From the NCBI RefSeq assembly GCF_015689195.1, contig NZ_CP065044.1, positions 1,922,001 to 1,986,000 of the forward strand: 64,000 nt of DNA, written 5' to 3'. Positions 1-64,000 of this stretch are shown piece after piece; positions within the stretch are counted from its first letter, which is position 1, and the number at the start of each line of letters is the position of its first letter. The notes under the pieces were generated by a model that ran no database searches, was not told the origin of the DNA, and saw nothing but the letters and a program-made list of their open reading frames with translations. Position numbers and translations under genes: made by a program. Source of the DNA: Pectobacterium aroidearum (GTDB lineage: Bacteria > Pseudomonadota > Gammaproteobacteria > Enterobacterales > Enterobacteriaceae).

Positions 1-213
1 CGCGCGCAGTCTGGTGCGCCACGCGGCCAGTCCGAGCGTAGTCAAGGTCAGAGCGAACGCCGCTCGGCCGATGGCAATCGTCAGCCGCGTAAATCAGGCG
101 GCAATAGCGATAGCCCCTGGGGTGGTAATAAAGGCAACGGCGGCAAAGGCAATGGCGAAGGGCAGCGCCGCGCACCACGTCCGCAAAACCGCAGTAAGCC
201 AGCGGACAAGTAA
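1..213 (+). CDS. C-terminal end of an unidentified gene with a basic, Gly/Arg/Asn-rich tail (partial)
   Basis: An open frame enters from the left edge and stops at TAA 211-213, giving 70 residues. They are very rich in Arg, Gly, Ser, Gln and Asn, with short repeats such as GGNKGNGGKGNGEGQ. Disordered basic tails like this occur at the C-terminus of DEAD-box RNA helicases and some RNA-modifying enzymes, where they bind RNA. The catalytic part lies outside the window, so the family cannot be named. A hairpin terminator follows directly, which supports this as the true 3' end. The gene converges on pepT. Confidence 0.6.
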   Translation, partial: RAQSGAPRGQSERSQGQSERRSADGNRQPRKSGGNSDSPWGGNKGNGGKGNGEGQRRAPRPQNRSKPADK

Positions 214-221
214 AATAGATA

Positions 222-243
222 GGGAGCCAGTGGCTCCCTTTCT
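222..243 (+). terminator. Rho-independent terminator after the partial gene
   Basis: GGGAGCC (222-228), loop AGT, GGCTCCC (232-238), then TTTCTGTT. A perfect 7-bp stem with a T-rich tail, 9 nt after the stop codon. Confidence 0.8.
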
Positions 244-326
244 GTTGATCACGTCTGTATGCACCATCAACGTACTGAGATTAACGGTTGGATAAGCCTC
301 CACCGTATTTTTCCCTTATCAGGTAA

Positions 327-1556
327 TTATTTCGCCGCCAGCAGGCATAAATTCAACGCGACTTCATACGATTTCACAAATGACGGCACGGGTAAAAACT
401 CAAACCGCGAGTGGAAATTGTGTGCGCCGGTGAAGAAGTTTGGCGTCAGCAATCCTTTGGCGGACAGCGCCGCGCCGTCCGTGCCCCCGCGCATTGGCGT
501 TACTTTGGGTTCAATGCCCAGCGTATCCAGTGCGGCAAACAGCAGGTCGATGGCCCGGCGATCGTCGGTAATGGCGTTGCTGATATTGCTGTAGATATCA
601 GTGAGGCTGAATGTCACGCTACCCGTCGGGTACTGTGCGGCAATCTTCTCTGCGATCGTGGCGATCTGCTGCTTCCGCTGTTCAAACGTAGCTAAATCGA
701 AATCGCGGATAGAGGCTTTAAGCTTCGCTTCATTGGCATTCGCCGTCAGATCGTTAAACCAGATATAGCCCTCGCGTCCTTCCGTATGCTCCGGCGTTTG
801 CTGGCGATCGAACTGGCTGATAAAGTCATGCGCCATAAGCAGTGGGTTGACCAGTACGCCTTTCGCCGACATCGGGTGCGCGGGCACGCCGGTAAAGCGA
901 ATTTCCGCCGAGGCTGCATTGAAGTTCTCATACACCACTTCACCCAGTTCGCAGCAGTCGATGGTGTAGGCGAAATCGACATCGAAGCGTTTGAGATCGA
1001 GCGCTTTCGCACCGCGTAGCCCAATTTCTTCATCTGGCACGAAGGCCACCACGATATCGCCGTGCGGCGTAGCGTCGGTCAGATTTTCCATCAATGTCAT
1101 CACCACGGTAACGGCAGCCTTGTTGTCCGCGCCGAGTACGCTGGTGCCGTCGCTAAAAATAATGTCCTGGCCGATATACGGCAGAATTTCCGGGTGTTCG
1201 GCCGTGCGCAGCCAGATGTTCTGCTTGGCATTCAGACACAGGTCTTCGCCGGTAAAGCGCAGCGTCTGCGGGTGAATATGCGGCGACAGGCCGACGTCAA
1301 CCGTATCGATATGGGTGATAAAACCAATGCGCGGCGCGGACGGACAGTTGCCCGGCTTCACGGCCGTCACGGTGGCGTGCTCATCAATCACGACATCCTG
1401 TAGACCCAGGGCTCGCAGCTCGTCCGCCAGCAATCGTGCCATCTTATGCTGTTCTGGAGTGCTGGGCAGCGTTGTCGAGCTGGCATCGCTTTGGCTGGAG
1501 ACGGCGAGATAACGGTAAAAACGCGTGCTGAGCTGATGAGCCAGACTGTCTGTCAT
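327..1556 (-). CDS. pepT: Peptidase T (tripeptide aminopeptidase)
   Basis: 409 residues, the usual length for PepT, a cytoplasmic di-zinc exopeptidase of family M20B that removes the N-terminal residue from tripeptides. Metal-site landmarks are visible: THIDTVD (His82, Asp84), GADNKAAV (Asp144), PDEEIGLRG (Glu176/Glu177), and a His-containing FTGAHNFHSRFE near the C-terminus. The ATG at 1556 is preceded on its strand by AAGGA. It is transcribed alone, divergent from a peptide-binding protein gene, so peptide capture and peptide hydrolysis genes sit side by side. Three tandem 14-bp repeats lie just upstream of the ribosome site. Confidence 0.95.
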   Translation of the reverse strand: MTDSLAHQLSTRFYRYLAVSSQSDASSTTLPSTPEQHKMARLLADELRALGLQDVVIDEHATVTAVKPGNCPSAPRIGFITHIDTVDVGLSPHIHPQTLRFTGEDLCLNAKQNIWLRTAEHPEILPYIGQDIIFSDGTSVLGADNKAAVTVVMTLMENLTDATPHGDIVVAFVPDEEIGLRGAKALDLKRFDVDFAYTIDCCELGEVVYENFNAASAEIRFTGVPAHPMSAKGVLVNPLLMAHDFISQFDRQQTPEHTEGREGYIWFNDLTANANEAKLKASIRDFDLATFEQRKQQIATIAEKIAAQYPTGSVTFSLTDIYSNISNAITDDRRAIDLLFAALDTLGIEPKVTPMRGGTDGAALSAKGLLTPNFFTGAHNFHSRFEFLPVPSFVKSYEVALNLCLLAAK

Positions 1557-1566
1557 AACGAATCCT

Positions 1567-1608
1567 TTTTATTCAGTACGTTTTATTCAGTACTTTTTAT
1601 TTAGTAAT
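1567..1608. repeat. Three tandem 14-bp repeats upstream of pepT
   Basis: TTTTATTCAGTACG (1567-1580), TTTTATTCAGTACT (1581-1594) and TTTTATTTAGTAAT (1595-1608) follow one another without a gap. They lie directly upstream of the pepT ribosome-binding site in the pepT/dppA-like divergent region. They could be a regulator site or a slipped-strand duplication. I do not recognise the motif. Confidence 0.75.
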
Positions 1609-1724
1609 AACCTTGCTCGTTATCCTAACGTAGAAATTATTTCATTTGAGGGTTTTATTTGTCATTTTATTGTCATGACTTTTATAACCGTGCCATGGAA
1701 TACAAATAACAAGCGAGGTCTGGG

Positions 1725-3320
1725 ATGAAAAAGGCAGGAATACGATTCACATTGGCTGCGTTGACGCTGGCGGTCGCCTCAGCGGCGTCGGCGAATACTC
1801 TGGTATATTGCTCAGAAGGATCGCCGGAAAACTTTAACCCACAGCTTTACACGTCTGGAACCAGCGTGGATGCCAGCGCGGTGCCGATTTATAACCGTCT
1901 GGTGGATTTCAAAGTTGGCACCACGGAGCTGATACCGAGTCTGGCAGAGCGCTGGGATATCAGCGCCGATGGGCGCGTGTATACCTTCCATTTGCGCAAA
2001 GGCGTTAAATTCCAGAGCAACAAATATTTTAAACCCTCGCGTGATTTTACCGCTGACGACGTTATTTTCTCCTTCATGCGGCAAAAAGATCCGCAGCACC
2101 CTTATCACAACGTCTCGAAAGGCACTTATGCCAATTTTGAGAGCTTGTCCTTTGGCTCGCTGATTCAGAACATCGAGAAGGTGGATGACCATACGGTGCG
2201 CTTTACGCTCTCCCATGCGGAAGCCCCATTTCTGGCTGATTTAGCCTGGTACTTTGCTTCCATTCTTTCTGCGGAATATGCCGATGCGATGCTAAAAGCT
2301 GGCACGCCGGAACGCGTGGACATGGACCCAATTGGTACTGGACCTTTCGAGTTAGCGCAGTATCAGAAAGATTCCCGCATCCTCTTTAAGGCATTTCCTG
2401 CCTATTGGGAAGGCAAGGCCAAGCTGGATCGGTTGATTTTCACTATTACGCCGGATGCCTCCGTGCGTTATGCCAAGCTGGAGAAGAATGAGTGTCAGGT
2501 GATGCCGTTCCCTAATCCTGCCGATCTGCCGCGCATTAAAGAGAACAAAGATATCGTGCTGATGCAGAAAGCGGGATTGAATACCGGCTTCCTGTCGTTC
2601 AATACCCAAAAAGCGCCGACGGATAATGTGAAAGTGCGGCAGGCGTTAACGATGGCGATTAATAAGCCCGCGATTATCGACGCCGTTTTTCAGGGAACCG
2701 GAACGGCGGCGAAAAATCTGCTGCCGCCAGGTGTCTGGAGTGCTGACAGCGACCTGAAAGACTATGACTACGATCCTGAGAAGGCTAAGGCGTTGCTGAA
2801 AGAAGCGGGCTTGGCTGAGGGAACCACGATTGAACTGTGGGCGATGCCGGTGCAGCGTCCGTATAACCCGAATGCCCGCCGGATGTCGGAGATGATTCAG
2901 GCCGACTGGGCGAAAGTCGGCGTGCAGGCCAAAATTGTCACCTTCGAGTGGGGTGAATACCTGAAGCGGGTGAAAAGCGGTGAGCATCAGGCGGCGTTGA
3001 TGGGCTGGACAACGGCGACGGGCGATCCTGATAACTTCTTCGGACCGCTTTTTACCTGCACAGCGGCCAACGGTGGTTCCAATTCGGCAAAATGGTGCTA
3101 TCCGCCGTTTGATAAAATCATCACCGAAGCGCGCGCTTCACAGGATCATGAACAGCGAATAGCGTTATACAAGCAGGCGCAGCAGATGATGCACGATCAG
3201 GCACCCGCTGTCATGATTGCGCATTCCACTCTCTCTATTCCGGTACGCAAGGAAGTGATCGGTTATGAAGTTGACCCGTTTGATAAGCATATTTTTTATC
3301 AGGTCGATGTGAAGAAGTAA
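1725..3320 (+). CDS. Periplasmic dipeptide-binding protein, DppA-like (SBP_bac_5 family)
   Basis: 531 residues, close to the 535 of E. coli DppA. An N-terminal signal peptide with a likely cut after SAASA is followed by the family core: NTLVYCSEGSPENFNP, then SLAERWDISADGRVYTFHLR, then the C-terminal lobe ending near YQVDVKK. The protein should capture dipeptides or similar solutes in the periplasm for an ABC importer. No permease or ATPase gene follows: the next gene, queH, converges on it. It therefore either feeds a transporter encoded elsewhere or is a second DppA paralogue. The ATG at 1725 has an upstream GAGGTCTGGG. Substrate assignment is by family only. Confidence 0.9.
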   Translation: MKKAGIRFTLAALTLAVASAASANTLVYCSEGSPENFNPQLYTSGTSVDASAVPIYNRLVDFKVGTTELIPSLAERWDISADGRVYTFHLRKGVKFQSNKYFKPSRDFTADDVIFSFMRQKDPQHPYHNVSKGTYANFESLSFGSLIQNIEKVDDHTVRFTLSHAEAPFLADLAWYFASILSAEYADAMLKAGTPERVDMDPIGTGPFELAQYQKDSRILFKAFPAYWEGKAKLDRLIFTITPDASVRYAKLEKNECQVMPFPNPADLPRIKENKDIVLMQKAGLNTGFLSFNTQKAPTDNVKVRQALTMAINKPAIIDAVFQGTGTAAKNLLPPGVWSADSDLKDYDYDPEKAKALLKEAGLAEGTTIELWAMPVQRPYNPNARRMSEMIQADWAKVGVQAKIVTFEWGEYLKRVKSGEHQAALMGWTTATGDPDNFFGPLFTCTAANGGSNSAKWCYPPFDKIITEARASQDHEQRIALYKQAQQMMHDQAPAVMIAHSTLSIPVRKEVIGYEVDPFDKHIFYQVDVKK

Positions 3321-3329
3321 GACGTTGAC

Positions 3330-3352
3330 AGTCCGGCACTGAGTGCCGGACT
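3330..3352. terminator. Bidirectional hairpin between the dppA-like gene and queH
   Basis: AGTCCGGCACT (3330-3340) pairs with AGTGCCGGACT (3342-3352) around a single central base: an 11-bp perfect inverted repeat between convergent genes. The T tail is weak, so termination efficiency is uncertain. Confidence 0.65.
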
Positions 3353-3366
3353 CCGGTGTTAAGTGG

Positions 3367-4038
3367 TTATTCGGTATCGTCGCCGTAATACAGCTTCCCG
3401 ATACGGATAATATCGCGCCCCTGTGATTTGCGATGCTTATTGGAATCGCGCAGGGAATAAATGCAGCCGCAATACTCCTGTTGATAGAAACGTTCACGCT
3501 TGCTGATTTCGATCATACGCGACGAGCCGCCGCCTTTACGCCAGTTGTAGTCCCAATAGGTGATGCCGGGATATTTCTGTGCGGCGTTCTGGCCACATTC
3601 GTTAATTTGCTGCATGTTTTTCCAGCGGGAAATCCCCAATGAACTGGAGATAACGCTAAAGCCGTTTTCTGCGGCGTACAGCGCCGTGCGCTCGAAACGC
3701 ATATCAAAACACATGGTGCAGCGAATGCCGCGTTCGGGCTCCCATTCCATGCCTTTGGCGCGCTCAAACCAGTTATCCGTGTCGTAATCCGCATCGATGA
3801 AAGGCACGTTATGCTGTTCGGCGAAGCGGATGTTTTCCTCTTTACGGATCAGGTATTCACGCTGCGGGTGGATGTTGGGGTTATAAAAGAAAATGGTGTA
3901 GTCGATGCCAGAAGCGGTGATGGCTTCCATGACTTCACCAGAGCAGGGCGCACAGCAGGAGTGCAGCAGCAGCTTGTCGGCGTTATTCGGCAGAGAAAGC
4001 TGTGGACGTTGCAGCGCGGCGGTTTTGACATTCGACAT
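3367..4038 (-). CDS. queH: Epoxyqueuosine reductase QueH
   Basis: 223 residues of the DUF208/QueH family. QueH performs the last step of tRNA queuosine synthesis, reducing epoxyqueuosine to queuosine; it is a non-homologous replacement for cobalamin-dependent QueG. The expected metal-binding cysteines are present: HSCCAPCS (Cys28, Cys29, Cys32), CTMCFDMR (Cys107, Cys110) and a C-terminal YCGC (Cys190, Cys192). The start ATG is at 4038. It is divergent from dusC, another tRNA-modification gene, with about 210 bp between them. The neighbouring peptide-binding gene is convergent, so queH is probably monocistronic. Confidence 0.92.
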
Positions 4039-4252
4039 AATAAATAGTCACTTCGTTGTGGTCCGTAAGGACAGTGTCGGCACAAATTCGTAACGAATTA
4101 TTGATGATATGCTCACAAGAGGCAACCTCCGAGCCCGCCCGGCGTTATCTTTCCCGTTGCGTTCCCCGTACAATACCCCCTAAGATTGCCTGCTTTTTTA
4201 GCCGTGCAATGAATGGCTGTGATTAACGATTGAATGGTTACCGAGTAGCGTT

Positions 4253-5185
4253 ATGCGTGTTCTGCTTGCCCCGATGGAAGGGGTTCTCGACTCATTAGTG
4301 CGAGAACTGCTGACCGAAGTAAATGATTATGACCTGTGTGTCACCGAGTTCTTACGCGTGGTGGATCAGTGTCTGCCGGTTAAGTCCTTTTATCGTCTTT
4401 GCCCGGAGCTACACCATGCCAGCCGCACGCCGTCTGGTACGCTGGTGCGTGTACAGCTGCTGGGTCAATATCCGCAGTGGCTGGCGGAAAATGCCGCGCG
4501 GGCGGTGGAACTGGGTTCGTATGGCGTCGATCTTAACTGCGGCTGCCCGTCGAAGCTGGTGAACGGCAGCGGGGGCGGGGCGACGCTGTTAAAAGATCCC
4601 GAGCTGATTTATCAGGGCGCGAAAGCCATGCGTGAGGCGGTGCCTGCCCATTTGCCTGTCACGGTGAAAATTCGGCTGGGCTGGGATTCCGGCGATCGCC
4701 AGTTTGAAATTGCCGATGCGGTGCAGCAGGCGGGCGCAAGCGAGCTGGTCGTGCATGGCCGTACGAAAGAAGACGGTTATAAAGCCGAATGCATTAACTG
4801 GCAGGCGATAGGGAAAATCCGCCAGCGGTTGCGGATTCCGGTGATCGCCAACGGCGAAATCTGGGACTGGCAGAGTGCACAGGACTGTATGGCGACAACG
4901 GGGTGCGACGCAATTATGCTCGGGCGGGGCGCGCTAAACGTGCCGAACCTGAGTCGCGTCATTAAGTATAACGAACCGCGTATGCCGTGGCCTGAGGTCA
5001 TGCTGCTGCTACAAAAATATGTGCAGTTGGAAAAGCAGGGCGACACCGGGATGTATCACGTCGCACGTATCAAACAGTGGCTCGGCTATTTGCGTAAAGA
5101 ATACGATGACGCCACCGAGTTATTCAGCGAGATTCGCACCCTGAAAACGTCGGCGGACATCGCACGCGTGATCGGTGAGCCGTAG
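4253..5185 (+). CDS. dusC: tRNA-dihydrouridine(16) synthase
   Basis: 310 residues, near the 315 of E. coli DusC, an FMN- and NADPH-dependent enzyme that reduces uridine 16 in the tRNA D-loop. The N-terminal APMEGVLD and the catalytic-loop [10 protein letters not shown], with the conserved Cys98, are typical of Dus proteins. [10 protein letters not shown] and the phosphate-binding [13 protein letters not shown] with MLGRGAL complete the FMN-binding TIM barrel. The subgroup is chosen from length and the N-terminus; DusA and DusB differ there. The gene stands alone between queH (divergent) and the mmuPM promoter region. Confidence 0.93.
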
Positions 5186-5317
5186 GCGCTCACCATTTCC
5201 TCATTTTCTGCTTTCCCTCTCTTGTGTCTTCATCACATTGTTCGTTTTTAACGCACTTCATCGCTCTCTCTCCGGCCTGTACTTTACTTTACGAATCGCT
5301 TGACGGTATAACACTCC

Positions 5318-5341
5318 ATCTGTCTGGAAGTTTAGACGTCT
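5318..5341 (+). promoter_or_regulatory. Tandem MetJ operator (met boxes) upstream of mmuPM
   Basis: Three consecutive 8-bp boxes: ATCTGTCT (5318-5325), GGAAGTTT (5326-5333) and a perfect consensus AGACGTCT (5334-5341). The first two match AGACGTCT at 5 of 8 positions each. Two or more adjacent boxes are the known arrangement for cooperative MetJ-SAM binding. The site ends 16 bp before the mmuP start codon. It implies repression of S-methylmethionine use when S-adenosylmethionine is plentiful, which fits the pathway. Confidence 0.75.
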
Positions 5342-5357
5342 ATAAATAAAGGTCATC

Positions 5358-6770
5358 ATGGAACAACACGCACCAGGCTCGGAAGGGCAGTTTAAGCGCA
5401 CCATGAAAGCTCGCCACTTGGTGATGCTTTCACTCGGCGGCGTCATCGGTACCGGCCTGTTTTTCAATACGGGCTACATTATTTCCACCACGGGGGCTGC
5501 CGGGACGCTATTGGCCTATCTGATCGGCGCGCTGGTGGTGTATCTGGTGATGCTGAGCTTGGGGGAACTGTCCGTCGCGATGCCGGAAACCGGGGCGTTC
5601 CATGTGTATGCATCCCGCTATCTCAGCCCGGCAACGGGCTACACGGTGGCGTGGCTCTATTGGCTGACGTGGACGGTCGCACTGGGCTCCAGCCTGACTG
5701 CTGCTGGTTTTTGCATGCAGTATTGGTTCCCACAGGTGCCGGTCTGGACCTGGTGTCTGCTGTTTTGTGTGTTGATTTATCTGCTGAACATTGTGTCGTC
5801 CCGTTTCTTTGCCGAAGGGGAGTTCTGGTTCTCGATCGTGAAAGTGGTCACGATACTCGCCTTTATCGTACTCGGCGCAGGCGCGATGTTTGGTTTTATT
5901 CCGATGCAGGATGGCTCTCCTGCGCCGTTCTTCCGGAACATTACCGCGTCTGGCTGGTTTCCACACGGCGGCCTGCCGATCTTAATGACGATGGTGGCGG
6001 TCAACTTCGCTTTCTCCGGTACGGAGCTGATCGGTATCGCGGCAGGAGAAACCGAGAATCCACAGAAAGTGGTGCCGATGGCGATTCGCACTACCGTTGC
6101 ACGACTGGTGATCTTCTTTCTCGGTACGGTGCTGGTGCTGGCGGCGATGATCCCGATGGAAGAAGCAGGTATCGCGAAAAGCCCGTTTGTGCTGGTGTTT
6201 GAAAAAATTGGTATTCCTTACGCCGCTGATATTTTTAATTTCGTGATTTTGACGGCGATTCTGTCTGCTGCTAACTCAGGGCTGTATGCCTCGGGGCGTA
6301 TGCTGTGGTCGCTGTCCAATGAAGGCACGCTGCCGCGCCGCTTTTCTCGTCTGACGCGCCGTGGTATTCCACTCTTTGCGATTTCTGTCAGTATGCTGGG
6401 CGGGCTGCTGGCGCTGTTTTCCAGCGTGGTCGCACCGGATACCGTTTACGTGGCGCTGTCTGCGATTTCCGGCTTTGCCGTGGTGGCGGTGTGGCTGAGT
6501 ATCTGCGCCTCGCACTATATGTTCCGCCGTCACCATATTCGCACGGGAAAACCGCTTTCTGACCTGCAATATCGTGCGCCCTGGTACCCTATCACGCCGA
6601 TTCTTGGCTTCCTGCTGTGCCTGCTGGCCTGCGTCGGACTGGCGTTTGATCCAAGCCAGCGAATTGCGCTGTGGTGTGGAATTCCGTTTGTCGCGTTGTG
6701 CTATGGTGCTTATTATTTCACGCAGTCACTGAAGAAGCGTGGATTAACGGGAGTGGAAGACATTGCGTAA
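5358..6770 (+). CDS. mmuP: S-methylmethionine permease
   Basis: 470 residues of the amino acid-polyamine-organocation (APC) family with about 12 membrane segments; E. coli MmuP is about the same size. The N-terminal signature [20 protein letters not shown] contains the unwound helix 1 GVIGTG that contacts the substrate amino group. It is followed directly by mmuM, which overlaps its 3' end by 8 bp, so the two are translationally coupled. The partner supports S-methylmethionine as the substrate: import here, methyl transfer there. The ATG at 5358 lies 16 bp after a MetJ operator. Confidence 0.93.
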
Positions 6771-7704
6771 AAATACGGTTACCGAACTGCTGGCAACGGC
6801 ACCCACGATTGTGTTGGATGGCGCGCTAGCGACCGAACTGGAAGCGCGCGGCTGTGATTTAACGGATCCGCTGTGGTCCGCGAAAGTACTGGTTGAGAAC
6901 CCGGCGCTGATTTATCAGGTTCATCTCGACTATTTCAAGGCAGGGGCGCAGTGTGCAATTACGGCCAGCTATCAGGCGACGCCGCAAGGGTTTGAGGCGC
7001 GGGGCTATAGCGAAGCGGAGTCGCTGGCGCTGATTGCCAAGAGCGTACAGTTGGCGGCGCAGGCGCGGGATGATTACCGCCGCGACAATCCGCAGGCTGG
7101 GGCGCTGCTGGTGGCGGGGTCGGTGGGGCCATACGGCGCCTATCTGGCGGATGGCTCGGAGTATCGCGGTGATTATCAGCTGCCGCAGGCTGACATGATG
7201 GCGTTTCATCGGCCGCGTATGGCGGCGCTGCTGGAGGCGGGAGCGGATCTTCTGGCCTGTGAGACGCTGCCGTCTTTTGCTGAAATCGAGGCGCTGATTG
7301 CATTACTGGCTGAGTTCCCTCAGGCGCAGGCCTGGCTCTCCTTCACGCTGCGCGACAGCGAACACCTCAGCGACGGCACGCCATTGCGCACGGTGCTGGC
7401 GCGGGTCAACGCCTGTTCGCAGGTGGTCGCTGTGGGTATCAACTGCATTGCGTTGGAAAAGGTGACGCCTGCGCTGACGTACCTGTCTTCGCTGACGGAT
7501 TTGCCGTTGGTGGTTTATCCCAATTCCGGCGAGCAGTATGATGCGGTAACGAAAACCTGGAGCAGCGCTCACGATGCCGCCTGCTCGCTAACGGCGTATC
7601 TGCCCGAGTGGCAAGCGGCAGGGGCACGTCTGATTGGCGGCTGCTGCCGAACCACGCCTGCTGATATTGCCGGTATTGCACGTTGCTGCCAGCATGAGGG
7701 TTAG
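6763..7704 (+). CDS. mmuM: Homocysteine S-methyltransferase
   Basis: 313 residues. The enzyme transfers a methyl group from S-methylmethionine (or SAM) to homocysteine, yielding methionine. The zinc-thiolate ligands are visible: Cys228 in VGINCIA and the Cys294/Cys295 pair in IGGCCRTTP. The N-terminal [14 protein letters not shown] is the family signature. The best start is TTG at 6763, within the last codons of mmuP and preceded by GGGAGTGGA; it gives the normal family N-terminus. Together with mmuP it lets the cell recover methionine from plant-derived S-methylmethionine, which suits a plant pathogen. Confidence 0.93.
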
Positions 7705-7723
7705 CACTAAATAAGGGGATGCC

Positions 7724-8275
7724 GTGATGGAAAATGATGTGAATCTGCAACAGGTGTACTCGCTTGCCAGACAGCGCGTTGCGCCAGATGTGCCGGTAAC
7801 GGTGCTGCACATTGGCGAACAGCAGACGACGGTTGTCTGCGGGACGGCATCACAGCCGTCGGCAACCCTGCAACTGACCATCGGTTTTGACAAAACGGCT
7901 ACGACGTTTTTCAAGCATCTTCCCCCGACGCCGGACGAAATGGAGTTGGCGATCATGGCGGTGGAGGATGAAGTGACGCGTATTCGCCACGATATTCCTG
8001 CGGGGTCTGCGCTGTTTTCTTTCGACTCTGATTTGGTCGACCTCGCACAGATTTCAGGCGCAGAAGAAGAGGAAGGCGGCTGGCGCTTGCCGCAGGATGA
8101 CATGGAGCGGACATTTAAACGTCTGGAACGCGTCATGCTGGGGAGTCCGGCAACCTGGGAGGGTATTCCGCTTGAGAACGCTTTCTCCGCCCGGTTGCTG
8201 ATTTTGCGTGAGTTTATGCATCATCACGGCTTCGATTCTGCACTGATTTTGCTATTACCTGCGGTTGTTGCGTGA
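7724..8275 (+). CDS. Conserved-looking protein of unknown function
   Basis: 183 residues (start GTG 7724, or ATG 7727 immediately after). I do not recognise the family. It is soluble and acidic, with no signal peptide or membrane segment. A mixed N-terminal half is followed by an acidic stretch SGAEEEEGGW near 114-123, then a helical C-terminal region ending in a hydrophobic ALILLLPAVVA. It has an upstream AAGGGG and starts 19 bp after mmuM, so it may be the third gene of the mmu unit. Codon use matches the neighbours. A role in methionine metabolism would be a guess from position alone. Confidence 0.75.
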   Translation: MMENDVNLQQVYSLARQRVAPDVPVTVLHIGEQQTTVVCGTASQPSATLQLTIGFDKTATTFFKHLPPTPDEMELAIMAVEDEVTRIRHDIPAGSALFSFDSDLVDLAQISGAEEEEGGWRLPQDDMERTFKRLERVMLGSPATWEGIPLENAFSARLLILREFMHHHGFDSALILLLPAVVA

Positions 8276-8673
8276 AGAACTAGCGGTTTTTCCCTTCTCA
8301 GCTACTATTAACGGCGGTCTGCGTCCAGCAAGGGGGCTGACCGCATTCTTTTGCTGGGAAATATCCGATGTTATTTATTAATCGGTATTCTCTGACAGGA
8401 AATTGCACTCGGGATATCTGACGTTGTAAGGTAATAACGCGGCATGATTATCGAGGTAATGCTATCGCGGTACAGTATGTGACAGGATGTAAGGTGTGAA
8501 TCAAGGAGGGTGAGAGGACGGCCATTCGGCCATATTATGTTACCTGTATGATCTATTTTGCGGATGACCGAATCTTTAATTATCTTGAATTTCCGTATGA
8601 CAGCGTAATAAAACGCTGTTTCGATATGGCGGGAGTCAATGTTATTTCAGGGAGTCCAGTGAGGGGAAAGAAC
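8276..8673. other. 398-bp gap before the class IV cyclase gene
   Basis: No gene is seen. GCGGTC (8314-8319) and GACCGC (8339-8344) form an imperfect long-loop hairpin followed by ATTCTTTTGC, a possible terminator for the preceding gene. A short GGCC-ATTC-GGCC hairpin lies near 8520-8531. Translation of the downstream frame could begin as early as 8548, but the family-typical start is 8674. Confidence 0.4.
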
Positions 8674-9216
8674 ATGGTTGAACATTTCACAGGGAAATAT
8701 GAAGTTGAACTTAAATTTCGCATCGACGATATAGCCGTTTTTAGAAATACGCTTTTTAGCCTTCACCCAGAGGCTTTCGTCTTTGAAAATAAAGAACACG
8801 ATGTTTATTACGATGATGCAGAGAGGCGTTTACAGCAGCAAAATATCAAAATGCTGGTGCGACGTATGGAGCCATCAGGAATTAAGCTCTGGATCGTGAA
8901 AGGGCCGGGTGTCGAGCGCTGTGAAGCGGTTAACGTCGAAGCTTTTGAAAAAACCGACAGCATGCTACAGACATTAGGGTATCAACCCCTTTTTGAAATT
9001 CATAAAATTCGCAGTATCTACTTTTTAAATGCTTTCCACATTACGCTCGATTATATTGAATCGCTTGGTTATTTCGTGGAAATATCGGTAATGACCGATG
9101 ATGAAACCCAGTTGAAAGCACTCAGAGATCGGTGTATAGAGTGTGCGCTACGGCTTCAATTGTCATTGGATAATATTGAAACGAAATCTTATTATCAATT
9201 ATTAGGTTTTAATTAA
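8674..9216 (+). CDS. Class IV adenylate cyclase (CyaB-type, CYTH fold)
   Basis: 180 residues from the ATG at 8674, which has an upstream GAGGGGAAAG; the length equals the known class IV enzymes of Yersinia and Aeromonas. CYTH proteins form a tunnel that binds triphosphates. The acidic/basic residues are present: EVELKF at 10-15 (the ExE motif), VYYDDAE, MLVRRMEPSG, LWIVKGPGVERCE and IRSIYF. The family converts ATP to cyclic AMP and is separate from the class I CyaA used for catabolite control. The frame is open for 42 more codons upstream, but that part is AT-rich and unlike the family. It appears to be a single-gene unit. Its physiological signal is unknown. Confidence 0.88.
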   Translation: MVEHFTGKYEVELKFRIDDIAVFRNTLFSLHPEAFVFENKEHDVYYDDAERRLQQQNIKMLVRRMEPSGIKLWIVKGPGVERCEAVNVEAFEKTDSMLQTLGYQPLFEIHKIRSIYFLNAFHITLDYIESLGYFVEISVMTDDETQLKALRDRCIECALRLQLSLDNIETKSYYQLLGFN

Positions 9217-9273
9217 CTGTTATTCAATGGTTATTGAATTGTTGTTTTTATTGTTCGATTTGCACACGGGGAA

Positions 9274-9633
9274 ATGATGAAGAAATCTATTTCGGCAGCG
9301 CTGGCTACATTAGTGATGGCTTTTTCTCTGTCCGTTCACGGCAACGATGTGGTGCACTATAAAGACGGCACCTACATCGGTAAAGCGCAGGGCAAGGCGG
9401 CAGAAGTTGAGGTAACGGTCAGCATTAAAGAAGGGAAGATTGCCAACGCGGAAGTGCTGAAGCATGGCGATACTGAAGCGATGATGTTGAGTGCGACGGA
9501 TCAAATCGTGCCGGAGCTCATTGAGAAGCAGGATATTAACAAGGTGGATGCGGTAACGGGGGCGACGTTATCGAGCCAGGGCGTGATTAACGCGGTGAAA
9601 CAGGCGCTGGAACAGGCCAAAGTCACGCCGTGA
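9274..9633 (+). CDS. Periplasmic FMN-binding domain protein
   Basis: 119 residues. A signal peptide (MMKKSISAALATLVMAFSLS, cut near VHG) is followed by one FMN_bind domain. YKDGTYIGKAQGKAAEVEV opens the domain and DAVTGATLSSQGV carries the Dx(x)(S/T)GAT motif in which ApbE attaches FMN to a threonine. Such domains carry electrons outside the cytoplasmic membrane. No ApbE, NqrC/RnfG-like or reductase gene is adjacent. The next gene, 63 bp on, encodes a membrane protein that could be its redox partner, but that is inference from position. Confidence 0.85.
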   Translation: MMKKSISAALATLVMAFSLSVHGNDVVHYKDGTYIGKAQGKAAEVEVTVSIKEGKIANAEVLKHGDTEAMMLSATDQIVPELIEKQDINKVDAVTGATLSSQGVINAVKQALEQAKVTP

Positions 9634-9696
9634 ACGCTCCGGTTTGTTGACTATCACCGTTGCTGAAGGCTTCATTGCTGAAGGAATCGTACCGCC

Positions 9697-10206
9697 GTGG
9701 AAAATCTGCTGATTATTTTGCGTCACACGCCTTATTGGGTGTGGATCGTGTTGGGTTACCTGATTTATGCCGGAATAAAAGCCAGCCAGCCGCGACAGCA
9801 ATCGCCGGCACGGATGCTGGTTGTGCCGATCGTGTTCATGGTATGGGGTGTTAGCGCGATTTTTCATACGCTGCTGATCCCGCTTGCGGCGGCAGGCGGA
9901 TTTCTGCTCACGTTGATTGTCGGGTTGGGGATTGGGTGGCGCTGGGGGAAGACGTCAGGCGCTTATCTGCCGGAATCACGTGTTTTTCAGCGCAGCGGTT
10001 CGTGGTGGCCGTTGGCCTTAATGCTGCTGACGTTTTGTTCTCGTTTCTATTTTTCCGTCCAGCTGGCTCGGTTTCCTGCGTTGGCGCATGACCCCGTGTT
10101 CTGCCTGTTGTCCGGCGCGGTAAGTGGGATTACCGCTGGAATATTTAGCGGCGTCAGCCTACGTTTGTTCAACCAGATGCGCAAAATAAAACCGTCGCTG
10201 ACGTAA
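9697..10206 (+). CDS. Multi-pass membrane protein of unknown function (DUF6622-like)
   Basis: 169 residues from GTG 9697, preceded by AAGGAA. Hydrophobic segments near 13-26, 40-58, 62-82, 103-118 and 132-150 suggest five transmembrane helices. It resembles the uncharacterised DUF6622 group of bacterial membrane proteins; I am not certain of the family. No catalytic motif is visible. It follows the FMN-binding protein on the same strand and may be cotranscribed with it. Confidence 0.7.
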   Translation: MENLLIILRHTPYWVWIVLGYLIYAGIKASQPRQQSPARMLVVPIVFMVWGVSAIFHTLLIPLAAAGGFLLTLIVGLGIGWRWGKTSGAYLPESRVFQRSGSWWPLALMLLTFCSRFYFSVQLARFPALAHDPVFCLLSGAVSGITAGIFSGVSLRLFNQMRKIKPSLT

Positions 10207-10356
10207 TGCTATAAAAAACAGTGGGTTGATAAAACCGTTTGTCAAAATTTGTCACAAAGCTTTTTCTGCTGCATGAGTGCGCGGGGAAGGGCGGTAAATT
10301 ATAATGCCGATGCCTATCCCTTTCATTTAACAGAATACTGTTTAAGTTATTGAAGA

Positions 10357-11304
10357 ATGACTAAAAATTTTAAGCTTTCTCTTTGTGGCCTGTTGATGCT
10401 ATCAACCCATGTTGTGATGTTGCCTCAGGCTATGGCGAAAGCGCCGACGTATTCCGCCGGCACTGCGCATCAGGAAATTGCTTCCGGTAGCGCTATGGTG
10501 GTGGATTTGCGTGATAACCACATCCTATATTCCAGTAACCCAGATGTGGTGGTGCCGATTGCTTCGGTGACGAAATTGATGACGGCGCTGGTGGTGCTGG
10601 ATGCCAATCAGCCGCTGGATGAAATCATCTCTGTCGATATCAGTCAGACGAAAGAAATGAAAGGGGTGTACTCGCGTGTTCGTCTGAACAGCGAGATCAG
10701 CCGCCATGACATGCTGTTGCTGGCGCTGATGTCATCAGAAAACCGCGCGGCGGCCAGTCTGGCGCACCACTATCCAGGCGGCTATCAGGCATTTATCCGC
10801 GCGATGAATGCCAAAGCCCGTGCGCTAGGTATGGCTCACACGCGCTATGTCGAGCCGACTGGGCTGTCCATCAATAACGTCTCGACCGCCCGCGATCTCA
10901 CCAAACTCCTGATTGCCAGTAAGCAATATCCGTTGCTGAGCCAGTTGAGTACGACACAGGAGAAAACGGCGACGTTCTCTCATCCAGCGTACAGCCTGCC
11001 GTTCAGAAACACAAACCATCTGGTCTATAAAGCTGACTGGAGCATCCAACTGACCAAAACGGGCTTCACGAATCAGGCGGGACATTGTCTGGTGATGCGC
11101 ACGGTTATTAACCAGCGGCCTGTTGCGCTGGTGGTGCTGGATGCATTCGGTAAATACACGCACTTTGCGGATGCTAACCGTCTGCGTAAGTGGATAGAAA
11201 CCGGCAAGGTCAGCGAGGTGCCTGCTGCTGCGTTGAGCTATAAGAAACAAAAATCGCTGGCTTCTCGTCAACCGCAGAGCATGGCGAGTATCGAAACCGA
11301 ATAA
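10357..11304 (+). CDS. pbpG: D-alanyl-D-alanine endopeptidase (PBP7)
   Basis: 315 residues; E. coli PbpG has 310. It cleaves DD-cross-links in murein. An N-terminal signal peptide (cut near QAMA) precedes the penicillin-binding domain with all three active-site motifs: SVTK (Ser70 to Lys73), SEN (Ser127 to Asn129) and KTG (234-236). The protein is periplasmic. The gene stands alone and converges on the glutathione transferase gene. The start ATG at 10357 gives the normal signal peptide. Confidence 0.94.
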
Positions 11305-11306
11305 CG

Positions 11307-11362
11307 GTTCCCCTTCCTGCTGTGCTGGAGGGGAATAGCGACGGTGGCCGAACGGGCCACCG
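11307..11362. terminator. Paired hairpins between pbpG and the GST gene
   Basis: An imperfect stem (TTCCCCTTCC with GGAGGGGAA, about 11307-11336) is followed by a perfect CGGTGGCC (11342-11349), loop GAACG, GGCCACCG (11355-11362). They lie between convergent genes and probably stop transcription from both sides; no strong T tract is present. Confidence 0.6.
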
Positions 11363-11374
11363 ATTGCTACGGCG

Positions 11375-12061
11375 CTACGCGCGAGCGCGCAGATCTTCTA
11401 TCACTTCTCCCGCTTTTTTCACTTCTTCTTCATGCTCATCTTCACGCCAGGTTTCCGCTAAGGCGTCCTGTAGCCAGCGTTGCATCGCGGGTTGGGCTAA
11501 CAGGTGGTCGCAATAGGCAGCGGCTTCGGGCGACACGGGGAGCTGATAGGTTTTGATGCGGAATACGACCGGAGCAAAGAAGGCGTCTACCGCTGAAAAT
11601 TGTTTTCCTGCCAGAAACGGTCCACCAAAGCGCGTTAACCCTTCCTGCCAGAGTTCGCCGATGCGGTTAATGTCGTTGCTGAGAGCGGGAGAGATTTCGT
11701 TCATTTTGACGCGCACGCCGCAGCTCATAGAGCAGGTGTTACGCAGTGCGGTAAAACCAGAGTGCATTTCGGCGGCAGCGCAGCGTGCCCACGCACGGGT
11801 TTTGGCATCGGCAGGCCAGACGCCGGGATGCTGTTCAGCCAGATACTCGGTAATCGCCAATGAATCCCAGACGGTGGTTTCGCCATCGAGCAGGCAGGGG
11901 ACTTTTGCCGTCGGCGAAAAGGCCTTAAATGCCGGCTGTGCCATGCCCGGTGCAAAAGCAACCAGTTTCTCTTCGAAAGGAATTGACAGTGTTTTCAACA
12001 GCACCCACGGACGCAGTGACCAGGACGAATAGTTTTTATTGGCGATATACAACTGATACAT
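11375..12061 (-). CDS. Glutathione S-transferase family protein
   Basis: 228 residues from the ATG at 12061, which is preceded on its strand by AAGGAG. An earlier in-frame start would add 68 residues of non-family sequence. The N-terminal thioredoxin-like domain starts YIANKNYSSWSLRPWVLL, with NYSSWS as the likely glutathione-contacting segment. GKVPCLLDGE-type sequence (here TAKVPCLLDGETTVWDSLAI) holds the cis-proline and the Asp-Ser glutathione site. An all-helical C-terminal domain follows. It should conjugate or reduce electrophiles in the cytoplasm; the substrate is unknown. It lies downstream of the DeoR regulator gene, but a 134-bp gap suggests its own promoter. Confidence 0.9.
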   Translation of the reverse strand: MYQLYIANKNYSSWSLRPWVLLKTLSIPFEEKLVAFAPGMAQPAFKAFSPTAKVPCLLDGETTVWDSLAITEYLAEQHPGVWPADAKTRAWARCAAAEMHSGFTALRNTCSMSCGVRVKMNEISPALSNDINRIGELWQEGLTRFGGPFLAGKQFSAVDAFFAPVVFRIKTYQLPVSPEAAAYCDHLLAQPAMQRWLQDALAETWREDEHEEEVKKAGEVIEDLRARA

Positions 12062-12194
12062 GTCTGAGGCTCCTTGTGTTAACGAAGCCTTAGCATTAGC
12101 ACGAAAGGCGGTAGAAATCATCCTGCATCTATTCGCCTGTATGCTGTGTGAGGATCGGCAATAAAGCCCGCAATAAATCATGGGAAGAGGGATA

Positions 12195-12965
12195 TCAGGC
12201 GACGATAACCTGCTGGCAATGCATCTGGAGTAAAGACAGCTCGGGTTTATCCGCACTAGATGCATCAGTCACCACCATATCGATTTCCTGCATGGTGGCA
12301 TAGACAACCCGACTGGTGACGCCGATCTTGCTGTGATCCGCAAGGATAATGCGCGTTCTGGCATGTTGCACCATGGATCGGGCAATTGCCGCCTCGTGGT
12401 GAGCAAAGCTGGTGGCGCCAGATAGCGCATCGACACCGACCGGAGAAAGAAGCGCCACGTCGGCACGGTAGCGTTCCAGTTCATTGACGGTGATATCACC
12501 ACTGGTTGCCTGTGCTGAAGCACCCATATATCCACCGAGTAGTATCACACTATGCTGTGCGACTGATTCTGCTGAGGTGAGTTTCTGTGCGACGGTTAGA
12601 CTATTGGTAATGACCGTCATCCCCGGCATGGAAAGCAGTTCGTCGGCTAACAGAGAGGTTGTACTGCCCGAGTCGATAAACAGCGTCTGCCCGGCTTTTA
12701 GCTGTTGTACTGCCGCACGGGCAATAGCCTGCTTTTCTTTTTCACGTACGGTATTGCGAATGGATAACGGCGGTTCCGGTTCCTGCGTGGTTGCTACGAT
12801 CCCACCATGGACGCGGCGTAACACCCCTGCCGCTTCCAGTTTTACAATATCGCGTCGTACTGTTTCGCGTGAAACACCGAGATGTTGAATAATTTTCTCG
12901 GTGCTCACCCGGTTTAATGTTGAGAGCAGAGCTTGTATGCGATGTAACCGCGTTTCTTCTAACAT
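12195..12965 (-). CDS. DeoR-family transcriptional regulator
   Basis: 256 residues with the standard DeoR layout: an N-terminal helix-turn-helix (LHRIQALLSTLNRVSTEKII, then LGVSRETVRRDI), the HGGI linker, and a C-terminal sugar-phosphate-isomerase-like sensor domain containing LFIDSGSTT and ADHSKIG. These proteins usually repress and are released by a phosphorylated metabolite. It is the last gene of the binding protein-ATPase-permease run on the minus strand (31 bp after the permease). It is therefore the obvious regulator of the importer and of the divergent PLP enzyme. A long inverted repeat at 17012-17047 is its likely operator. Confidence 0.92.
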   Translation of the reverse strand: MLEETRLHRIQALLSTLNRVSTEKIIQHLGVSRETVRRDIVKLEAAGVLRRVHGGIVATTQEPEPPLSIRNTVREKEKQAIARAAVQQLKAGQTLFIDSGSTTSLLADELLSMPGMTVITNSLTVAQKLTSAESVAQHSVILLGGYMGASAQATSGDITVNELERYRADVALLSPVGVDALSGATSFAHHEAAIARSMVQHARTRIILADHSKIGVTSRVVYATMQEIDMVVTDASSADKPELSLLQMHCQQVIVA

Positions 12966-12996
12966 AGCTGTCCATTCGTTGATGTTTTGACATCGG

Positions 12997-14649
12997 TTAC
13001 CATGATTGTCGCTTTTCTGTCACAAGATGCAGCAGGAGTGCGGTCATCGCCACGATGCCCATAATACAGGTCGAAAAAGCGGCAGCCTGTGACGTAAAGC
13101 CTGCTTCATCCAATCGCATAACGGTGACGGCACCTAAAGGCAGCGACGGTGTGACCAAAAAAATCACGGCTGATAGTGTAACCATTGAGCGCATGAATAA
13201 AAACATGGCGACTGAAATCAACGTTACGCGCATGGCGGGCAGATACACATCACGTAAAATACGTACCACGCCGCCGCCTAAAACAGTAGTGGCATCTTCC
13301 ATCGCATGCGGCACGTTGCGTATTCCCATCATCATCGTGGTGTAGCCTTGCGTGTGATAGTGGTAGTAATTACATAATGCCACCAGCAGTGCCGATCCAT
13401 ACAGCATTCCCCAAGGGAGATCGGCCGTATTGAACGTGAACACGTAAGAGAGCCCCAACACCAGCCCGGGAACAGCAACAGGCAATGCGCTCAGCAGTAC
13501 CGCGGCGTTGGCAACTTTGCCGGGTTGCCGATGAACGCCGAAGGTCAGCAGGAATAACAGCACGGTACCAACCACCGCCGCCAGTGCGGAGATCCAGACC
13601 GACGCCCACAGTGGCGTATAGCCTCCGGCGAGATCGATATCGTAATGTTTAAGGGTCAGATCCAGCCGATACGGCCATAGGCGTATCATGCTGGCAATAA
13701 TGACGGTGCCAATAACGGCGACAATCGTGAATGCGATCGTCATCGTTGCCAGATAGAACGACATATCGCGCGTGCGCAGCGGTTGTGGAATGTGTGGGAT
13801 CGCCGCATGTGAGCCGATCGCTTTTTGCCGTCTGGCCGTTGCACGTTCTATCCAGATCGATGCAGCGGCAGGTAACAGGAGCAGGATCCCGACGACGGCT
13901 CCCATGCCGAATTTCATTTGACCACTGACCTGGCTGTAGATCTCTGTTGCCAGTACCGAGAAGTTGCCGCCGATAACAATGGCGTTGCCGAAATCTGTGA
14001 TCGTGATGGTGAAGATAACAAAAGCCGCACTCAGCAGGCCGTATCGCAGACCGGGGAGGGTGATATCCAGAAACTGTCGCCAGTCCGAGGCACCGAGAAC
14101 GTTAGCGGCTTCATACTGGCGAGTATCGCTATGACGCAGCGTGGTACGAATGATCAGAATCGCTTGCGGTAGTGCGTACAGGACGTTGGCGATCAATAAT
14201 CCCCAAAAACCATAAATATCCAATCGCACGCCAAGAAGATTACCGATAATGCCATTTCTTCCCAGCAGAAAAATTAATCCCAATCCCAACACCAGCGAGG
14301 GAGCAAGTATCGGCAGCGAGGTCGCAAATGCGATAAAACGCTTTGCTGGCATCGCTGTACATTCCAGACCATAGGCGACAATAAACCCCAGCAAGAGCGT
14401 CACCAGTGTGGTGACGATGCCAAGTAACAGGCTGTTGATCGTCGCGCGCCAGATGCCGGGCGAATCCATTAGCGCCAAATAATTTGATAGCCCAACGGTA
14501 CCGTTTTGATCGTTCAACAGACTGTGCCAGGCGATACTCAGCATCGGTATGCCGAAGAACATGAGCAGCGCCAGCAGTGGGATCCACAGACACAGACGAG
14601 AAAGCCAGCGGTCACTGGCCGTTTGCGGGGGAAGAAGTGTCTGATTCAT
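12997..14649 (-). CDS. ABC transporter permease, two fused membrane domains
   Basis: 550 residues, from the ATG at 14649 that overlaps the ATPase stop as ATGA. It contains two BPD_transp_1 domains of about six helices each. Each has its EAA-type coupling loop: YEAANVLGASDWRQFLDITL in the first half and MEDATTVLGGGVVRILRDVY in the second. Fused permeases of this type occur in Fe3+ (FbpB/SfuB) and 2-aminoethylphosphonate importers. The gene partners are a PLP enzyme and a DeoR regulator rather than iron genes, so an organic substrate is more likely. An upstream extension to 14757 would overlap the ATPase gene extensively and is not used. Confidence 0.9.
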   Translation of the reverse strand: MNQTLLPPQTASDRWLSRLCLWIPLLALLMFFGIPMLSIAWHSLLNDQNGTVGLSNYLALMDSPGIWRATINSLLLGIVTTLVTLLLGFIVAYGLECTAMPAKRFIAFATSLPILAPSLVLGLGLIFLLGRNGIIGNLLGVRLDIYGFWGLLIANVLYALPQAILIIRTTLRHSDTRQYEAANVLGASDWRQFLDITLPGLRYGLLSAAFVIFTITITDFGNAIVIGGNFSVLATEIYSQVSGQMKFGMGAVVGILLLLPAAASIWIERATARRQKAIGSHAAIPHIPQPLRTRDMSFYLATMTIAFTIVAVIGTVIIASMIRLWPYRLDLTLKHYDIDLAGGYTPLWASVWISALAAVVGTVLLFLLTFGVHRQPGKVANAAVLLSALPVAVPGLVLGLSYVFTFNTADLPWGMLYGSALLVALCNYYHYHTQGYTTMMMGIRNVPHAMEDATTVLGGGVVRILRDVYLPAMRVTLISVAMFLFMRSMVTLSAVIFLVTPSLPLGAVTVMRLDEAGFTSQAAAFSTCIMGIVAMTALLLHLVTEKRQSW

Positions 14650-15656
14650 GATTGTACCCAGGCGCAGTCTTCTGCGCGAATCGAGAGATGAATGGGGTCG
14701 CCAGGATTCCAGTTCACGGCGCTGCTGGTCTCGACTAATAGCGGCTGCGATTTCCATACCACCTGTATGCGTTGGATACTCCCGAGGAAACTGGTGTTGA
14801 TGACCCGTCCTTCTGCGCCTTCCGCTTTATGTAGTGCAATCCTTTCCGGTCGGATAAACAATTCAGCGCCTTCTGGTAGCGCAGTTTCCTGTGCAGAGGG
14901 GAGCAGTTCCGGCATCCACGTGTTGACGACATCGCGTGACAGCAGATTGCTGTGCCCCATGAATTCGGCAACGAAACGTGTGCGTGGGCTGGTGTAAAGT
15001 TCGTGAGGCGTGCCTTCCTGCACAATGCGTCCACCGTGCATGCAAATGATTTTATCCGCCATGCTCATCGCTTCTTCCTGATCGTGTGTGACCATCAAAG
15101 TGGGAATGCCGAGCCGCTGTTGCACGTCGCGTAATTCCTGACGCAATCCGGCGCGCACGCGAGCATCCAGTGCCGAAAGGGGTTCATCCAGTAACAGTAG
15201 GGAAGGGTTGACCGCCAGCGCGCGTGCGATAGCGACACGCTGTTGCTGCCCGCCTGAAAGCTGGGCAGGATAACGATCGCCGAATCCACTAAGGCGTACG
15301 GTATCCAGCAGATCGCTGACGCGTGCGGCAACTTCCTCGGCAGGCGTCTGGCGAATTTTGAGCCCATAGCCAATATTTTGTGCAATCGTCATGTGGGGAA
15401 AAAGCGAGTAAGACTGAAAGACAATGCCAAAACCTCTTTCCCTGGCAGGCACGTTAACCAGATCGCGATTGTCCAGCGTGATTTTTCCTCCATCACAGCT
15501 TAGTAATCCGGCAATGATACGCAGCAATGTCGTTTTGCCGCAGCCGCTAGGCCCAAGAAGACAGACAAATTCGGCATTTTCGATCGACAAGTTGATGCGA
15601 TCGAGAGCGACATAACCCTCAAAGCTTTTATAGAGATTTTGAATAACCAGTGCCAT
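14646..15656 (-). CDS. ABC transporter ATP-binding protein
   Basis: 336 residues. Walker [11 protein letters not shown]-loop region [10 protein letters not shown], signature [15 protein letters not shown], Walker [13 protein letters not shown] and the H-loop VTHDQEEAM are all present. A C-terminal TOBE-like domain from about residue 240 is typical of the PotA/FbpC/AEP-importer group, where it senses substrate or regulators. It is followed by the permease with an ATGA overlap. It powers uptake of the compound captured by the binding protein encoded just upstream. Confidence 0.92.
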
Positions 15657-15678
15657 GATGCGGACCTCTTAATTACGG

Positions 15679-15711
15679 CTGCCGCGAAGATACAAACACG
15701 CTGCGCGGCAG
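15679..15711 (-). repeat. Inverted repeat between binding protein and ATPase genes
   Basis: CTGCCGCG (15679-15686) and CGCGGCAG (15704-15711), perfect over 8 bp, in the 77-bp gap. A stem after the binding-protein message commonly stabilises that part or weakens readthrough, so that more binding protein than ATPase is made. That role is inferred. Confidence 0.55.
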
Positions 15712-15733
15712 TCTTTACTGCGAATACAGGCCA

Positions 15734-16753
15734 TTATCGACCGATGGATTTTTGCCAGGTTGCCAGTGTGGCGTCGCGATCGTTGGCGCTTTTGGTGAAG
15801 TCCACAGGGTAGAGTACGTGTGTGAGATCGGCTGGCAGACCCGCTATTTGCGCGGCTTTGGACTGTTCAACGCCAGGAATTGTCACGATCTCTTTATATT
15901 TGGTGTAGAGCGTGGCGGCATGGCTGGAGAGTGTCCAGTCGAGGAAACGCTTGGCATCCGGTTTGTTCTTGGCTGCGCTCATCAGAGCGGAGGCCTCCAG
16001 CTCATAGCCTGCGCCATCGTTTGGGATCACCATTTTGATGGGGTAGCCTTCTTCAATTGACTGCATAGCGGCAAAAGCCAGCGATACGCCAATGGCATAT
16101 TCTCCGGTGCGTGCTGCTTTGCAGGGGCGAGAGCCGGACTTGGTGTATTGGGCGATATTGCCATCTAACGACTTCAGAAAGGCCCAACCGTTTTGTTCCC
16201 CTTTGGCTTGCAGCAATGCGGCGATTTGTAGGTAACCTGTGCCGGACGAGACAGGATTCGGCATCACAACCTCTCCCTTGTAGATCGGATTAGTCAGATC
16301 CTGCCAGGAGGCGGGCACGGGAAGATTTTTGGCTTTTAGCGCTTCGGTGTTGACGCAAAAGGCCGCCATATAGCCTGTTGCCGCAAACCACTTGTGATCC
16401 GGTGCGCGATAGGTGGCGGCAAGGCTATCACTGCCTTTGGCATCGTAAGGTTCCAATAATGCAGACAACCGTGGGTCCATCACGCTGGTTACGGCCCAGC
16501 CCCAAATGACGTCATGCTGCGGATTTTTGGATTCGGCCAGAATCCGTGGTCCAAGGTCGCCGGTAGACAAGCGCAGTACGTTAATGGTCAGGTCGGGCAA
16601 ATCTTTTTTGGCCTGTGCGACGTAATCTTTGATCTCATCTTCTTCCAGCGAGGTATAGACCGTGATGGTTCCCGCGTGTGCGGCAGCGTTAACCAGCGTG
16701 GCACAGGTGAACGCAGTGAGCAGACTGACGCGGCGAAATAAAGATCGGTTCAT
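15734..16753 (-). CDS. Periplasmic substrate-binding protein of the ABC importer
   Basis: 339 residues from ATG 16753, which follows AGGGGAACATTT. The signal peptide ends near NAAAHA. The mature start GTITVYTSLEEDEIKDYV and the DVIWGWAVTS segment are typical of the extracellular solute-binding family that includes Fe3+ (FbpA) and 2-aminoethylphosphonate (PhnS-like) proteins. The paired tyrosines that bind iron in FbpA cannot be recognised with confidence. Context favours a small zwitterionic organic ligand. It is the first gene of the four-gene minus-strand operon and is divergent from the class III PLP enzyme gene. Confidence 0.9.
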   Translation of the reverse strand: MNRSLFRRVSLLTAFTCATLVNAAAHAGTITVYTSLEEDEIKDYVAQAKKDLPDLTINVLRLSTGDLGPRILAESKNPQHDVIWGWAVTSVMDPRLSALLEPYDAKGSDSLAATYRAPDHKWFAATGYMAAFCVNTEALKAKNLPVPASWQDLTNPIYKGEVVMPNPVSSGTGYLQIAALLQAKGEQNGWAFLKSLDGNIAQYTKSGSRPCKAARTGEYAIGVSLAFAAMQSIEEGYPIKMVIPNDGAGYELEASALMSAAKNKPDAKRFLDWTLSSHAATLYTKYKEIVTIPGVEQSKAAQIAGLPADLTHVLYPVDFTKSANDRDATLATWQKSIGR

Positions 16754-17166
16754 AAATGTTCCCCTACGGTTGTGGAAAATGTTGGCATCGGTGTCACCCT
16801 CGCCTCGAACGGTAAATCGTCCATTCTGTGCATTTTTGTGTTTCTTGCGAGTGGTCTGAAGTTTTAGCACTAATCGTGCCATTTTCTGATTTGACGAAAA
16901 CCAATATAAAAATAAATATATAAATCAATATATTATTTATATTGCTTTGTAAGCGGAGTAGTTCGATTAACGGATAGCGGAACCGTGCATCCATTTTGTG
17001 ATGTTTTTATTGCACTTTTTTGGCATTTTTGTGCATCAAAAAAGTGCGTTTTTTTGTATTTGTGTGTTTTGTTGCTTTTGGTGTAGGGTGAGTGTTATCT
17101 GAACATGCACGCTGCATTTCCTCATGCAATACGCAGTCGGGCCACCACCTTTCTACAGGAGTCATT
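16754..17166. other. Divergent regulatory region between the importer operon and the PLP enzyme gene
   Basis: A 413-bp AT-rich gap with no gene. It holds the long inverted repeat at 17012-17047 and several T-rich TTTTGTG elements. The 11-mer GCATTTTTGTG occurs at 16830-16840 and again at 17023-17033. Runs such as AATATAAAAATAAATATATAAA near 16900-16925 could contain the minus-strand promoter. This is the natural place for DeoR-regulator control of both transcripts. Confidence 0.55.
17012..17047. promoter_or_regulatory. Candidate operator of the DeoR-type regulator
   Basis: GCACTTTTTTG (17012-17022) and CAAAAAAGTGC (17037-17047) form a perfect 11-bp inverted repeat around a 14-bp centre that itself contains GCATTTTTGTG. 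It lies between divergent genes that the DeoR regulator is expected to control. DeoR-family operators are often repeated T-rich elements. Assignment is by position and symmetry. Confidence 0.55.
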
Positions 17167-18513
17167 ATGGCGACACGATCAACCATCATGGATACCAACA
17201 GCTTTCGTACTGAGCATGCGGATGCGCTGGATGAAGATACGCGGAGACTGACGGATAGACGTTCTCAGGTGTTAGGGGATTCTTATCGTTTGTTTTACCG
17301 TAATCCGGTGCATCTGGTTCGCGGTGAGGGACAATATTTGTGGGATGCCGCTGGACATAAATATCTGGATGTCTACAACAATGTTGCCAGTATCGGACAC
17401 TGCCATCCTGCGGTCATCGACGCCGTTCACGCGCAAATGCGTCTGCTCAATACCCATACCCGCTATTTGCACGAACGTATTCTGGATTACTCCGCAGATA
17501 TTCTCAGTACCGTACCAGCCGCCATCAATAAGGCGATGTATATGTGTACGGGATCGGAGGCTAACGATCTGGCGATCCGTGTCGCTCGGGCCTATAGCGG
17601 CGGGACGGGCATTATTGTGAGTCGAGAAGCCTATCACGGGACCAGTGAGTTGACGTCCGGTGCGTCACCTGCGCTTGGAAGCGGGCAGCCTTTGGCGGCG
17701 ACAACCCGTCTTGTGCCTGCTCCCGATCGTTATCGCGTGAATGCTCCCGATCTGGGTGTCTGGTTCGCGCAACAAATTCAACTGAAAATTGATGATATGG
17801 CCGCGAACGGCATCAAATTTGCTGGTTTTCTGGCGGATTCCATTTTTTCTTCGGATGGCGTATTGCCGGGACCTGCAGGTTACCTGAAACCTGCGATAGA
17901 TGTGGTTCATGCCAATGGTGGGATTTTCATCGCAGATGAGGTCCAGCCTGGTTTTGCACGAACGGGCGAGCATTTCTGGGGATTTGGTCGGCACGATATT
18001 GTGCCTGATGTCGTGACGTTGGGTAAACCGATGGGCAACGGCATCCCCGTATCCGCGCTATTGGCAAAAGCCGATGTGCTGGCGGCATTCAGTGATGAAA
18101 TTCCTTATTTTAATACTTTTGGTGGCAATCCCGTGTCGATAGCGGCGGCGCAGGCGGTATTAAACGTGATTCGTGAGGAAGGGCTACAGGAACACAGCCG
18201 TGTTGTTGGGGAAAAATTGAAGCGGGAGTTAACGCTGCTTGCCGATCGCCATGCGTGTCTCGGCGATGTGCGCGGTGCAGGGCTTTTTATCGGTTTTGAG
18301 TTGGTCAGCGAGCGGGAAACAAAAACACCGGATAAAGCGCTGGCGCTGGACGTGGTTGAACAACTTCGAGCTGAACGCGTCCTGACATCGGTTGCTGGTC
18401 CGCATGGTAACGTGTTGAAGCTGCGCCCGCCGTTGGCATTTCAGGAACATGATATTGACTGGCTGGTCGGGGCGCTCGATCGCGCGCTAAGCTTGCAGTC
18501 ACATCGGCGTTAA
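17167..18513 (+). CDS. Class III PLP-dependent aminotransferase or ammonia/phospho-lyase
   Basis: 448 residues from ATG 17167 (AGGAG upstream at 17156-17160). Fold-type I, class III features: MCTGSEANDLAIRVAR binds the cofactor phosphate, IADEVQPGFARTG holds the PLP-ring aspartate, and TLGKPMGNGIPVS contains the Schiff-base lysine. The closest relatives by eye are the AGXT2/ethanolamine-phosphate phospho-lyase group. That group includes PbfA, which deaminates 1-hydroxy-2-aminoethylphosphonate. Linkage to an AEP-type importer makes an aminophosphonate plausible, but no phosphonatase gene (phnX) is nearby. Other omega-amino acids remain possible. The exact reaction is not shown by the sequence. 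Confidence 0.88.
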   Translation: MATRSTIMDTNSFRTEHADALDEDTRRLTDRRSQVLGDSYRLFYRNPVHLVRGEGQYLWDAAGHKYLDVYNNVASIGHCHPAVIDAVHAQMRLLNTHTRYLHERILDYSADILSTVPAAINKAMYMCTGSEANDLAIRVARAYSGGTGIIVSREAYHGTSELTSGASPALGSGQPLAATTRLVPAPDRYRVNAPDLGVWFAQQIQLKIDDMAANGIKFAGFLADSIFSSDGVLPGPAGYLKPAIDVVHANGGIFIADEVQPGFARTGEHFWGFGRHDIVPDVVTLGKPMGNGIPVSALLAKADVLAAFSDEIPYFNTFGGNPVSIAAAQAVLNVIREEGLQEHSRVVGEKLKRELTLLADRHACLGDVRGAGLFIGFELVSERETKTPDKALALDVVEQLRAERVLTSVAGPHGNVLKLRPPLAFQEHDIDWLVGALDRALSLQSHRR

Positions 18514-18865
18514 TTCCCCCTCAGATGCGCATGCGTCGGCAGTTGTCCGCCGCATGTGGCGCCATGCTGTTTATTTCTTTTCTGTGACCGCCCGCGTTGA
18601 ATGTAAGTTTTGCGTACCGTCTAGCATTATTCTTGCAGTTTTTATTAAATGAAATCTCAATAAATGCACTATATTACGCGCTGTGCATTTGAGTGCGTCG
18701 GTGCGGCAACCACTATCGGGAAGCCTTATTCGCTTAAGGCAGGGGAAGGTGTTTTTCGCCTTGTCAGAGAAGGGATGTGACCGTCGGAATCTTCAACCTG
18801 TCTTGTGCTTCAGCGCCTTATTCTGTTTTGCTCTGACGCCTGGATTGACTGGGTCTTTATAACGA
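18514..18865 (+). other. 352-bp gap upstream of bglX
   Basis: No gene, tRNA or clear repeat is seen. TTGCAG (about 18631) followed by AT-rich sequence could be a promoter, but no convincing -10 element stands at the right distance. The DNA changes from GC-rich after the PLP gene to AT-rich at 18600-18680 and then back. Confidence 0.35.
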
Positions 18866-21172
18866 ATGAAATGGCTTACTTCACTGACTATAGCAATTGG
18901 ACTTGCTTGTAATCCGGCGTTTGCGCAGGAGTTGACGTCTGCGCCGGCATCAATATCGCCTTCACATCAGCAACGTGATGCGTTTGTCACGGATCTGCTG
19001 AAAAAAATGACGCTGGAAGAGAAGATCGGCCAGCTCCGATTGATCAGCGTTGGGACGGATAACCCCAAAGAAGCCATTCGGGAAATGATCAGAAATGGTC
19101 AGGTTGGCGCGATTTTTAATACGGTAACCCGCCCGGACATTCGTGCGATGCAGGATCAGGTCATGCAACTCAGCCGCCTGAAGATTCCGCTGTTTTTTGC
19201 CTACGACGTGGTGCATGGTCAGCGCACCATTTTCCCTATCGCATTGGGACTGGCTTCCAGTTGGGACATGGCCGCGATTGAGAAAAGTGCGCGCGTGGCG
19301 GCTTATGAAGCGACGGAAGACGGCCTGAACATGACCTGGGCGCCGATGGTGGATATCACCCGCGATCCGCGCTGGGGCCGCGTGTCGGAAGGTTTCGGTG
19401 AAGACACCTGGCTGACCAGCAAAATTGCTGGTGTGGTTGTTAAAGCCTTTCAGGGCGATGACGTAACGGGTCGCCATTCGCTGATGACCAGCGTAAAACA
19501 CTATGCGCTTTACGGCGCGGTGGAAGGTGGGCGCGACTATAACACCGTGGACATGAGCCCTCAGCGCATGTTCCAGGACTATATGCCGCCTTACAAAGCG
19601 GCGATTGACGCGGGCAGCAGCGGCGTGATGGTCGCGCTGAATTCAATCAACGGTACGCCAGCTACCTCAAACAGCTGGCTGCTGAAAGATGTTCTGCGCG
19701 ATCAGTGGAATTTCAAAGGCATTACCATTACCGATCACGGTGCGATTAAAGAGCTGATTAAGCACGGCGTGGCCAGCGATCCGCGTGATGCATCGCGTCT
19801 GGCGGTGAAATCCGGTATCGGTATGAGCATGAGCGACGAGTATTTCGTCCGTTATCTGCCCGAGCTGGTGAAAAGCGGGGCAGTGAGCATGCAGGAGATC
19901 GATGATGCCTGCCGTCAGGTGCTGAACGTAAAATATGACATGGGGCTGTTTGAAGATCCGTACCGCCATCTGGGGCCGGTAGGTTCCGATCCGGTGGATA
20001 CCAATGCGGAAAGCCGCTTGCACCGTCTGGACGCGCGTGATGTGGCGCGTAAAAGTCTGGTGCTGTTGAAAAACCGTCTGCAAACGCTGCCGTTGAAAAA
20101 AGAAGGCACGATTGCTGTTGTCGGGCCATTGGCTGACAGCCAGCGCGATACGATGGGAAGCTGGTCTGCTGCGGGCGTAACGAAACAGACGATTACCGTT
20201 TATCAGGGGCTGAAGAATGCCGTCGGCGATAAAGCCACCATCCTCTATGCCAAAGGTGCCAACGTCAGTAATCACAAAGGTATCATCGACTTCCTGAATC
20301 AGTATGAAGATGCCGTACAGGTAGATAAACGTCCGCCGCAGGTGATGATTGATGAAGCCGTTGAGGCAGCGAAGAAAGCGGATGTGGTAGTTGCTGTCGT
20401 CGGCGAAGCTGCCGGAATGGCGCATGAAGCATCCAGCCGCTCGAATATTGACCTGCCGCAAGGCCAGCGTGACCTGATCGCGGCGCTGAAAGCGACGGGT
20501 AAACCGCTGGTTCTGGTGCTGATGAATGGCCGTCCTCTGGCGCTGGTGCGTGAAGATCAGCAGGCCGATGCGCTACTGGAAACCTGGTTCAGCGGCACCG
20601 AAGGCGGTAATGCGATCGCCGATGTGCTGTTTGGTGACTATAACCCGTCCGGCAAGCTGCCAATGTCCTTCCCGCGTTCCGTTGGTCAGATCCCGATTTA
20701 TTACAATCACCTGCCGTCAGGCCGTCCTTACACGCCGGAAAACCCAGGCAAATATACGTCTCACTACTACGACGAAGCCAATGGGCCGCTCTATCCGTTC
20801 GGTTACGGCCTGAGCTATACCACGTTCAGCGTGTCAGACGTACGTTTGTCCAGCCAGACGATGAAGCGTAACGGGACGATCAACGCCAGCGTGACGGTGA
20901 AAAACACCGGCAGCCGCGCGGGGGAAACGGTCGTGCAACTGTACGTGCACGATGTGGTGGCTTCCATTAGCCGTCCGGTGAAAGAGCTACGCGGTTTTGA
21001 GAAAGTGATGCTACAGCCGGGAGAATCTCGCACGGTCACGTTCACGCTCGATCAGGAAGCACTGAAGTTCTACAATGCTCGCATGCAGCAGGTGGTCGAG
21101 CCCGGTAAATTCGACGTGATGATCGGTCTGGATTCACAGCGAGTGAAGAGCGATAGCTTCACCTTGCTATAA
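18866..21172 (+). CDS. bglX: Periplasmic beta-glucosidase, glycoside hydrolase family 3
   Basis: 768 residues; E. coli BglX has 765. A signal peptide (cut after NPAFA) is followed by the GH3 N-terminal barrel. The catalytic nucleophile is Asp290 in TITDHGAIKEL. The KHYALYG segment and the second alpha/beta domain (GPLADSQRDTMGSW) follow. A C-terminal fibronectin-III-like domain starts near residue 660 (VTVKNTGSRAGETVVQLYVH). It hydrolyses beta-glucosides and cello-oligosaccharides in the periplasm, useful on plant tissue. It is transcribed alone and ends at a strong GC hairpin. Confidence 0.95.
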   Translation: MKWLTSLTIAIGLACNPAFAQELTSAPASISPSHQQRDAFVTDLLKKMTLEEKIGQLRLISVGTDNPKEAIREMIRNGQVGAIFNTVTRPDIRAMQDQVMQLSRLKIPLFFAYDVVHGQRTIFPIALGLASSWDMAAIEKSARVAAYEATEDGLNMTWAPMVDITRDPRWGRVSEGFGEDTWLTSKIAGVVVKAFQGDDVTGRHSLMTSVKHYALYGAVEGGRDYNTVDMSPQRMFQDYMPPYKAAIDAGSSGVMVALNSINGTPATSNSWLLKDVLRDQWNFKGITITDHGAIKELIKHGVASDPRDASRLAVKSGIGMSMSDEYFVRYLPELVKSGAVSMQEIDDACRQVLNVKYDMGLFEDPYRHLGPVGSDPVDTNAESRLHRLDARDVARKSLVLLKNRLQTLPLKKEGTIAVVGPLADSQRDTMGSWSAAGVTKQTITVYQGLKNAVGDKATILYAKGANVSNHKGIIDFLNQYEDAVQVDKRPPQVMIDEAVEAAKKADVVVAVVGEAAGMAHEASSRSNIDLPQGQRDLIAALKATGKPLVLVLMNGRPLALVREDQQADALLETWFSGTEGGNAIADVLFGDYNPSGKLPMSFPRSVGQIPIYYNHLPSGRPYTPENPGKYTSHYYDEANGPLYPFGYGLSYTTFSVSDVRLSSQTMKRNGTINASVTVKNTGSRAGETVVQLYVHDVVASISRPVKELRGFEKVMLQPGESRTVTFTLDQEALKFYNARMQQVVEPGKFDVMIGLDSQRVKSDSFTLL

Positions 21173-21182
21173 TGATGTTCTC

Positions 21183-21207
21183 TCGCCGCCGGGAACACCG
21201 GCGGCGA
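21183..21207 (+). terminator. GC-rich hairpin after bglX
   Basis: TCGCCGCCGG (21183-21192), loop GAACA, CCGGCGGCGA (21198-21207): a 10-bp perfect stem 11 nt after the stop. No T tract follows, so it may stabilise the mRNA 3' end rather than terminate alone. Confidence 0.6.
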
Positions 21208-21276
21208 ATGAATACGAATTGTGATTACCACAATACAGTGTGATTGCCGGAGAGTAAGGTATTGCAGGAGAAGGGT

Positions 21277-21816
21277 ATGCCGTTGACTGAAGTGGTGCTG
21301 GTTGATGAAAATGACAAGCCAACGGGCGTAATGGAAAAGCAGGAAGCGCATGTAAAAGGAGCATTACATCGTGCGATTACCGTCTATATTTTCAACTCTC
21401 GCCAGCAGTTGTTATTGCAGCAGCGGGCAGAGGAGAAATATCACAGCGGCGGTTTATGGAGCAATACCTGTTGCAGCCATCCTGCGCCCGGTGAAGAGAC
21501 GCTGCAGGCGGCACACCGCCGTTTGTATGAAGAAATGGGATTACGCTGTGAACTGACGCCAATGTTTACGCTGACCTATCGTCTGCCGTTGGATAATGGG
21601 CTGATTGAGCATGAACTGGGGCATGTGTATTTTGGTGTGACGGATGACCTTCCGCAGATCAACCCCGATGAAGTGTCGAGCTATGAATACCAGTCGATAG
21701 ACAACATAGCCCAGCGGATGGTGGAGACGCCCGAACAGTTTACTGCCTGGTTCCAACTGACCTTCGCGCGTATTCCTGCTTACTGGCAAGCATTTCGGTC
21801 TGAACAACTAAATTAA
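21277..21816 (+). CDS. idi: Isopentenyl-diphosphate delta-isomerase
   Basis: 179 residues from ATG 21277 (GGAGAAGG upstream); a TTG start at 21244 would add 11 atypical residues. Type I, Nudix-fold isomerase that interconverts isopentenyl and dimethylallyl diphosphate. Visible features are LWSNTCCSHPAPGE (active-site Cys65/66 region), the metal-binding HRRLYEEMGL of the Nudix helix, and Glu111/Glu113 in IEHELGHVYFG. In organisms with the MEP pathway it is not essential but balances the two isomers. It is a single-gene unit. Confidence 0.94.
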   Translation: MPLTEVVLVDENDKPTGVMEKQEAHVKGALHRAITVYIFNSRQQLLLQQRAEEKYHSGGLWSNTCCSHPAPGEETLQAAHRRLYEEMGLRCELTPMFTLTYRLPLDNGLIEHELGHVYFGVTDDLPQINPDEVSSYEYQSIDNIAQRMVETPEQFTAWFQLTFARIPAYWQAFRSEQLN

Positions 21817-21890
21817 TTAAAGCGATGCTAATTGCCGCGTTTCCGTGCGGCACCGTTCGTGCAGTCGGCGGGCGCTGTGAGTCAAAAGCC

Positions 21891-21998
21891 TCAGCCCGCG
21901 TGCTCGATAATAATGTAGCCCACCAGCATCATGCCGGACATGCCACCTAAGGCGAGAAAGGCAAAGAGACCGATAATACCGATTTTTTGAAGAGTCAT
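21891..21998 (-). CDS. Small single-pass membrane peptide, 35 residues
   Basis: ATG at 21998, stop TGA ending at 21891. The product starts MTLQKIGIIGLFAFLALGG and ends VGYIIIEHAG. A single hydrophobic helix spans nearly its whole length. A ribosome site AAGGAT lies 9-14 nt upstream on the minus strand, between idi and the exporter gene, with no overlap with other genes. Enterobacteria encode many such stress-related peptides. I cannot match it to a named one. Codon choice and the Shine-Dalgarno spacing support it as real. Confidence 0.65.
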   Translation of the reverse strand: MTLQKIGIIGLFAFLALGGMSGMMLVGYIIIEHAG

Positions 21999-22089
21999 CA
22001 GGTTATCCTTTTGTTAATTGCCTCGAATTATAATGCCTTCAGCCCATGAAACAAGACCGAAACGCTCCGCGCTTTTTAAATACACCGTA

Positions 22090-22767
22090 TTAGCGAAATA
22101 AAAGCAGCACACCAAAAAAGAGCAGAATGACGCCAGCACCGCGTTCAATCGGGTTAAGCCAGCGCGTTAAACGCTGCTGAATCAGCGGGCGAGCGATCAA
22201 TGCAGCGATCAGCAGATCCCACATCAACACGACAGAAAACATCCAACTACCGCTGACGAATTGCTGCGTAGGTGTCACATTTTGCCCAAGAATACTGGTC
22301 ATCAGGCTAATGTAGAACAGCATGTTTTTGGGATTCAGTAGCGCCGAACCGAGTCCTAGCAGGACTTGTTTACGCAGTGTTGGACAGCGGTTGGACTGTT
22401 GTTCCGCCTGTAGCGATAGCACAGAACGGCTTTTCACTAACTGATAGCCCACCCAGATCAGATAAGCTGCCCCGGCTAATTCTATGAGGCTAAACAGCGT
22501 GGGCGAATGCTGAATGCCCGCCCAGCCGATCGCCGCCAGCAGAATATACATGCCGTTACCTAGCGCGATGCCTAGACAAATTCCCGCGCTGCCGCGCAGT
22601 CGGTAGCGAATGGCGTAGGCCGTCAGCAGGAAGAAATCCGGGCCGGGGCTCAGTAGCGCCACAAAATGCGCCAGCGCCAGAGCAGGAAAATGGGCGGGAA
22701 AGAGAGAATCAGCAGAAAAAAGGGTATTGATGAACGGCGTGTTGATAAACGTGGCATTGGTAAACAT
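22090..22767 (-). CDS. LysE/RhtB-family amino acid exporter
   Basis: 225 residues from ATG 22767, with about six transmembrane helices. The family hallmark HFVALLSPGPDFFLLTAYAIR stands at the first helix, and GLGSALLNPKNMLFY is the conserved middle motif. These proteins export amino acids such as homoserine, threonine, leucine or lysine when internal levels rise. The N-terminus is slightly longer than usual and contains a small internal duplication (TFINTPFINTLF). It lies 52 bp downstream of an AraC-type regulator gene on the same strand, so the pair is probably an inducible export unit. The substrate is unknown. Confidence 0.88.
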   Translation of the reverse strand: MFTNATFINTPFINTLFSADSLFPAHFPALALAHFVALLSPGPDFFLLTAYAIRYRLRGSAGICLGIALGNGMYILLAAIGWAGIQHSPTLFSLIELAGAAYLIWVGYQLVKSRSVLSLQAEQQSNRCPTLRKQVLLGLGSALLNPKNMLFYISLMTSILGQNVTPTQQFVSGSWMFSVVLMWDLLIAALIARPLIQQRLTRWLNPIERGAGVILLFFGVLLLFR

Positions 22768-22819
22768 GCTATTTCTGACCTCAATAAGTAATCGAGGCCA
22801 GTCTAGACAAGGTGTTCCG

Positions 22820-23665
22820 CTATTTATTGTCAAATATTGATCGTGCGTACTGACCTGGTGTCGCAGCGGTGTATTGCACAAACGTTTTGTGGAAATGACT
22901 TTGATCGCAAAAGCCGCTTTGGTAGCTGGTATCCACCAGCGGTGTACCTTGTTTCAGCAGCGATTTGGCATACTCAATGCGGGCATTATTCAGAAATGCC
23001 ATCGGTGTGATACCCGTATCGTGACGAAACTGCCGCACGATGGTTTCACGTCTCAGGTTCAGCTCCTCCGCCAGCGTTTCCAGAGAGGGCGCTTCTTGCA
23101 AATTATTCAGCAGACGTTCACGTACGTGGTGCGTCGTGGTTTGCGGTGCCTGATGCGGTAGTGCGGGCAAACAGGATGGCGCGGGCAGGCAATATTGTTG
23201 CCAGATGGGGTTCAGCATCGCTTTGAGCTGGTTATCTGCTGACGCGATTTCTCCCCGATATAGCAGGGTAATGATGTGCTGATAATGTGTAAACAGCGCA
23301 GGATCGCGTAAGACGACGCAGCTGCAATGCAAGGCCTCAGCCTGATAGCCACAGTGAGTCGCGATCTGGTCGAGGCACCACCCGGCATCCAGATATAGCA
23401 TGTGATAACTGCGCGTTTTGCCGGGCAGCGGGTTACAGCTGTGCGGCTGTTGGGGATCAATAAAGATCAGATCGCCAACCTGTAAGTGGTGAATGTCGTT
23501 ACGGTAATGGCAACGTGTTTCGCCGTGTTCTATCGCCCCAATCGAAAATTGCGCATGGCTATGTGTTTTATAGGCATGGCTGCTGTTGTACGTGCTGCGG
23601 CTTTCCACATGGGGTAATCGTGGTGAAAACCAGTACGATTGGTTAATAGCGTGGACCGAAGACAT
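22820..23665 (-). CDS. AraC-family transcriptional regulator
   Basis: 281 residues. An N-terminal cupin-like sensor domain (HAQFSIGAIEHGETRCHY; DLIFIDPQQPHSCNP) is followed by two helix-turn-helix motifs in the C-terminal 100 residues (LETLAEELNLRRETIVRQF and the conserved end SYQSGFCDQSHFHKTF). Regulators of this layout bind direct repeats near their own and neighbouring promoters. The downstream exporter is the obvious target. Tandem 16-bp repeats overlap its start codon and a 13-bp direct repeat stands further upstream. Confidence 0.92.
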   Translation of the reverse strand: MSSVHAINQSYWFSPRLPHVESRSTYNSSHAYKTHSHAQFSIGAIEHGETRCHYRNDIHHLQVGDLIFIDPQQPHSCNPLPGKTRSYHMLYLDAGWCLDQIATHCGYQAEALHCSCVVLRDPALFTHYQHIITLLYRGEIASADNQLKAMLNPIWQQYCLPAPSCLPALPHQAPQTTTHHVRERLLNNLQEAPSLETLAEELNLRRETIVRQFRHDTGITPMAFLNNARIEYAKSLLKQGTPLVDTSYQSGFCDQSHFHKTFVQYTAATPGQYARSIFDNK

Positions 23666-23715
23666 AATTTACCGAAGCTATTGTTTACCGAAGATAGCGT
23701 TTACCGCTCGCGATA
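23652..23715. repeat. Four degenerate tandem 16-bp repeats at the AraC gene start
   Basis: TGGACCGAAGACATAA (23652-23667), TTTACCGAAGCTATTG (23668-23683), TTTACCGAAGATAGCG (23684-23699) and TTTACCGCTCGCGATA (23700-23715). The core is ACCGAAG. They begin inside the regulator's first codons and run into its 5' leader. They may be an autoregulatory site or simple slippage repeats. Confidence 0.65.
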
Positions 23716-23722
23716 AAGACCG

Positions 23723-23752
23723 TGTTTGATAAAAATACATGTTTGATAAAAA
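23723..23752. promoter_or_regulatory. Direct repeat upstream of the AraC gene, possible operator
   Basis: TGTTTGATAAAAA occurs at 23723-23735 and 23740-23752, a perfect 13-bp direct repeat with 17-bp period. AraC-family proteins typically bind direct half-sites spaced by about two helical turns, so this is a reasonable candidate for the adjacent regulator. Confidence 0.5.
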
Positions 23753-23879
23753 GAATAGCTTACCCTAATCGCTGGATGGAAGATTGTCGAGGTCGGAATG
23801 GTCTCGAGCGTGATATCGGCTGACGTCGCCGGGCGTCTGTGGGACAATGGCGCTCAGGTTACACAGATACAGAGTATGC

Positions 23880-25979
23880 ATGACGCTGTCCCCCGCAATA
23901 AAATTGCAGATTGGTCAATGGTATAAGGCCCTGCAAGAACAAATCCCGGATTTTATTTCCCGCGTTCCCCAGCGACAGATGATTGCCGAAGTGGCGAAAA
24001 CGTTGGCGGGCGATTACCCGCGCCATCTGGCTATTGAAGCGCCAACCGGCGTCGGGAAAACGCTTTCTTACCTTATTCCGGGTATTGCGGTGGGGCGTGC
24101 GGAGGATAAAACGCTGGTGGTCAGCACCGCGAACGTGGCGTTGCAGGATCAGATCTACAGCAAAGATTTACCGCTGTTGCAGAAGTTTATTCCTGAACTG
24201 AAATTTACCGCCGCATTTGGCCGTCGTCGTTATATTTGCCCGCGCAATTTGGCGATGCTGGCCACCGATCCCGATGCGCAGGGGGATTTGCCGCTCTTTC
24301 TGGATGATGAACTGATGTCCGCCAGCAAGGAGGAAAAGCGCACCTGTGTACGGCTTGATAAAGCGCTGCAAGGTTACGCCTGGGACGGACTGCGTGACCA
24401 TTATCAGGATTCAATTGACGATAGCCTGTGGCAGAAGCTGAGTACCGACAAAGCGAATTGTCTTGCGCACAACTGTCATTATTATCGTGAGTGCCCGTTC
24501 TTTATCGCACGGCGTGAGATCGAACAGGCCGATGTGGTTGTCACCAACCATGCTTTGGTGATGGCGGCGATGGAAAGCGAGTCGGTACTGCCTCCCCCTA
24601 AGAATCTCCTGTTGGTACTCGATGAAGGCCACCATATTCCTGACGTTGCCCGCGATACGCTGGAGATGTCCGGCAATATTCATCCGGCTTATATGATGGC
24701 GCAGCTAGAACAGCTGGTGCAGCTCATCGGGCAGTGTATGGCGCAGTTTGCCCCTAAATCACCGCCGCGACTGGCTAACAGCGAACGGTTGACCAGCCAC
24801 TGTGAGGAGATCCGCGAGTGCGTGCTGTCTTTCTCGCAAATGTGTGGGCTGTTTCTTCCGCCTGACGGTCAGGAAACCGAGTACCGCTTTGCGATGGGCA
24901 AAATGCCGGATGAAATGCGTGAACTCTGCGTACGGTTGTTCAAATTAACCGACACGCTACGGGCGCTGGCCGAGTATATGCTCAACGACCTGAGTGAGAA
25001 AACCGGGAAGCATGACGTGGTGCGCGTCTATCATGCTCTGCTGAAAATGAGCCGCCAGCAGGGCTACCTTGAGTCTATGAGTAAACTGTGGCGGCTGGCG
25101 GCAATGGAGAAATCCTCGAATGCGCCGGTTTCTAAATGGATTACGCGGGAAATGCGTGATAACCAGCCGCATCTTCACCTTCACTGCGCGGGGATCCGCG
25201 TTTGCGACCAGCTTGAAAGGCTGCTGTGGAGTAAGGTGTCGCACGTCGTGGTGACCTCGGCAACGCTGCGCTCGCTGAACAGTTTTGCGCGCATACAGGA
25301 ACTTTCCGGTCTGGGCGAGCAGGAAGGCGATACGTTCATCGCGCTGGATTCTCCGTTCAACCACCGTGAGCAGGGACGTCTGGTGATTCCCAAAATGCGT
25401 TATGAACCGCTGATGGAATCTGAAGCGCAGCATATTGCTGAAATGGCGCAGTTTTTCCGGGCAGAATTAAAGCAGGATAAGCATAAAGGCATACTGATGC
25501 TGTTTGCCAGCCAGCGTGCCATGCAACTCTTTCTCACGCAGGTTACCGATTTGCGCTTGATGCTGCTGGTTCAGGGAGACAAGCCGCGCTACAGGCTGGT
25601 CGAACTACATCGTCAGCGGGTACAGGAAAGTCAGACTAGCGTGCTGATTGGCTTACAGTCTTTTGCAGAAGGGTTGGATCTGAAAGGGGATCTACTTTCT
25701 CAAGTGCATATCCACAAAATCGCGTTTCCCCCCATCGACAGCCCGGTGATTCTGACGGAAGGCGAGTGGCTAAAAAGCCTCAAACGGCATCCTTTTATCG
25801 TACAAAGTTTGCCCAGTGCGTCGTTTAACCTTATCCAGCAGGTTGGACGCCTTATTCGCAGCCATGACTGCTTTGGTGAAATCGTCATTTACGATCGTCG
25901 TTTGTTGACCAAAGGCTATGGTGCACAACTGCTGGCGGCGCTGCCCGTCTTCCCGATCGAACAGCGGGATATGCCATAA
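23880..25979 (+). CDS. dinG: ATP-dependent DNA helicase DinG
   Basis: 699 residues from ATG 23880; a longer start at 23847 is not supported. DinG is a 5'-3' XPD-like superfamily 2 helicase that unwinds R-loops and D-loops. Walker A is EAPTGVGKT (53-61). The four iron-sulfur cysteines Cys120, Cys194, Cys199 and Cys205 stand at the same numbers as in E. coli. The DEGH box is in LLVLDEGHH, and motif VI is QQVGRLIRS. The protein ends at IEQRDMP and lacks the Arg/Lys-rich C-terminal tail that I recall from the E. coli protein. In E. coli ybiB follows directly; here 23.9 kb of accessory DNA intervenes. Confidence 0.95.
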   Translation: MTLSPAIKLQIGQWYKALQEQIPDFISRVPQRQMIAEVAKTLAGDYPRHLAIEAPTGVGKTLSYLIPGIAVGRAEDKTLVVSTANVALQDQIYSKDLPLLQKFIPELKFTAAFGRRRYICPRNLAMLATDPDAQGDLPLFLDDELMSASKEEKRTCVRLDKALQGYAWDGLRDHYQDSIDDSLWQKLSTDKANCLAHNCHYYRECPFFIARREIEQADVVVTNHALVMAAMESESVLPPPKNLLLVLDEGHHIPDVARDTLEMSGNIHPAYMMAQLEQLVQLIGQCMAQFAPKSPPRLANSERLTSHCEEIRECVLSFSQMCGLFLPPDGQETEYRFAMGKMPDEMRELCVRLFKLTDTLRALAEYMLNDLSEKTGKHDVVRVYHALLKMSRQQGYLESMSKLWRLAAMEKSSNAPVSKWITREMRDNQPHLHLHCAGIRVCDQLERLLWSKVSHVVVTSATLRSLNSFARIQELSGLGEQEGDTFIALDSPFNHREQGRLVIPKMRYEPLMESEAQHIAEMAQFFRAELKQDKHKGILMLFASQRAMQLFLTQVTDLRLMLLVQGDKPRYRLVELHRQRVQESQTSVLIGLQSFAEGLDLKGDLLSQVHIHKIAFPPIDSPVILTEGEWLKSLKRHPFIVQSLPSASFNLIQQVGRLIRSHDCFGEIVIYDRRLLTKGYGAQLLAALPVFPIEQRDMP

Positions 25980-26154
25980 CAAATTCCTCTTTATCCGTTC
26001 GTCGAATAAGGAGGCAATTAGTCCCTATTTAGCGCTATATTTTTTTATTCTTATTTGTTAGATTTGTCTCAGAACAGCAAGGATGCCGTTAATACGTGTG
26101 ACAAGGTATGTCATTGCACGGCACGGTTTTTATCAACCAAGGATAGGTACCACG

Positions 26155-26259
26155 ATGAGAATTAACGCCGTTAATAAAAACTCCTTCCTTTTCAAAAACG
26201 AATGCTGTCTGGCATCCGCTTCTCTTGCTGTCCATATCCATACCAATAATAAAAACTAG
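26155..26259 (+). CDS. Possible 34-residue leader peptide upstream of prtW
   Basis: ATG 26155 to TAG 26257-26259, with AAGGATAGGT ending 6 nt before the start. The peptide is polar, with pairs of Asn and Lys (VNKNSFLFKNECC, HIHTNNKN) and no membrane segment. It has a plausible ribosome site, which is unusual in this AT-rich gap, but no recognised family. It could be a regulatory leader, a remnant or chance. Confidence 0.3.
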   Translation: MRINAVNKNSFLFKNECCLASASLAVHIHTNNKN

Positions 26260-26429
26260 TCACCACGACCTTATTATTTATCATTTGATAATAACGAAAA
26301 TAATTGGCGTTCTTTCTTAATTATTTCCTTATAGAGATAATTTTTATTTATATGCGTTTTTTACCTATAAATATTTTTTAGTGAGTTTTATCTAACCAGG
26401 AGACGATTAGGCCGCCGCCACGTGCGGTA

Positions 26430-27932
<1,503 letters not shown>

Positions 27933-27938
27933 TGTAAC

Positions 27939-27963
27939 AAGGACGGGGTTCCCCCGTCCTTTT
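27939..27963 (+). terminator. Rho-independent terminator after prtW
   Basis: GGACGGGG (27941-27948), loop TTC, CCCCGTCC (27952-27959), then TTTTC. It should limit readthrough into inh-prtDEF, giving more protease than exporter. Confidence 0.85.
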
Positions 27964-27985
27964 CTGTTATCGACTAGGGGCCACT

Positions 27986-28348
27986 ATGAAAAAGTTAATC
28001 ATCGCGGCGTTGTTAAGTGCAATAAGCGGAGGATGTATGGCAAGTAGTCTGAAATTGCCTTCAGCAAGTGAGCTAAGCGGCGTATGGCAATTGCGTGGCG
28101 GGGAACAGCAGTGCGAGGTTGTGCTGCATAACGCGTCGTTAGTGGAGAATACCTGGCGCCTTGAGGGAGATGTTCAGTGTTTAAAAGCGCTGCTGCCGGA
28201 TGTGCCAGCCGGATGGCGACCGACGCCGGACGGTATCACGCTGACGAAAGAGCAGGGGCAATCCGTCGCGTTTTTTAGCAAGGAAAAAGAGGGCTATACG
28301 CTGACATTGCCTGATGGCAGTACACGGACGTTGCATAAACAGCCCTGA
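27986..28348 (+). CDS. inh: Periplasmic metalloprotease inhibitor
   Basis: 120 residues. A 19-residue signal peptide (cut after CMA) is followed by a mature start [15 protein letters not shown] nearly identical in pattern to the Dickeya Inh protein. In that protein the N-terminal strand inserts into the protease active site and the Ser N-terminus contacts zinc. Cys43 and Cys65 can form the single disulfide of the beta-barrel. Inh protects the periplasm from wrongly exported protease. It is 53 bp after the protease gene and 17 bp before prtD, the order known for these operons. Confidence 0.93.
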
Positions 28349-28365
28349 CAGGAGAGGCAAGCGCA

Positions 28366-30093
28366 GTGAGTCAACTATCAAATAAGGAACGTTCGTTGTT
28401 GAGTATACTGCGTCCTTTCCGGCGCAGCTTTTGGAGCATTGGTATTTTCAGCGCCATCGTTAATCTACTGATGCTGTCGCCTTCTATCTATATGCTTCAG
28501 GTTTACGATCGCGTACTGGCTTCGGGGAATGGTACTACGCTGCTGATGCTTACCCTGCTGATTGCCGGTCTGGGGGTATTCATGGCGGCGCTCGAATGGG
28601 TGCGTAGCTTGGTTGTCGTCAGGCTCGGGACCCGGATCGATCTACAACTGAATCAACAGGTTTTCAACGCCGCATTTGAGCGCAATCTGGAGGCTGGAGA
28701 GGCCAAAGCCGGTCAGGCGCTGAACGATCTCACGCTATTGCGGCAATTTATTACGGGCAACTCACTGTTTGCCTTCTTCGATATCCCCTGGTTTCCCTTC
28801 TTTTTATTGGTGCTGTTTCTGATCCACCCGGTTCTCGGTCTGCTTGCTCTGGGGGGAACCGTGGTACTGGTGCTGCTGGCGTGGCTGAATCAATATCTCA
28901 CCACGTCGCCTTTGGAAGAGGCAAACCATGAAGCGCTACAGGCGACGCATCTTGCGGATACGCAACTGCGTAATGCGGAAGTCATTGAATCAATGGGGAT
29001 GCTGCCTAATTTACGCCGTCGCTGGCTGGGGCAACACTACCGCTTTATTACCTTGCAAAATCTGGCAAGTGAACGAGCTGCGGTTGTCGGCGCGGCATCA
29101 AAACACGCACGCGTTTTTCTGCAATCGCTAATGCTCGGTGTGGGTGCTCTGCTCGCGATTAAGGGTGAAATTACGCCGGGCATGATGATTGCGGGGTCAA
29201 TCCTTGTCGGGCGCGTGCTGAGTCCTATCGATCAGTTTATTGGTATTTGGAAACCCTTGAGCAGCGCCCGTCAGGCCTGGCATCGGCTGAGTCGTATCAT
29301 GGCAGCTTACCCGCCCAAAGCGGAGCCCATGGCGTTACCTGCGCCGGTTGGCCAGCTCAGCGTCGAGAATGTGCTGTTGCAGACGCCACAAGGCGCGGCC
29401 AGGTTGCAGGATATCCATTTCTCGCTTCAGGCAGGGGAAACGCTGGCGATTCTGGGCGCATCGGGTTCAGGAAAATCGACACTGGCACGCCTGTTGGTGG
29501 CAACGCAAACACCAACGCGAGGCAAAGTTCGACTGGATGGCGCCGATCTCAGCCAGGTAGATAAAACGGCGTTTGGTCCGGCAATGGGCTACCTGCCGCA
29601 GGATGTGCAACTCTTTAAGGGCACGCTGGCGGAGAACATTTCTCGCTTTGGCGAACATGATGCGGAAAAAATTGTGGCGGCGGCGAAGCTGGCGGGTGTC
29701 CACGAAATGATTCTTAGCCAGCCACAGGGATATGACACGCCTCTCGGCGCCGACGGCAACGGGCTGTCGGGCGGTCAGCGGCAGCGTATCGCGCTGGCGC
29801 GGGCAGTGTATGGTGAACCCTGCTTGCTGGTACTCGATGAGCCGAACTCCAGCCTTGATAACGAAGGTGAAATGGCTCTGGCGCAGGCGATTTCGCATCT
29901 TCAGAAACGGGGGGCAACGGTGGTACTGATTACGCATCGTCCTGCATTAACTACGCTGGCGCATAAGATTCTGGTGCTTAATCAGGGTAGGCAACAACGC
30001 TTTGGGCCTGCGCGTGAGATTCTGAGCGAACTACAGCCGCGCCGTGCTGCCAATCAGGCACAAATGACACCCTCTGCCGCTGTCCAGCGGTAA
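28366..30093 (+). CDS. prtD: Type I secretion ABC transporter PrtD
   Basis: 575 residues from GTG 28366 (CAGGAGAGG upstream). An N-terminal membrane domain with about six helices (20-300) is followed by the ATPase domain: Walker A GASGSGKS (364-371), signature LSGGQ (467-471), Walker B LLVLDE (487-492). It lacks the C39 peptidase-like domain, as expected for exporters of RTX proteases. It energises one-step export of PrtW across both membranes together with PrtE and PrtF. The genes are tightly packed: prtE starts 27 bp downstream. Confidence 0.95.
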
Positions 30094-30120
30094 CATGGAA
30101 TAACGAAAACAGGGAAAGAC

Positions 30121-31449
30121 ATGTCCGCATCAGAAATAAGCGAAGAGAGTATGAACCAGACGGCGCAGCGTGATGAAAAACGCGCGGTGCGTCTGGGATG
30201 GTTGCTGGTGCTTGCCGGGTTTGGTGGTTTTCTCCTGTGGGCACTGTTTGCACCCTTGGATAAGGGCGTCATGGTGAATGGCAGCGTCGTGATTTCCGGT
30301 AACCGCAAGGTGGTGCAACACAATCAGGGCGGTATTGTCGATAAAATTCAGGTGAAAGATGGCGACAGGGTCGAGGCTGGCCAGATTCTGCTAACGCTGA
30401 ATGAAGTTGATGCGCGTTCGGCGAGTGAAGGGCTGGATGGTCAGTATTTACAGCTGGTGGCACGGGAAGGGCGACTGCTTGCCGAGCAGCAGCGTCTGAG
30501 CGACATGGTAATGACACCCCGTTTGCAGCCGCTAGCGGAGAAACCTGAGATGAGCGTGATTACGGCATTGCAGCGTGATTTACTGCGCAGTCGTCAGCAC
30601 TCGCTCAGGCTTGAAGCCGAAGGGATACGCTCCAGCATTGCGGGCATGGAAGCCTCACTCAATGCCCAACGTCAGGTGATGTCCAGCAAGCAGAAGCAGC
30701 GGGAGACGTTGGAGCAACAGCTACAAGGGCTGCGTTCACTGGCGGCGGAAAACTATGTACCACGTAACAAAATGCTGGAGAACGAACGTTTGCTGGCACA
30801 GCTTAACGGCGATATCGCCCAGCTGGCGGGGGATATTAATCGTACCCGCCGTGATATTGAGCAACAAACGCTGTTGATTGCACAGCGCCAGCAGGAATAC
30901 GACAAGGAAGTGAACAGCGAGCTGGCGGAGGTGCGGGCGCTGCTGAGTGATGTGGGCAGCAAGAAGGAAAAAGCCGATTTTAATCTGGCGAATATCCAGA
31001 TGCGGGCGCCCGTTTCCGGCACGGTAGTCGGATTGAAAGTGTTTACGGAAGGCGGTGTGATTGCGCCGGGACAGACGCTGCTGGAGATCGTACCGGACGA
31101 TCAGCCGCTATTGGTGGATGCGCGCCTCCCCGTGGAGTTGGTCGATAAAATCTGGCCGGGGCTACCCGTCGAGTTGCAGTTCGTCGCGTTTAACCAAAGC
31201 ACAACGCCGCGCGTAGCGGGAACGGTTGAGCTGTTGTCTGCCGACCGCCTGTTGGATGAGCGAGACGGCTCCCCTTATTACAGCCTGCGTGTGGTGGTGG
31301 ATGACGAAGGAAAACGTGCACTAGAGGGTCTGGAAATCAAACCCGGCATGCCGGTACAAGGGTTTGTGCGTACCGGAGAGCGGTCATTCGTCAATTATCT
31401 ATTTAAGCCTTTAATGGATCGCCTGCATCTGGCATTAACGGAAGAGTAA
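30121..31449 (+). CDS. prtE: Type I secretion membrane fusion protein PrtE
   Basis: 442 residues of the HlyD family. A short cytoplasmic N-terminus and one transmembrane helix (about 23-42, LVLAGFGGFLLWALFAPL) are followed by a biotinyl-lipoyl-like half motif (GGIVDKIQVKDGDRVEAGQI), a long coiled-coil hairpin (about 150-290, rich in Gln, Glu and Arg) and the returning beta domain (MRAPVSGTVVGLKVFTEGGV). It bridges PrtD in the inner membrane and PrtF in the outer membrane. It ends 2 bp before prtF. Confidence 0.94.
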   Translation: MSASEISEESMNQTAQRDEKRAVRLGWLLVLAGFGGFLLWALFAPLDKGVMVNGSVVISGNRKVVQHNQGGIVDKIQVKDGDRVEAGQILLTLNEVDARSASEGLDGQYLQLVAREGRLLAEQQRLSDMVMTPRLQPLAEKPEMSVITALQRDLLRSRQHSLRLEAEGIRSSIAGMEASLNAQRQVMSSKQKQRETLEQQLQGLRSLAAENYVPRNKMLENERLLAQLNGDIAQLAGDINRTRRDIEQQTLLIAQRQQEYDKEVNSELAEVRALLSDVGSKKEKADFNLANIQMRAPVSGTVVGLKVFTEGGVIAPGQTLLEIVPDDQPLLVDARLPVELVDKIWPGLPVELQFVAFNQSTTPRVAGTVELLSADRLLDERDGSPYYSLRVVVDDEGKRALEGLEIKPGMPVQGFVRTGERSFVNYLFKPLMDRLHLALTEE

Positions 31450-31451
31450 TC

Positions 31452-32819
31452 ATGCAAAGGATCGCGATAATCGTGCTGTTTGGGCTGCTTTCTTCGGGCG
31501 CTAACGCATTAGGACTGCTTGATGCCTGGGAATTGGCGCTGCGTAACGACGCTCAGTTTCGTGCCGCGGGGTTTGAGCGAGCGGCGGGTCTGGAAGAGGA
31601 AAATATCGGGCGCGCTAATCTACTTCCCAATCTCCAGTATGGCTATAGCGCTAACCGTAGCCACTCCAAAGTCACTCAAACGGATAGCTTCACCAATAAC
31701 ACGCTAAAACGCGATTACAACAGTTACACATCCACGCTGTCGCTGCGCCAGCCGCTGCTGGATTACGCGGCCTGGGCGCGTTATCAACAGGGCGTTGCCC
31801 GCACGCTGATGGCCGATCAGCGGTTTCGCGATCGCAGTCAGGATCTGATGGTGCGGTTATATAAAGCCTGGAGTAGCGCGCTCCTGGCGCAGGAAAAACT
31901 GCAATTGCTGGATGCACAACAGCGAGCGTATCACGAACAACTGGCGCTGAATAAACGCCTCTTGCTGGCGGGCGAAGGGACGTTGACGGACGTGCGTGAA
32001 ACGGAGGCACGTTTTACGCTGATTGAGGCACAGCGGATTGAGCAGCAGGATAATCTGGATGCCGCGATGACCGATCTGGAAAATATGACGGGTACGGTGC
32101 TGGATATCACGGCGCTGTATCCTCTGGCGCTCACGCAATTGCCGTCAGTGGAATCAGGTAAGCAGACGCTGGCGCAGTGGCGCGATCTTGCCGTGCAGCA
32201 TAATGCCAAACTGGCGACACAACGCGAAGGGCTGGCGGTCAGCCGTTATGAAATTGAACGCAGTCGCGCCGGACATTTACCCACGCTGTCGCTGGTGGCA
32301 TCGTCACGCAATAGCCGTTCGGAAAGTGAATACAACTACAATCAGAAATACGACACGCAGAGCGTTGGTTTACAGCTGAATGTCCCGCTTTATTCCGGTG
32401 GCTCCGTCTCGGCATCGATGCGACAGGCCGCCGCGGAATATCAGCAAAGTCAGGCGGAGTTGGACGATCAAACCAAGCAAACGCTGGCGGAATTGAAAAA
32501 GTACTACAACCTGTACAACAACGGGTCGGCGAAAATTAAGGCCTGGCAAATGACAGCCTCGTCGGCGCAGGAAGCGGTCAACGCCACGCGATTAAGTGTT
32601 GCGGGCGGCGAACGTATCAATCTGGATATTCTACTGGCCGAACAGGATTGGTATAACGCCCGACGAGAGCTGGCGGAAGCGAAATACAGCTGGCTTCAGG
32701 CGTGGCTCCTACTGCGCTACACTGCAGGCACGTTGAACGAGAAAGATATTCTGGAACTGGCGGCCTGGTTTCAGCCTGCAACGAATCCATTGGATAACGG
32801 TAAGATCATCAGTAACTAA
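31452..32819 (+). CDS. prtF: TolC-like outer membrane protein PrtF
   Basis: 455 residues with a signal peptide (cut near SGANA), two OEP (outer membrane efflux) repeats and a periplasmic alpha-barrel: LLDAWELALRNDAQFRAA, then LRQPLLDYAAWARYQQG, and in the second half LQLNVPLYSGGSVSASMRQA. It is the dedicated outer membrane channel for PrtW export. It is the last gene of the operon. A long imperfect inverted repeat stands 2 bp after its stop codon. Confidence 0.94.
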   Translation: MQRIAIIVLFGLLSSGANALGLLDAWELALRNDAQFRAAGFERAAGLEEENIGRANLLPNLQYGYSANRSHSKVTQTDSFTNNTLKRDYNSYTSTLSLRQPLLDYAAWARYQQGVARTLMADQRFRDRSQDLMVRLYKAWSSALLAQEKLQLLDAQQRAYHEQLALNKRLLLAGEGTLTDVRETEARFTLIEAQRIEQQDNLDAAMTDLENMTGTVLDITALYPLALTQLPSVESGKQTLAQWRDLAVQHNAKLATQREGLAVSRYEIERSRAGHLPTLSLVASSRNSRSESEYNYNQKYDTQSVGLQLNVPLYSGGSVSASMRQAAAEYQQSQAELDDQTKQTLAELKKYYNLYNNGSAKIKAWQMTASSAQEAVNATRLSVAGGERINLDILLAEQDWYNARRELAEAKYSWLQAWLLLRYTAGTLNEKDILELAAWFQPATNPLDNGKIISN

Positions 32820-32821
32820 AG

Positions 32822-32869
32822 CCGCTGAAAAAATCATCTATCAGTAATCGGATATGATTTTGTCAGCGG
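32822..32869 (+). repeat. Long imperfect inverted repeat after prtF
   Basis: Arms 32822-32837 and 32854-32869 match at 15 of 16 positions (CCGCTGAAAAAATCAT against the complement of ATGATTTTGTCAGCGG), with a 16-bp loop. It lies at the boundary between the protease operon and the tailocin. It may act as a terminator, though there is no T tract, or mark a former element end. Confidence 0.65.
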
Positions 32870-33029
32870 AGACGTCTATACCGGTAACGTGAAGTATGGC
32901 GAATACCGGGCGACGATAAATGGTTCAATTCTGTAGGGTATTGCGCCTCAGGAATACTTAAACTCCTTTAAAATCATAAAGCATCCTCATTTTGCATAAT
33001 GGCCTCCGTTCTTATCAGGAGGCTTTATT

Positions 33030-33359
33030 GTGAAAAAAATCAAAAAACCGCGTCTTACCGGCTGGATTGTGACATCCGCTTTCCTCTTTGCTGTTATCGG
33101 GCTGATTTCACCGCAGCAGCTTCCCGTCACCGTCTATAAGCTCTCGCTTATTTCACTCGCCGCAGTATTAGGCTATTGGCTGGATCGCTCGCTGTTTCCT
33201 AAAGCGCGTCCCGGTTTGTTCCTCGAACAAGGGGATGAACCTGCGCCGCGCGGACGCTTCCCGGTTCGGGACGGCCACCACACCGTCTTTGCCGCGGCGA
33301 TGTTGCGGCGTGCGCTGATTGTGTCCGCTGTCTGCATCGGCGTAGCGATGGGGTTGTGA
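33030..33359 (+). CDS. Holin-like membrane protein of the tailocin lysis cassette
   Basis: 109 residues from GTG 33030 with a strong AGGAGG at 33017-33022. It has three hydrophobic segments (about 11-28, 34-52 and 88-107) and a basic N-terminus (MKKIKKPR). No family is certain, but size, topology and position immediately before a transglycosylase and Rz/Rz1 fit a holin that releases the endolysin. It begins the phage-derived block. Confidence 0.7.
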   Translation: MKKIKKPRLTGWIVTSAFLFAVIGLISPQQLPVTVYKLSLISLAAVLGYWLDRSLFPKARPGLFLEQGDEPAPRGRFPVRDGHHTVFAAAMLRRALIVSAVCIGVAMGL

Positions 33360-33360
33360 T

Positions 33361-33972
33361 ATGCGCTACCTTTTCATCACGCTGCTTTTTAGCCCGATAT
33401 TTTTTAGTGCTGCGGCCTGCGCTGACACGATCCCTCGTGCTGCGCAGGCGTACCGCAGTGATGTTATACGTAGCGCACGGCTGGATTGGGGCATGAATGC
33501 CCCGATTGCGGACTTTGCCGCGCAGCTGCATCAGGAAAGTGGCTGGAATCCACGTGCTGTCTCTCCCGCCGGCGCACAGGGGCTGGCGCAGTTTATGCCG
33601 ACAACCGCTGACTGGTTTAGCGGTATTGTTCCTGAACTTCGCGCAAATCAACCGTTTAATCCAGCCTGGGCTATCCGCGCTCTGACAGGCTATGACCGCT
33701 GGCTATGGACGCGAATCAGTGCCAGCAATGATTGCGAACGCATGGCAATGACCTTGTCGTCCTACAACGGCGGGCTTGGCTGGTTACAGCGTGATAAACA
33801 GCGCGCGAAGATCGCCGAGAAAGACATCCTTCGCTGGTTCGGTCATGTGGAAACCGTCAATGCCGGGCGCAGCGCCGCCAACTGGCGTGAGAACCGTCAT
33901 TATCCCGACCGCATTCTGCATCAGCTGGCGCCACGGTATCTGAGCTGGGGGAGGGCGAGCTGTGTGGAATAA
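33361..33972 (+). CDS. Lytic transglycosylase (SLT domain), tailocin endolysin
   Basis: 203 residues. The hydrophobic N-terminal signal (cut near AAACA) suggests Sec export or a signal-anchor endolysin. The SLT fold is clear: LHQESGWNPRAVSPAGAQGL contains the catalytic glutamate in the ES pair, followed by AQFMPTTADWF and SYNGGLGWLQRD. The enzyme cleaves the murein glycan to release assembled particles. It starts 1 bp after the holin-like gene and overlaps the spanin gene by 11 bp. Confidence 0.85.
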   Translation: MRYLFITLLFSPIFFSAAACADTIPRAAQAYRSDVIRSARLDWGMNAPIADFAAQLHQESGWNPRAVSPAGAQGLAQFMPTTADWFSGIVPELRANQPFNPAWAIRALTGYDRWLWTRISASNDCERMAMTLSSYNGGLGWLQRDKQRAKIAEKDILRWFGHVETVNAGRSAANWRENRHYPDRILHQLAPRYLSWGRASCVE

Positions 33973-34636
33973 CCTGTTTCTTACTAGCCTGAGATCCTTT
34001 TTTTCACCACGTGTGGTCACCGTTCTGCTTGCCGTTGTGCTGCTACTCGCGATTTATCTGACCGGTCGTAATCAGGGTTATCAACTGGCGCAAGCATTGG
34101 GGGATGCCGCGCTGGCAAAACAGCAGGCGGCATTCAATTTGCTACAGCAACAGCAGGCCGAAACCCAGAATCAGTTATTACGTGCGGCGGCGGAACAATA
34201 CCAGCAGCAGGTAGAGCGTGGGAACCAACTCGAACAGCGCTATGTCGCAGCGCGTCAAAAACTGGCGGCGGATAACGCCGCCCTGCAACGGAAAATCGAT
34301 CATGTTACTCAGCAATACATTGACGAAAAAGGCAAGGCTCAGCCTGTGCAGTGCGTGTTTACTCGTGGCTTCGTGCAGTACTACAACGCCGCTTTCGGTT
34401 TGTCCGCCGACGGTGCCACAGACGTTACCACCGCTGCCCGCCGCACTGGCGCAGCGTCCGGTTCCGGCGCAACCGCTGACGCCGAACTACAGCCTTCAGG
34501 CATCTCCCAGCGCGATATTCTCGCCAACATCAGTGACAACGGAGAGCGCTACCAGGCGCTAGCGGCGCAGGTTAACGCGCTGCTGGATTACATCGAAGCG
34601 TTACAAAACGCAGGGGAGGTCACACGTGAAGATTGA
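33962..34636 (+). CDS. Rz-like inner membrane spanin (i-spanin)
   Basis: 224 residues, annotated by layout: an N-terminal transmembrane helix (about 18-36, VVTVLLAVVLLLAIYLTG) followed by a long periplasmic coiled coil rich in Gln and Ala (about 45-125), then a linker. This is the i-spanin architecture. An outer membrane lipoprotein gene of the Rz1 kind is nested in another frame of the same DNA, which supports the call. It is longer than lambda Rz (153 residues). It would fuse inner and outer membranes at the final step of lysis. Confidence 0.78.
   Translation: MWNNLFLTSLRSFFSPRVVTVLLAVVLLLAIYLTGRNQGYQLAQALGDAALAKQQAAFNLLQQQQAETQNQLLRAAAEQYQQQVERGNQLEQRYVAARQKLAADNAALQRKIDHVTQQYIDEKGKAQPVQCVFTRGFVQYYNAAFGLSADGATDVTTAARRTGAASGSGATADAELQPSGISQRDILANISDNGERYQALAAQVNALLDYIEALQNAGEVTRED
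34302..34562 (+). CDS. Rz1-like outer membrane lipoprotein nested inside the Rz gene
   Basis: 86 residues in a different frame, wholly within the Rz-like gene. A short signal is followed by the lipobox LVASC (Cys25). The mature part is rich in proline (STTTPLSVCPPTVPQTLPP, LPAALAQRPVPAQP), exactly the composition of o-spanins. Embedded Rz1 genes are established in lambda-like and P2-like phages. The start is ATG 34302 with ACGGAAAA upstream. Confidence 0.8.
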   Translation: MLLSNTLTKKARLSLCSACLLVASCSTTTPLSVCPPTVPQTLPPLPAALAQRPVPAQPLTPNYSLQASPSAIFSPTSVTTESATRR

Positions 34637-34955
34637 AGTGGAGTTCTGGTCGCTGGTCGGCCTGCTGTTGTCGTTTATGAGCTTCCTTTTTGCTGCCGGG
34701 CGGATTCTGCTCACGCAGATTGAAAAGCGGCTGAACGAGCGTTTTGCCGCCCTGGAAAACGCACGCCAGAAGAGCGAACAAGGGTGGACGCGATTGGAGC
34801 GCGAGTTTCTGGAATTCCGCGCTGATTTACCGCTGACTTACGTGCGACGTGAGGATTACATCCGTGGTCAGACGGTCATCGAAGCCAAGCTGGATGCGCT
34901 TTATAACAAGCTGGAGTTGGTGCAGCAGCGGCATGTGGGAGGCAATCATGGCTGA
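34626..34955 (+). CDS. Mu gp25-like phage protein (DUF2730 type)
   Basis: 109 residues from GTG 34626 with GGGGAGG upstream. One N-terminal transmembrane helix (about 8-28) is followed by a charged coiled coil (IEKRLNERFAALENARQKSE). Small membrane-anchored coiled-coil proteins of this kind occupy this position in Mu-like prophages. The function is unknown. It overlaps the next gene by 8 bp. Confidence 0.65.
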   Translation: MKIEVEFWSLVGLLLSFMSFLFAAGRILLTQIEKRLNERFAALENARQKSEQGWTRLEREFLEFRADLPLTYVRREDYIRGQTVIEAKLDALYNKLELVQQRHVGGNHG

Positions 34956-35259
34956 CACGCAGCGTATCCGACAGGAATCGATGCGTTGGCATTTGCTGAT
35001 CGCATTAAATAAAACACGCCCTTATACCGCGAACGAAATGTTCCTGCTGGCGCTGATGCAGCGGCTGTATGCCGATGCCTCAGAACCGGAGCTGCGTCAT
35101 GCACTGGATTATCTGGCCGATCGCAAGATGGCGGTATTGACCAAGGAGGTGGGCGGCGTCTGGCTGGCGAATCTCACCCGTCTTGGCGTGGATGTCGTGG
35201 AGTATGCCGTTGATTGTATGGTTGGCATCGCTCGACCGGAAAAATACTGGGATCGGTAA
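34948..35259 (+). CDS. Mu gp26-like phage protein
   Basis: 103 residues from ATG 34948 (GGGAGGC upstream). MADTQRIRQESMRWHLL and the end VDCMVGIARPEKYW resemble the small protein that follows gp25 in Mu-type phages. It has a winged-helix look (LRHALDYLADRKMAVLTKE). The function is unknown. It is the last gene before a strong terminator. Confidence 0.65.
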   Translation: MADTQRIRQESMRWHLLIALNKTRPYTANEMFLLALMQRLYADASEPELRHALDYLADRKMAVLTKEVGGVWLANLTRLGVDVVEYAVDCMVGIARPEKYWDR

Positions 35260-35320
35260 TCCCCTTGCATGGCTTTCTCTTCTGTCTTTACGCGTTATCA
35301 GTGTCGTCATATTCCTCTGC

Positions 35321-35348
35321 GCCAGCACGGTTGTGCTGGCGTTTTTTT
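35321..35348 (+). terminator. Terminator separating lysis and tail gene groups
   Basis: GCCAGCAC (35321-35328), loop GGTT, GTGCTGGC (35333-35340), G and seven T. A textbook terminator. The following 170 bp up to the next gene is AT-rich and probably holds the promoter of the structural genes. Confidence 0.88.
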
Positions 35349-35520
35349 ATCGAAAGGATTTTTATTTTTCAGTGTATTAGCCGTATTTTTTCAGATAAAT
35401 CACTTCGCTGTTTTTTCTAAAACAGATTAAAAGCCGCAGCTCGTCGTTATCCGGATACTAGCGCCATCAACACGATGTGCCACTAAAACATCGTGCCATC
35501 AAAACAGCGGGTGAACGGAT

Positions 35521-35988
35521 ATGAATACCAGACCAATTATCGATGCGGTGATAGCCCGCCTCCAGCAGCACTTACCGACGCGGCGGATCACGTCTTGCCC
35601 AGAAAACATTCTGAGCGAGCCCGATCGTCTGACGCTCGGTGATGTGCTGGTGGGATATCGCGGTTCCGAATTTTCCGCACCGGAAGATGTGGATTCTCCG
35701 GTTCAGACGCAGCGGCCACGGCTGATGGTTGCCGTGCTGTTACCGGAGCTGGATGGTGCAGATGGTGTGCTGGCTACGCTCGATACCGTCCGTCAGGCGT
35801 TGGGAGGATACCGACTGCCTGACTGCCATCGCGGTATCCGGTTAGTTCGTGACCGCTACGTGGGTTACACCGAAGGACGCTGGCATTACGCCATCGATTG
35901 CACCACTGAAACCCTGTTTATCGAAGACCGCGAGCAGACGGATGGTCCGCTGCTTACCACGGTTAATTATGAGGAGAAAGACGCATGA
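35521..35988 (+). CDS. Phage protein of the DUF1834 (Mu gp37-like) family
   Basis: 155 residues. A mixed alpha/beta protein with PRLMVAVLLPELDGADGVL in the middle and RLVRDRYVGYTEGRWHYAID towards the end. In Mu-like phages this family precedes the sheath gene and is thought to be a tail-completion protein. It overlaps the next gene by 4 bp (ATGA) in the typical phage manner. Confidence 0.75.
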   Translation: MNTRPIIDAVIARLQQHLPTRRITSCPENILSEPDRLTLGDVLVGYRGSEFSAPEDVDSPVQTQRPRLMVAVLLPELDGADGVLATLDTVRQALGGYRLPDCHRGIRLVRDRYVGYTEGRWHYAIDCTTETLFIEDREQTDGPLLTTVNYEEKDA

Positions 35989-36182
35989 AGTATCGCTATA
36001 CCGGCCCCGCCAGCGGCGTCACGCTGGCAGATGGTCAGGAAATTCTGCTTTGGCCCGCTCAGGTTACTGAACTGCCAGCAGATCATGAGTACGTGAAAAC
36101 GCTGATCGCGCTGGGCTATTTGCTGCCTGTCGCAGGTCAGAATCTGGCTGATAGCGAAACGGAGGTGACCCTTGGCCGCTAA
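35985..36182 (+). CDS. Small phage protein of the DUF2635 (Mu gp38-like) type
   Basis: 65 residues. MKYRYTGPASGVTLADG and ILLWPAQVTELPADHEYVKTL suggest a small beta-rich protein. It lies between the gp37-like gene and the sheath gene as in Mu. It ends 11 bp inside the sheath gene; its 3' end supplies the sheath ribosome site GGAGGTG. Confidence 0.75.
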   Translation: MKYRYTGPASGVTLADGQEILLWPAQVTELPADHEYVKTLIALGYLLPVAGQNLADSETEVTLGR

Positions 36183-37599
36183 TTATTTACACGGTGTAGA
36201 AACGATTGAAGTTGAAACCGGTGCTCGTCCGGTGAAAACCGTCAAATCTGCGGTAATTGGGTTGATTGGTACGGCGCCACAGGGGGCGGTCAATGACGTT
36301 ACGCTGTGCCTGTCCGAAAAAGACGCGGCACAGTTTGGTAGCCAGTTCGGCGGCTACACCATCCCGCAGGCGCTGGATGCGATTTACGATCATGGTGCGG
36401 GTACGGTTCTGGTTATCAACGTGCTGGATCCGGCGAAACACAAATCGTCGGTGAGCGCAGAAAAAGTCACCTTTGACAAAGCGACGGGTACGGCACAACT
36501 GACGAACCGTGTGGTTGCCAAAGTGGTGCTGACGGCGGCAGAAGGCGGCCAGCCGTTTGTCGAAGGTCAGGACTATACGCTGGATGCACAAACTGGCGTA
36601 CTGAAAAATCTGGGTAAAAATATCGATGCCGCCGCTGTAGTCAGCGCGTCTTATGACTTTGCTGATGTTACGAAAGTGACTGCCGCTGACATCATCGGCA
36701 GCATCAATGCCGCGGGCAAACGCACCGGTATGAAGCTGCTGAACGATACCTACAACCTGTACGGCTTCTTTGCCAAGATTCTGATTTCGCCGGTGTTCTG
36801 TACGCAAAATAGCGTAACGACCGAGCTGATCGCGTTGGCGGACAAACTGGGCGCGATTGCCTACATCGATGCGCCAATCGGTACCACTTTTGCGCAAGCG
36901 TTGAGCGGTCGTGGCCCGGAAGGCACGATCAACTTCAACACCAGCTCTGAACGCGCTCGTCTGTGCTATCCGCACGTAAAAGTGTACGACGCGGAAACCA
37001 ACAGCGAACGTCTGGAACCGCTGTCGGCGCGTGCTGCTGGCCTGCGTGCCAAAGTCGATCTGGAGAAAGGTTTCTGGTGGTCATCGTCCAATCAGGAAAT
37101 CAAAGGGATCACCGGCGTAGAGCGCCAGCTGTCCGCGATGATTGACGATCCGCAGAGCGAAGTGAACCTGCTGAACGAGCAGGGCATCAGCACCATTTTC
37201 AACAGCTACGGTTCTGGATTGCGTCTGTGGGGCAACCGTACCGCAGCCTGGCCAACCGTGACGCACATGAAGAACTTTGAAAACGTGCGTCGTACTGGCG
37301 ATGTGATTAACGAATCCATCCGCTATTTCAGCCAGCAGTACATCGACATGCCGATCAATCAGGCGCTGATCGATGCGCTGGTGGAATCGGTCAACGCCTA
37401 CGGTCGCAAGTTGATCGGTGACGGCGCGCTGCTGGGCTTCAAATGCTGGTTCGATGCCGCGCGTAACGAGCAAACCGAGTTGGCGGCAGGGCACCTGTTG
37501 CTTAACTACAAATTCACTCCGCCGCCGCCGCTTGAGCGTCTGACCTTTGAGACGGAGATCACCTCGGAATACCTGGTAACGCTGGAGGGCACTAACTGA
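36172..37599 (+). CDS. Contractile tail sheath protein
   Basis: 475 residues from TTG 36172 (GGAGGTG upstream). N-terminal LHGVETIEVETGARPVKTVK and the segments AIYDHGAGTVLVINVL, AYIDAPIGTTFAQAL and LWGNRTAAWPT are typical of Mu/P2-type sheaths (TIGR/phage_sheath_1 group). The polymer contracts to drive the inner tube through the target envelope. The C-terminal domain (from about 370) forms the inner, conserved core. It overlaps the tube gene by one base. Confidence 0.93.
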   Translation: MAANYLHGVETIEVETGARPVKTVKSAVIGLIGTAPQGAVNDVTLCLSEKDAAQFGSQFGGYTIPQALDAIYDHGAGTVLVINVLDPAKHKSSVSAEKVTFDKATGTAQLTNRVVAKVVLTAAEGGQPFVEGQDYTLDAQTGVLKNLGKNIDAAAVVSASYDFADVTKVTAADIIGSINAAGKRTGMKLLNDTYNLYGFFAKILISPVFCTQNSVTTELIALADKLGAIAYIDAPIGTTFAQALSGRGPEGTINFNTSSERARLCYPHVKVYDAETNSERLEPLSARAAGLRAKVDLEKGFWWSSSNQEIKGITGVERQLSAMIDDPQSEVNLLNEQGISTIFNSYGSGLRLWGNRTAAWPTVTHMKNFENVRRTGDVINESIRYFSQQYIDMPINQALIDALVESVNAYGRKLIGDGALLGFKCWFDAARNEQTELAAGHLLLNYKFTPPPPLERLTFETEITSEYLVTLEGTN

Positions 37600-38123
37600 T
37601 GGCCGGGAAAATTGAAGTAAACCGTATTACTAACGCCAACATCTACATCAACGGCACTAACCTGCTGGGGCGTGCGCAGGAAATCAAACTGCCAGATGTC
37701 TCCATGATTATGCAGGAGCACAAGGCGCTGGGCATGGTCGGCAAGATCGAACTGCCTGCGGGCTTCGACAAGCTGGAAGGCGAGATCAAATGGAACTCCT
37801 TCTACCGCGAAGCGATGCTGGCGGCGGCGAATCCGTACCAGTCGCTGGCGCTACAGTGTCGCTCCAGCGTGGAACGCTATGGTTCTCAAGGCCGTATCGA
37901 AGAAGTGCCGCTGGTGACGTACATGACCATCATGTTCAAAAAGAATCCGCTGGGCACGTTCAAGCAGCACGAAAACCCAGATTTCAGCAGCGCGTTCAAC
38001 TGCACCTACATCAAACAGGTGATGAACGGTGAAGACCTGCTGGAACTGGATTACATGTCCAACATCTTCATGGTGGGCGGCGTGGATCAACTGAACAGCT
38101 ACCGCGCCAATATCGGCGGTTAA
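37599..38123 (+). CDS. Tail tube protein (P2 FII-like)
   Basis: 174 residues. MAGKIEVNRITNANIYINGT and LPDVSMIMQEHKALGMVGKI match the FII tube family of contractile tails. It forms the rigid inner tube that is pushed through the outer membrane. It directly follows the sheath gene as in P2 and Mu. Confidence 0.92.
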   Translation: MAGKIEVNRITNANIYINGTNLLGRAQEIKLPDVSMIMQEHKALGMVGKIELPAGFDKLEGEIKWNSFYREAMLAAANPYQSLALQCRSSVERYGSQGRIEEVPLVTYMTIMFKKNPLGTFKQHENPDFSSAFNCTYIKQVMNGEDLLELDYMSNIFMVGGVDQLNSYRANIGG

Positions 38124-38179
38124 TTTATCTTCCAGGCCCGTCAGTGAGGCGGGCGTTTCTATCAATCAGTGAGGAGACT

Positions 38180-38476
38180 ATGTCAGCAAAAGTATTTGAT
38201 ATTATCGACTTGGAAAATAATATTCATTTCCAGTGCCGTGAGGATGTCTACATTTTGGATGCAGGAGAAGAAGCGGGTTTTACTTTACCCTATTCGAGTC
38301 GTGCTGGCGCAGACCCGTCATCGGCAGCACGTTTGATTTCTGGTCAGGTCGATCAAAGTGATGGTTCCTATTTAGATGACAACCAGAAAGCGGCAGGCTT
38401 CTTTCTGACGGATACCTCTTACCCGCTAAGCAACTGTGTTGTTCGCTTCTTTGCAGAAGATGAGCTGCATCGTTAA
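38180..38476 (+). CDS. Unrecognised 98-residue protein within the tail gene cluster
   Basis: Start ATG 38180 with GAGGAGAC upstream. Acidic, soluble, no signal peptide. MSAKVFDIIDLENNIHFQC, then LPYSSRAGADPSSAARLISG. I do not recognise a family, and P2 and Mu have no extra gene at this point. The codon usage is more AT-rich than the tube gene. It ends at its own strong hairpin terminator, so it looks like an inserted cargo gene (a moron) or an accessory tail component. Confidence 0.7.
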   Translation: MSAKVFDIIDLENNIHFQCREDVYILDAGEEAGFTLPYSSRAGADPSSAARLISGQVDQSDGSYLDDNQKAAGFFLTDTSYPLSNCVVRFFAEDELHR

Positions 38477-38501
38477 TTATCAATATTCACGTTATCGTAA
38501 T

Positions 38502-38527
38502 GAAAGGGGCTTCGGCCCCTTTCTTAT
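38502..38527 (+). terminator. Terminator with TTCG tetraloop
   Basis: GAAAGGGGC (38502-38510), loop TTCG, GCCCCTTTC (38515-38523), then TTATG. A 9-bp perfect stem with an extra-stable loop. The T tract is short. Confidence 0.75.
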
Positions 38528-38615
38528 GCCTGCCGCTTTCGTTTTCTAATTCACTTTAAAATCGTTATTCCTCGCCGCACGCGATACTGCTCCCGACATT
38601 TACTAAGGAGCCGTT

Positions 38616-38936
38616 ATGCACACTGAAACTTATTCTCTGCAATTCCCTTACACCACTTCTGCCGGTCAACGCGTGGAGTCCATTTCGCTCAAGCGTCTGA
38701 AAGTCAAAGACATCAAAGCGGTGAAAAAAATCAGCGATGACCCAAGCAACTGGGACGACGCGCTGCTGTCGCGCATGACCGGCCTGGTGCCGGAAGACAT
38801 CGATGAGATGGACGCGCAGGACTACATGGCGCTGCAAAAACGATTTCAGCAGTTACTTGGGTTGGATAACGCAGCCGGCGCTGCTGTGGAAAGCACAAGC
38901 CCTGCTGGCGAGGTGGTTTCGCTTTCAGCCGAGTGA
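38616..38936 (+). CDS. Tail assembly chaperone (gpE / Mu gp41-like)
   Basis: 106 residues. LQFPYTTSAGQRVESISLKR and KVKDIKAVKKISDDPSNW fit the small tail chaperone that precedes the tape-measure gene. In this family a ribosomal frameshift produces an extended form. Here a second open frame, shifted by +1 (equal to -2), runs from inside this gene to 39024. It encodes LWKAQALLARWFRFQPSEID and a helical end. A five-A run at 38836-38840 allows a perfect -2 slip of tRNA-Lys. Confidence 0.82.
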   Translation: MHTETYSLQFPYTTSAGQRVESISLKRLKVKDIKAVKKISDDPSNWDDALLSRMTGLVPEDIDEMDAQDYMALQKRFQQLLGLDNAAGAAVESTSPAGEVVSLSAE

Positions 38937-39024
38937 GATTGATGCGCTGGAACTGGACGACTTTGAACGCTGGCTGGATGAAGCCAGCGAACAGATAAAA
39001 CGTGAGAACGGTGAGGAAGACTGA
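38839..39024 (+). CDS. Frameshift extension of the tail chaperone (E')
   Basis: Open frame overlapping the chaperone's 3' end, with no convincing start codon or ribosome site of its own. The sequence LLARWFRFQPSEIDALELDD followed by FERWLDEASEQIKRENGEED resembles the extension made by recoding in contractile-tail phages. If slippage occurs at CAAAAAC (38835-38841), the fused product is about 136 residues. Confidence 0.65.
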   Translation, partial: NDFSSYLGWITQPALLWKAQALLARWFRFQPSEIDALELDDFERWLDEASEQIKRENGEED

Positions 39025-39062
39025 TTACTGACAGGATTAATTAGGCCACCATCCACCCAACC

Positions 39063-39090
39063 CGGCCAGCGACAGGACGCTGGCCGTTTT
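39063..39090 (+). terminator. Terminator between chaperone and tape-measure genes
   Basis: CGGCCAGCG (39063-39071), loop ACAGGA, CGCTGGCCG (39078-39086), TTTT. Perfect 9-bp stem. Confidence 0.75.
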
Positions 39091-39179
39091 CCTCCCTCAC
39101 CACCTGTCTTCTTCTCCCGCTTATCACCTGTCCTTTTCCTCGCTTTATCCCCGGTTTGTGATGGGGAAACCTAACTGGA

Positions 39180-39223
39180 GCGGCGTAAGCCGCCGTCTCC
39201 GATCCGCCCCGCAAGGGGTTTTT
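39180..39223 (+). repeat. Two small hairpins with GNRA-type loops before the tape-measure gene
   Basis: GCGGC-GTAA-GCCGC (39180-39193) and CCCC-GCAA-GGGG followed by TTTTT (39207-39223). The second looks like a terminator although the tape-measure start is only 18 bp downstream. Confidence 0.6.
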
Positions 39224-39240
39224 CTGAATGAGAGTGAACC

Positions 39241-41724
39241 GTGGATATGCTTTTAAACGGTGTCATGCTGGGCAGGGCGTTTGGCGCCACGCTGGATGAC
39301 ACAAAAAAATCGCTGCAGCCACTTAGCGATAAACTCAAACAAGCTGAGGAGTGGCAGCGTCTGTTTAATCAGTCGCTGGAGCGCTTTGGCAATGTCAGTT
39401 TGCGCAGCACACAGGTGACATCCCGACTGAGCCAGTCACTAAGTAAATTGGTAACCAATCAGGAACGGCTGGAGAGTATCCAGTCACGTCAAGAAACACT
39501 ACGTAGCCGTCGGGGTGAACTCGCCGATGACTTTAAGACTAAGCGTGAGCAGTTTGGTTCTGTCATGAAGCCGATTGTGGCGTCGGTCACACGCTATGCG
39601 TCGTTTGAGGCGCAGTTGCGTGGCATCAGCGTTGCTCATGGGATATCGAGTGAGCAAGAAAAGTTGATGGGGCAGAAACTGCGTCAATCTTCTCAACAGG
39701 TGAACCAAAAGCCAGATGCATTGCTCGGTAGTGCCGGGCAACTGCTTGCTTACGGCATGTCACCGGATCAGGCAACGGATGTTGCGGCAGTATTGGGGAA
39801 AACGTCAACGGCCTCTGGCGCGGCGCTGTCCGATCTTACTGCACTTTCGGCCACGTTGGATGACGTGTTTAACCTGAAAGGGGCGAAGGCGCTGGAGGAA
39901 TCCTTCTCTCGCATGTTGGCAGGCACGAAACAAGGTTTCTCCATGGCGTCGATGACGCAATACGCGACTGCGCTGGCTCCAGGGTTTACGGCAATGGGGG
40001 CGACGGGCAATCAGGCGTTGAGTCAGTTGGTTTCCAGCCTGAGCGCGACAAAAGGCGCGGATACGGAGGCGAACACGGCTGCCCGGTTGGGAAGTTTCAT
40101 GAATGCCGTGGGACGAACCGACATTGCCGACAGCTACTACAACGCGGGCGTAGATTATAACGCGTCGCTAAAAAGCTACATGAAAGGCGGCTATTCACAG
40201 TACGACGCCGCAGTTCAGATTAGTAACCGATTCATCGACAGCAAAGGCAGTCAATTCCAGCAACTTTGGGATAAGGCCAGTAAAGCGGGCAACGTAGATG
40301 CACAGCAAAGTTTAATGCAGCGCTACGGATTGCAGGAGGTGTTCCGTACGCCAGAAGCTGTGAATCATGCGATGTCGATGAAGCAGAACTGGCAGAGCTA
40401 TCAAGCGAACCAACAGCGGATGAACAGTCCGGCAGCCATGCAAACGCTGGATCTCGACTTCGCCCGGCAGAATGACACATTGACTGGGCGCTGGAATCAA
40501 ATGACAACGTCAGTGATGAATATTGCACTCAATGTGGGGGAAGCGCTGACGCCAGTATTGGTTTCCTTGAGTGACATACTGATTCCTATTCTGGATCAAC
40601 TGGTGACCTGGACGGCGGCGAACCCTGAACTGGTTCGTGGGATCGTGATGGCCGTCGCTGGTTTCTTCGCGTTCAGAATGGCATTGAGCGGTGCGAAGCT
40701 GGGGATTACCACACTGTTATCGCCTTTACTGAGCGTTTGGGATGGTATTTTGCAGGTTCAGCGTGGCTGGCAGCTGTTCAATGCAGGATTAAGAACGACG
40801 GGTGTGTTGCAAGGGGTAGGCGCGGCGTTGAACTGGCTGGTTGGCGGAGCCGGAACATTAGGCCGCATGCTTGGCGGTGTGTTACGCAGCGGCTTTATGA
40901 TGGCGGGTCGAGCAGTATTGTTTCTAGGTCGTATGCTGCTGATGAATCCGATTGGCTTGGCAGTAACGGCATTCGCAGGGGCCGCTTACCTGGTTTACCG
41001 GTATTGGGAACCGATTAGTGCATTCTTTAAAAACCTCTGGTCACAAGTCAGTCAGGCTTTTAATGCTGGGTGGGAGGCACTCAATAATGCGGTATCCGGC
41101 GGAGTAGCTGGTATTGCGGCATTACTGCTCGACTGGTCACCATTTGGCGTGCTGTATTCCATCTTCGCTGATACCGTCAGCGAATTGGGTATTCAACTTC
41201 CCGGTAGTTTAAGTGAACTCGGTGGCGTGATTATTGATGCATTGGTTAAGGGACTGATCAGTTATTTCCCCGAGCTAAAAAACGTCCTGAAAACGATCAA
41301 TGAATTTATCCCTGATAGCGTTAAAGACTTTCTGGGTATCGGCTCGAAAAAAGTATCTGTAGAAGCCAGCGGCCAATCTGTGGCTGCTGGTGTTATGACC
41401 CCGCCAGTTCTGCAACCTACGTCGGTATCTGCATTGTCGCTACAGCCGACACTGCCTGTTGAATTACCTAAGACGGAAGACACAATGCCAACCCCGCAAC
41501 AGCGGGTTGCAATGTCATCATCTGTCGGCGGAGCGAAAGGTAAGTTAGTCAGCGCAGCCCCTTCCGAACGTGTTCAGGTTGCTTTTTCTCCCACCATTTA
41601 CCTCAACGGCCAGAAGGCTGCGCCAACGCCAGAAATGACGAAGACGCTGACCCTTAGCATGAATGAACTGGAAAATATGTTGAACAAGCTGCTCGCTCAG
41701 CGTGAGCGTAGGGGGTACGCCTGA
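39241..41724 (+). CDS. Tail tape-measure protein
   Basis: 827 residues from GTG 39241. Long coiled-coil N-terminal part (LSDKLKQAEEWQRLFNQSLE; LERFGNVSLRSTQVTSRLSQ). A TP901-type core with GISVAHGISSEQEKLM and repeated small-residue helices follows. Hydrophobic stretches near 465-490 and 545-595 are typical of tape measures, which insert into the target membrane. Its length sets tail length; 827 residues is about the size of the P2 protein. The last bases overlap the next start (ATGA-type junction). Confidence 0.9.
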   Translation: MDMLLNGVMLGRAFGATLDDTKKSLQPLSDKLKQAEEWQRLFNQSLERFGNVSLRSTQVTSRLSQSLSKLVTNQERLESIQSRQETLRSRRGELADDFKTKREQFGSVMKPIVASVTRYASFEAQLRGISVAHGISSEQEKLMGQKLRQSSQQVNQKPDALLGSAGQLLAYGMSPDQATDVAAVLGKTSTASGAALSDLTALSATLDDVFNLKGAKALEESFSRMLAGTKQGFSMASMTQYATALAPGFTAMGATGNQALSQLVSSLSATKGADTEANTAARLGSFMNAVGRTDIADSYYNAGVDYNASLKSYMKGGYSQYDAAVQISNRFIDSKGSQFQQLWDKASKAGNVDAQQSLMQRYGLQEVFRTPEAVNHAMSMKQNWQSYQANQQRMNSPAAMQTLDLDFARQNDTLTGRWNQMTTSVMNIALNVGEALTPVLVSLSDILIPILDQLVTWTAANPELVRGIVMAVAGFFAFRMALSGAKLGITTLLSPLLSVWDGILQVQRGWQLFNAGLRTTGVLQGVGAALNWLVGGAGTLGRMLGGVLRSGFMMAGRAVLFLGRMLLMNPIGLAVTAFAGAAYLVYRYWEPISAFFKNLWSQVSQAFNAGWEALNNAVSGGVAGIAALLLDWSPFGVLYSIFADTVSELGIQLPGSLSELGGVIIDALVKGLISYFPELKNVLKTINEFIPDSVKDFLGIGSKKVSVEASGQSVAAGVMTPPVLQPTSVSALSLQPTLPVELPKTEDTMPTPQQRVAMSSSVGGAKGKLVSAAPSERVQVAFSPTIYLNGQKAAPTPEMTKTLTLSMNELENMLNKLLAQRERRGYA

Positions 41725-42653
41725 TGTTTGCGGTATTAGGAAATATTGAATTTAAAGTGACCGCCTACTGGGACGGCTTTAATACGTCATTTGGTGCAGA
41801 TTATGCCGAGCATGGCCGTATTGAAGGTAAACCCGGTCTGCAGTTCATCGGTGCGAAGCTGGACGAGATTCGCATTAGCCTGGTGTTCCACAAGCAGTAC
41901 TGCACGCCGGATACGGAGTTGAAGCGGTTGAATGAGGCGATGCGGGCGCATCAGGCGATGGCGTTGGTCTTTGGTAATGGAGATTATCGCGGCTGGTTTG
42001 TGATTACCGCATTGACCTCGACCAGCCAACATACCGACGCGAAAGGCAACGTATTGGCCATGAATGCGGAGTTGACGCTGCGCGAATACATTGGCGATCC
42101 GAAGAATCCGCTCAAGCCACCGGCGATACAGACCTCTGTTCCTAATGTCAGTGCTATCACCAAGGCGGTCGAGAAAGTGAGCGACTTTGCGTCCTCATTA
42201 CGCACGGCTGTGACGTATGCCAAGAAGGCGCAATCGGCCTTTAAGGCGGTGAAAACCACCGTACAGATTGTAAAACGGATGAAGAAAAACCCTGAAACTG
42301 CGCTGTTGCAAATTCCCGGACTGCTAACGCAGGTCGGAAATGTATTGACGCCGTTAAGTGAGGTGGAACCGGCGTTTAAAAAAGCGGCTGAGGCTATTTC
42401 TGATGCAGCGGTTCAGGCAGAGAAGATGACGCCTGAAATTACAGCGGTTAATAAAGCAGCGAATGAAATGCTGAAGCAGGTTAAGCAAGTTGCCACTTTG
42501 TTGCAGGGCGTCGACAGCAAAAACGTTATCGAGAAGTTGGAAGCCATCAGCAAACATGTTGATGCCGCGAGCGACACATTTAAAGGCGCTGAACCTGCAC
42601 TGAGCAAACTGACGGCGGAAATCGTGAAGAGGGTTGAAGCATATGCACCTTGA
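41724..42653 (+). CDS. gpU-like tail protein with helical C-terminal extension
   Basis: 309 residues. The first 135 residues (VLGNIEFKVTAYWDGFNTSF to LTLREYIGDP) match the P2 gpU tail-terminator/hub group. The rest is a long Ala/Lys/Val-rich helical extension (KAVKTTVQIVKRMKKNPETA; KQVATLLQGVDSKNVIEKLE) not found in P2 gpU, which has about 160 residues. Comparable extended forms are known in tailocins. It overlaps gpX by 11 bp. Confidence 0.82.
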   Translation: MFAVLGNIEFKVTAYWDGFNTSFGADYAEHGRIEGKPGLQFIGAKLDEIRISLVFHKQYCTPDTELKRLNEAMRAHQAMALVFGNGDYRGWFVITALTSTSQHTDAKGNVLAMNAELTLREYIGDPKNPLKPPAIQTSVPNVSAITKAVEKVSDFASSLRTAVTYAKKAQSAFKAVKTTVQIVKRMKKNPETALLQIPGLLTQVGNVLTPLSEVEPAFKKAAEAISDAAVQAEKMTPEITAVNKAANEMLKQVKQVATLLQGVDSKNVIEKLEAISKHVDAASDTFKGAEPALSKLTAEIVKRVEAYAP

Positions 42654-42855
42654 ACATATCACTACACAGGGCGAACGCTGGGATACCTTATCCTATCGGT
42701 ATTACGGCGATCCGCTCGGCTATCCGCGTATTATTGCCGCGAACCCGCATGTCCCCATTGTGCCACTGTTGCCATCAGGCCTGGTGATGCTGATTCCGAT
42801 TATTGAACAGGCAGAGGCCAGTAAAGCGGAGGATACCCCACCATGGCTGCGTTAA
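42643..42855 (+). CDS. Tail protein X (LysM-like)
   Basis: 70 residues from ATG 42643 with GAGGG upstream. ITTQGERWDTLSYRYYGDP and the VPLLPSGLVMLIP end are the P2 gpX LysM-type signature. It is thought to act at the baseplate hub. It overlaps the next gene by 13 bp. Confidence 0.88.
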   Translation: MHLEHITTQGERWDTLSYRYYGDPLGYPRIIAANPHVPIVPLLPSGLVMLIPIIEQAEASKAEDTPPWLR

Positions 42856-44003
42856 CGGAAGAATTCAAGCTGCTTTCTCCCGCGGTGTCGGAAGTGCTGC
42901 AACCGACGTTCACCCTGTGGTATCAGCAAAAAGATATCACCAATGATATCGCCCCGTATGTCACCAGCGTGACATATACCGACAGCATTAAGAATGAATC
43001 GGATGCGATCGAGGTCCGGCTCGATGATACCGATGGTCGCTGGATGGATAAGTGGTATCCCGGTACGGGCGACACGCTGTCGCTCAAGCTAGGCTATCTC
43101 GGTGAAATGCTGTTTGACTGCGGCACGTTCTCGATTGATGAGATTGAGGTGAGTGCACCGCCTAGCCAAGTGATGATTCGTGGTGTGGCTACATCGGTTA
43201 ATCGCGCACTGCGAACCAAATCAAGCCGCGGTTTTGAAGATACAACGCTTGCCGCCATTGCGACGCGCATCGCGAAAAAGCATCAGTTAATGCTGGTGGG
43301 GATGATTGAGATCGTCAAAATCGATCGGGTTACGCAATATGCGGAAACCGATGTCGCTTTTCTAAAGCGGCTCGCCAGCGAATATGGCTATGTTGTGAAA
43401 GTGGTCAGCGACCAGCTGATTTTTTCCCATCTGGCAACGCTGCGTAGTCAGGCACCTATTCGGCAAATCCAGCCAACGGACGTCGCGCGTTTTTCACTGC
43501 GTGACACGATCAGCCACGTCTATAAAAACGCCAAGACGAAATATCAAAAGGGGAGTGAAAAGAAACTGGTGGTTTATGAAGCCGGCGGTGGTATGAAAAA
43601 CGAAATGAAGTCTGCGGGTGCTGAGACCAGTGCAGATACGTTGAAAGTTAACGCGCGCGCGGCGGATGCCTCTGGGGTGAGGATGAAAACGGATGCGGCA
43701 TTGGATGCGCACAACGAAAAGCAACAAACGGGGTCGATGACGCTGATGGGCAGCCCGCAGTTGGCGGCGGGGAATAAAGTGGAGCTGGTGTCGTTCGGCC
43801 AACTTTCTGGCCAGTGGCTGATCGAATCGGCTCGACACGTTCTGGAACGGGGGAGTGGCTACACGACAGAGATCAGTGTAACGCGTGGGCCGATTACGGC
43901 GGGCAAGCGTAAGCAGAATAGCGGGAAAACGCTGGTGACTTACCATCCGGACGGCAGCCAGACAACGCAGACGGTCAAGAGTAAAAAGGAGGTGCTTCCA
44001 TGA
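42843..44003 (+). CDS. Baseplate hub protein, P2 gpD-like
   Basis: 386 residues. The hub forms a pseudo-hexameric collar above the spike. IEVRLDDTDGRWMDKWYPGT, LSLKLGYLG, FDCGTFSIDEIEVSAPPSQV and QYAETDVAFLKRLASEYGYV are all typical of the gpD/VgrG-core family. The C-terminus ends in a lysine-rich strand (GKRKQNSGKTLVTYHPDGSQ). In P2-like phages gpD is also called the late control protein. It overlaps the spike gene by 4 bp. Confidence 0.9.
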   Translation: MAALTEEFKLLSPAVSEVLQPTFTLWYQQKDITNDIAPYVTSVTYTDSIKNESDAIEVRLDDTDGRWMDKWYPGTGDTLSLKLGYLGEMLFDCGTFSIDEIEVSAPPSQVMIRGVATSVNRALRTKSSRGFEDTTLAAIATRIAKKHQLMLVGMIEIVKIDRVTQYAETDVAFLKRLASEYGYVVKVVSDQLIFSHLATLRSQAPIRQIQPTDVARFSLRDTISHVYKNAKTKYQKGSEKKLVVYEAGGGMKNEMKSAGAETSADTLKVNARAADASGVRMKTDAALDAHNEKQQTGSMTLMGSPQLAAGNKVELVSFGQLSGQWLIESARHVLERGSGYTTEISVTRGPITAGKRKQNSGKTLVTYHPDGSQTTQTVKSKKEVLP

Positions 44004-44581
44004 GTTTATCTCGTCGAATTGGCACGATCAGTGCGGTGGATGAGGTTCGCGTGATGGTGCGCGTTCGTCTACCAGAGTGTGACAATCTGCGTACGGCCTG
44101 GCTGCCGGTATTACAGCGCAATACACAGAATAATAAGGATTACTGGTTGCCAGATATTGGCGAACAGGTCGAAGTTCTGCTGGACGGCAACGGCGAGGAT
44201 GGCCTGGTGCTAGGGGCGATTTACTCCGCTGCTGATGTGCCAACGCTGGCAGATAAGGACAAAAGGGCGGTAACGTTCGCTGACGGCGCGCATATTGAAT
44301 ACGATCGCCGAACGCATACGTTAACGATCAACGGCGGCGTGCAGCATATTGCGATTAGCAGCGGTACTGACGTGGTGGTTAACGCTCAGCGTGTCACGAT
44401 CAATGCGCCAGAGACAACGGTGACGGGCAAGCTACTGGTACAAGGGCAACTCACCTACGAGAGTGGGATGTCCGGTTCCGGCGGTGCCAGCCTCAGTGGC
44501 GATGTTAGTATCTCCGGCAACGTCAGCGCCAGCGGCAGCGTCATGGACGCTGGCGGCAATTCCAATCACCACTCGCACTAG
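44000..44581 (+). CDS. Baseplate spike protein gpV
   Basis: 193 residues. An OB-fold N-terminal domain (RRIGTISAVDEVRVMVRVRL; YWLPDIGEQVEVLLDGNGED) is followed by a beta-helix of short repeats (SGDVSISGNVSASGSV). The C-terminal tip is NSNHHSH, in keeping with the His-X-His iron-binding apex known for P2-type spikes. The trimer forms the membrane-piercing needle. Confidence 0.92.
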   Translation: MSLSRRIGTISAVDEVRVMVRVRLPECDNLRTAWLPVLQRNTQNNKDYWLPDIGEQVEVLLDGNGEDGLVLGAIYSAADVPTLADKDKRAVTFADGAHIEYDRRTHTLTINGGVQHIAISSGTDVVVNAQRVTINAPETTVTGKLLVQGQLTYESGMSGSGGASLSGDVSISGNVSASGSVMDAGGNSNHHSH

Positions 44582-44619
44582 TGTTTCCCTAAACCGCTTT
44601 ACAATTTCTTCCTCTCACC

Positions 44620-44638
44620 GGGGGCGACAATAGCCCCC
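44620..44638 (+). promoter_or_regulatory. Hairpin covering the translation start of gpW
   Basis: GGGGGC (44620-44625), loop GACAATA, GCCCCC (44633-44638), directly before ATG 44640. The only Shine-Dalgarno-like G run is within the stem. This would limit gpW initiation unless the stem is opened. The role is inferred. Confidence 0.5.
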
Positions 44639-44639
44639 T

Positions 44640-44987
44640 ATGAAAACTCAATCTGTTTTTTGGCAACCGGCGCTGCAACGTTCTGGCGAGATCGTCGAAG
44701 GAACGGCAGATATCATGCAGGCGATTCACATCATCCTGCGGACACCCTGCGGCAGTGACCCACATCGGCCTGACTTTGGTAGCAATCTACATCTTTATCT
44801 CGATTATCCGATCGATCGTGCGATCCCGCATGTCGTCAGGGAGTCGGTAGACGCGATCAAACGATGGGAACCTCGCTGCCAGCTACTGGCGGTTAAACCT
44901 TCTGTGAATGGGGCTCACCTGACGCTGCATGTTAGCTGGAAAACCGCTAACGGCGCGACACAGACCACGGAGTTGTTATGGCGCTGA
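44640..44987 (+). CDS. Baseplate wedge protein gpW (gp25-like lysozyme fold)
   Basis: 115 residues. IHIILRTPCGSDPHRPDFGS is the hallmark of the T4 gp25/P2 gpW family, which nucleates sheath assembly at the baseplate. The start is ATG 44640. It overlaps gpJ by 10 bp. Confidence 0.92.
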   Translation: MKTQSVFWQPALQRSGEIVEGTADIMQAIHIILRTPCGSDPHRPDFGSNLHLYLDYPIDRAIPHVVRESVDAIKRWEPRCQLLAVKPSVNGAHLTLHVSWKTANGATQTTELLWR

Positions 44988-46081
44988 CAGAACCCAATTT
45001 TATTGAACGCGATGCGGCGAAGATTACCGCCGAAATGATCGCGAAATATGAAGCTGATTCAGGGAAAACACTCTATCCGGCGCAGGCCGAACGCCTGCTG
45101 ATCAACCTCTTTGCTTACCGGGAAACTTTATTGCGTAGTGCGGTCCAGGAAACCGCCAAGCAGAACCTGGTCGCGTTTGCTCGTGCACCGATGCTGGATT
45201 ATCTGGCGGAACTGGTCGGCGTCTCCCGTTTGGCAGCGCAGCCAGCGCGCGCAGAGCTTCGCTTTACCCCCGAAACGCCGTTAGTCAGCGATCTGCTGAT
45301 TCCTGCGGGCACTCGCGTGAGCGCATCGGACAGCGTGATTTTCACCACTGACAGCGACGCGCTGCTGAGAGCGAACGGCAACGGGGTCACCGTACTGGCG
45401 ACCTGTACCGAAAGTGGCGATGTGGGCAATGACTGGCTGCCTGCCCAGATTAGTACGCTGCTGGATGAGATTGGCGACAGTGATTTACGCGTCGTCAATA
45501 TCAGCAAAAGCAGCGGCGGTTCCGCTGAAGAAGATGACGATCGCCTGCGTGAACGTGTTCAACTGGCACCGGAATCGTTCAGTACGGCGGGATCGAAACT
45601 GGCGTATCGCTTCCATGCGATGCGAGCACACCAAAACATTGTCGATGTGGCAGTGATGTCGCCCGAACCAGGTGAAGTGGTGCTGTATCCGTTGCTCAGT
45701 ACTGGCCTGCCGGACAGTAGCATGCTTTCGCTGGTGGAAAGTTTTTGCTCCGACGAACAGGTGCGTCCGTTGACGGATTTGGTCTCCGCCAAATCGCCTA
45801 AACAGGTGGATTACGCCATTAACGCCAAATTGACGTTGTTTAACGGTGAACAGGCTGGCGTCGTTCAGGCTGCGGCGGAGAAAGCGGTACAGGCCTGGGT
45901 TGAAACCCGAACCGCTACGCTGGGGCGCGACATTGTTCCAAGCCAGATTATTGCCACGCTTTCTATTCCCGGCGTGTATCAGGTGGAACTAACTTCGCCG
46001 TCATTGATGGTGCTTGATGACAGTGAATGGGCGAACTGTACAGGCATCAATGTCAGCGTCGTCGGGGTGTCGAATGGCTGA
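44978..46081 (+). CDS. Baseplate assembly protein gpJ
   Basis: 367 residues. LTEPNFIERDAAKITAEMIA and YRETLLRSAVQETAKQNLVA at the N-terminus, then a beta-domain (LLIPAGTRVSASDSVIFTTD) and DDDRLRERVQLAPESFSTAG, are typical of the gpJ/T4 gp6 wedge family. It forms the iris that opens when the fibre binds. It overlaps the gpI gene by 8 bp. Confidence 0.93.
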   Translation: MALTEPNFIERDAAKITAEMIAKYEADSGKTLYPAQAERLLINLFAYRETLLRSAVQETAKQNLVAFARAPMLDYLAELVGVSRLAAQPARAELRFTPETPLVSDLLIPAGTRVSASDSVIFTTDSDALLRANGNGVTVLATCTESGDVGNDWLPAQISTLLDEIGDSDLRVVNISKSSGGSAEEDDDRLRERVQLAPESFSTAGSKLAYRFHAMRAHQNIVDVAVMSPEPGEVVLYPLLSTGLPDSSMLSLVESFCSDEQVRPLTDLVSAKSPKQVDYAINAKLTLFNGEQAGVVQAAAEKAVQAWVETRTATLGRDIVPSQIIATLSIPGVYQVELTSPSLMVLDDSEWANCTGINVSVVGVSNG

Positions 46082-46655
46082 TTCACTACAACTGCTGCCA
46101 CCGCCTCTGGCTGCCGATGCCCGCTTTCGCTCGCTGGCGGAGCTGGCCGACCGCTTCGATGACATCGATCTGAATACCTTACTGGTTTATCTGATCGATA
46201 TTGCAGACAGCAGCGCGTTGCCCTGGCTGGCAGAACAGTTCTCGTTGTTTGGTGACGGTTGGGAGCTGGCGGAATCGGATGATTCCAAACGTGCGCTGAT
46301 CAAAGCCGCTATCGATCTGCATCGCAGCAAAGGGACGCCCTGGAGCATTAAAGAGATCATCCGCCGCTTTGGCTTCGGTGACAGCACGCTGATCGAGAAC
46401 ATTGGCCGCCTGAGTTATGACGGTGAAACCACCTACAACAACCTGTATGTGCACGGCGACAAAGCGGCCTGGGCGGTTTATCGCGTGCTGCTAAAACAAC
46501 CGATTACCAACGATCAGGCCAGAATGTTGCGCAATGCCATTGGGATGTTTGCCCCGGCACGGTGTCACCTGGCCAGCATCGAATATTGGGAAGTGCCTAT
46601 CCGCTACAACCGGACGGCAATATACGACAGTAACTACAATCATGGGAGCGCTTGA
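46074..46655 (+). CDS. Baseplate protein gpI
   Basis: 193 residues from ATG 46074. LLPPPLAADARFRSLAELAD is the N-terminus typical of gpI; IDLHRSKGTPWSIKEIIRRF is the conserved centre. It anchors the tail fibre to the wedge. An earlier start at 46014 overlaps gpJ more and is not used. Confidence 0.92.
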   Translation: MADSLQLLPPPLAADARFRSLAELADRFDDIDLNTLLVYLIDIADSSALPWLAEQFSLFGDGWELAESDDSKRALIKAAIDLHRSKGTPWSIKEIIRRFGFGDSTLIENIGRLSYDGETTYNNLYVHGDKAAWAVYRVLLKQPITNDQARMLRNAIGMFAPARCHLASIEYWEVPIRYNRTAIYDSNYNHGSA

Positions 46656-46657
46656 AC

Positions 46658-48670
46658 ATGGCGAATTTGTCAGAGAACCCGCAATGGGTTGACGGCATTT
46701 ACCAAATCGAAACGTCAGATCCGGTCGTAGGTGGACCGGATGGCGTTTCAAACCGACAGGCTAAAGAATTGGCCAGTCGTACCAGCTATTTGAAAAAAGA
46801 GCAGGAAAAAACGGGCAGCGATTTGGCGACGCACGCCGCTGCCGCCGATCCGCATACGCAATACGCGCCGAAGGCGAATCCAACCTTCACCGGCACGCCG
46901 AAAGCGCCAACGCCAGCAATGGATAGTAATAGCCAGCAGATTGCGACGACGGCGTTTGTACGCTCGGTTAGTGCGACGAAACTGGCGAAAGATCAAAACG
47001 GGGCAGATATTCCTGATCGAGAGCTGTTCAACCGCAATCTCGGTTCATCGCGTGCATACAGTTCTTCGATCCCAATTGGAGGAAGCGATGGTTTATGGAC
47101 AACCGCTGAGTTCATTGGCTGGTTAGAAAGCCAAGGGGCTTTTGTTCATGCTTATTGGGTTTGTCGTGGTTCGTGGTCATACGCTCACAATAAAATCATC
47201 TCTGACACTGAGTGTGGCCAGATACCACTGGCTGGTTCTGTTGTTGAGGTCATGGGGCAAAACGATGCCACGACAATCAGGATAACAACGCCTTCAACAA
47301 CGCCAAGTGGGCTTAGTGATTCAGCTAATGCACAATTTACTTATGTCTATAACGGTGGTGATTATTCTCCAGGTTGGCGACGTGATTACAATACGAAGAA
47401 TAAACCGACTGCGGCTGATGTTGGCGCGTTACCAGTGAATGCTGTTGCCCAGGCGGCCGCAAAGCTGGCTACTCCGCGCGCCATCAACGGTGTGCCGTTT
47501 GATGGTACGGCCAATATTGCACTGACTCCCGCAAATATTGGCGCATTGCCAGCGTCAGGAACGGCGGTGTCTGCTGCAAAATTAGCCGTCGCGAGAAAGA
47601 TTGCTGGTGTGGCATTTGACGGCACGGCAGATATAAATATTAATTCTCAAGGTATTTTCTCGGCATCGTTATCTATCGGCAATGCTGTTGACTTGAACGC
47701 TTATACCACGCCGGGACTATATCATCAGGCTGCAAATGTTCAGGCAGCATCGGGCAAAAATTACCCAGAGGCGCAGGCAGGTTCGCTTGAAGTTCTGAAA
47801 CATGCTGGCATTACTCAAGTTTACCGTATTTACAACAACTCCCGCTGTTACAAACGAACCCAGTATTCGGGAGTGTGGTCTGCATGGGTGCTGGATTACG
47901 ATACTGAAAATAAGCCTACTGCAGCAGATATTGGTGCTATGGCAAAAACAGATGCTGATAATAATTATGTGCGACAGGGCTCATCCGGTGTTGTTTATAA
48001 GAATGATGATCTTGCATGGAATAGCCCTACTGGTGCGTATTTAAAAGATAACGGTACACATTCATCCCTAATTTGGCATATGGGATTAAATACCGGTTCG
48101 GCATCAGCAGCTCAGTTTTATTTTGACTTTGCTAATGGCGGAATAAAATATCGAAGCTCGCGTGATAATAGTGGTTTTGAAAAACCGTGGGCACGTATTT
48201 ATAGCGATCAAGATAAACCTACTGCTGCTGAAATTGGGGCATTACCAGTTGCAGGAACTGCGGTGTCGGCCACTAAATTGGCCACACCTCGGAAAATTAA
48301 CGGTGTAAATTTTGATGGCTCGGCTGATATAACGTTAACTCCCGCAAATCTCGGTTTTAAAGAAATCACTGAAACGGGATCGGGAGCAGGATATTACTGG
48401 CGAAAATATGCGGATGCGGCGATAGAGCTTTTTGCCAGCGAAGAAGTTGTAATGGGTTCGAATAAAAATGTTGTATTTCCCATTAAGATCAATGAGGTGA
48501 TTTTTATCACTGGAAGCGATATCGGGGGATATAATGCTGGAAATGCGTATACGCTACGAATTTCTAATGTAACAAACGCCGGATTTTTGGTTTCATGGGA
48601 TAGATTTAATGAGAATGGTATTTGGAACAAGAAAACACTTTACTACCATATAATCGCTAAATCTGCATAA
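46658..48670 (+). CDS. Tail fibre protein (P2 gpH-like), receptor-binding
   Basis: 670 residues from ATG 46658 (GGGAGCG upstream). The N-terminal baseplate-binding part has VDGIYQIETSDPVVGGPDGV and DPHTQYAPKANPTFTG. The shaft contains three similar modules with KPTAAD/EIGALP followed by LATPRxINGVPFDGTANI-type repeats (about 246-320, 420-440 and 525-570). The last ~100 residues, from TPANLGFKEI onward, form the likely receptor-binding tip and are AT-richer. No chaperone gene follows: the IS element and remnants stand where one is expected. Confidence 0.9.
   Translation: MANLSENPQWVDGIYQIETSDPVVGGPDGVSNRQAKELASRTSYLKKEQEKTGSDLATHAAAADPHTQYAPKANPTFTGTPKAPTPAMDSNSQQIATTAFVRSVSATKLAKDQNGADIPDRELFNRNLGSSRAYSSSIPIGGSDGLWTTAEFIGWLESQGAFVHAYWVCRGSWSYAHNKIISDTECGQIPLAGSVVEVMGQNDATTIRITTPSTTPSGLSDSANAQFTYVYNGGDYSPGWRRDYNTKNKPTAADVGALPVNAVAQAAAKLATPRAINGVPFDGTANIALTPANIGALPASGTAVSAAKLAVARKIAGVAFDGTADININSQGIFSASLSIGNAVDLNAYTTPGLYHQAANVQAASGKNYPEAQAGSLEVLKHAGITQVYRIYNNSRCYKRTQYSGVWSAWVLDYDTENKPTAADIGAMAKTDADNNYVRQGSSGVVYKNDDLAWNSPTGAYLKDNGTHSSLIWHMGLNTGSASAAQFYFDFANGGIKYRSSRDNSGFEKPWARIYSDQDKPTAAEIGALPVAGTAVSATKLATPRKINGVNFDGSADITLTPANLGFKEITETGSGAGYYWRKYADAAIELFASEEVVMGSNKNVVFPIKINEVIFITGSDIGGYNAGNAYTLRISNVTNAGFLVSWDRFNENGIWNKKTLYYHIIAKSA
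48339..48364 (+). other. Candidate relic of an inversion crossover site in the fibre gene
   Basis: A 26-bp window with the central TC and right half GGTTTTAAAGAA resembles the right half of the Gin/Cin-type site (about 9 of 12 positions). The left half matches only about 6 of 12. It encodes the junction TPANLGFKEI before the variable tip. Weak and asymmetric, so only a candidate. Confidence 0.3.
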
Positions 48671-48673
48671 ATT

Positions 48674-48695
48674 GTGGCCCTATTGGGCCACTTTT
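48674..48695 (+). terminator. Terminator after the tail fibre gene
   Basis: GTGGCCC (48674-48680), loop TATT, GGGCCAC (48685-48691), TTTTC. It comes 3 bp after the stop. Confidence 0.85.
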
Positions 48696-48818
48696 CATTG
48701 TCAGCCTTAAACCACCTCCTCGGGAGGTGGTGATTGTACTTGTGAGGCTATAGCCTGAAGGAAGCCCATGCCAGAAAATTCCAGCTTACTCACCACAAGT
48801 AAGAAGGAAATCACTGAT

Positions 48819-49256
48819 ATGAGCAGTTATAGAAGTTCAGCACATGTGTTTTGGCGTTGCAAATACCACTTGGTTTGGACCCCAAAATATCGCTACAAGA
48901 TTTTAATGGGCATAGTAGGGAAAGAGCTTTACCGTTCGATTTACATACTTTGCAATATGAAAGATTGCGAGATATTGGAACTAAATGTTCAACCAGACCA
49001 TGTTCATCTTGTAGTGATGGTTCTACCGAAACTCTCAATTTCAACGCTAATGGGCGTCCTGAAAGGGCGCACGGCTATTCGTCTGTACAATAAATTCCCG
49101 CATATAAGAAAGAAAATGTGGGGTAATCACTTTTGGGCTAGAGGATACTTTGCGGACACGGCGGGAGTGCACGAAGAAATTATCAGACGTTACGTGAGGC
49201 ATCAGGATAAGAAAGACCAAGAGTACGAACAGCAAATGGAGTTATTGCAGGATTAA
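48819..49256 (+). CDS. tnpA: IS200-type Y1 transposase TnpA
   Basis: 145 residues from ATG 48819 (AAGAAGGAAA upstream). The HUH metal-binding motif is DHVHLVV (His61, His63); the likely catalytic tyrosine is Tyr125 in RRYVRHQ. FWRCKYHLVWTPKYRYK is the common N-terminus. The frame is intact, so the element may still be active. A longer start at 48768 is less likely. Confidence 0.93.
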   Translation: MSSYRSSAHVFWRCKYHLVWTPKYRYKILMGIVGKELYRSIYILCNMKDCEILELNVQPDHVHLVVMVLPKLSISTLMGVLKGRTAIRLYNKFPHIRKKMWGNHFWARGYFADTAGVHEEIIRRYVRHQDKKDQEYEQQMELLQD

Positions 49257-49267
49257 AACGGACAAGA

Positions 49268-49282
49268 CCCCCTTCTAGGGGG
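49268..49282 (+). terminator. Hairpin after the transposase gene
   Basis: CCCCC (49268-49272), loop TTCTA, GGGGG (49278-49282), shortly after the tnpA stop. Confidence 0.5.
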
Positions 49283-49345
49283 CCCCACTTAAAGCCACCT
49301 CTTCAAGAGGTGGATTTTTACATTAAATATAAGGTTCTATGGTTT

Positions 49346-49531
49346 CTATTTGATATCGTAAACAATAATAGTTGCCATATCAGTACGCAACATGGCAGTG
49401 CTAATGGACGTCGGTTGATTATCTGCATCTATGGTGACCGAATCTAGTGAGTCATCAAAATCATAATGAGATGAATATGACGAGGAAACTATAGGTGCAT
49501 TTTTTACTGAAACAGGTTTATTAAGCGTTAT
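49346..49531 (-). pseudogene. C-terminal remnant of a second tail fibre, reversed
   Basis: An open frame on the minus strand ending at TAG 49348-49346. It reads ITLNKPVSVKNAPIVSSSYS and ends RTDMATIIVYDIK, about 60 residues. It has no start codon in a reasonable context. Its upstream side meets the invertase remnant at about 49531. Composition (Ser, Thr, Asp, Asn, low Lys) and an AT bias like the tip of the forward fibre suggest an alternative fibre end. Opposite orientation next to an invertase is the layout of a fibre-switching cassette. Confidence 0.6.
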
Positions 49532-49753
49532 ATCGTCGAGCGCACGCGGGCTGGCCTTGATGCTGCTCGGTTGCAGGGGCGCATTGGTGGTCGAAAGCGA
49601 CTGATGACGCCAGATGTGTTTTGTCGTGCTAAAGCGATGTTGGCGACAGGGGCGACCCGCCTTCAGGTGGCGAATATCGTCGGTGTATCAGAGAAAACCA
49701 TCTATAAATACTTTCCCGCCCGGAGTCAGGGCGACGTTCCTGCTGCTGGCTAA
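49532..49753 (+). pseudogene. Truncated Gin/Hin-type DNA invertase, C-terminal part only
   Basis: An open frame to TAA 49753 region reads IVERTRAGLDAARLQGRIGG then a DNA-binding helix-turn-helix (LQVANIVGVSEKTIYKYFPA). This is the E-helix and C-terminal domain of serine invertases of the Gin/Hin/Pin group. The N-terminal catalytic domain with the active serine is missing. The stop is within the window and no start codon precedes it sensibly, so the gene is dead. Confidence 0.85.
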
Positions 49754-49862
49754 AACGCGGCGTGATAGTAATTTCCTTTGCGCCAGAATCACCAGAATCT
49801 CGCTAAACATGTTATTTTCATTGATAAGTTCTTTACTGTGTCGCCGCAAATGAGAGGCCAGC

Positions 49863-50831
49863 ATGGATTACACCAAAATTATCAAAGAAGTGGGGCGCGG
49901 GAAAAATCATGCGCGTGATGTCGATCAGGCCACGGCTTATGAATTGTATAGCGCGATGCTGCGTGGCGACGTGCCAGATCTGGAACTCGGTGGGCTGTTG
50001 ATTGCGTTTCGCATCAAAGGCGAATCCGAAGCCGAAATGCTGGGTTTTTATCAGGCGATGGACGAGTATGTGTTGCGCCTGAATCCGCCAGCGGGATTCC
50101 CTATGCCCATCGTGCTTCCTAGCTATAACGGCGCGCGGAAACAGGCGAATCTGACGCCGCTGTTGGCGCTGCTGCTGGCAAAGTTGGGTTTTCCTGTCGT
50201 GGTTCACGGCGTCAGCGACGACCCAACCCGTGTCACCAGCGCGGAGATTTTGCGTAATCTCGGCGTGACGATTGCAGAGAATGCCGAGCAGGCTCAGCGC
50301 GAGCTTGATAACGGTAGCCCGGTATTTATCCCCGTCTCGACACTGTGTCCTGCCATCGATCGCCAGTTACAGCTGCGTTGGCGTATGGGCGTGCGTAACA
50401 GCAGCCACACGCTGGCCAAGGTCGCGACGCCGTTTGGTGAAAGCGACGCGCTGCGTGTCGCCAGCGTTTCCCACCCTGAATACGTTTCCCGCGTGGGGAC
50501 GTTTTTTCACGATATCAATGGACGTGCGCTTCTGATGCACGGCACGGAAGGGGAGGTTTATGCTAACCCGCAGCGCTGCCCAGAGATTCATTTTATTCAT
50601 CAGCAAAACACTAAAGTGCTGCAACTGCGGCAGGATATCAGCGTCGCACCCGATGCGTTGCCTATTGCGAAGGATGCTGCCACCACTGCGCGTTGGACGG
50701 TACAATGCCTGACAGGCGAAATTGCTATCCCGCAGGCGATTCGCCTGCAACTGGCGTGTTGTCTGGTTGCTGCCGGCGAAGCGGCGACAATGGAACAGGC
50801 TGTCGCTACGATTAAGAAACGCCTTGGCTGA
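49863..50831 (+). CDS. ybiB: YbiB, nucleic-acid-binding anthranilate phosphoribosyltransferase homologue (TrpD2 family)
   Basis: 322 residues; E. coli YbiB has 320. It shares the TrpD fold but lacks the trp pathway function. YTKIIKEVGRGKNHARDVDQ and LELGGLLIAFRIKGESEAEM form the helical domain; VVHGVSDDPTRVTSAEIL and MGVRNSSHTLAKVATPF follow. In E. coli it lies directly after dinG and binds nucleic acid nonspecifically. Here it is separated from dinG by the prt and tailocin block. Confidence 0.92.
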   Translation: MDYTKIIKEVGRGKNHARDVDQATAYELYSAMLRGDVPDLELGGLLIAFRIKGESEAEMLGFYQAMDEYVLRLNPPAGFPMPIVLPSYNGARKQANLTPLLALLLAKLGFPVVVHGVSDDPTRVTSAEILRNLGVTIAENAEQAQRELDNGSPVFIPVSTLCPAIDRQLQLRWRMGVRNSSHTLAKVATPFGESDALRVASVSHPEYVSRVGTFFHDINGRALLMHGTEGEVYANPQRCPEIHFIHQQNTKVLQLRQDISVAPDALPIAKDAATTARWTVQCLTGEIAIPQAIRLQLACCLVAAGEAATMEQAVATIKKRLG

Positions 50832-50917
50832 TCGACCTGTCGGAGCGGGTTCGGACGCGGTTTATCGCGCCACTTCATACAGCCAGGCGGCTGTCATTGG
50901 AAGAGAGAAGGAATACT

Positions 50918-52780
50918 ATGCAACAGGTAGCGGACTATTTTAACGCCTTGAATCGCGACTATCTTGCGGTTCATCAGGCGAAAGAAGAACTGTTTTGGCA
51001 ACTGTATATGGGAACTGGCGACGATGAGGTGTCCGAGCGTTTCTCTGCCGCAGAAAGTGCGTATAAACGCTTTATTTCACAGCCGCGGCGTTTGGCTGAG
51101 CTAAGAACCCAGCTTGCAACACTGGAAAGCAGCCCACGTGATGAACAACAGCAGGCGCTGTTACACGGCTTGCAAGGCTGGTATCGGTTTTTCGACTGCA
51201 ATGTGATTGAAGATCCACAGGCTCAGGCGCTGATGGATGAAATTATTGCTGCTGAAAGTGCGCTATACGCCAAGCGTAAATCCTACGAAATGACGCATCT
51301 GGATGCTAAGGGTGAGCGTGTTTCTGCCTCGCTCGGAGAGCTGCTGACCAATCAGACGACTAATGATACTGAGGCCTATCGTCAGAGTTCTCAGCAGGCG
51401 CTGCGCGATCTGGAGCAGTGGCTGTTGCAGAACGGTTTCCCCGAACTGATTTCACTGCGTAACCGCTTTGCCCGTCAGATGGGTTACCGGAATTATTTTG
51501 ACTATAAGGTCAATAAAACGGAGCGGATGACGCCGGAGCAGCTTTTTGCCATTCTCGATCCTTTTGAAGAGCAGACCCGTGAAGCGAATGCCCGCAGCCT
51601 GAAAAATCTGGCGAACGAAAAGGGCGAAGATGCGCTGCAGCCGTGGAATATTCGCTATGCCAGCGCGGGCGATGTGACGCGTCAGCTCGATCCTTATTTC
51701 CCTTTCTCGGCGTCGCTGGAGCGTTGGATCAACAGCTTTAAGCGATTGCGCATTGGGTTTAACGGTGCAGAAATGCAGCTCGATTTGCTGGTACGCAAAG
51801 GTAAATACGAGAACGGTTTTATGCACGGCCCGGTGCCGCCGTTTGTGCAGGAAGGAAAATGGGTTCCGGCGCGGATTAATTTCACCAGCCTGGCAAAGCC
51901 GGATCAAATTGGTAGCGGTGCCAGCGGCATTAATACGCTGTTCCATGAAGGTGGACATGCTGCGCACTTTGCCAATATTAAGCAGAATGCACCCTGTTTC
52001 TCGCAGGAGTTTCCGCCAACGTCGATGGCCTATGCCGAAACGCAGTCCATGTTCTGTGACAGCCTGTTGGGGGATGCTGACTGGTTAAAACGTTATGCAA
52101 AGAATACGCAGGGAGAAACGATTCCTGACGAATTAATCCGTGCAGACATCAGCACGCAGCAGCCAATGCGCGCTTTCAACGAGCGACACATTCTGCTGGT
52201 GCCGTATTTTGAATGGCAGCTTTATTCGTGGGACGATGAAGCACGTACGCCGGAAGCGATGACCAAACTGGCGCGCGACACCGAACAGCGAATTTTGGGC
52301 ATTAGCGGTAGCCCGCGCCCGACACTGGCGATTCCCCATCTACTGTCTATGGAATCAGCGTGCTCTTATCAGGGCTATCTGCTGGCGCTGATGGCGGTAG
52401 AGCAGACGCGGAGCTATTTCCTGCAACGCGATGGCTATCTGACGGATAACCCGGCTATCGGCCCCGATTTAGCGCAGCACTATTGGTTGCCGGGGAATAG
52501 CGTGAGTCATGACGATACGTTGCGTAGCCTGACCGGTGAGGGTTTCAATCCCGCTTATCTGGCGCAGGCCTGCAATCTGACGGTCGATGAAGCCTGGCAA
52601 CAGGCGCAGGGCACGATGGCACAGGCTGCTGCGCGTCCTCAGCCTGCTGCGGATTTCGATTTGTCAGCCCACATTCGCGTGGTCGATGGTAGCCGCGTGC
52701 TGGCGGATAATGCGCAGGGTGATGAGAAGATGTGTCAGGATTTTGCGGCGTTTATTGAACGGGAATACCCACGTTCGTAG
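50918..52780 (+). CDS. M3-family oligoendopeptidase (zinc)
   Basis: 620 residues from ATG 50918 (GAAGGAAT upstream). The zinc motif is FHEGGHAAHF, with the family partner glutamate in AYAETQSMFCDSL. The N-terminal helical part is characteristic of M3 (PepF/thimet-like) peptidases, cytoplasmic enzymes that degrade oligopeptides within a closed cavity. It follows ybiB by 87 bp and may be cotranscribed. It converges on glnQ across a bidirectional terminator. Confidence 0.92.
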   Translation: MQQVADYFNALNRDYLAVHQAKEELFWQLYMGTGDDEVSERFSAAESAYKRFISQPRRLAELRTQLATLESSPRDEQQQALLHGLQGWYRFFDCNVIEDPQAQALMDEIIAAESALYAKRKSYEMTHLDAKGERVSASLGELLTNQTTNDTEAYRQSSQQALRDLEQWLLQNGFPELISLRNRFARQMGYRNYFDYKVNKTERMTPEQLFAILDPFEEQTREANARSLKNLANEKGEDALQPWNIRYASAGDVTRQLDPYFPFSASLERWINSFKRLRIGFNGAEMQLDLLVRKGKYENGFMHGPVPPFVQEGKWVPARINFTSLAKPDQIGSGASGINTLFHEGGHAAHFANIKQNAPCFSQEFPPTSMAYAETQSMFCDSLLGDADWLKRYAKNTQGETIPDELIRADISTQQPMRAFNERHILLVPYFEWQLYSWDDEARTPEAMTKLARDTEQRILGISGSPRPTLAIPHLLSMESACSYQGYLLALMAVEQTRSYFLQRDGYLTDNPAIGPDLAQHYWLPGNSVSHDDTLRSLTGEGFNPAYLAQACNLTVDEAWQQAQGTMAQAAARPQPAADFDLSAHIRVVDGSRVLADNAQGDEKMCQDFAAFIEREYPRS

Positions 52781-52810
52781 GCATAACATTCGCTAATATC
52801 GAAAAAGAGA

Positions 52811-52832
52811 AAGGGGGGCGAAAGCCCCCCTT
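52811..52832. terminator. Terminator between the M3 peptidase and glnQ
   Basis: AAGGGGGGC (52811-52819), loop GAAA, GCCCCCCTT (52824-52832): perfect 9-bp stem with a GNRA loop. On the minus strand it runs into TTTCTCTTTTTC, so it chiefly terminates glnHPQ. Confidence 0.88.
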
Positions 52833-52837
52833 GTTGA

Positions 52838-53556
<719 letters not shown>

Positions 53557-53560
<4 letters not shown>

Positions 53561-54216
53561 ATAATCTTAAGTCTTCTTTCCAGACGACGCAGAATAAAGC
53601 TGAGGATCAGCGTGATGCACAGGTAAATAATGGCAACCGCAGTCCAGATTTCCAGCGCACGGAAGTTGCCCGCGATGATTTCCTGTCCTGAACGAGTCAG
53701 TTCAGCGACGCCGATAACAATAAACAGTGACGTATCTTTGATGCTGATAATCCACTGGTTACCCAGCGGCGGTAGCATGCGGCGCAGGGCAAGCGGGGCA
53801 ATAACATGGCGTAGCGTCGCGCGGCGAGATAGCCCAAGTGCCAGACCTGCTTCACGGAAGCCATTGTGAATTGACAGTACTGAACCGCGAGTAATTTCCG
53901 CAATATAAGCACCAGAGTTAATCATGATGGTCACTACAGCAGCGGCAAAAGGGTCAATCCGCACGGACGTGAAAATCATCGGCAAGGCGAAGTAAATAAA
54001 CATCACCTGCACAACAATCGGGGTACCGCGGATAATTTCAATAAAAACGAGCGAGATGCGGCTGGAGAACCAGCCGCCGTAGGCGCGGGCAAAACCCGCG
54101 ACCACGCCAATCACCAGGCCGCCAAGCAGACCCAGTACAGAAATCAACAACGTCATTTTTGCCCCTTCCATCAGGAGGGGCAGAGAAGGCCAAATGGCAC
54201 TCCAGTCAAACTGCAT
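53557..54216 (-). CDS. glnP: Glutamine ABC transporter permease
   Basis: 219 residues, the E. coli length. It has about five transmembrane helices and the EAA-type loop [20 protein letters not shown]. It forms the homodimeric inner membrane channel of the glutamine importer. The glnH gene ends 26 bp upstream; the glnQ start overlaps its stop. Confidence 0.96.
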
Positions 54217-54242
54217 GGAATATCTCCAGATTAAATCGGCAA

Positions 54243-54992
54243 TTACTTAGGTTCTACGCCAAACCACTTCTTGTAGATCTCAGCATAAGTGCCGTTTTCA
54301 CGCAGTGTTTTCAGGGCGCCATTCACTTTTTCACGCAGTTCGTTGCTGCCTTTCGGGAACGCGATGCCGTATTGCTGGGCTTTAATGGAATCACCTACCG
54401 CTTTAAACTGGCCATTGCCTGCGGTTTTGATGAAGTAGAGAATATTTGGCGTGTCGTGCAGCACGGCGTCAGCACGGTTGGTGCCCAGTTCCATATAGGC
54501 ATTGTCGATGTTCGGGAACTGGCGCAGATCTTTGGTTTTGATATTGGCTTTAGCGTAATCAACAGAACCCGTGCCGCTCTTCACTGCCAGCACTTTACCG
54601 GCTAAATCCTGCTCGCCTTTGATGTCGTTGTTGTCTGCTTTGACCATCACCAGCAGGCCGCTGTTGTAGTAGCCGTCAGAGAAATCGATTGCTTTTTTGC
54701 GCTCTTCAGTAATGGTAATACCTGCCAGCGCCAGATCGATGTTACGTGTTTGCAGTGCAGGAATAATGCCGCCGAAGTCCATTGGCTTCAGGGTGTATTT
54801 CAGGTTGAGCTGTTTAGCGATAGCATCCCAGAGATCGATGTCAAAACCGACGTACTTGTCGCCTTGTTTGAACTCAAAAGGGACGAACGCGGTGTCTGTG
54901 GCGACAATCAGTTCTTTTTCAGCAGCATAGCTAGATACGCTCATCATCAGCGTCAGTGCAGCCAAAGAGGCTTTAAGTAGTGATTTCATCAA
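54243..54992 (-). CDS. glnH: Glutamine-binding periplasmic protein
   Basis: 249 residues. The signal peptide ([19 protein letters not shown], cut after SSYAA or nearby) precedes the mature [40 protein letters not shown] and the [16 protein letters not shown] loop bind the amino acid. It has the highest affinity for glutamine. It is the first gene of glnHPQ. I see no clear sigma-54 promoter or NtrC site upstream. Confidence 0.96.
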
Positions 54993-55388
54993 ATCCTTCC
55001 TATTAGCAGTTGTGGGAGCTTTTTGTTTTACAGGTGTTTAAGCGTGTTGTAAGCATAGTACATCGTGCGAAAGTGAAACCTGAGTCAGTTACCCTGCGTT
55101 GTGCTTAACCTGTTGCTTTTATTTATTGCCCTGCCAGCGGTGAAATTTTCACCTCCGATTCGCTCAGGCAAGGCGCTGCTATGATTAACTGATTTATACG
55201 AGGGAAACAACCGTTGATTAGCGTTATGGCCAATTAATGGAGGCAAAAGCTAATTTTTTGAGCGTATTAACGGATAAAATGCGTGGTTTGTGCGGGTTTT
55301 ACCCGTAAAGAGGGGGCTAGCGGGGGAAAGCGGCAGTAAAAAGGCTGCCTAAGCAGCCTTGAAAGCGTTCTCGGAATGATAATGCCGA
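54993..55388 (-). other. 396-bp gap between dps and glnH
   Basis: No gene seen. It holds the glnH promoter region; on the minus strand TACTATGCT near 55057 is a possible -10. It ends in the dps terminator. An RpoN-type TGGCAC-N5-TTGC was looked for and not found. Confidence 0.4.
55336..55360 (-). terminator. dps terminator
   Basis: Read on the minus strand: AAGGCTGC, loop TTAG, GCAGCCTT, then TTTAC (stem 55341-55348 with 55353-55360). Confidence 0.85.
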
Positions 55389-55892
55389 TTATTCAATATT
55401 TGATTCAATGAACCACAGGAACTGATCCAGATCGCGTGATGCGGCGGTCAGAATGTCTGCAGAGGCCTCATCTTCCGTTTTACCAATTGCCTTACGTACG
55501 TTGTTGGCGACAATCGCATAACGTTCTGCCAGCGCCTTCAGATGATCCTGAACACTATGGATGTTGGTTGGATAGCTTTTCAGCGAGGTTTGTTTACCCA
55601 CAATTTGTACGGTACCCAGTGCGACACCGCCTATCTGCACCACGCGCTCGGCGATGGTGTCCTGATGGTCAATAATCGAGGTGCGGAAGCCATCCAGCAT
55701 TTCGTGAACGGCGATGAAGTTTGCACCGCGCATATTCCAGTGCGCCTGTTTGGTAATCAATGACAGGTCGATGAAATCAACAACCAGTTGGTTTAACAGC
55801 GCGATCGTCGAGGTCTTAACGCTATCATCCAAATCATTGCGAGTGTAAAGCAGTGCGGACGGGGCTGATTTCACGAGTTTGGCGGTAGACAT
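55389..55892 (-). CDS. dps: DNA-protecting, iron-storing protein Dps
   Basis: 167 residues, the E. coli length. The intersubunit ferroxidase centre residues lie in [20 protein letters not shown] (His) and the following [11 protein letters not shown] (Asp, Glu). The Lys-containing N-terminus ([12 protein letters not shown]) binds DNA. The dodecamer oxidises Fe(II) with peroxide and coats DNA in stationary phase. A promoter with an extended -10 resembling the sigma-S type stands upstream. Confidence 0.96.
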
Positions 55893-55943
55893 AATAGTTA
55901 TCCTCTCTTTAATTATTCATAGTCTTACTGTTCAACGTGATTA

Positions 55944-55952
55944 ATTATAGCA
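55944..55952 (-). promoter_or_regulatory. dps promoter, extended -10
   Basis: On the minus strand TGCTATAAT followed by TAAT: an extended -10 with a perfect TATAAT and the GCTATA(A/C)TTAA pattern favoured by sigma-S. No good -35 is visible, as is usual for this class. It lies about 52 bp upstream of the dps start. Confidence 0.65.
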
Positions 55953-56240
55953 GTGATAAAAATTAATATTGAAAAGAATCACCTATCAAATGAATAGCTT
56001 TAGCATAACGATATTGTGGGTATTTGTAGTCAGGATTTATCTGATATCAATAATGTGGCAGGTAGCAATGTTATTGCAATATTTTAATTACTCCCTGAAA
56101 CATAATCTCATATTTTGATAAATATCATCATCGCTTAGATGAAAATAGTTATTATTTGACAGCTATCTTTATACAAATAAGATTGCAGCGTTGTTTTCCT
56201 TCTGAAGAATATTGCATGCCAGTAAAGGGAGTCGTGCAGA
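55953..56240. other. AT-rich divergent region between dps and the P-loop kinase gene
   Basis: Together with the dps leader this is 348 bp without a gene. Very AT-rich at 55980-56160. It should hold the kinase promoter, but no motif stands out. Confidence 0.4.
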
Positions 56241-56792
56241 ATGAGAGTGAACATTATTGGCACCAGTGGAAGTGGTAAATCGACACTTGCTCGCCGCTTG
56301 TCTGAAAAGTTGGCTATTCCGTACATTGAAATGGATGCGTTGTTCTGGCTGAAGGACTGGCAGGAGCGGACAGATGCCGATTTTTTTCAACGGCTTGAAA
56401 GCGCACTGGAGCCTGAAAGTTGGGTGCTGGATGGTAACTATAATCGCACGCGTGATATCAAATGGCGCAATGTTGATGTTGTGGTTTGGGTTGATTACGG
56501 TTTTACCCGTACGCTTTTTCAGGCGATTCGGCGTGCCTGCGCTCGGGCATGGCACAAAGAGGAACTCTGGATTGGCACGGGAAACAAAGAATCTTTTCTC
56601 CGTAGTTTCTTTAGCCGAAAATCAATTATCCTTTGGACAATAAAAACCTATTCAAGAAACCGGAAGCGGTATTTAGCGGATTTAGCCGACCCGCGTTATC
56701 AGCATATTCACTTTATTACGCTGCGTTCTCCTCGCGAATGTGAAACTTTTCTGCAACATTTTCCCGAGGAAATACGCCTTCATTCTGTTTGA
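56241..56792 (+). CDS. Small P-loop kinase (adenylate kinase-like / FlaR topology-modulation type)
   Basis: 183 residues. Walker [15 protein letters not shown] starts at residue 7. YIEMDALFWLKDW and WVLDGNYNRTRDIKWRNVDV match small AAA-type kinases annotated as DNA topology modulation protein or shikimate/adenylate-kinase-like. The true substrate is unknown. The gene converges on rhtA and its last 13 bp overlap the end of rhtA. It is inserted between dps and rhtA, adjacent in E. coli. Confidence 0.82.
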   Translation: MRVNIIGTSGSGKSTLARRLSEKLAIPYIEMDALFWLKDWQERTDADFFQRLESALEPESWVLDGNYNRTRDIKWRNVDVVVWVDYGFTRTLFQAIRRACARAWHKEELWIGTGNKESFLRSFFSRKSIILWTIKTYSRNRKRYLADLADPRYQHIHFITLRSPRECETFLQHFPEEIRLHSV

Positions 56793-57667
56793 GTTGTCAC
56801 ATTGGCCGCACCTGCGGGTTTTATTGTCAACGTTGCGCCTATTGAGGCGATGATAATAAAGATAAGCGCCATCCACTGTATGAATGATAGGTGCTCACCG
56901 AGGAAGAGGATTCCTGATAGGGCGGCAATCGCGGGTTCCATGCTCATGAGGGTGCTGAACGTTCTGGCGGGTAGACGAGTCAATGCCACCATTTCCAGAG
57001 AGTAGGGGAGCGCGGTGGACAGAACCGCGACGGCAATACCGAGCGGGAGTATTGATAGCGAAAACAGCGTGCTTTCCGCATAATATGCGCCAATAGGGCA
57101 GAAAATCAGTGCGGCAATGCAGGAGCCGATTGCGACCGTTCCCGGTCCATGATTTGTGCCTGCTTTTTGCCCAAACAGAATATAGAGCGCCCAACAGGCA
57201 CCCGCACCCACGGCGCAAGCCGCGCCCACCAAATCAACATTGCCGATATTGTGACCCAGCGGTAATAAGAACCATAGCCCGGCAACGGCCAGAAAAACCC
57301 ATAGAAAATCGATAGGCCTGCGTGAAGCTAACATAGCAACGGCAAGCGGGCCGGTGAACTCGAGTGCAACAGCAATGCCGAGCGGCACCGTCTGCAGTGA
57401 GAGATAGAACAGAAAGTTCATCCCGCCCAGCGTGATGCCATATACCAGCAGCGGCAGGCGGTTACTGCTAAAGCGCATTCGCCACGGTTTGAAGATGACG
57501 CACAGAATGATCGTACCAATTCCCAGGCGCAATGCCGTTACGCCGGTAGCGCCAATGAGTGGAAACAGACTCTTGGCCAAAGCCGCGCCGCTTTGGATAG
57601 AAAGCATTGAAATTATGATGAGCAAGACCGGTACAAACGATGAGGAGCGGTGGGAAAATAAGGTCAT
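56780..57667 (-). CDS. rhtA: Threonine/homoserine exporter RhtA
   Basis: 295 residues from ATG 57667, the same length as E. coli RhtA; a longer start at 57715 is not used. It is a DMT (EamA) transporter with ten helices. SIQSGAALAKSLFPLIGATG, GGMNFLFYLSLQTVPLGIAV and LTRLPARTFSTLMSMEPAIA are family segments. It exports homoserine, threonine and other small amino acids. Divergent from ompX as in E. coli. Confidence 0.95.
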   Translation of the reverse strand: MTLFSHRSSSFVPVLLIIISMLSIQSGAALAKSLFPLIGATGVTALRLGIGTIILCVIFKPWRMRFSSNRLPLLVYGITLGGMNFLFYLSLQTVPLGIAVALEFTGPLAVAMLASRRPIDFLWVFLAVAGLWFLLPLGHNIGNVDLVGAACAVGAGACWALYILFGQKAGTNHGPGTVAIGSCIAALIFCPIGAYYAESTLFSLSILPLGIAVAVLSTALPYSLEMVALTRLPARTFSTLMSMEPAIAALSGILFLGEHLSFIQWMALIFIIIASIGATLTIKPAGAANVTTQTE

Positions 57668-58043
57668 TCTTTTGGCCTTAAAGCAGGTATAACGTTCCGT
57701 TGCTATTATATCCAATTGTAAACAATTTGTCTGGTATGAATTGACTTTTATTGACCTTTATTTACGCATCATTTAACTGCTTTATTTTTGTTCAATTCAG
57801 TTAGCATACAAACTGAGCGGGAAATTAGGAATTATCTGTTTTACTGCCTTGTGGTGAATTTATTTTTAATCTAACTGTCACAATAAAAAAGCCAATGTAA
57901 TTAGTGCGATAGGTTGGTTTTGACAATATTTGTTACATCTAAAGGCCAATTGATAAATATTTATAGGGCGGCAAGCTTCGAACTTCTTTGTTATATTTAA
58001 GGCGTTAGTTAGTCTTTCATAAAATGAATTTGAGGCTGTAAAT
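57668..58043. other. Divergent rhtA/ompX region
   Basis: 376 bp, very AT-rich, no gene seen. TTGACA at 57921-57926 on the + strand is a consensus -35, but no -10 stands 16-18 bp away. The ompX message probably has a long 5' leader. Confidence 0.4.
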
Positions 58044-58559
58044 ATGAAAAAAATCGCGTGTCTTTCCGCTCTGGCTTGTGTATTAGCCGTTGGCGCAGGT
58101 TCTGCATTTGCTGGTCAAAGTACTGTAACTGCAGGTTATGCTCAAGGTGATGCTCAGGGCGTACAAAATAAAGTTAAAGGTTTTAACCTGAAATATCGTT
58201 ATGAGCAAGATAATAACCCACTGGGCGTTATTAGCTCTTTCACCTACCTGGAAAAAAATGGTAGCGATGGCAGCGACTACAGCAAAGGCCAGTACATGGG
58301 CTTCACTGCTGGTCCAGCTTACCGTCTGAATGACTGGGCAAGCCTGTACGGTGTTGTTGGTTTCAGCCACGGTAAAGTAACTAACAACGCTACCAACGGC
58401 CAGAACAACAGCAGCAATGACGATTATGGCTTCACCTACGGTGCTGGTGTTCAGTTCAACCCAATTCAGGACGTTGCTCTGGATGTAGGTTACGAACAAA
58501 GCCGTATCCGCAGTGTTGACGTTGGTGCCTGGGCTGTTGGCGTAGGTTACCGTTTCTAA
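58044..58559 (+). CDS. ompX: Outer membrane protein OmpX
   Basis: 171 residues with a 23-residue signal peptide (cut after SAFA), exactly the E. coli arrangement. Eight-stranded barrel: QSTVTAGYAQGD begins strand 1, and the last strand ends GVGYRF with the terminal Phe recognised by BamA. Loops are rich in Asn and Ser (ATNGQNNSSNDDY). The TTGAGGCT ribosome site is 8 bp before the ATG. A strong terminator follows. Confidence 0.95.
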   Translation: MKKIACLSALACVLAVGAGSAFAGQSTVTAGYAQGDAQGVQNKVKGFNLKYRYEQDNNPLGVISSFTYLEKNGSDGSDYSKGQYMGFTAGPAYRLNDWASLYGVVGFSHGKVTNNATNGQNNSSNDDYGFTYGAGVQFNPIQDVALDVGYEQSRIRSVDVGAWAVGVGYRF

Positions 58560-58614
58560 TCTAACCCTGTAGGGGTTATCTACCCTCAGCGTTGGTTGTT
58601 AGATGTGTCGGAAG

Positions 58615-58643
58615 AATCCGCTCTTTTCAGAGCGGATTTTTTT
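58615..58643 (+). terminator. ompX terminator
   Basis: AATCCGCTC (58615-58623), loop TTTTCA, GAGCGGATT (58630-58638), then TTTTT. Confidence 0.9.
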
Positions 58644-58674
58644 ATGGCGAATTTCCTGCCCGCCACTCTGTGGG

Positions 58675-58695
58675 ACGTCGTAAGCGACGTTTTTC
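58675..58695 (+). terminator. Second terminator-like hairpin after ompX
   Basis: ACGTCG (58675-58680), loop TAAG, CGACGT (58685-58690), TTTTC. It may serve as a backup stop. Confidence 0.65.
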
Positions 58696-58902
58696 TATGA
58701 CTGTTTGTCAAACCCGTGACGAGTTTCGCCAGTCTTTTAGCCAGTCACTTTCCCGCCGGTCGCTATTCAGGTGTTCTTGCCACGGTTAAGCAAAAGCATG
58801 TGTATCGGTCTGTCATCATATTTTATCTTGACGTTAAGGTTCTTTATGTGAAGATATTGACCATCAGGCAGCAATGATTTGCTCAAGCTATTGAGGTTAT
58901 AC

Positions 58903-60072
58903 ATGGTAGTGATATCAACGGCCCGCACGCGGGCTTTTCTTTTCTTCACGATTATCCTATTGGGATTGAATTTACGCCCTGTACTGGCAGGGATTGGTCC
59001 GTTGCTGAATCAGATTCAGGCAGCAACGGGCCTGGATGACAGTATGGCGGGTATGTTAACTACGCTCCCCGTGTTCGCTATGGGGTGGTGTGCGTTATAT
59101 GGCGGCCAGTTGCAGGCTCGCCTTGGAGAATATCGGGGAATCACGCTGGGTATTGTGGTGATTGCCCTGGCGTGTGGCGCCCGTTGGTGGCTGAATAGCG
59201 GCATTGCTCTGCTGGTTAGCGCCGCACTTGCCGGGATCGGGATTGCCTTGATTCAGGCGCTGGTGCCGTCGTTTATCAAGCTCCATTTTGGCCGCCATAG
59301 CAGTCTCCTGATGGGCTTTTACACCACGGCGATTATGACCGGTGCAGCGTTTGCGGCTTCATCCGTTTCCCCGCTGGCAAATGTGTGGGGTTGGCAAAGC
59401 GCGCTGGCCTGTTGGGGGATTGTCGCGCTGGTTGCCACGGTGGCCTGGCGGTGTGTCCCTAAAGCGTATACCGCGAAGCAGGACACGGCGGCTGTTGTAG
59501 CAACGCGCCGAAGCGGAATGGACTGGCTGCTGATGGTGTTCTTTGGTATTGGTACGGGCGCGTATACGCTGGTGCTGGCATGGCTGCCACCGTATTACAT
59601 TCAACTGGGATTGGATGCGACGCAAAGTGGCCTGATGTTGGGGGGATTAACGCTGACGGAGGTGATTTCCGGTTTGCTGGTGTCCACGTTCATCAACCAC
59701 TTCCCTGATCGGCGCAAACTGCTACTTCCTATTCTGATCGTGATGCTGGTGGGGATGATTGGACTGATCGTGGTGCCGCTGACGTTCACGTATCCGATTA
59801 TTATTATGCTGGGGATTGGTATTGGCGCGCTATTCCCGCTGTCGTTGATTGTAGCGTTGGATCAGGTGACGGAATCGCATAAGACCGGTTCACTGATGGG
59901 CTTTGTGCAAGGCGGCGGCTACATCCTCGCCAGCCTGATGCCTTTGCTGGCGGGTTTTATACGCCAGCATACCGCAGGGCTGGAACAGGCCTGGATGATT
60001 ATGACCGTTGGTGTGGTTGTATTGATCCTCATGGCGACGCGTTTTGCTCCAGTGAAAAGCCCGAGTCGCTAA
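58903..60072 (+). CDS. CynX/NimT-family MFS transporter
   Basis: 389 residues from ATG 58903 (GAGGTTATAC upstream), twelve helices. LLGLNLRPVLAGIGPLLNQI and GMLTTLPVFAMGWCALYGG match the cyanate (CynX) / 2-nitroimidazole (NimT) group of major facilitator transporters. The substrate cannot be told; no cyn genes are near. It converges with the MATE gene 38 bp away. Confidence 0.88.
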   Translation: MVVISTARTRAFLFFTIILLGLNLRPVLAGIGPLLNQIQAATGLDDSMAGMLTTLPVFAMGWCALYGGQLQARLGEYRGITLGIVVIALACGARWWLNSGIALLVSAALAGIGIALIQALVPSFIKLHFGRHSSLLMGFYTTAIMTGAAFAASSVSPLANVWGWQSALACWGIVALVATVAWRCVPKAYTAKQDTAAVVATRRSGMDWLLMVFFGIGTGAYTLVLAWLPPYYIQLGLDATQSGLMLGGLTLTEVISGLLVSTFINHFPDRRKLLLPILIVMLVGMIGLIVVPLTFTYPIIIMLGIGIGALFPLSLIVALDQVTESHKTGSLMGFVQGGGYILASLMPLLAGFIRQHTAGLEQAWMIMTVGVVVLILMATRFAPVKSPSR

Positions 60073-60110
60073 GCCGTTTGTTGTGTTGTCAGCGAGCGGA
60101 AACCCGCTCG

Positions 60111-61517
60111 CTATGCTTTGTCCGTGGGGGAGCGATAGCGCCATAGCCAGCGTCCGCTCATCAAGCGGCGGTAATAGAAGAAGCCGCGGACAATCCAGTC
60201 AAAGAACATTCCCATCCACACGCCAATCACGCCAAAACCAAGCATCACACCGAGGATATAGCCTGCGATGACCCGACATCCCCACATGCCTGCCATTGCC
60301 ACCCACATGGTGTAGCTGGCGTCTTTCGCCCCTTTCAGGCCGGCAGGGAGCACCCAGGCCGCTCCCCAGATTGGCATAAATAGCGCGTTGAGCCACAAGA
60401 GATGTTTTGCCACTTCGATAACTTCCGGCTCATTGGTGTAAAACGATGCCAAAAAGCTGGCACTTGGGACCGATAATACGGCGAGTGCGCACAGCCCAAT
60501 ATTGGACAGCCAGAAGATATACTTCAATTGGCGGGTCGATTGCATGATTTGGCCTTTCCCCAGCCGTGTGCCCACAATAATGGTAGCGGCTGCGCCGAGC
60601 GAATTGCCGGGAAGGTTGATCAGCGTTGAGATGGAGAAAGCAATAAAGTTTCCGGCGATGACTTCGGTTCCCATACCCGCCACAAAGCGCTGCGTGATCA
60701 GCTTGCCGATGTTAAACATCACGGATTCTATGCTGGCGGGAATACCGATACTGAGCACTTCATAGAGGATCGACAGGGTAAAAGGTGCAAAGTAAGACTT
60801 GAAGGGAATACGCAGCGCACCGTTAAAACCGTGCATCAGCGTCAGAATCACGAATACCGCACCGATATAACGTGAAATGGTAATCCCGATACCAGCACCA
60901 ATAAAACCGAGGCCATTCCAGGAAAAGGCACCGTAAATCAGCAGGCTGCTGATGGCAATATTGAGGATGTTCATCCCAATGTTGATGACCATGGGTAACT
61001 TGGTATTGCCGGCGCCCCGCAATGCGCCACAGCCTACCAGCGCGATGGCAACAGCAGGGTATCCCCATACTGTCCAGCGAAGGAACGTGAGAGCGAGTGC
61101 TTTAACCTGTGCGTCGGCCTGTCCGGCGATCAGATCGATAATCGCTGAACCGGCGAATTCAACTAACGCGACTAACAGAAACGATGACAGAACCAGTAAT
61201 GACATCGACTGGCGAGCAGCAGAACGCGCCTGCTTTCTATTGCGTTGTCCTATGCTGAAAGCCACAACAACGGCGGTCCCCAACGCGACGGCGGTAAAGA
61301 AGGCGATGATGACCATATTGAAGCTATCAGCCAGACCGACGGCCGCCATCGCTTCTTTCCCCAGCCAACTGACCAGGAAGGTGCTGAAAACCCCCATCAA
61401 CACGACGCAAAGGCCTTCAATAAAGATAGGGAAGGCGAGCGGTGAGATTTCTCTCCAGAAGAGAACACGGTTGGAGTAACGCTTTTTATACCAGTCTGTA
61501 TCTTTTAATTTTTTCAT
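60111..61517 (-). CDS. MATE-family multidrug efflux transporter
   Basis: 468 residues from ATG 61517; a TTG at 61541 would add 8 residues, and neither start has a strong ribosome site. Twelve helices in two halves. SPLAFPIFIEGLCVVLMGVF and GVFSTFLVSWLGKEAMAAVG open the first half; GIPASIESVMFNIGKLITQR opens the second. It resembles the YeeO-type branch of MATE exporters, which expel drugs or flavins using Na+ or H+. The substrate is unknown. Confidence 0.9.
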   Translation of the reverse strand: MKKLKDTDWYKKRYSNRVLFWREISPLAFPIFIEGLCVVLMGVFSTFLVSWLGKEAMAAVGLADSFNMVIIAFFTAVALGTAVVVAFSIGQRNRKQARSAARQSMSLLVLSSFLLVALVEFAGSAIIDLIAGQADAQVKALALTFLRWTVWGYPAVAIALVGCGALRGAGNTKLPMVINIGMNILNIAISSLLIYGAFSWNGLGFIGAGIGITISRYIGAVFVILTLMHGFNGALRIPFKSYFAPFTLSILYEVLSIGIPASIESVMFNIGKLITQRFVAGMGTEVIAGNFIAFSISTLINLPGNSLGAAATIIVGTRLGKGQIMQSTRQLKYIFWLSNIGLCALAVLSVPSASFLASFYTNEPEVIEVAKHLLWLNALFMPIWGAAWVLPAGLKGAKDASYTMWVAMAGMWGCRVIAGYILGVMLGFGVIGVWMGMFFDWIVRGFFYYRRLMSGRWLWRYRSPTDKA

Positions 61518-61772
61518 GAAACGGTCTTGGATCGATCTCAAGTTTCCCAGTCGGTGCGGTAAACAGAGCCATTAAGGTGGCTCGCAAATAGCATTATTCT
61601 TGCACGATACGTAATTGATACAGTGACTTACCCATACCGTGTCTGAACCATTTTGTACGCTCGCGGCAGTATGGCTGTTTTTTAAAATAGCGTTCCTGTT
61701 TACAGAGTATCAGCCGCCAAATCGATGTCCAGCCTGGATTGCTTTCCTCGCATGGAAAGTTGTTGCACGCGC

Positions 61773-61824
61773 CCACCATTTAATTTAGATTTTACTTAAT
61801 TAGATTTATCTAAATTAATGGTGG
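61773..61824. promoter_or_regulatory. Long AT-rich palindrome upstream of the ygaP-like gene
   Basis: CCACCATTTAATTTAGAT (61773-61790) and ATCTAAATTAATGGTGG (61808-61824) are complementary except for one extra T, around a 17-bp centre. The ATTTAGAT/ATCTAAAT core resembles operators of sulfur-sensing ArsR-type repressors (BigR/YgaV) that control ygaP-like rhodaneses. No ygaV gene is beside it. Confidence 0.55.
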
Positions 61825-61852
61825 CACGCATACCATCAGCGATATCACCTTC

Positions 61853-61968
61853 CTTACCGACTTACCGACTTACCGACTTACCGACTTACCGACTTACCGA
61901 CTTACCGACTTACCGACTTACCGACTTACCGACTTACCGACTTACCGACTTACCGACTTACCGACTTA
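61853..61968. repeat. 14 perfect tandem copies of an 8-bp repeat (CTTACCGA)
   Basis: Copies run from 61853 to 61964 with no mismatch, plus a final CTTA. The array lies between the palindrome and the ygaP-like start, 60 bp from the coding region. Its period is not a multiple of three, so copy changes shift any reading frame across it. Such arrays often vary in copy number between strains. Confidence 0.97.
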
Positions 61969-62028
61969 GCGCTACGCTGAACAGTTGCATTATGACGGGT
62001 TTCCGCGGCTCAAAAGAGGATCACGATC

Positions 62029-62565
62029 ATGCCAATACCACTTGCTATCTCACCTGCTCAGGCCCGCAAATTGTTAGATGAAGGGGCGATACTGATTGAT
62101 ATTCGCCAGCCGGAAGAGTACGCCCGCGAGCACATCGCACAAGCGAGGTTACAGCCGCTGAATTCCTCTGCCGGATATGTTCTCCCCGATGATGGCAGGG
62201 AAGGCCAAACGGTGATTTTCCACTGCTTATCCGGCATGCGTTCGGAACAGAATGCTGGCTTGCTGGCACAGGCGGCGTCACCCGCAACGGTTTTTCTTCT
62301 GGAAGGGGGAATGGCCGCATGGAAAAAGGCGGGGTTTCCGACAGAGGTGAATCGTAAGCAGCCGATTGAACTCATGCGGCAGGTTCAAATCGCCGCTGGT
62401 GCACTTATTCTGAGTGGTGTATTACTGGGTTACAGCGTAAGCAGCGCTTTCTTCCTGCTTTCTGGTTTTGTAGGGGTTGGGTTGCTGTTTGCTGGGGTAA
62501 CCGGTTTTTGCGGTATGGCAAGGCTGTTAATGAAAATGCCGTGGAACCGTGACGCCAAACGCTGA
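62029..62565 (+). CDS. ygaP: Membrane-bound rhodanese, YgaP-like
   Basis: 178 residues; E. coli YgaP has 174. The N-terminal rhodanese domain carries the active-site loop HCLSGMRS with the sulfur-accepting cysteine. Two transmembrane helices at about 121-165 ([40 protein letters not shown]) follow. The conserved end is MKMPWN. It transfers sulfane sulfur and may handle H2S or thiosulfate stress. The ribosome site GAGGA precedes ATG 62029. Here an octamer array and a palindrome replace the usual ygaV neighbour. Confidence 0.9.
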
Positions 62566-62630
62566 TTGGCCGGGATGACCTGCCGGGATAGTAAGCGGAG
62601 TGTTAACCATCAAAAAATAGGGGCAGCAAT

Positions 62631-62960
62631 ATGGACATGAAGAACATTCCGTTTGGTACGACCGACTGGTCGCAAATAGAACCCACCGAGCATCACGGGG
62701 AGACAGGAATCGCCTACTGGCGAACACAGCGTTTTGATAATATTCGGGTGCGTATTGTTGAGTACACGCCTGGTTACCTGGCCGATCACTGGTGCTCAAA
62801 GGGACATATTCTGCTGTGTCTTGAGGGCGAACTTCATACGGAACTGGACGATGGGCGTGTTTTTGTTCTTAAACCCGGAATGAGTTATCAGGTTGCGGAT
62901 AACGCAGAAGCTCATCGCTCCTACACCGAGACGGGCGCTAAGCTGTTTGTTGTGGATTGA
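62631..62960 (+). CDS. Small cupin protein with DHWC motif
   Basis: 109 residues from ATG 62631. Single cupin barrel. ADHWCSKGHILLCLEGELHT and FVLKPGMSYQVADNAEAHRS carry the two cupin motifs; the DHxC sequence defines a group known as DHCW-motif cupins. Metal binding is likely (His and Cys). The function is unknown. It follows ygaP by 65 bp and may be cotranscribed. Confidence 0.85.
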   Translation: MDMKNIPFGTTDWSQIEPTEHHGETGIAYWRTQRFDNIRVRIVEYTPGYLADHWCSKGHILLCLEGELHTELDDGRVFVLKPGMSYQVADNAEAHRSYTETGAKLFVVD

Positions 62961-62964
62961 TGGT

Positions 62965-62998
62965 GAGGGGCTAATCCGGAGTAGGGAGATTAGCCCTC
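62965..62998. terminator. Hairpin after the cupin gene
   Basis: GAGGGGCTAATC (62965-62976) and GATTAGCCCTC (62988-62998), one bulged base. No T tract follows. Confidence 0.55.
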
Positions 62999-63194
62999 GA
63001 CCATAATTAACTCATCCTATCTGGATTCGCGTTCGTCGAAGCCAAAACCGTTTGTACAGAAACGCTCAAGTCGTTGCTCGATACGGAAGTGACTCGCTTT
63101 TAAACCTGTTGTCGTTGTTGATATATAACACTACACTCAATGTGGTTAATGGGTGTGTTGGGTTATTGTCTATACGAATCAGGAGTGTACGAAC

Positions 63195-63659
63195 GTGTCT
63201 ATCAGAATTGAACTTGCAGAATCGATGGAAGTGCTGAGCCTTCGGGTCGTGGGTCCCTATTACGAAAAAATACCGCAGGGATTTGATGAAATATTATCGT
63301 GGGCAAGGGAGCACCATCTCTCCATCGATAAATCTTTGGCGTTCTACTGGGATGATCCCAGCAAAGTAGAACCGGATGAATTACGGGCCGATGTAGCGAT
63401 TACGTGCAAAGAGATGCCGTCAACGTTGCCAGAAGATGTGGGAATACGTAGGGAAGTCATTCCCGGTGGACTTTATGCTGTGACGCACACTATTGTAGAG
63501 AATGGTGATTTTGCGAAAGCCTGGGATGACTTTTATAAAGCCATTAATGCACAGGGATACCGCCCGGCAGGTGATATCTGTTATGAAAGCTATTTGTGCG
63601 ACGGAAGCAATGGCAAATGGGAAATTGAAATATGGCAGTCTGTTGAAGCAGCGAATTAA
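63195..63659 (+). CDS. GyrI-like (SbmC) small-molecule-binding protein
   Basis: 154 residues from GTG 63195 (AGGAG at 63181-63185); E. coli SbmC has 157. The SRPBCC-unrelated GyrI-like fold is visible: VLSLRVVGPYYEKIPQGFDE, AFYWDDPSKVEPDELRADVA, VIPGGLYAVTHTI and the end WEIEIWQSVEAAN. SbmC inhibits DNA gyrase and protects from microcin B17. Similar domains bind drugs in AraC-type regulators. Which role applies here is open. Confidence 0.82.
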   Translation: MSIRIELAESMEVLSLRVVGPYYEKIPQGFDEILSWAREHHLSIDKSLAFYWDDPSKVEPDELRADVAITCKEMPSTLPEDVGIRREVIPGGLYAVTHTIVENGDFAKAWDDFYKAINAQGYRPAGDICYESYLCDGSNGKWEIEIWQSVEAAN

Positions 63660-63787
63660 GTCTGTTCATCAGGGTTAGCTTAAAAATAAAAAAATATCGG
63701 AGCAGCCTGCATCGTTACTGTGAATACGCTGTGAGAATATTACACTATGGTATATCGCTGGTATGGTTGAAGTTATCTGGCATTATC

Positions 63788-63810
63788 ACAGGCACTCAAT
63801 GAATGCCTGT
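63788..63810. terminator. Weak hairpin between convergent genes
   Basis: ACAGGCA and TGCCTGT with small inner complementarity (TCA/TGA), without a T tract, between the GyrI-like gene and the right-edge gene. Confidence 0.4.
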
Positions 63811-63819
63811 TGTAATGCA

Positions 63820-64000
63820 TCATTTAATCACTGAGTTATCGATAGTTTTAATGGCTGTACCATTCTGCTGCTTGATGATGTTTAACTGGACTCCGTCAGA
63901 TTTACGTGTTGCTAAAACATTAATATCCTTTTCATCATCGCAATTGAAATCACCTTGCAACGATAGCGCGATGGCTTTTAGCGAATCATCGGTAGAGAAA
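63820..64000 (-). CDS. C-terminal part of an unidentified gene (partial)
   Basis: An open frame on the minus strand enters from the right edge and stops at TGA 63822-63820, giving 59 residues. It reads SLKAIALSLQGDFNCDDEKD, then VLATRKSDGVQLNIIKQQNG, ending IDNSVIK. Polar, no membrane segment. I do not recognise the family. Confidence 0.55.
   Translation of the reverse strand, partial: FSTDDSLKAIALSLQGDFNCDDEKDINVLATRKSDGVQLNIIKQQNGTAIKTIDNSVIK

What the first reader, a model, noticed from the sequence alone, without database searches (positions are those of the whole stretch)
48339..49753. Collapsed fibre-switching cassette: fibre, IS200, reversed fibre end, dead invertase
After the intact tail fibre come an IS200-type element, a minus-strand piece of a second fibre C-terminus (49346-49531) and the C-terminal domain of a Gin/Hin-type invertase without its catalytic part. 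Carotovoricin and Mu/P1 switch fibre tips by inversion, with alternative tips in opposite orientation and an invertase next to them. The order here is what remains after a deletion whose junction is near 49531. The tailocin would then be fixed on one receptor specificity. No fibre chaperone gene remains, so fibre folding may depend on another locus or the particle may be non-functional.
Basis: partly seen in the sequence, partly recalled or inferred. Interest (0 to 1): 0.8.

Follow-up and report, generated by a model that had tools for sequence, protein, structure and literature searches.

The report
Collapsed tail-fibre switch in a tailocin
A bacterium of a soft-rot genus carries a phage-tail-like weapon whose DNA switch for swapping between two target-recognition tips has been broken by a deletion, most likely locking the weapon onto one tip; such switches are known in this genus and often missing, so this is a clear fossil of a known system.

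Summary
Behind the intact fibre gene of a carotovoricin-type tailocin lie a 623-bp IS200 element, the reversed C-terminal end of a second fibre tip (49346-49536, minus strand) and the last 73 codons of the DNA invertase Ein (49532-49753). Another genome of the genus (G010) has the same two tips the other way round: the window's silent tip is expressed, its expressed tip lies reversed, two inverted crossover sites are present and Ein is intact. The window keeps one crossover site; its left half matches G010's fibre-side site (one base changed), its right half G010's Ein-side site, as expected after one inversion. A same-species genome (G059) has an intact 191-aa Ein, and homology with the window resumes exactly at 49532. 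Against G010 about 0.83 kb is missing: the inner part of tip A, the second site and 118 Ein codons. Inversion is most likely impossible and tip B fixed. Absence of ein in about half of carotovoricins is published. New here are this scar and reversed-tip scars in six other genomes of the genus.

The parts
33030..46655 (+). Rest of the P2-like tailocin (carotovoricin-type) cluster: holin, transglycosylase, sheath, tube, tape-measure-like ORF, GpU, GpD, GpV/spike, gp25/GpW, GpJ, GpI
   Evidence: Pfam hits; ORFs. The 827-aa tape-measure-like ORF (39241-41724) had no Pfam hit and is named by position and length only.
46658..48670 (+). Intact tail fibre gene, 670 codons from ATG 46658 (ORF listing gives a TTG start at 46652)
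   Evidence: PHROG tail fiber protein E 1.2e-84. Its first 100 aa are 93-97% identical in 18 of the 19 other fibre-bearing loci; in the 19th, G021, two frameshifted pieces at 92 and 89%
48339..48364 (+). The single remaining crossover site, inside the fibre gene; one C-to-T change in the 12-bp core, silent in the protein (both codons Asn)
   Evidence: left half equals G010's fibre-side site apart from that core base, right half equals G010's ein-side site; no second site with up to 2 core mismatches between fibre start and ybiB
48365..48670 (+). Tip B, the variable fibre tip now expressed
   Evidence: 88% identical over 359 bp to the reversed silent tip of G010; 61% aa identity to the active tip of G003
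48674..48695 (+). Hairpin plus T-run after the fibre gene, terminator-like
   Evidence: Read from the sequence; the hairpin is present at the same place in G010
48699..49321 (+). IS200-type element inserted between the ends of the two convergent tips; transposase ORF 48768-49256
   Evidence: one copy in this genome, 97-98% copies over 620-623 bp in G021 (five) and G023 (six)
49346..49536 (-). Tip A remnant: reversed C-terminal end of the alternative fibre tip (stop codon at 49346-49348); lacks about 54 bp near its end that G010 and G001 have
49532..49536 (.). Joint between tip A and ein: the tip alignment ends at 49536, the ein alignment starts at 49532
49532..49753 (+). ein remnant: codons 119-191 of 191, helix-turn-helix part, no ATG start seen
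49863..50831 (+). ybiB, the conserved right-hand flank of the tail fibre locus
   Evidence: named as flank in PMC13195805 (section 7 read)

Best explanation
This is a decayed Ein-type fibre-inversion cassette of a carotovoricin-like tailocin. In the ancestor two inverted crossover sites, one inside the fibre gene and one just before ein, flanked tips A and B in opposite orientations, and Ein flipped the segment to choose the expressed tip. The present arrangement is the 'tip B on' orientation. A deletion of about 0.83 kb (measured against G010) removed the inner part of silent tip A, the second crossover site and the first 118 of 191 Ein codons. With one site and no catalytic domain the segment should no longer invert, so the tailocin should always carry tip B. 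The IS200 between the tips is a separate insertion. Shown by sequence: both tips, the recombinant crossover site, the truncation, no second site, no complete Ein found elsewhere in this genome. Inferred: loss of switching in the cell, one fixed receptor specificity, particle function, and the order of insertion and deletion.
For: Mirror-image intact cassette in G010: tip A expressed, tip B reversed, ein intact, ybiB behind. The window's crossover site combines the left half of G010's fibre-side site with the right half of its ein-side site. Same-species genome G059 has a full 191-aa Ein, two inverted sites and other tips; homology to the window resumes at 49532 at 98.9% over 469 bp. One site left in the window. 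A search of the whole genome with a complete Ein finds only this remnant and one 35% match with stop codons inside. Intact Ein is 64% identical to phage Mu Gin, and the 12-bp core of the intact sites equals the core at Mu's annotated G-segment boundaries. Tip B looks constrained: dN/dS 0.26 against G010 and 0.17 against G003, 100 codons each.
Against: No reads or cultures were examined, so absence of inversion is inferred. The ein remnant is still in frame and differs from G059 at 3 of 219 bases, so a short peptide from a TTG start cannot be ruled out, though it would lack the catalytic part. The flanks are close to G059 (95% up to 47016, 98.9% from 49532) while most of the sequence between does not align with it (only a 131-bp and a 339-bp stretch at 87 and 82%, and a weak 71% one), so the locus may have been exchanged, and the joint may have arisen before or during that exchange. 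The window site taken alone matches Mu's sites in 17 of 26 bases, no better than the best of 60 shuffles (17; mean 15.65); its identity rests on the sites of related genomes.
Confidence: 0.9

Rival explanations
1. The fibre locus was imported already collapsed, or the illegitimate joint formed during exchange of fibre loci between strains, so there was no internal deletion in this lineage. The end product, a fixed tip B, is the same.
For: Window and same-species G059 agree on both flanks but largely not between 47017 and 49531. Exchange of fibre loci across the genus is published (PMC13195805, abstract and sections 7 and 11 read).
Against: The ein remnant is 99% identical to the same-species Ein but 80-90% to the other matches of 136 bp or more, so the ein side looks native; the joint lies in sequence with no homology beyond about 5 bp.
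Confidence: 0.3
2. The IS200 caused the collapse by an adjacent deletion.
For: The IS200 lies inside the cassette, between the tips.
Against: Both ends of the element are complete and its insertion is clean against G010; the joint is 211 bp away inside tip A sequence. G003 carries the same tip pair collapsed without an IS200 match.
Confidence: 0.05
3. The cassette still switches, with a recombinase acting in trans on cryptic sites.
For: Not excluded without reads. A 35% match to Ein lies elsewhere in the genome.
Against: That match contains stop codons; no second site with up to 2 core mismatches lies between fibre start and ybiB; tip A has lost its inner part, so an inversion could not give a whole fibre.
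Confidence: 0.03
4. The ein 3' remnant is kept because the DNA-binding domain alone, or DNA in it, still serves something, such as occupancy of the remaining site or a flank for exchange of fibre loci.
For: Seven of 25 genomes keep a truncated ein, all next to ybiB; in the window the frame is open and HTH_7 still scores.
Against: Eight fibre-bearing genomes have no ein trace. The remnants differ in length, and that of G003 is frameshifted. The window remnant is so close to G059 (3 of 219 bases) that an open frame needs no selection.
Confidence: 0.07

Closest known systems
Carotovoricin tail fibre locus with Ein invertase (Pectobacterium; Nguyen et al. 2001, seen only as cited in PMC13195805; not held in the library)
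   Same: Same place between the tail protein gene and ybiB, same N-terminal fibre part, same invertase, tips in opposite orientation
   Different: One tip is truncated, one crossover site and the Ein catalytic domain are gone; no Tfa gene was found with these two tips
Phage Mu G segment with Gin (NC_000929)
   Same: Order fibre, reversed alternative fibre end, invertase; Ein 64% identical to Gin; the 12-bp core of intact Pectobacterium sites is identical to Mu's
   Different: Mu has an assembly protein gene with both tips and a complete invertase; the window has neither, and its one site has a core change
Carotovoricins without ein (193 of 365, from 172 of 365 with ein in PMC13195805)
   Same: Fibre locus without a complete ein
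   Different: The paper's main text, in the sections and passages seen, treats ein as present or absent; reversed-tip and ein scars are not described there. Its supplements were not seen.
IS200/IS605 elements
   Same: Y1 transposase, hairpin ends, insertion without a large change of the flanks
   Different: Nothing noted; an ordinary member

Membership tests
Ein/Gin-type fibre inversion cassette (functional) | Complete serine invertase with catalytic domain next to the segment | tested here: not met
   Only codons 119-191 remain; no Resolvase hit for the 60-aa ORF
Ein/Gin-type fibre inversion cassette (functional) | Two inverted crossover sites flanking the segment | tested here: not met
   One site at 48339; none on the ein side
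Ein/Gin-type fibre inversion cassette (functional) | Recombinational enhancer bound by Fis (recalled feature) | not tested
   No search made
Ein/Gin-type fibre inversion cassette (descent, decayed copy) | Alternative fibre tip in opposite orientation | tested here: met
   49346-49536 homologous to the expressed tips of G010 and G001
Ein/Gin-type fibre inversion cassette (descent, decayed copy) | Half of the crossover site travels with the tip | tested here: met
   Window site = left half of G010's fibre-side site (one core base differs) + right half of its ein-side site
Carotovoricin (P2-like tailocin of Pectobacterium) | Contractile-tail and lysis genes, fibre locus next to ybiB | tested here: met
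   head genes were not searched for
Carotovoricin (P2-like tailocin of Pectobacterium) | Produces bactericidal particles | not testable with these tools
   Needs induction and killing assays
IS200/IS605-type element (Y1 transposase) | Y1 transposase, discrete ends, clean insertion | tested here: met

The most novel reading that the evidence does not exclude
Collapse of the fibre switch is a recurrent and selected outcome in this genus: separate events in several species remove Ein function and the alternative tip while the expressed tip stays intact, fixing one specificity and moving tip diversity from inversion within a strain to exchange between strains. Of 13 fibre-bearing loci without a full-length ein, 7 (the window and 6 others) carry reversed tip or Tfa remnants and 6 show none. 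G003 has the same tip pair collapsed with a different joint and an IS630-type fragment. Selection was not tested.
Probability: 0.25. Interest if true: 0.55.

Novelty: new member of a known kind. Interest (0 to 1): 0.36.

Why it matters
Published work found ein in only 172 of 365 carotovoricins (PMC13195805) and called its absence unexpected. This locus shows at base level how a switch can be lost: the orientation it had, the joint, and a same-species genome that still has Ein. Reversed remnants in 7 of 13 loci without a full-length ein suggest that ein-less loci often descend from switching ones, which could be tested on the published genomes.

Tried and rejected
Lost chaperone: rejected. By similarity to two Tfa proteins of G004 and by ORFs, a Tfa follows the active tip in 10 of the 19 fibre-bearing loci tabulated and in 9 none was found, among them all loci with tip A or tip B active (G010, G001, G003, window); a very divergent Tfa could be missed. 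The window genome has one Tfa-family gene far away (PF02413, G000:C1:1729113-1729469).

IS200 as cause: rejected, see rivals. Decay of the crossover core as a mark of lost Ein: inconclusive. Six of 7 loci with full-length ein (5 intact, 2 frameshifted) show two sites with an exact core; G016, ein intact, shows only the ein-side site. Of the 13 loci without full-length ein, 5 keep one exact-core site, 2 (window, G003) have one core change, and 6 show no site.

Phage relatives of the two tips: none at E 1e-3 in 50,697 phage records. Solved structures for tip B: nothing meaningful, best E 0.72. Structure prediction of tip B: not obtained, machine busy at each of six tries. Papers: listings only; PMC13195805 read as abstract, sections 7 and 11 and passages; Nguyen et al. 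2001 not held.

Full report
What is there. The window belongs to a 5.0-Mb one-contig genome. The cluster from 33030 is a P2-like tailocin: 8 of 9 ORFs scanned hit expected families (the tape-measure-like ORF hit none), with GpJ and GpI.

Mirror image in G010. I fetched the stretch upstream of ybiB from 22 other genomes of the genus given, plus five of other genera, and later one same-species genome, G059. With ybiB to the right, G010 reads: fibre N-terminus, tip A in frame, tip B reversed, Ein of 191 aa, ybiB. Window 48340-48698 matches G010 in reverse at 88%, and window 49322-49385 continues it without a gap in G010, so the 623 bases between are the IS200. The window's minus-strand piece matches G010's expressed tip A at 88% over 160 bp. 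G001 also expresses tip A (82%) and carries a third, short tip reversed beside an intact Ein.

Crossover sites. Six loci with full-length ein (G004, G010, G001 and G059 intact; G020 and G021 frameshifted) each have two inverted 26-bp sites with the identical core AAACCTCGGTTT, one in the fibre gene and one just before ein; G016, with intact ein, shows only the ein-side one. This core is identical to that at phage Mu's annotated G-segment boundaries, and Ein is 64% identical to Gin over 182 aa. The window has one site, at 48339: its left half is that of G010's fibre-side site except one core base, its right half that of G010's ein-side site. That is the pattern expected if the inner half-site moves with its tip. 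The core change is silent in the fibre protein. Taken alone the window site matches Mu's in 17 of 26 bases, which 60 shuffles also reached at best.

The deletion. Tip A homology ends at 49536 and ein homology begins at 49532. In G059 the window's homology resumes at the same base, 354 bp after the ein start, so 118 of 191 codons are missing. From the coordinates, about 826 bp are missing against G010: 403 bp of tip A, one 26-bp site and 397 bp on the ein side. The tip A remnant also lacks about 54 bp near its end that G010 and G001 have. The remaining ein differs from G059 at 3 of 219 bases, so the loss looks recent.

What it does. With one site and no catalytic domain, inversion should be impossible; a whole-genome search found no other complete Ein. 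Tip B is then fixed. Its dN/dS is 0.26 against the silent copy in G010 and 0.17 against the active one in G003, as for a protein under constraint; this does not show function. Receptor and killing range are unknown, and no structure was obtained.

Chaperone. No Tfa was found with tip A or tip B in any locus with these tips (G010, G001, G003, window), while 10 of 19 tabulated loci with other tips do have one. In G010 only 53 bp separate the ends of the two tips. The absence is thus a property of these tips, not a loss.

How common. Of 25 genomes (one search examined all; 14 matched), ein is intact in 5 (G001, G004, G010, G016, G059), full-length but frameshifted in 2 (G020, G021), truncated in 7 (G000, G003, G011, G013, G017, G018, G022) and not found in 11, three of which (G002, G006, G009) show no fibre in the stretch fetched. 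G013 shows no fibre either, and the G017 contig ends before one. Among the 20 fibre-bearing loci, 13 lack a full-length ein; 7 of them (window, G003, G005, G008, G011, G018, G022) hold reversed tip or Tfa remnants and 6 (G007, G012, G014, G015, G019, G023) none (which covered 19 of the 20; G021, with frameshifted ein, was left out). G003 has the window's tip pair, but with a shorter tip A remnant, an IS630-type transposase fragment and another ein breakpoint, so its collapse looks separate.

What is known. PMC13195805 reports ein in 172 of 365 carotovoricins, exchange of fibre loci across the genus, and calls the absence of ein in about half unexpected (abstract, sections 7 and 11). In the passages searched there is no mention of truncated ein or transposons ('truncat' 0, 'transpos' 0, 'pseudogen' 0 in the main text); supplements were not seen. 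So the kind is known, and this locus is a well-resolved decayed member of it.

Noticed in passing
L038 (G016), about 3700-8200 in the fetched + orientation: Ein is intact and the ein-side site present, but no fibre-side site with up to 2 core mismatches was found; two long similar reversed ORFs and other ORFs sit inside the cassette and one Tfa is split. Possibly a second way of blocking the switch.
   Followed up: no
L045 (G013), about 9164-10001: A T1SS outer-membrane-type gene is followed by two ein fragments and ybiB, with no tailocin genes among the ORFs listed: the tailocin seems lost, leaving an ein scar.
   Followed up: partly
L043 (G003), 9109-10001 in the + orientation: Same tip pair as the window, collapsed differently: 27-aa reversed tip A end, IS630-type transposase fragment, frameshifted ein remnant.
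   Followed up: partly
   Followed up: no
window 46652-49531 against L134 (G059): Same-species genomes carry largely unrelated fibre tips between near-identical flanks, as expected for exchange of fibre loci.
   Followed up: partly
L049 (G001), 8930-9300: A third, short tip (about 90 residues) lies reversed beside intact Ein, opposite an active tip A.
   Followed up: no
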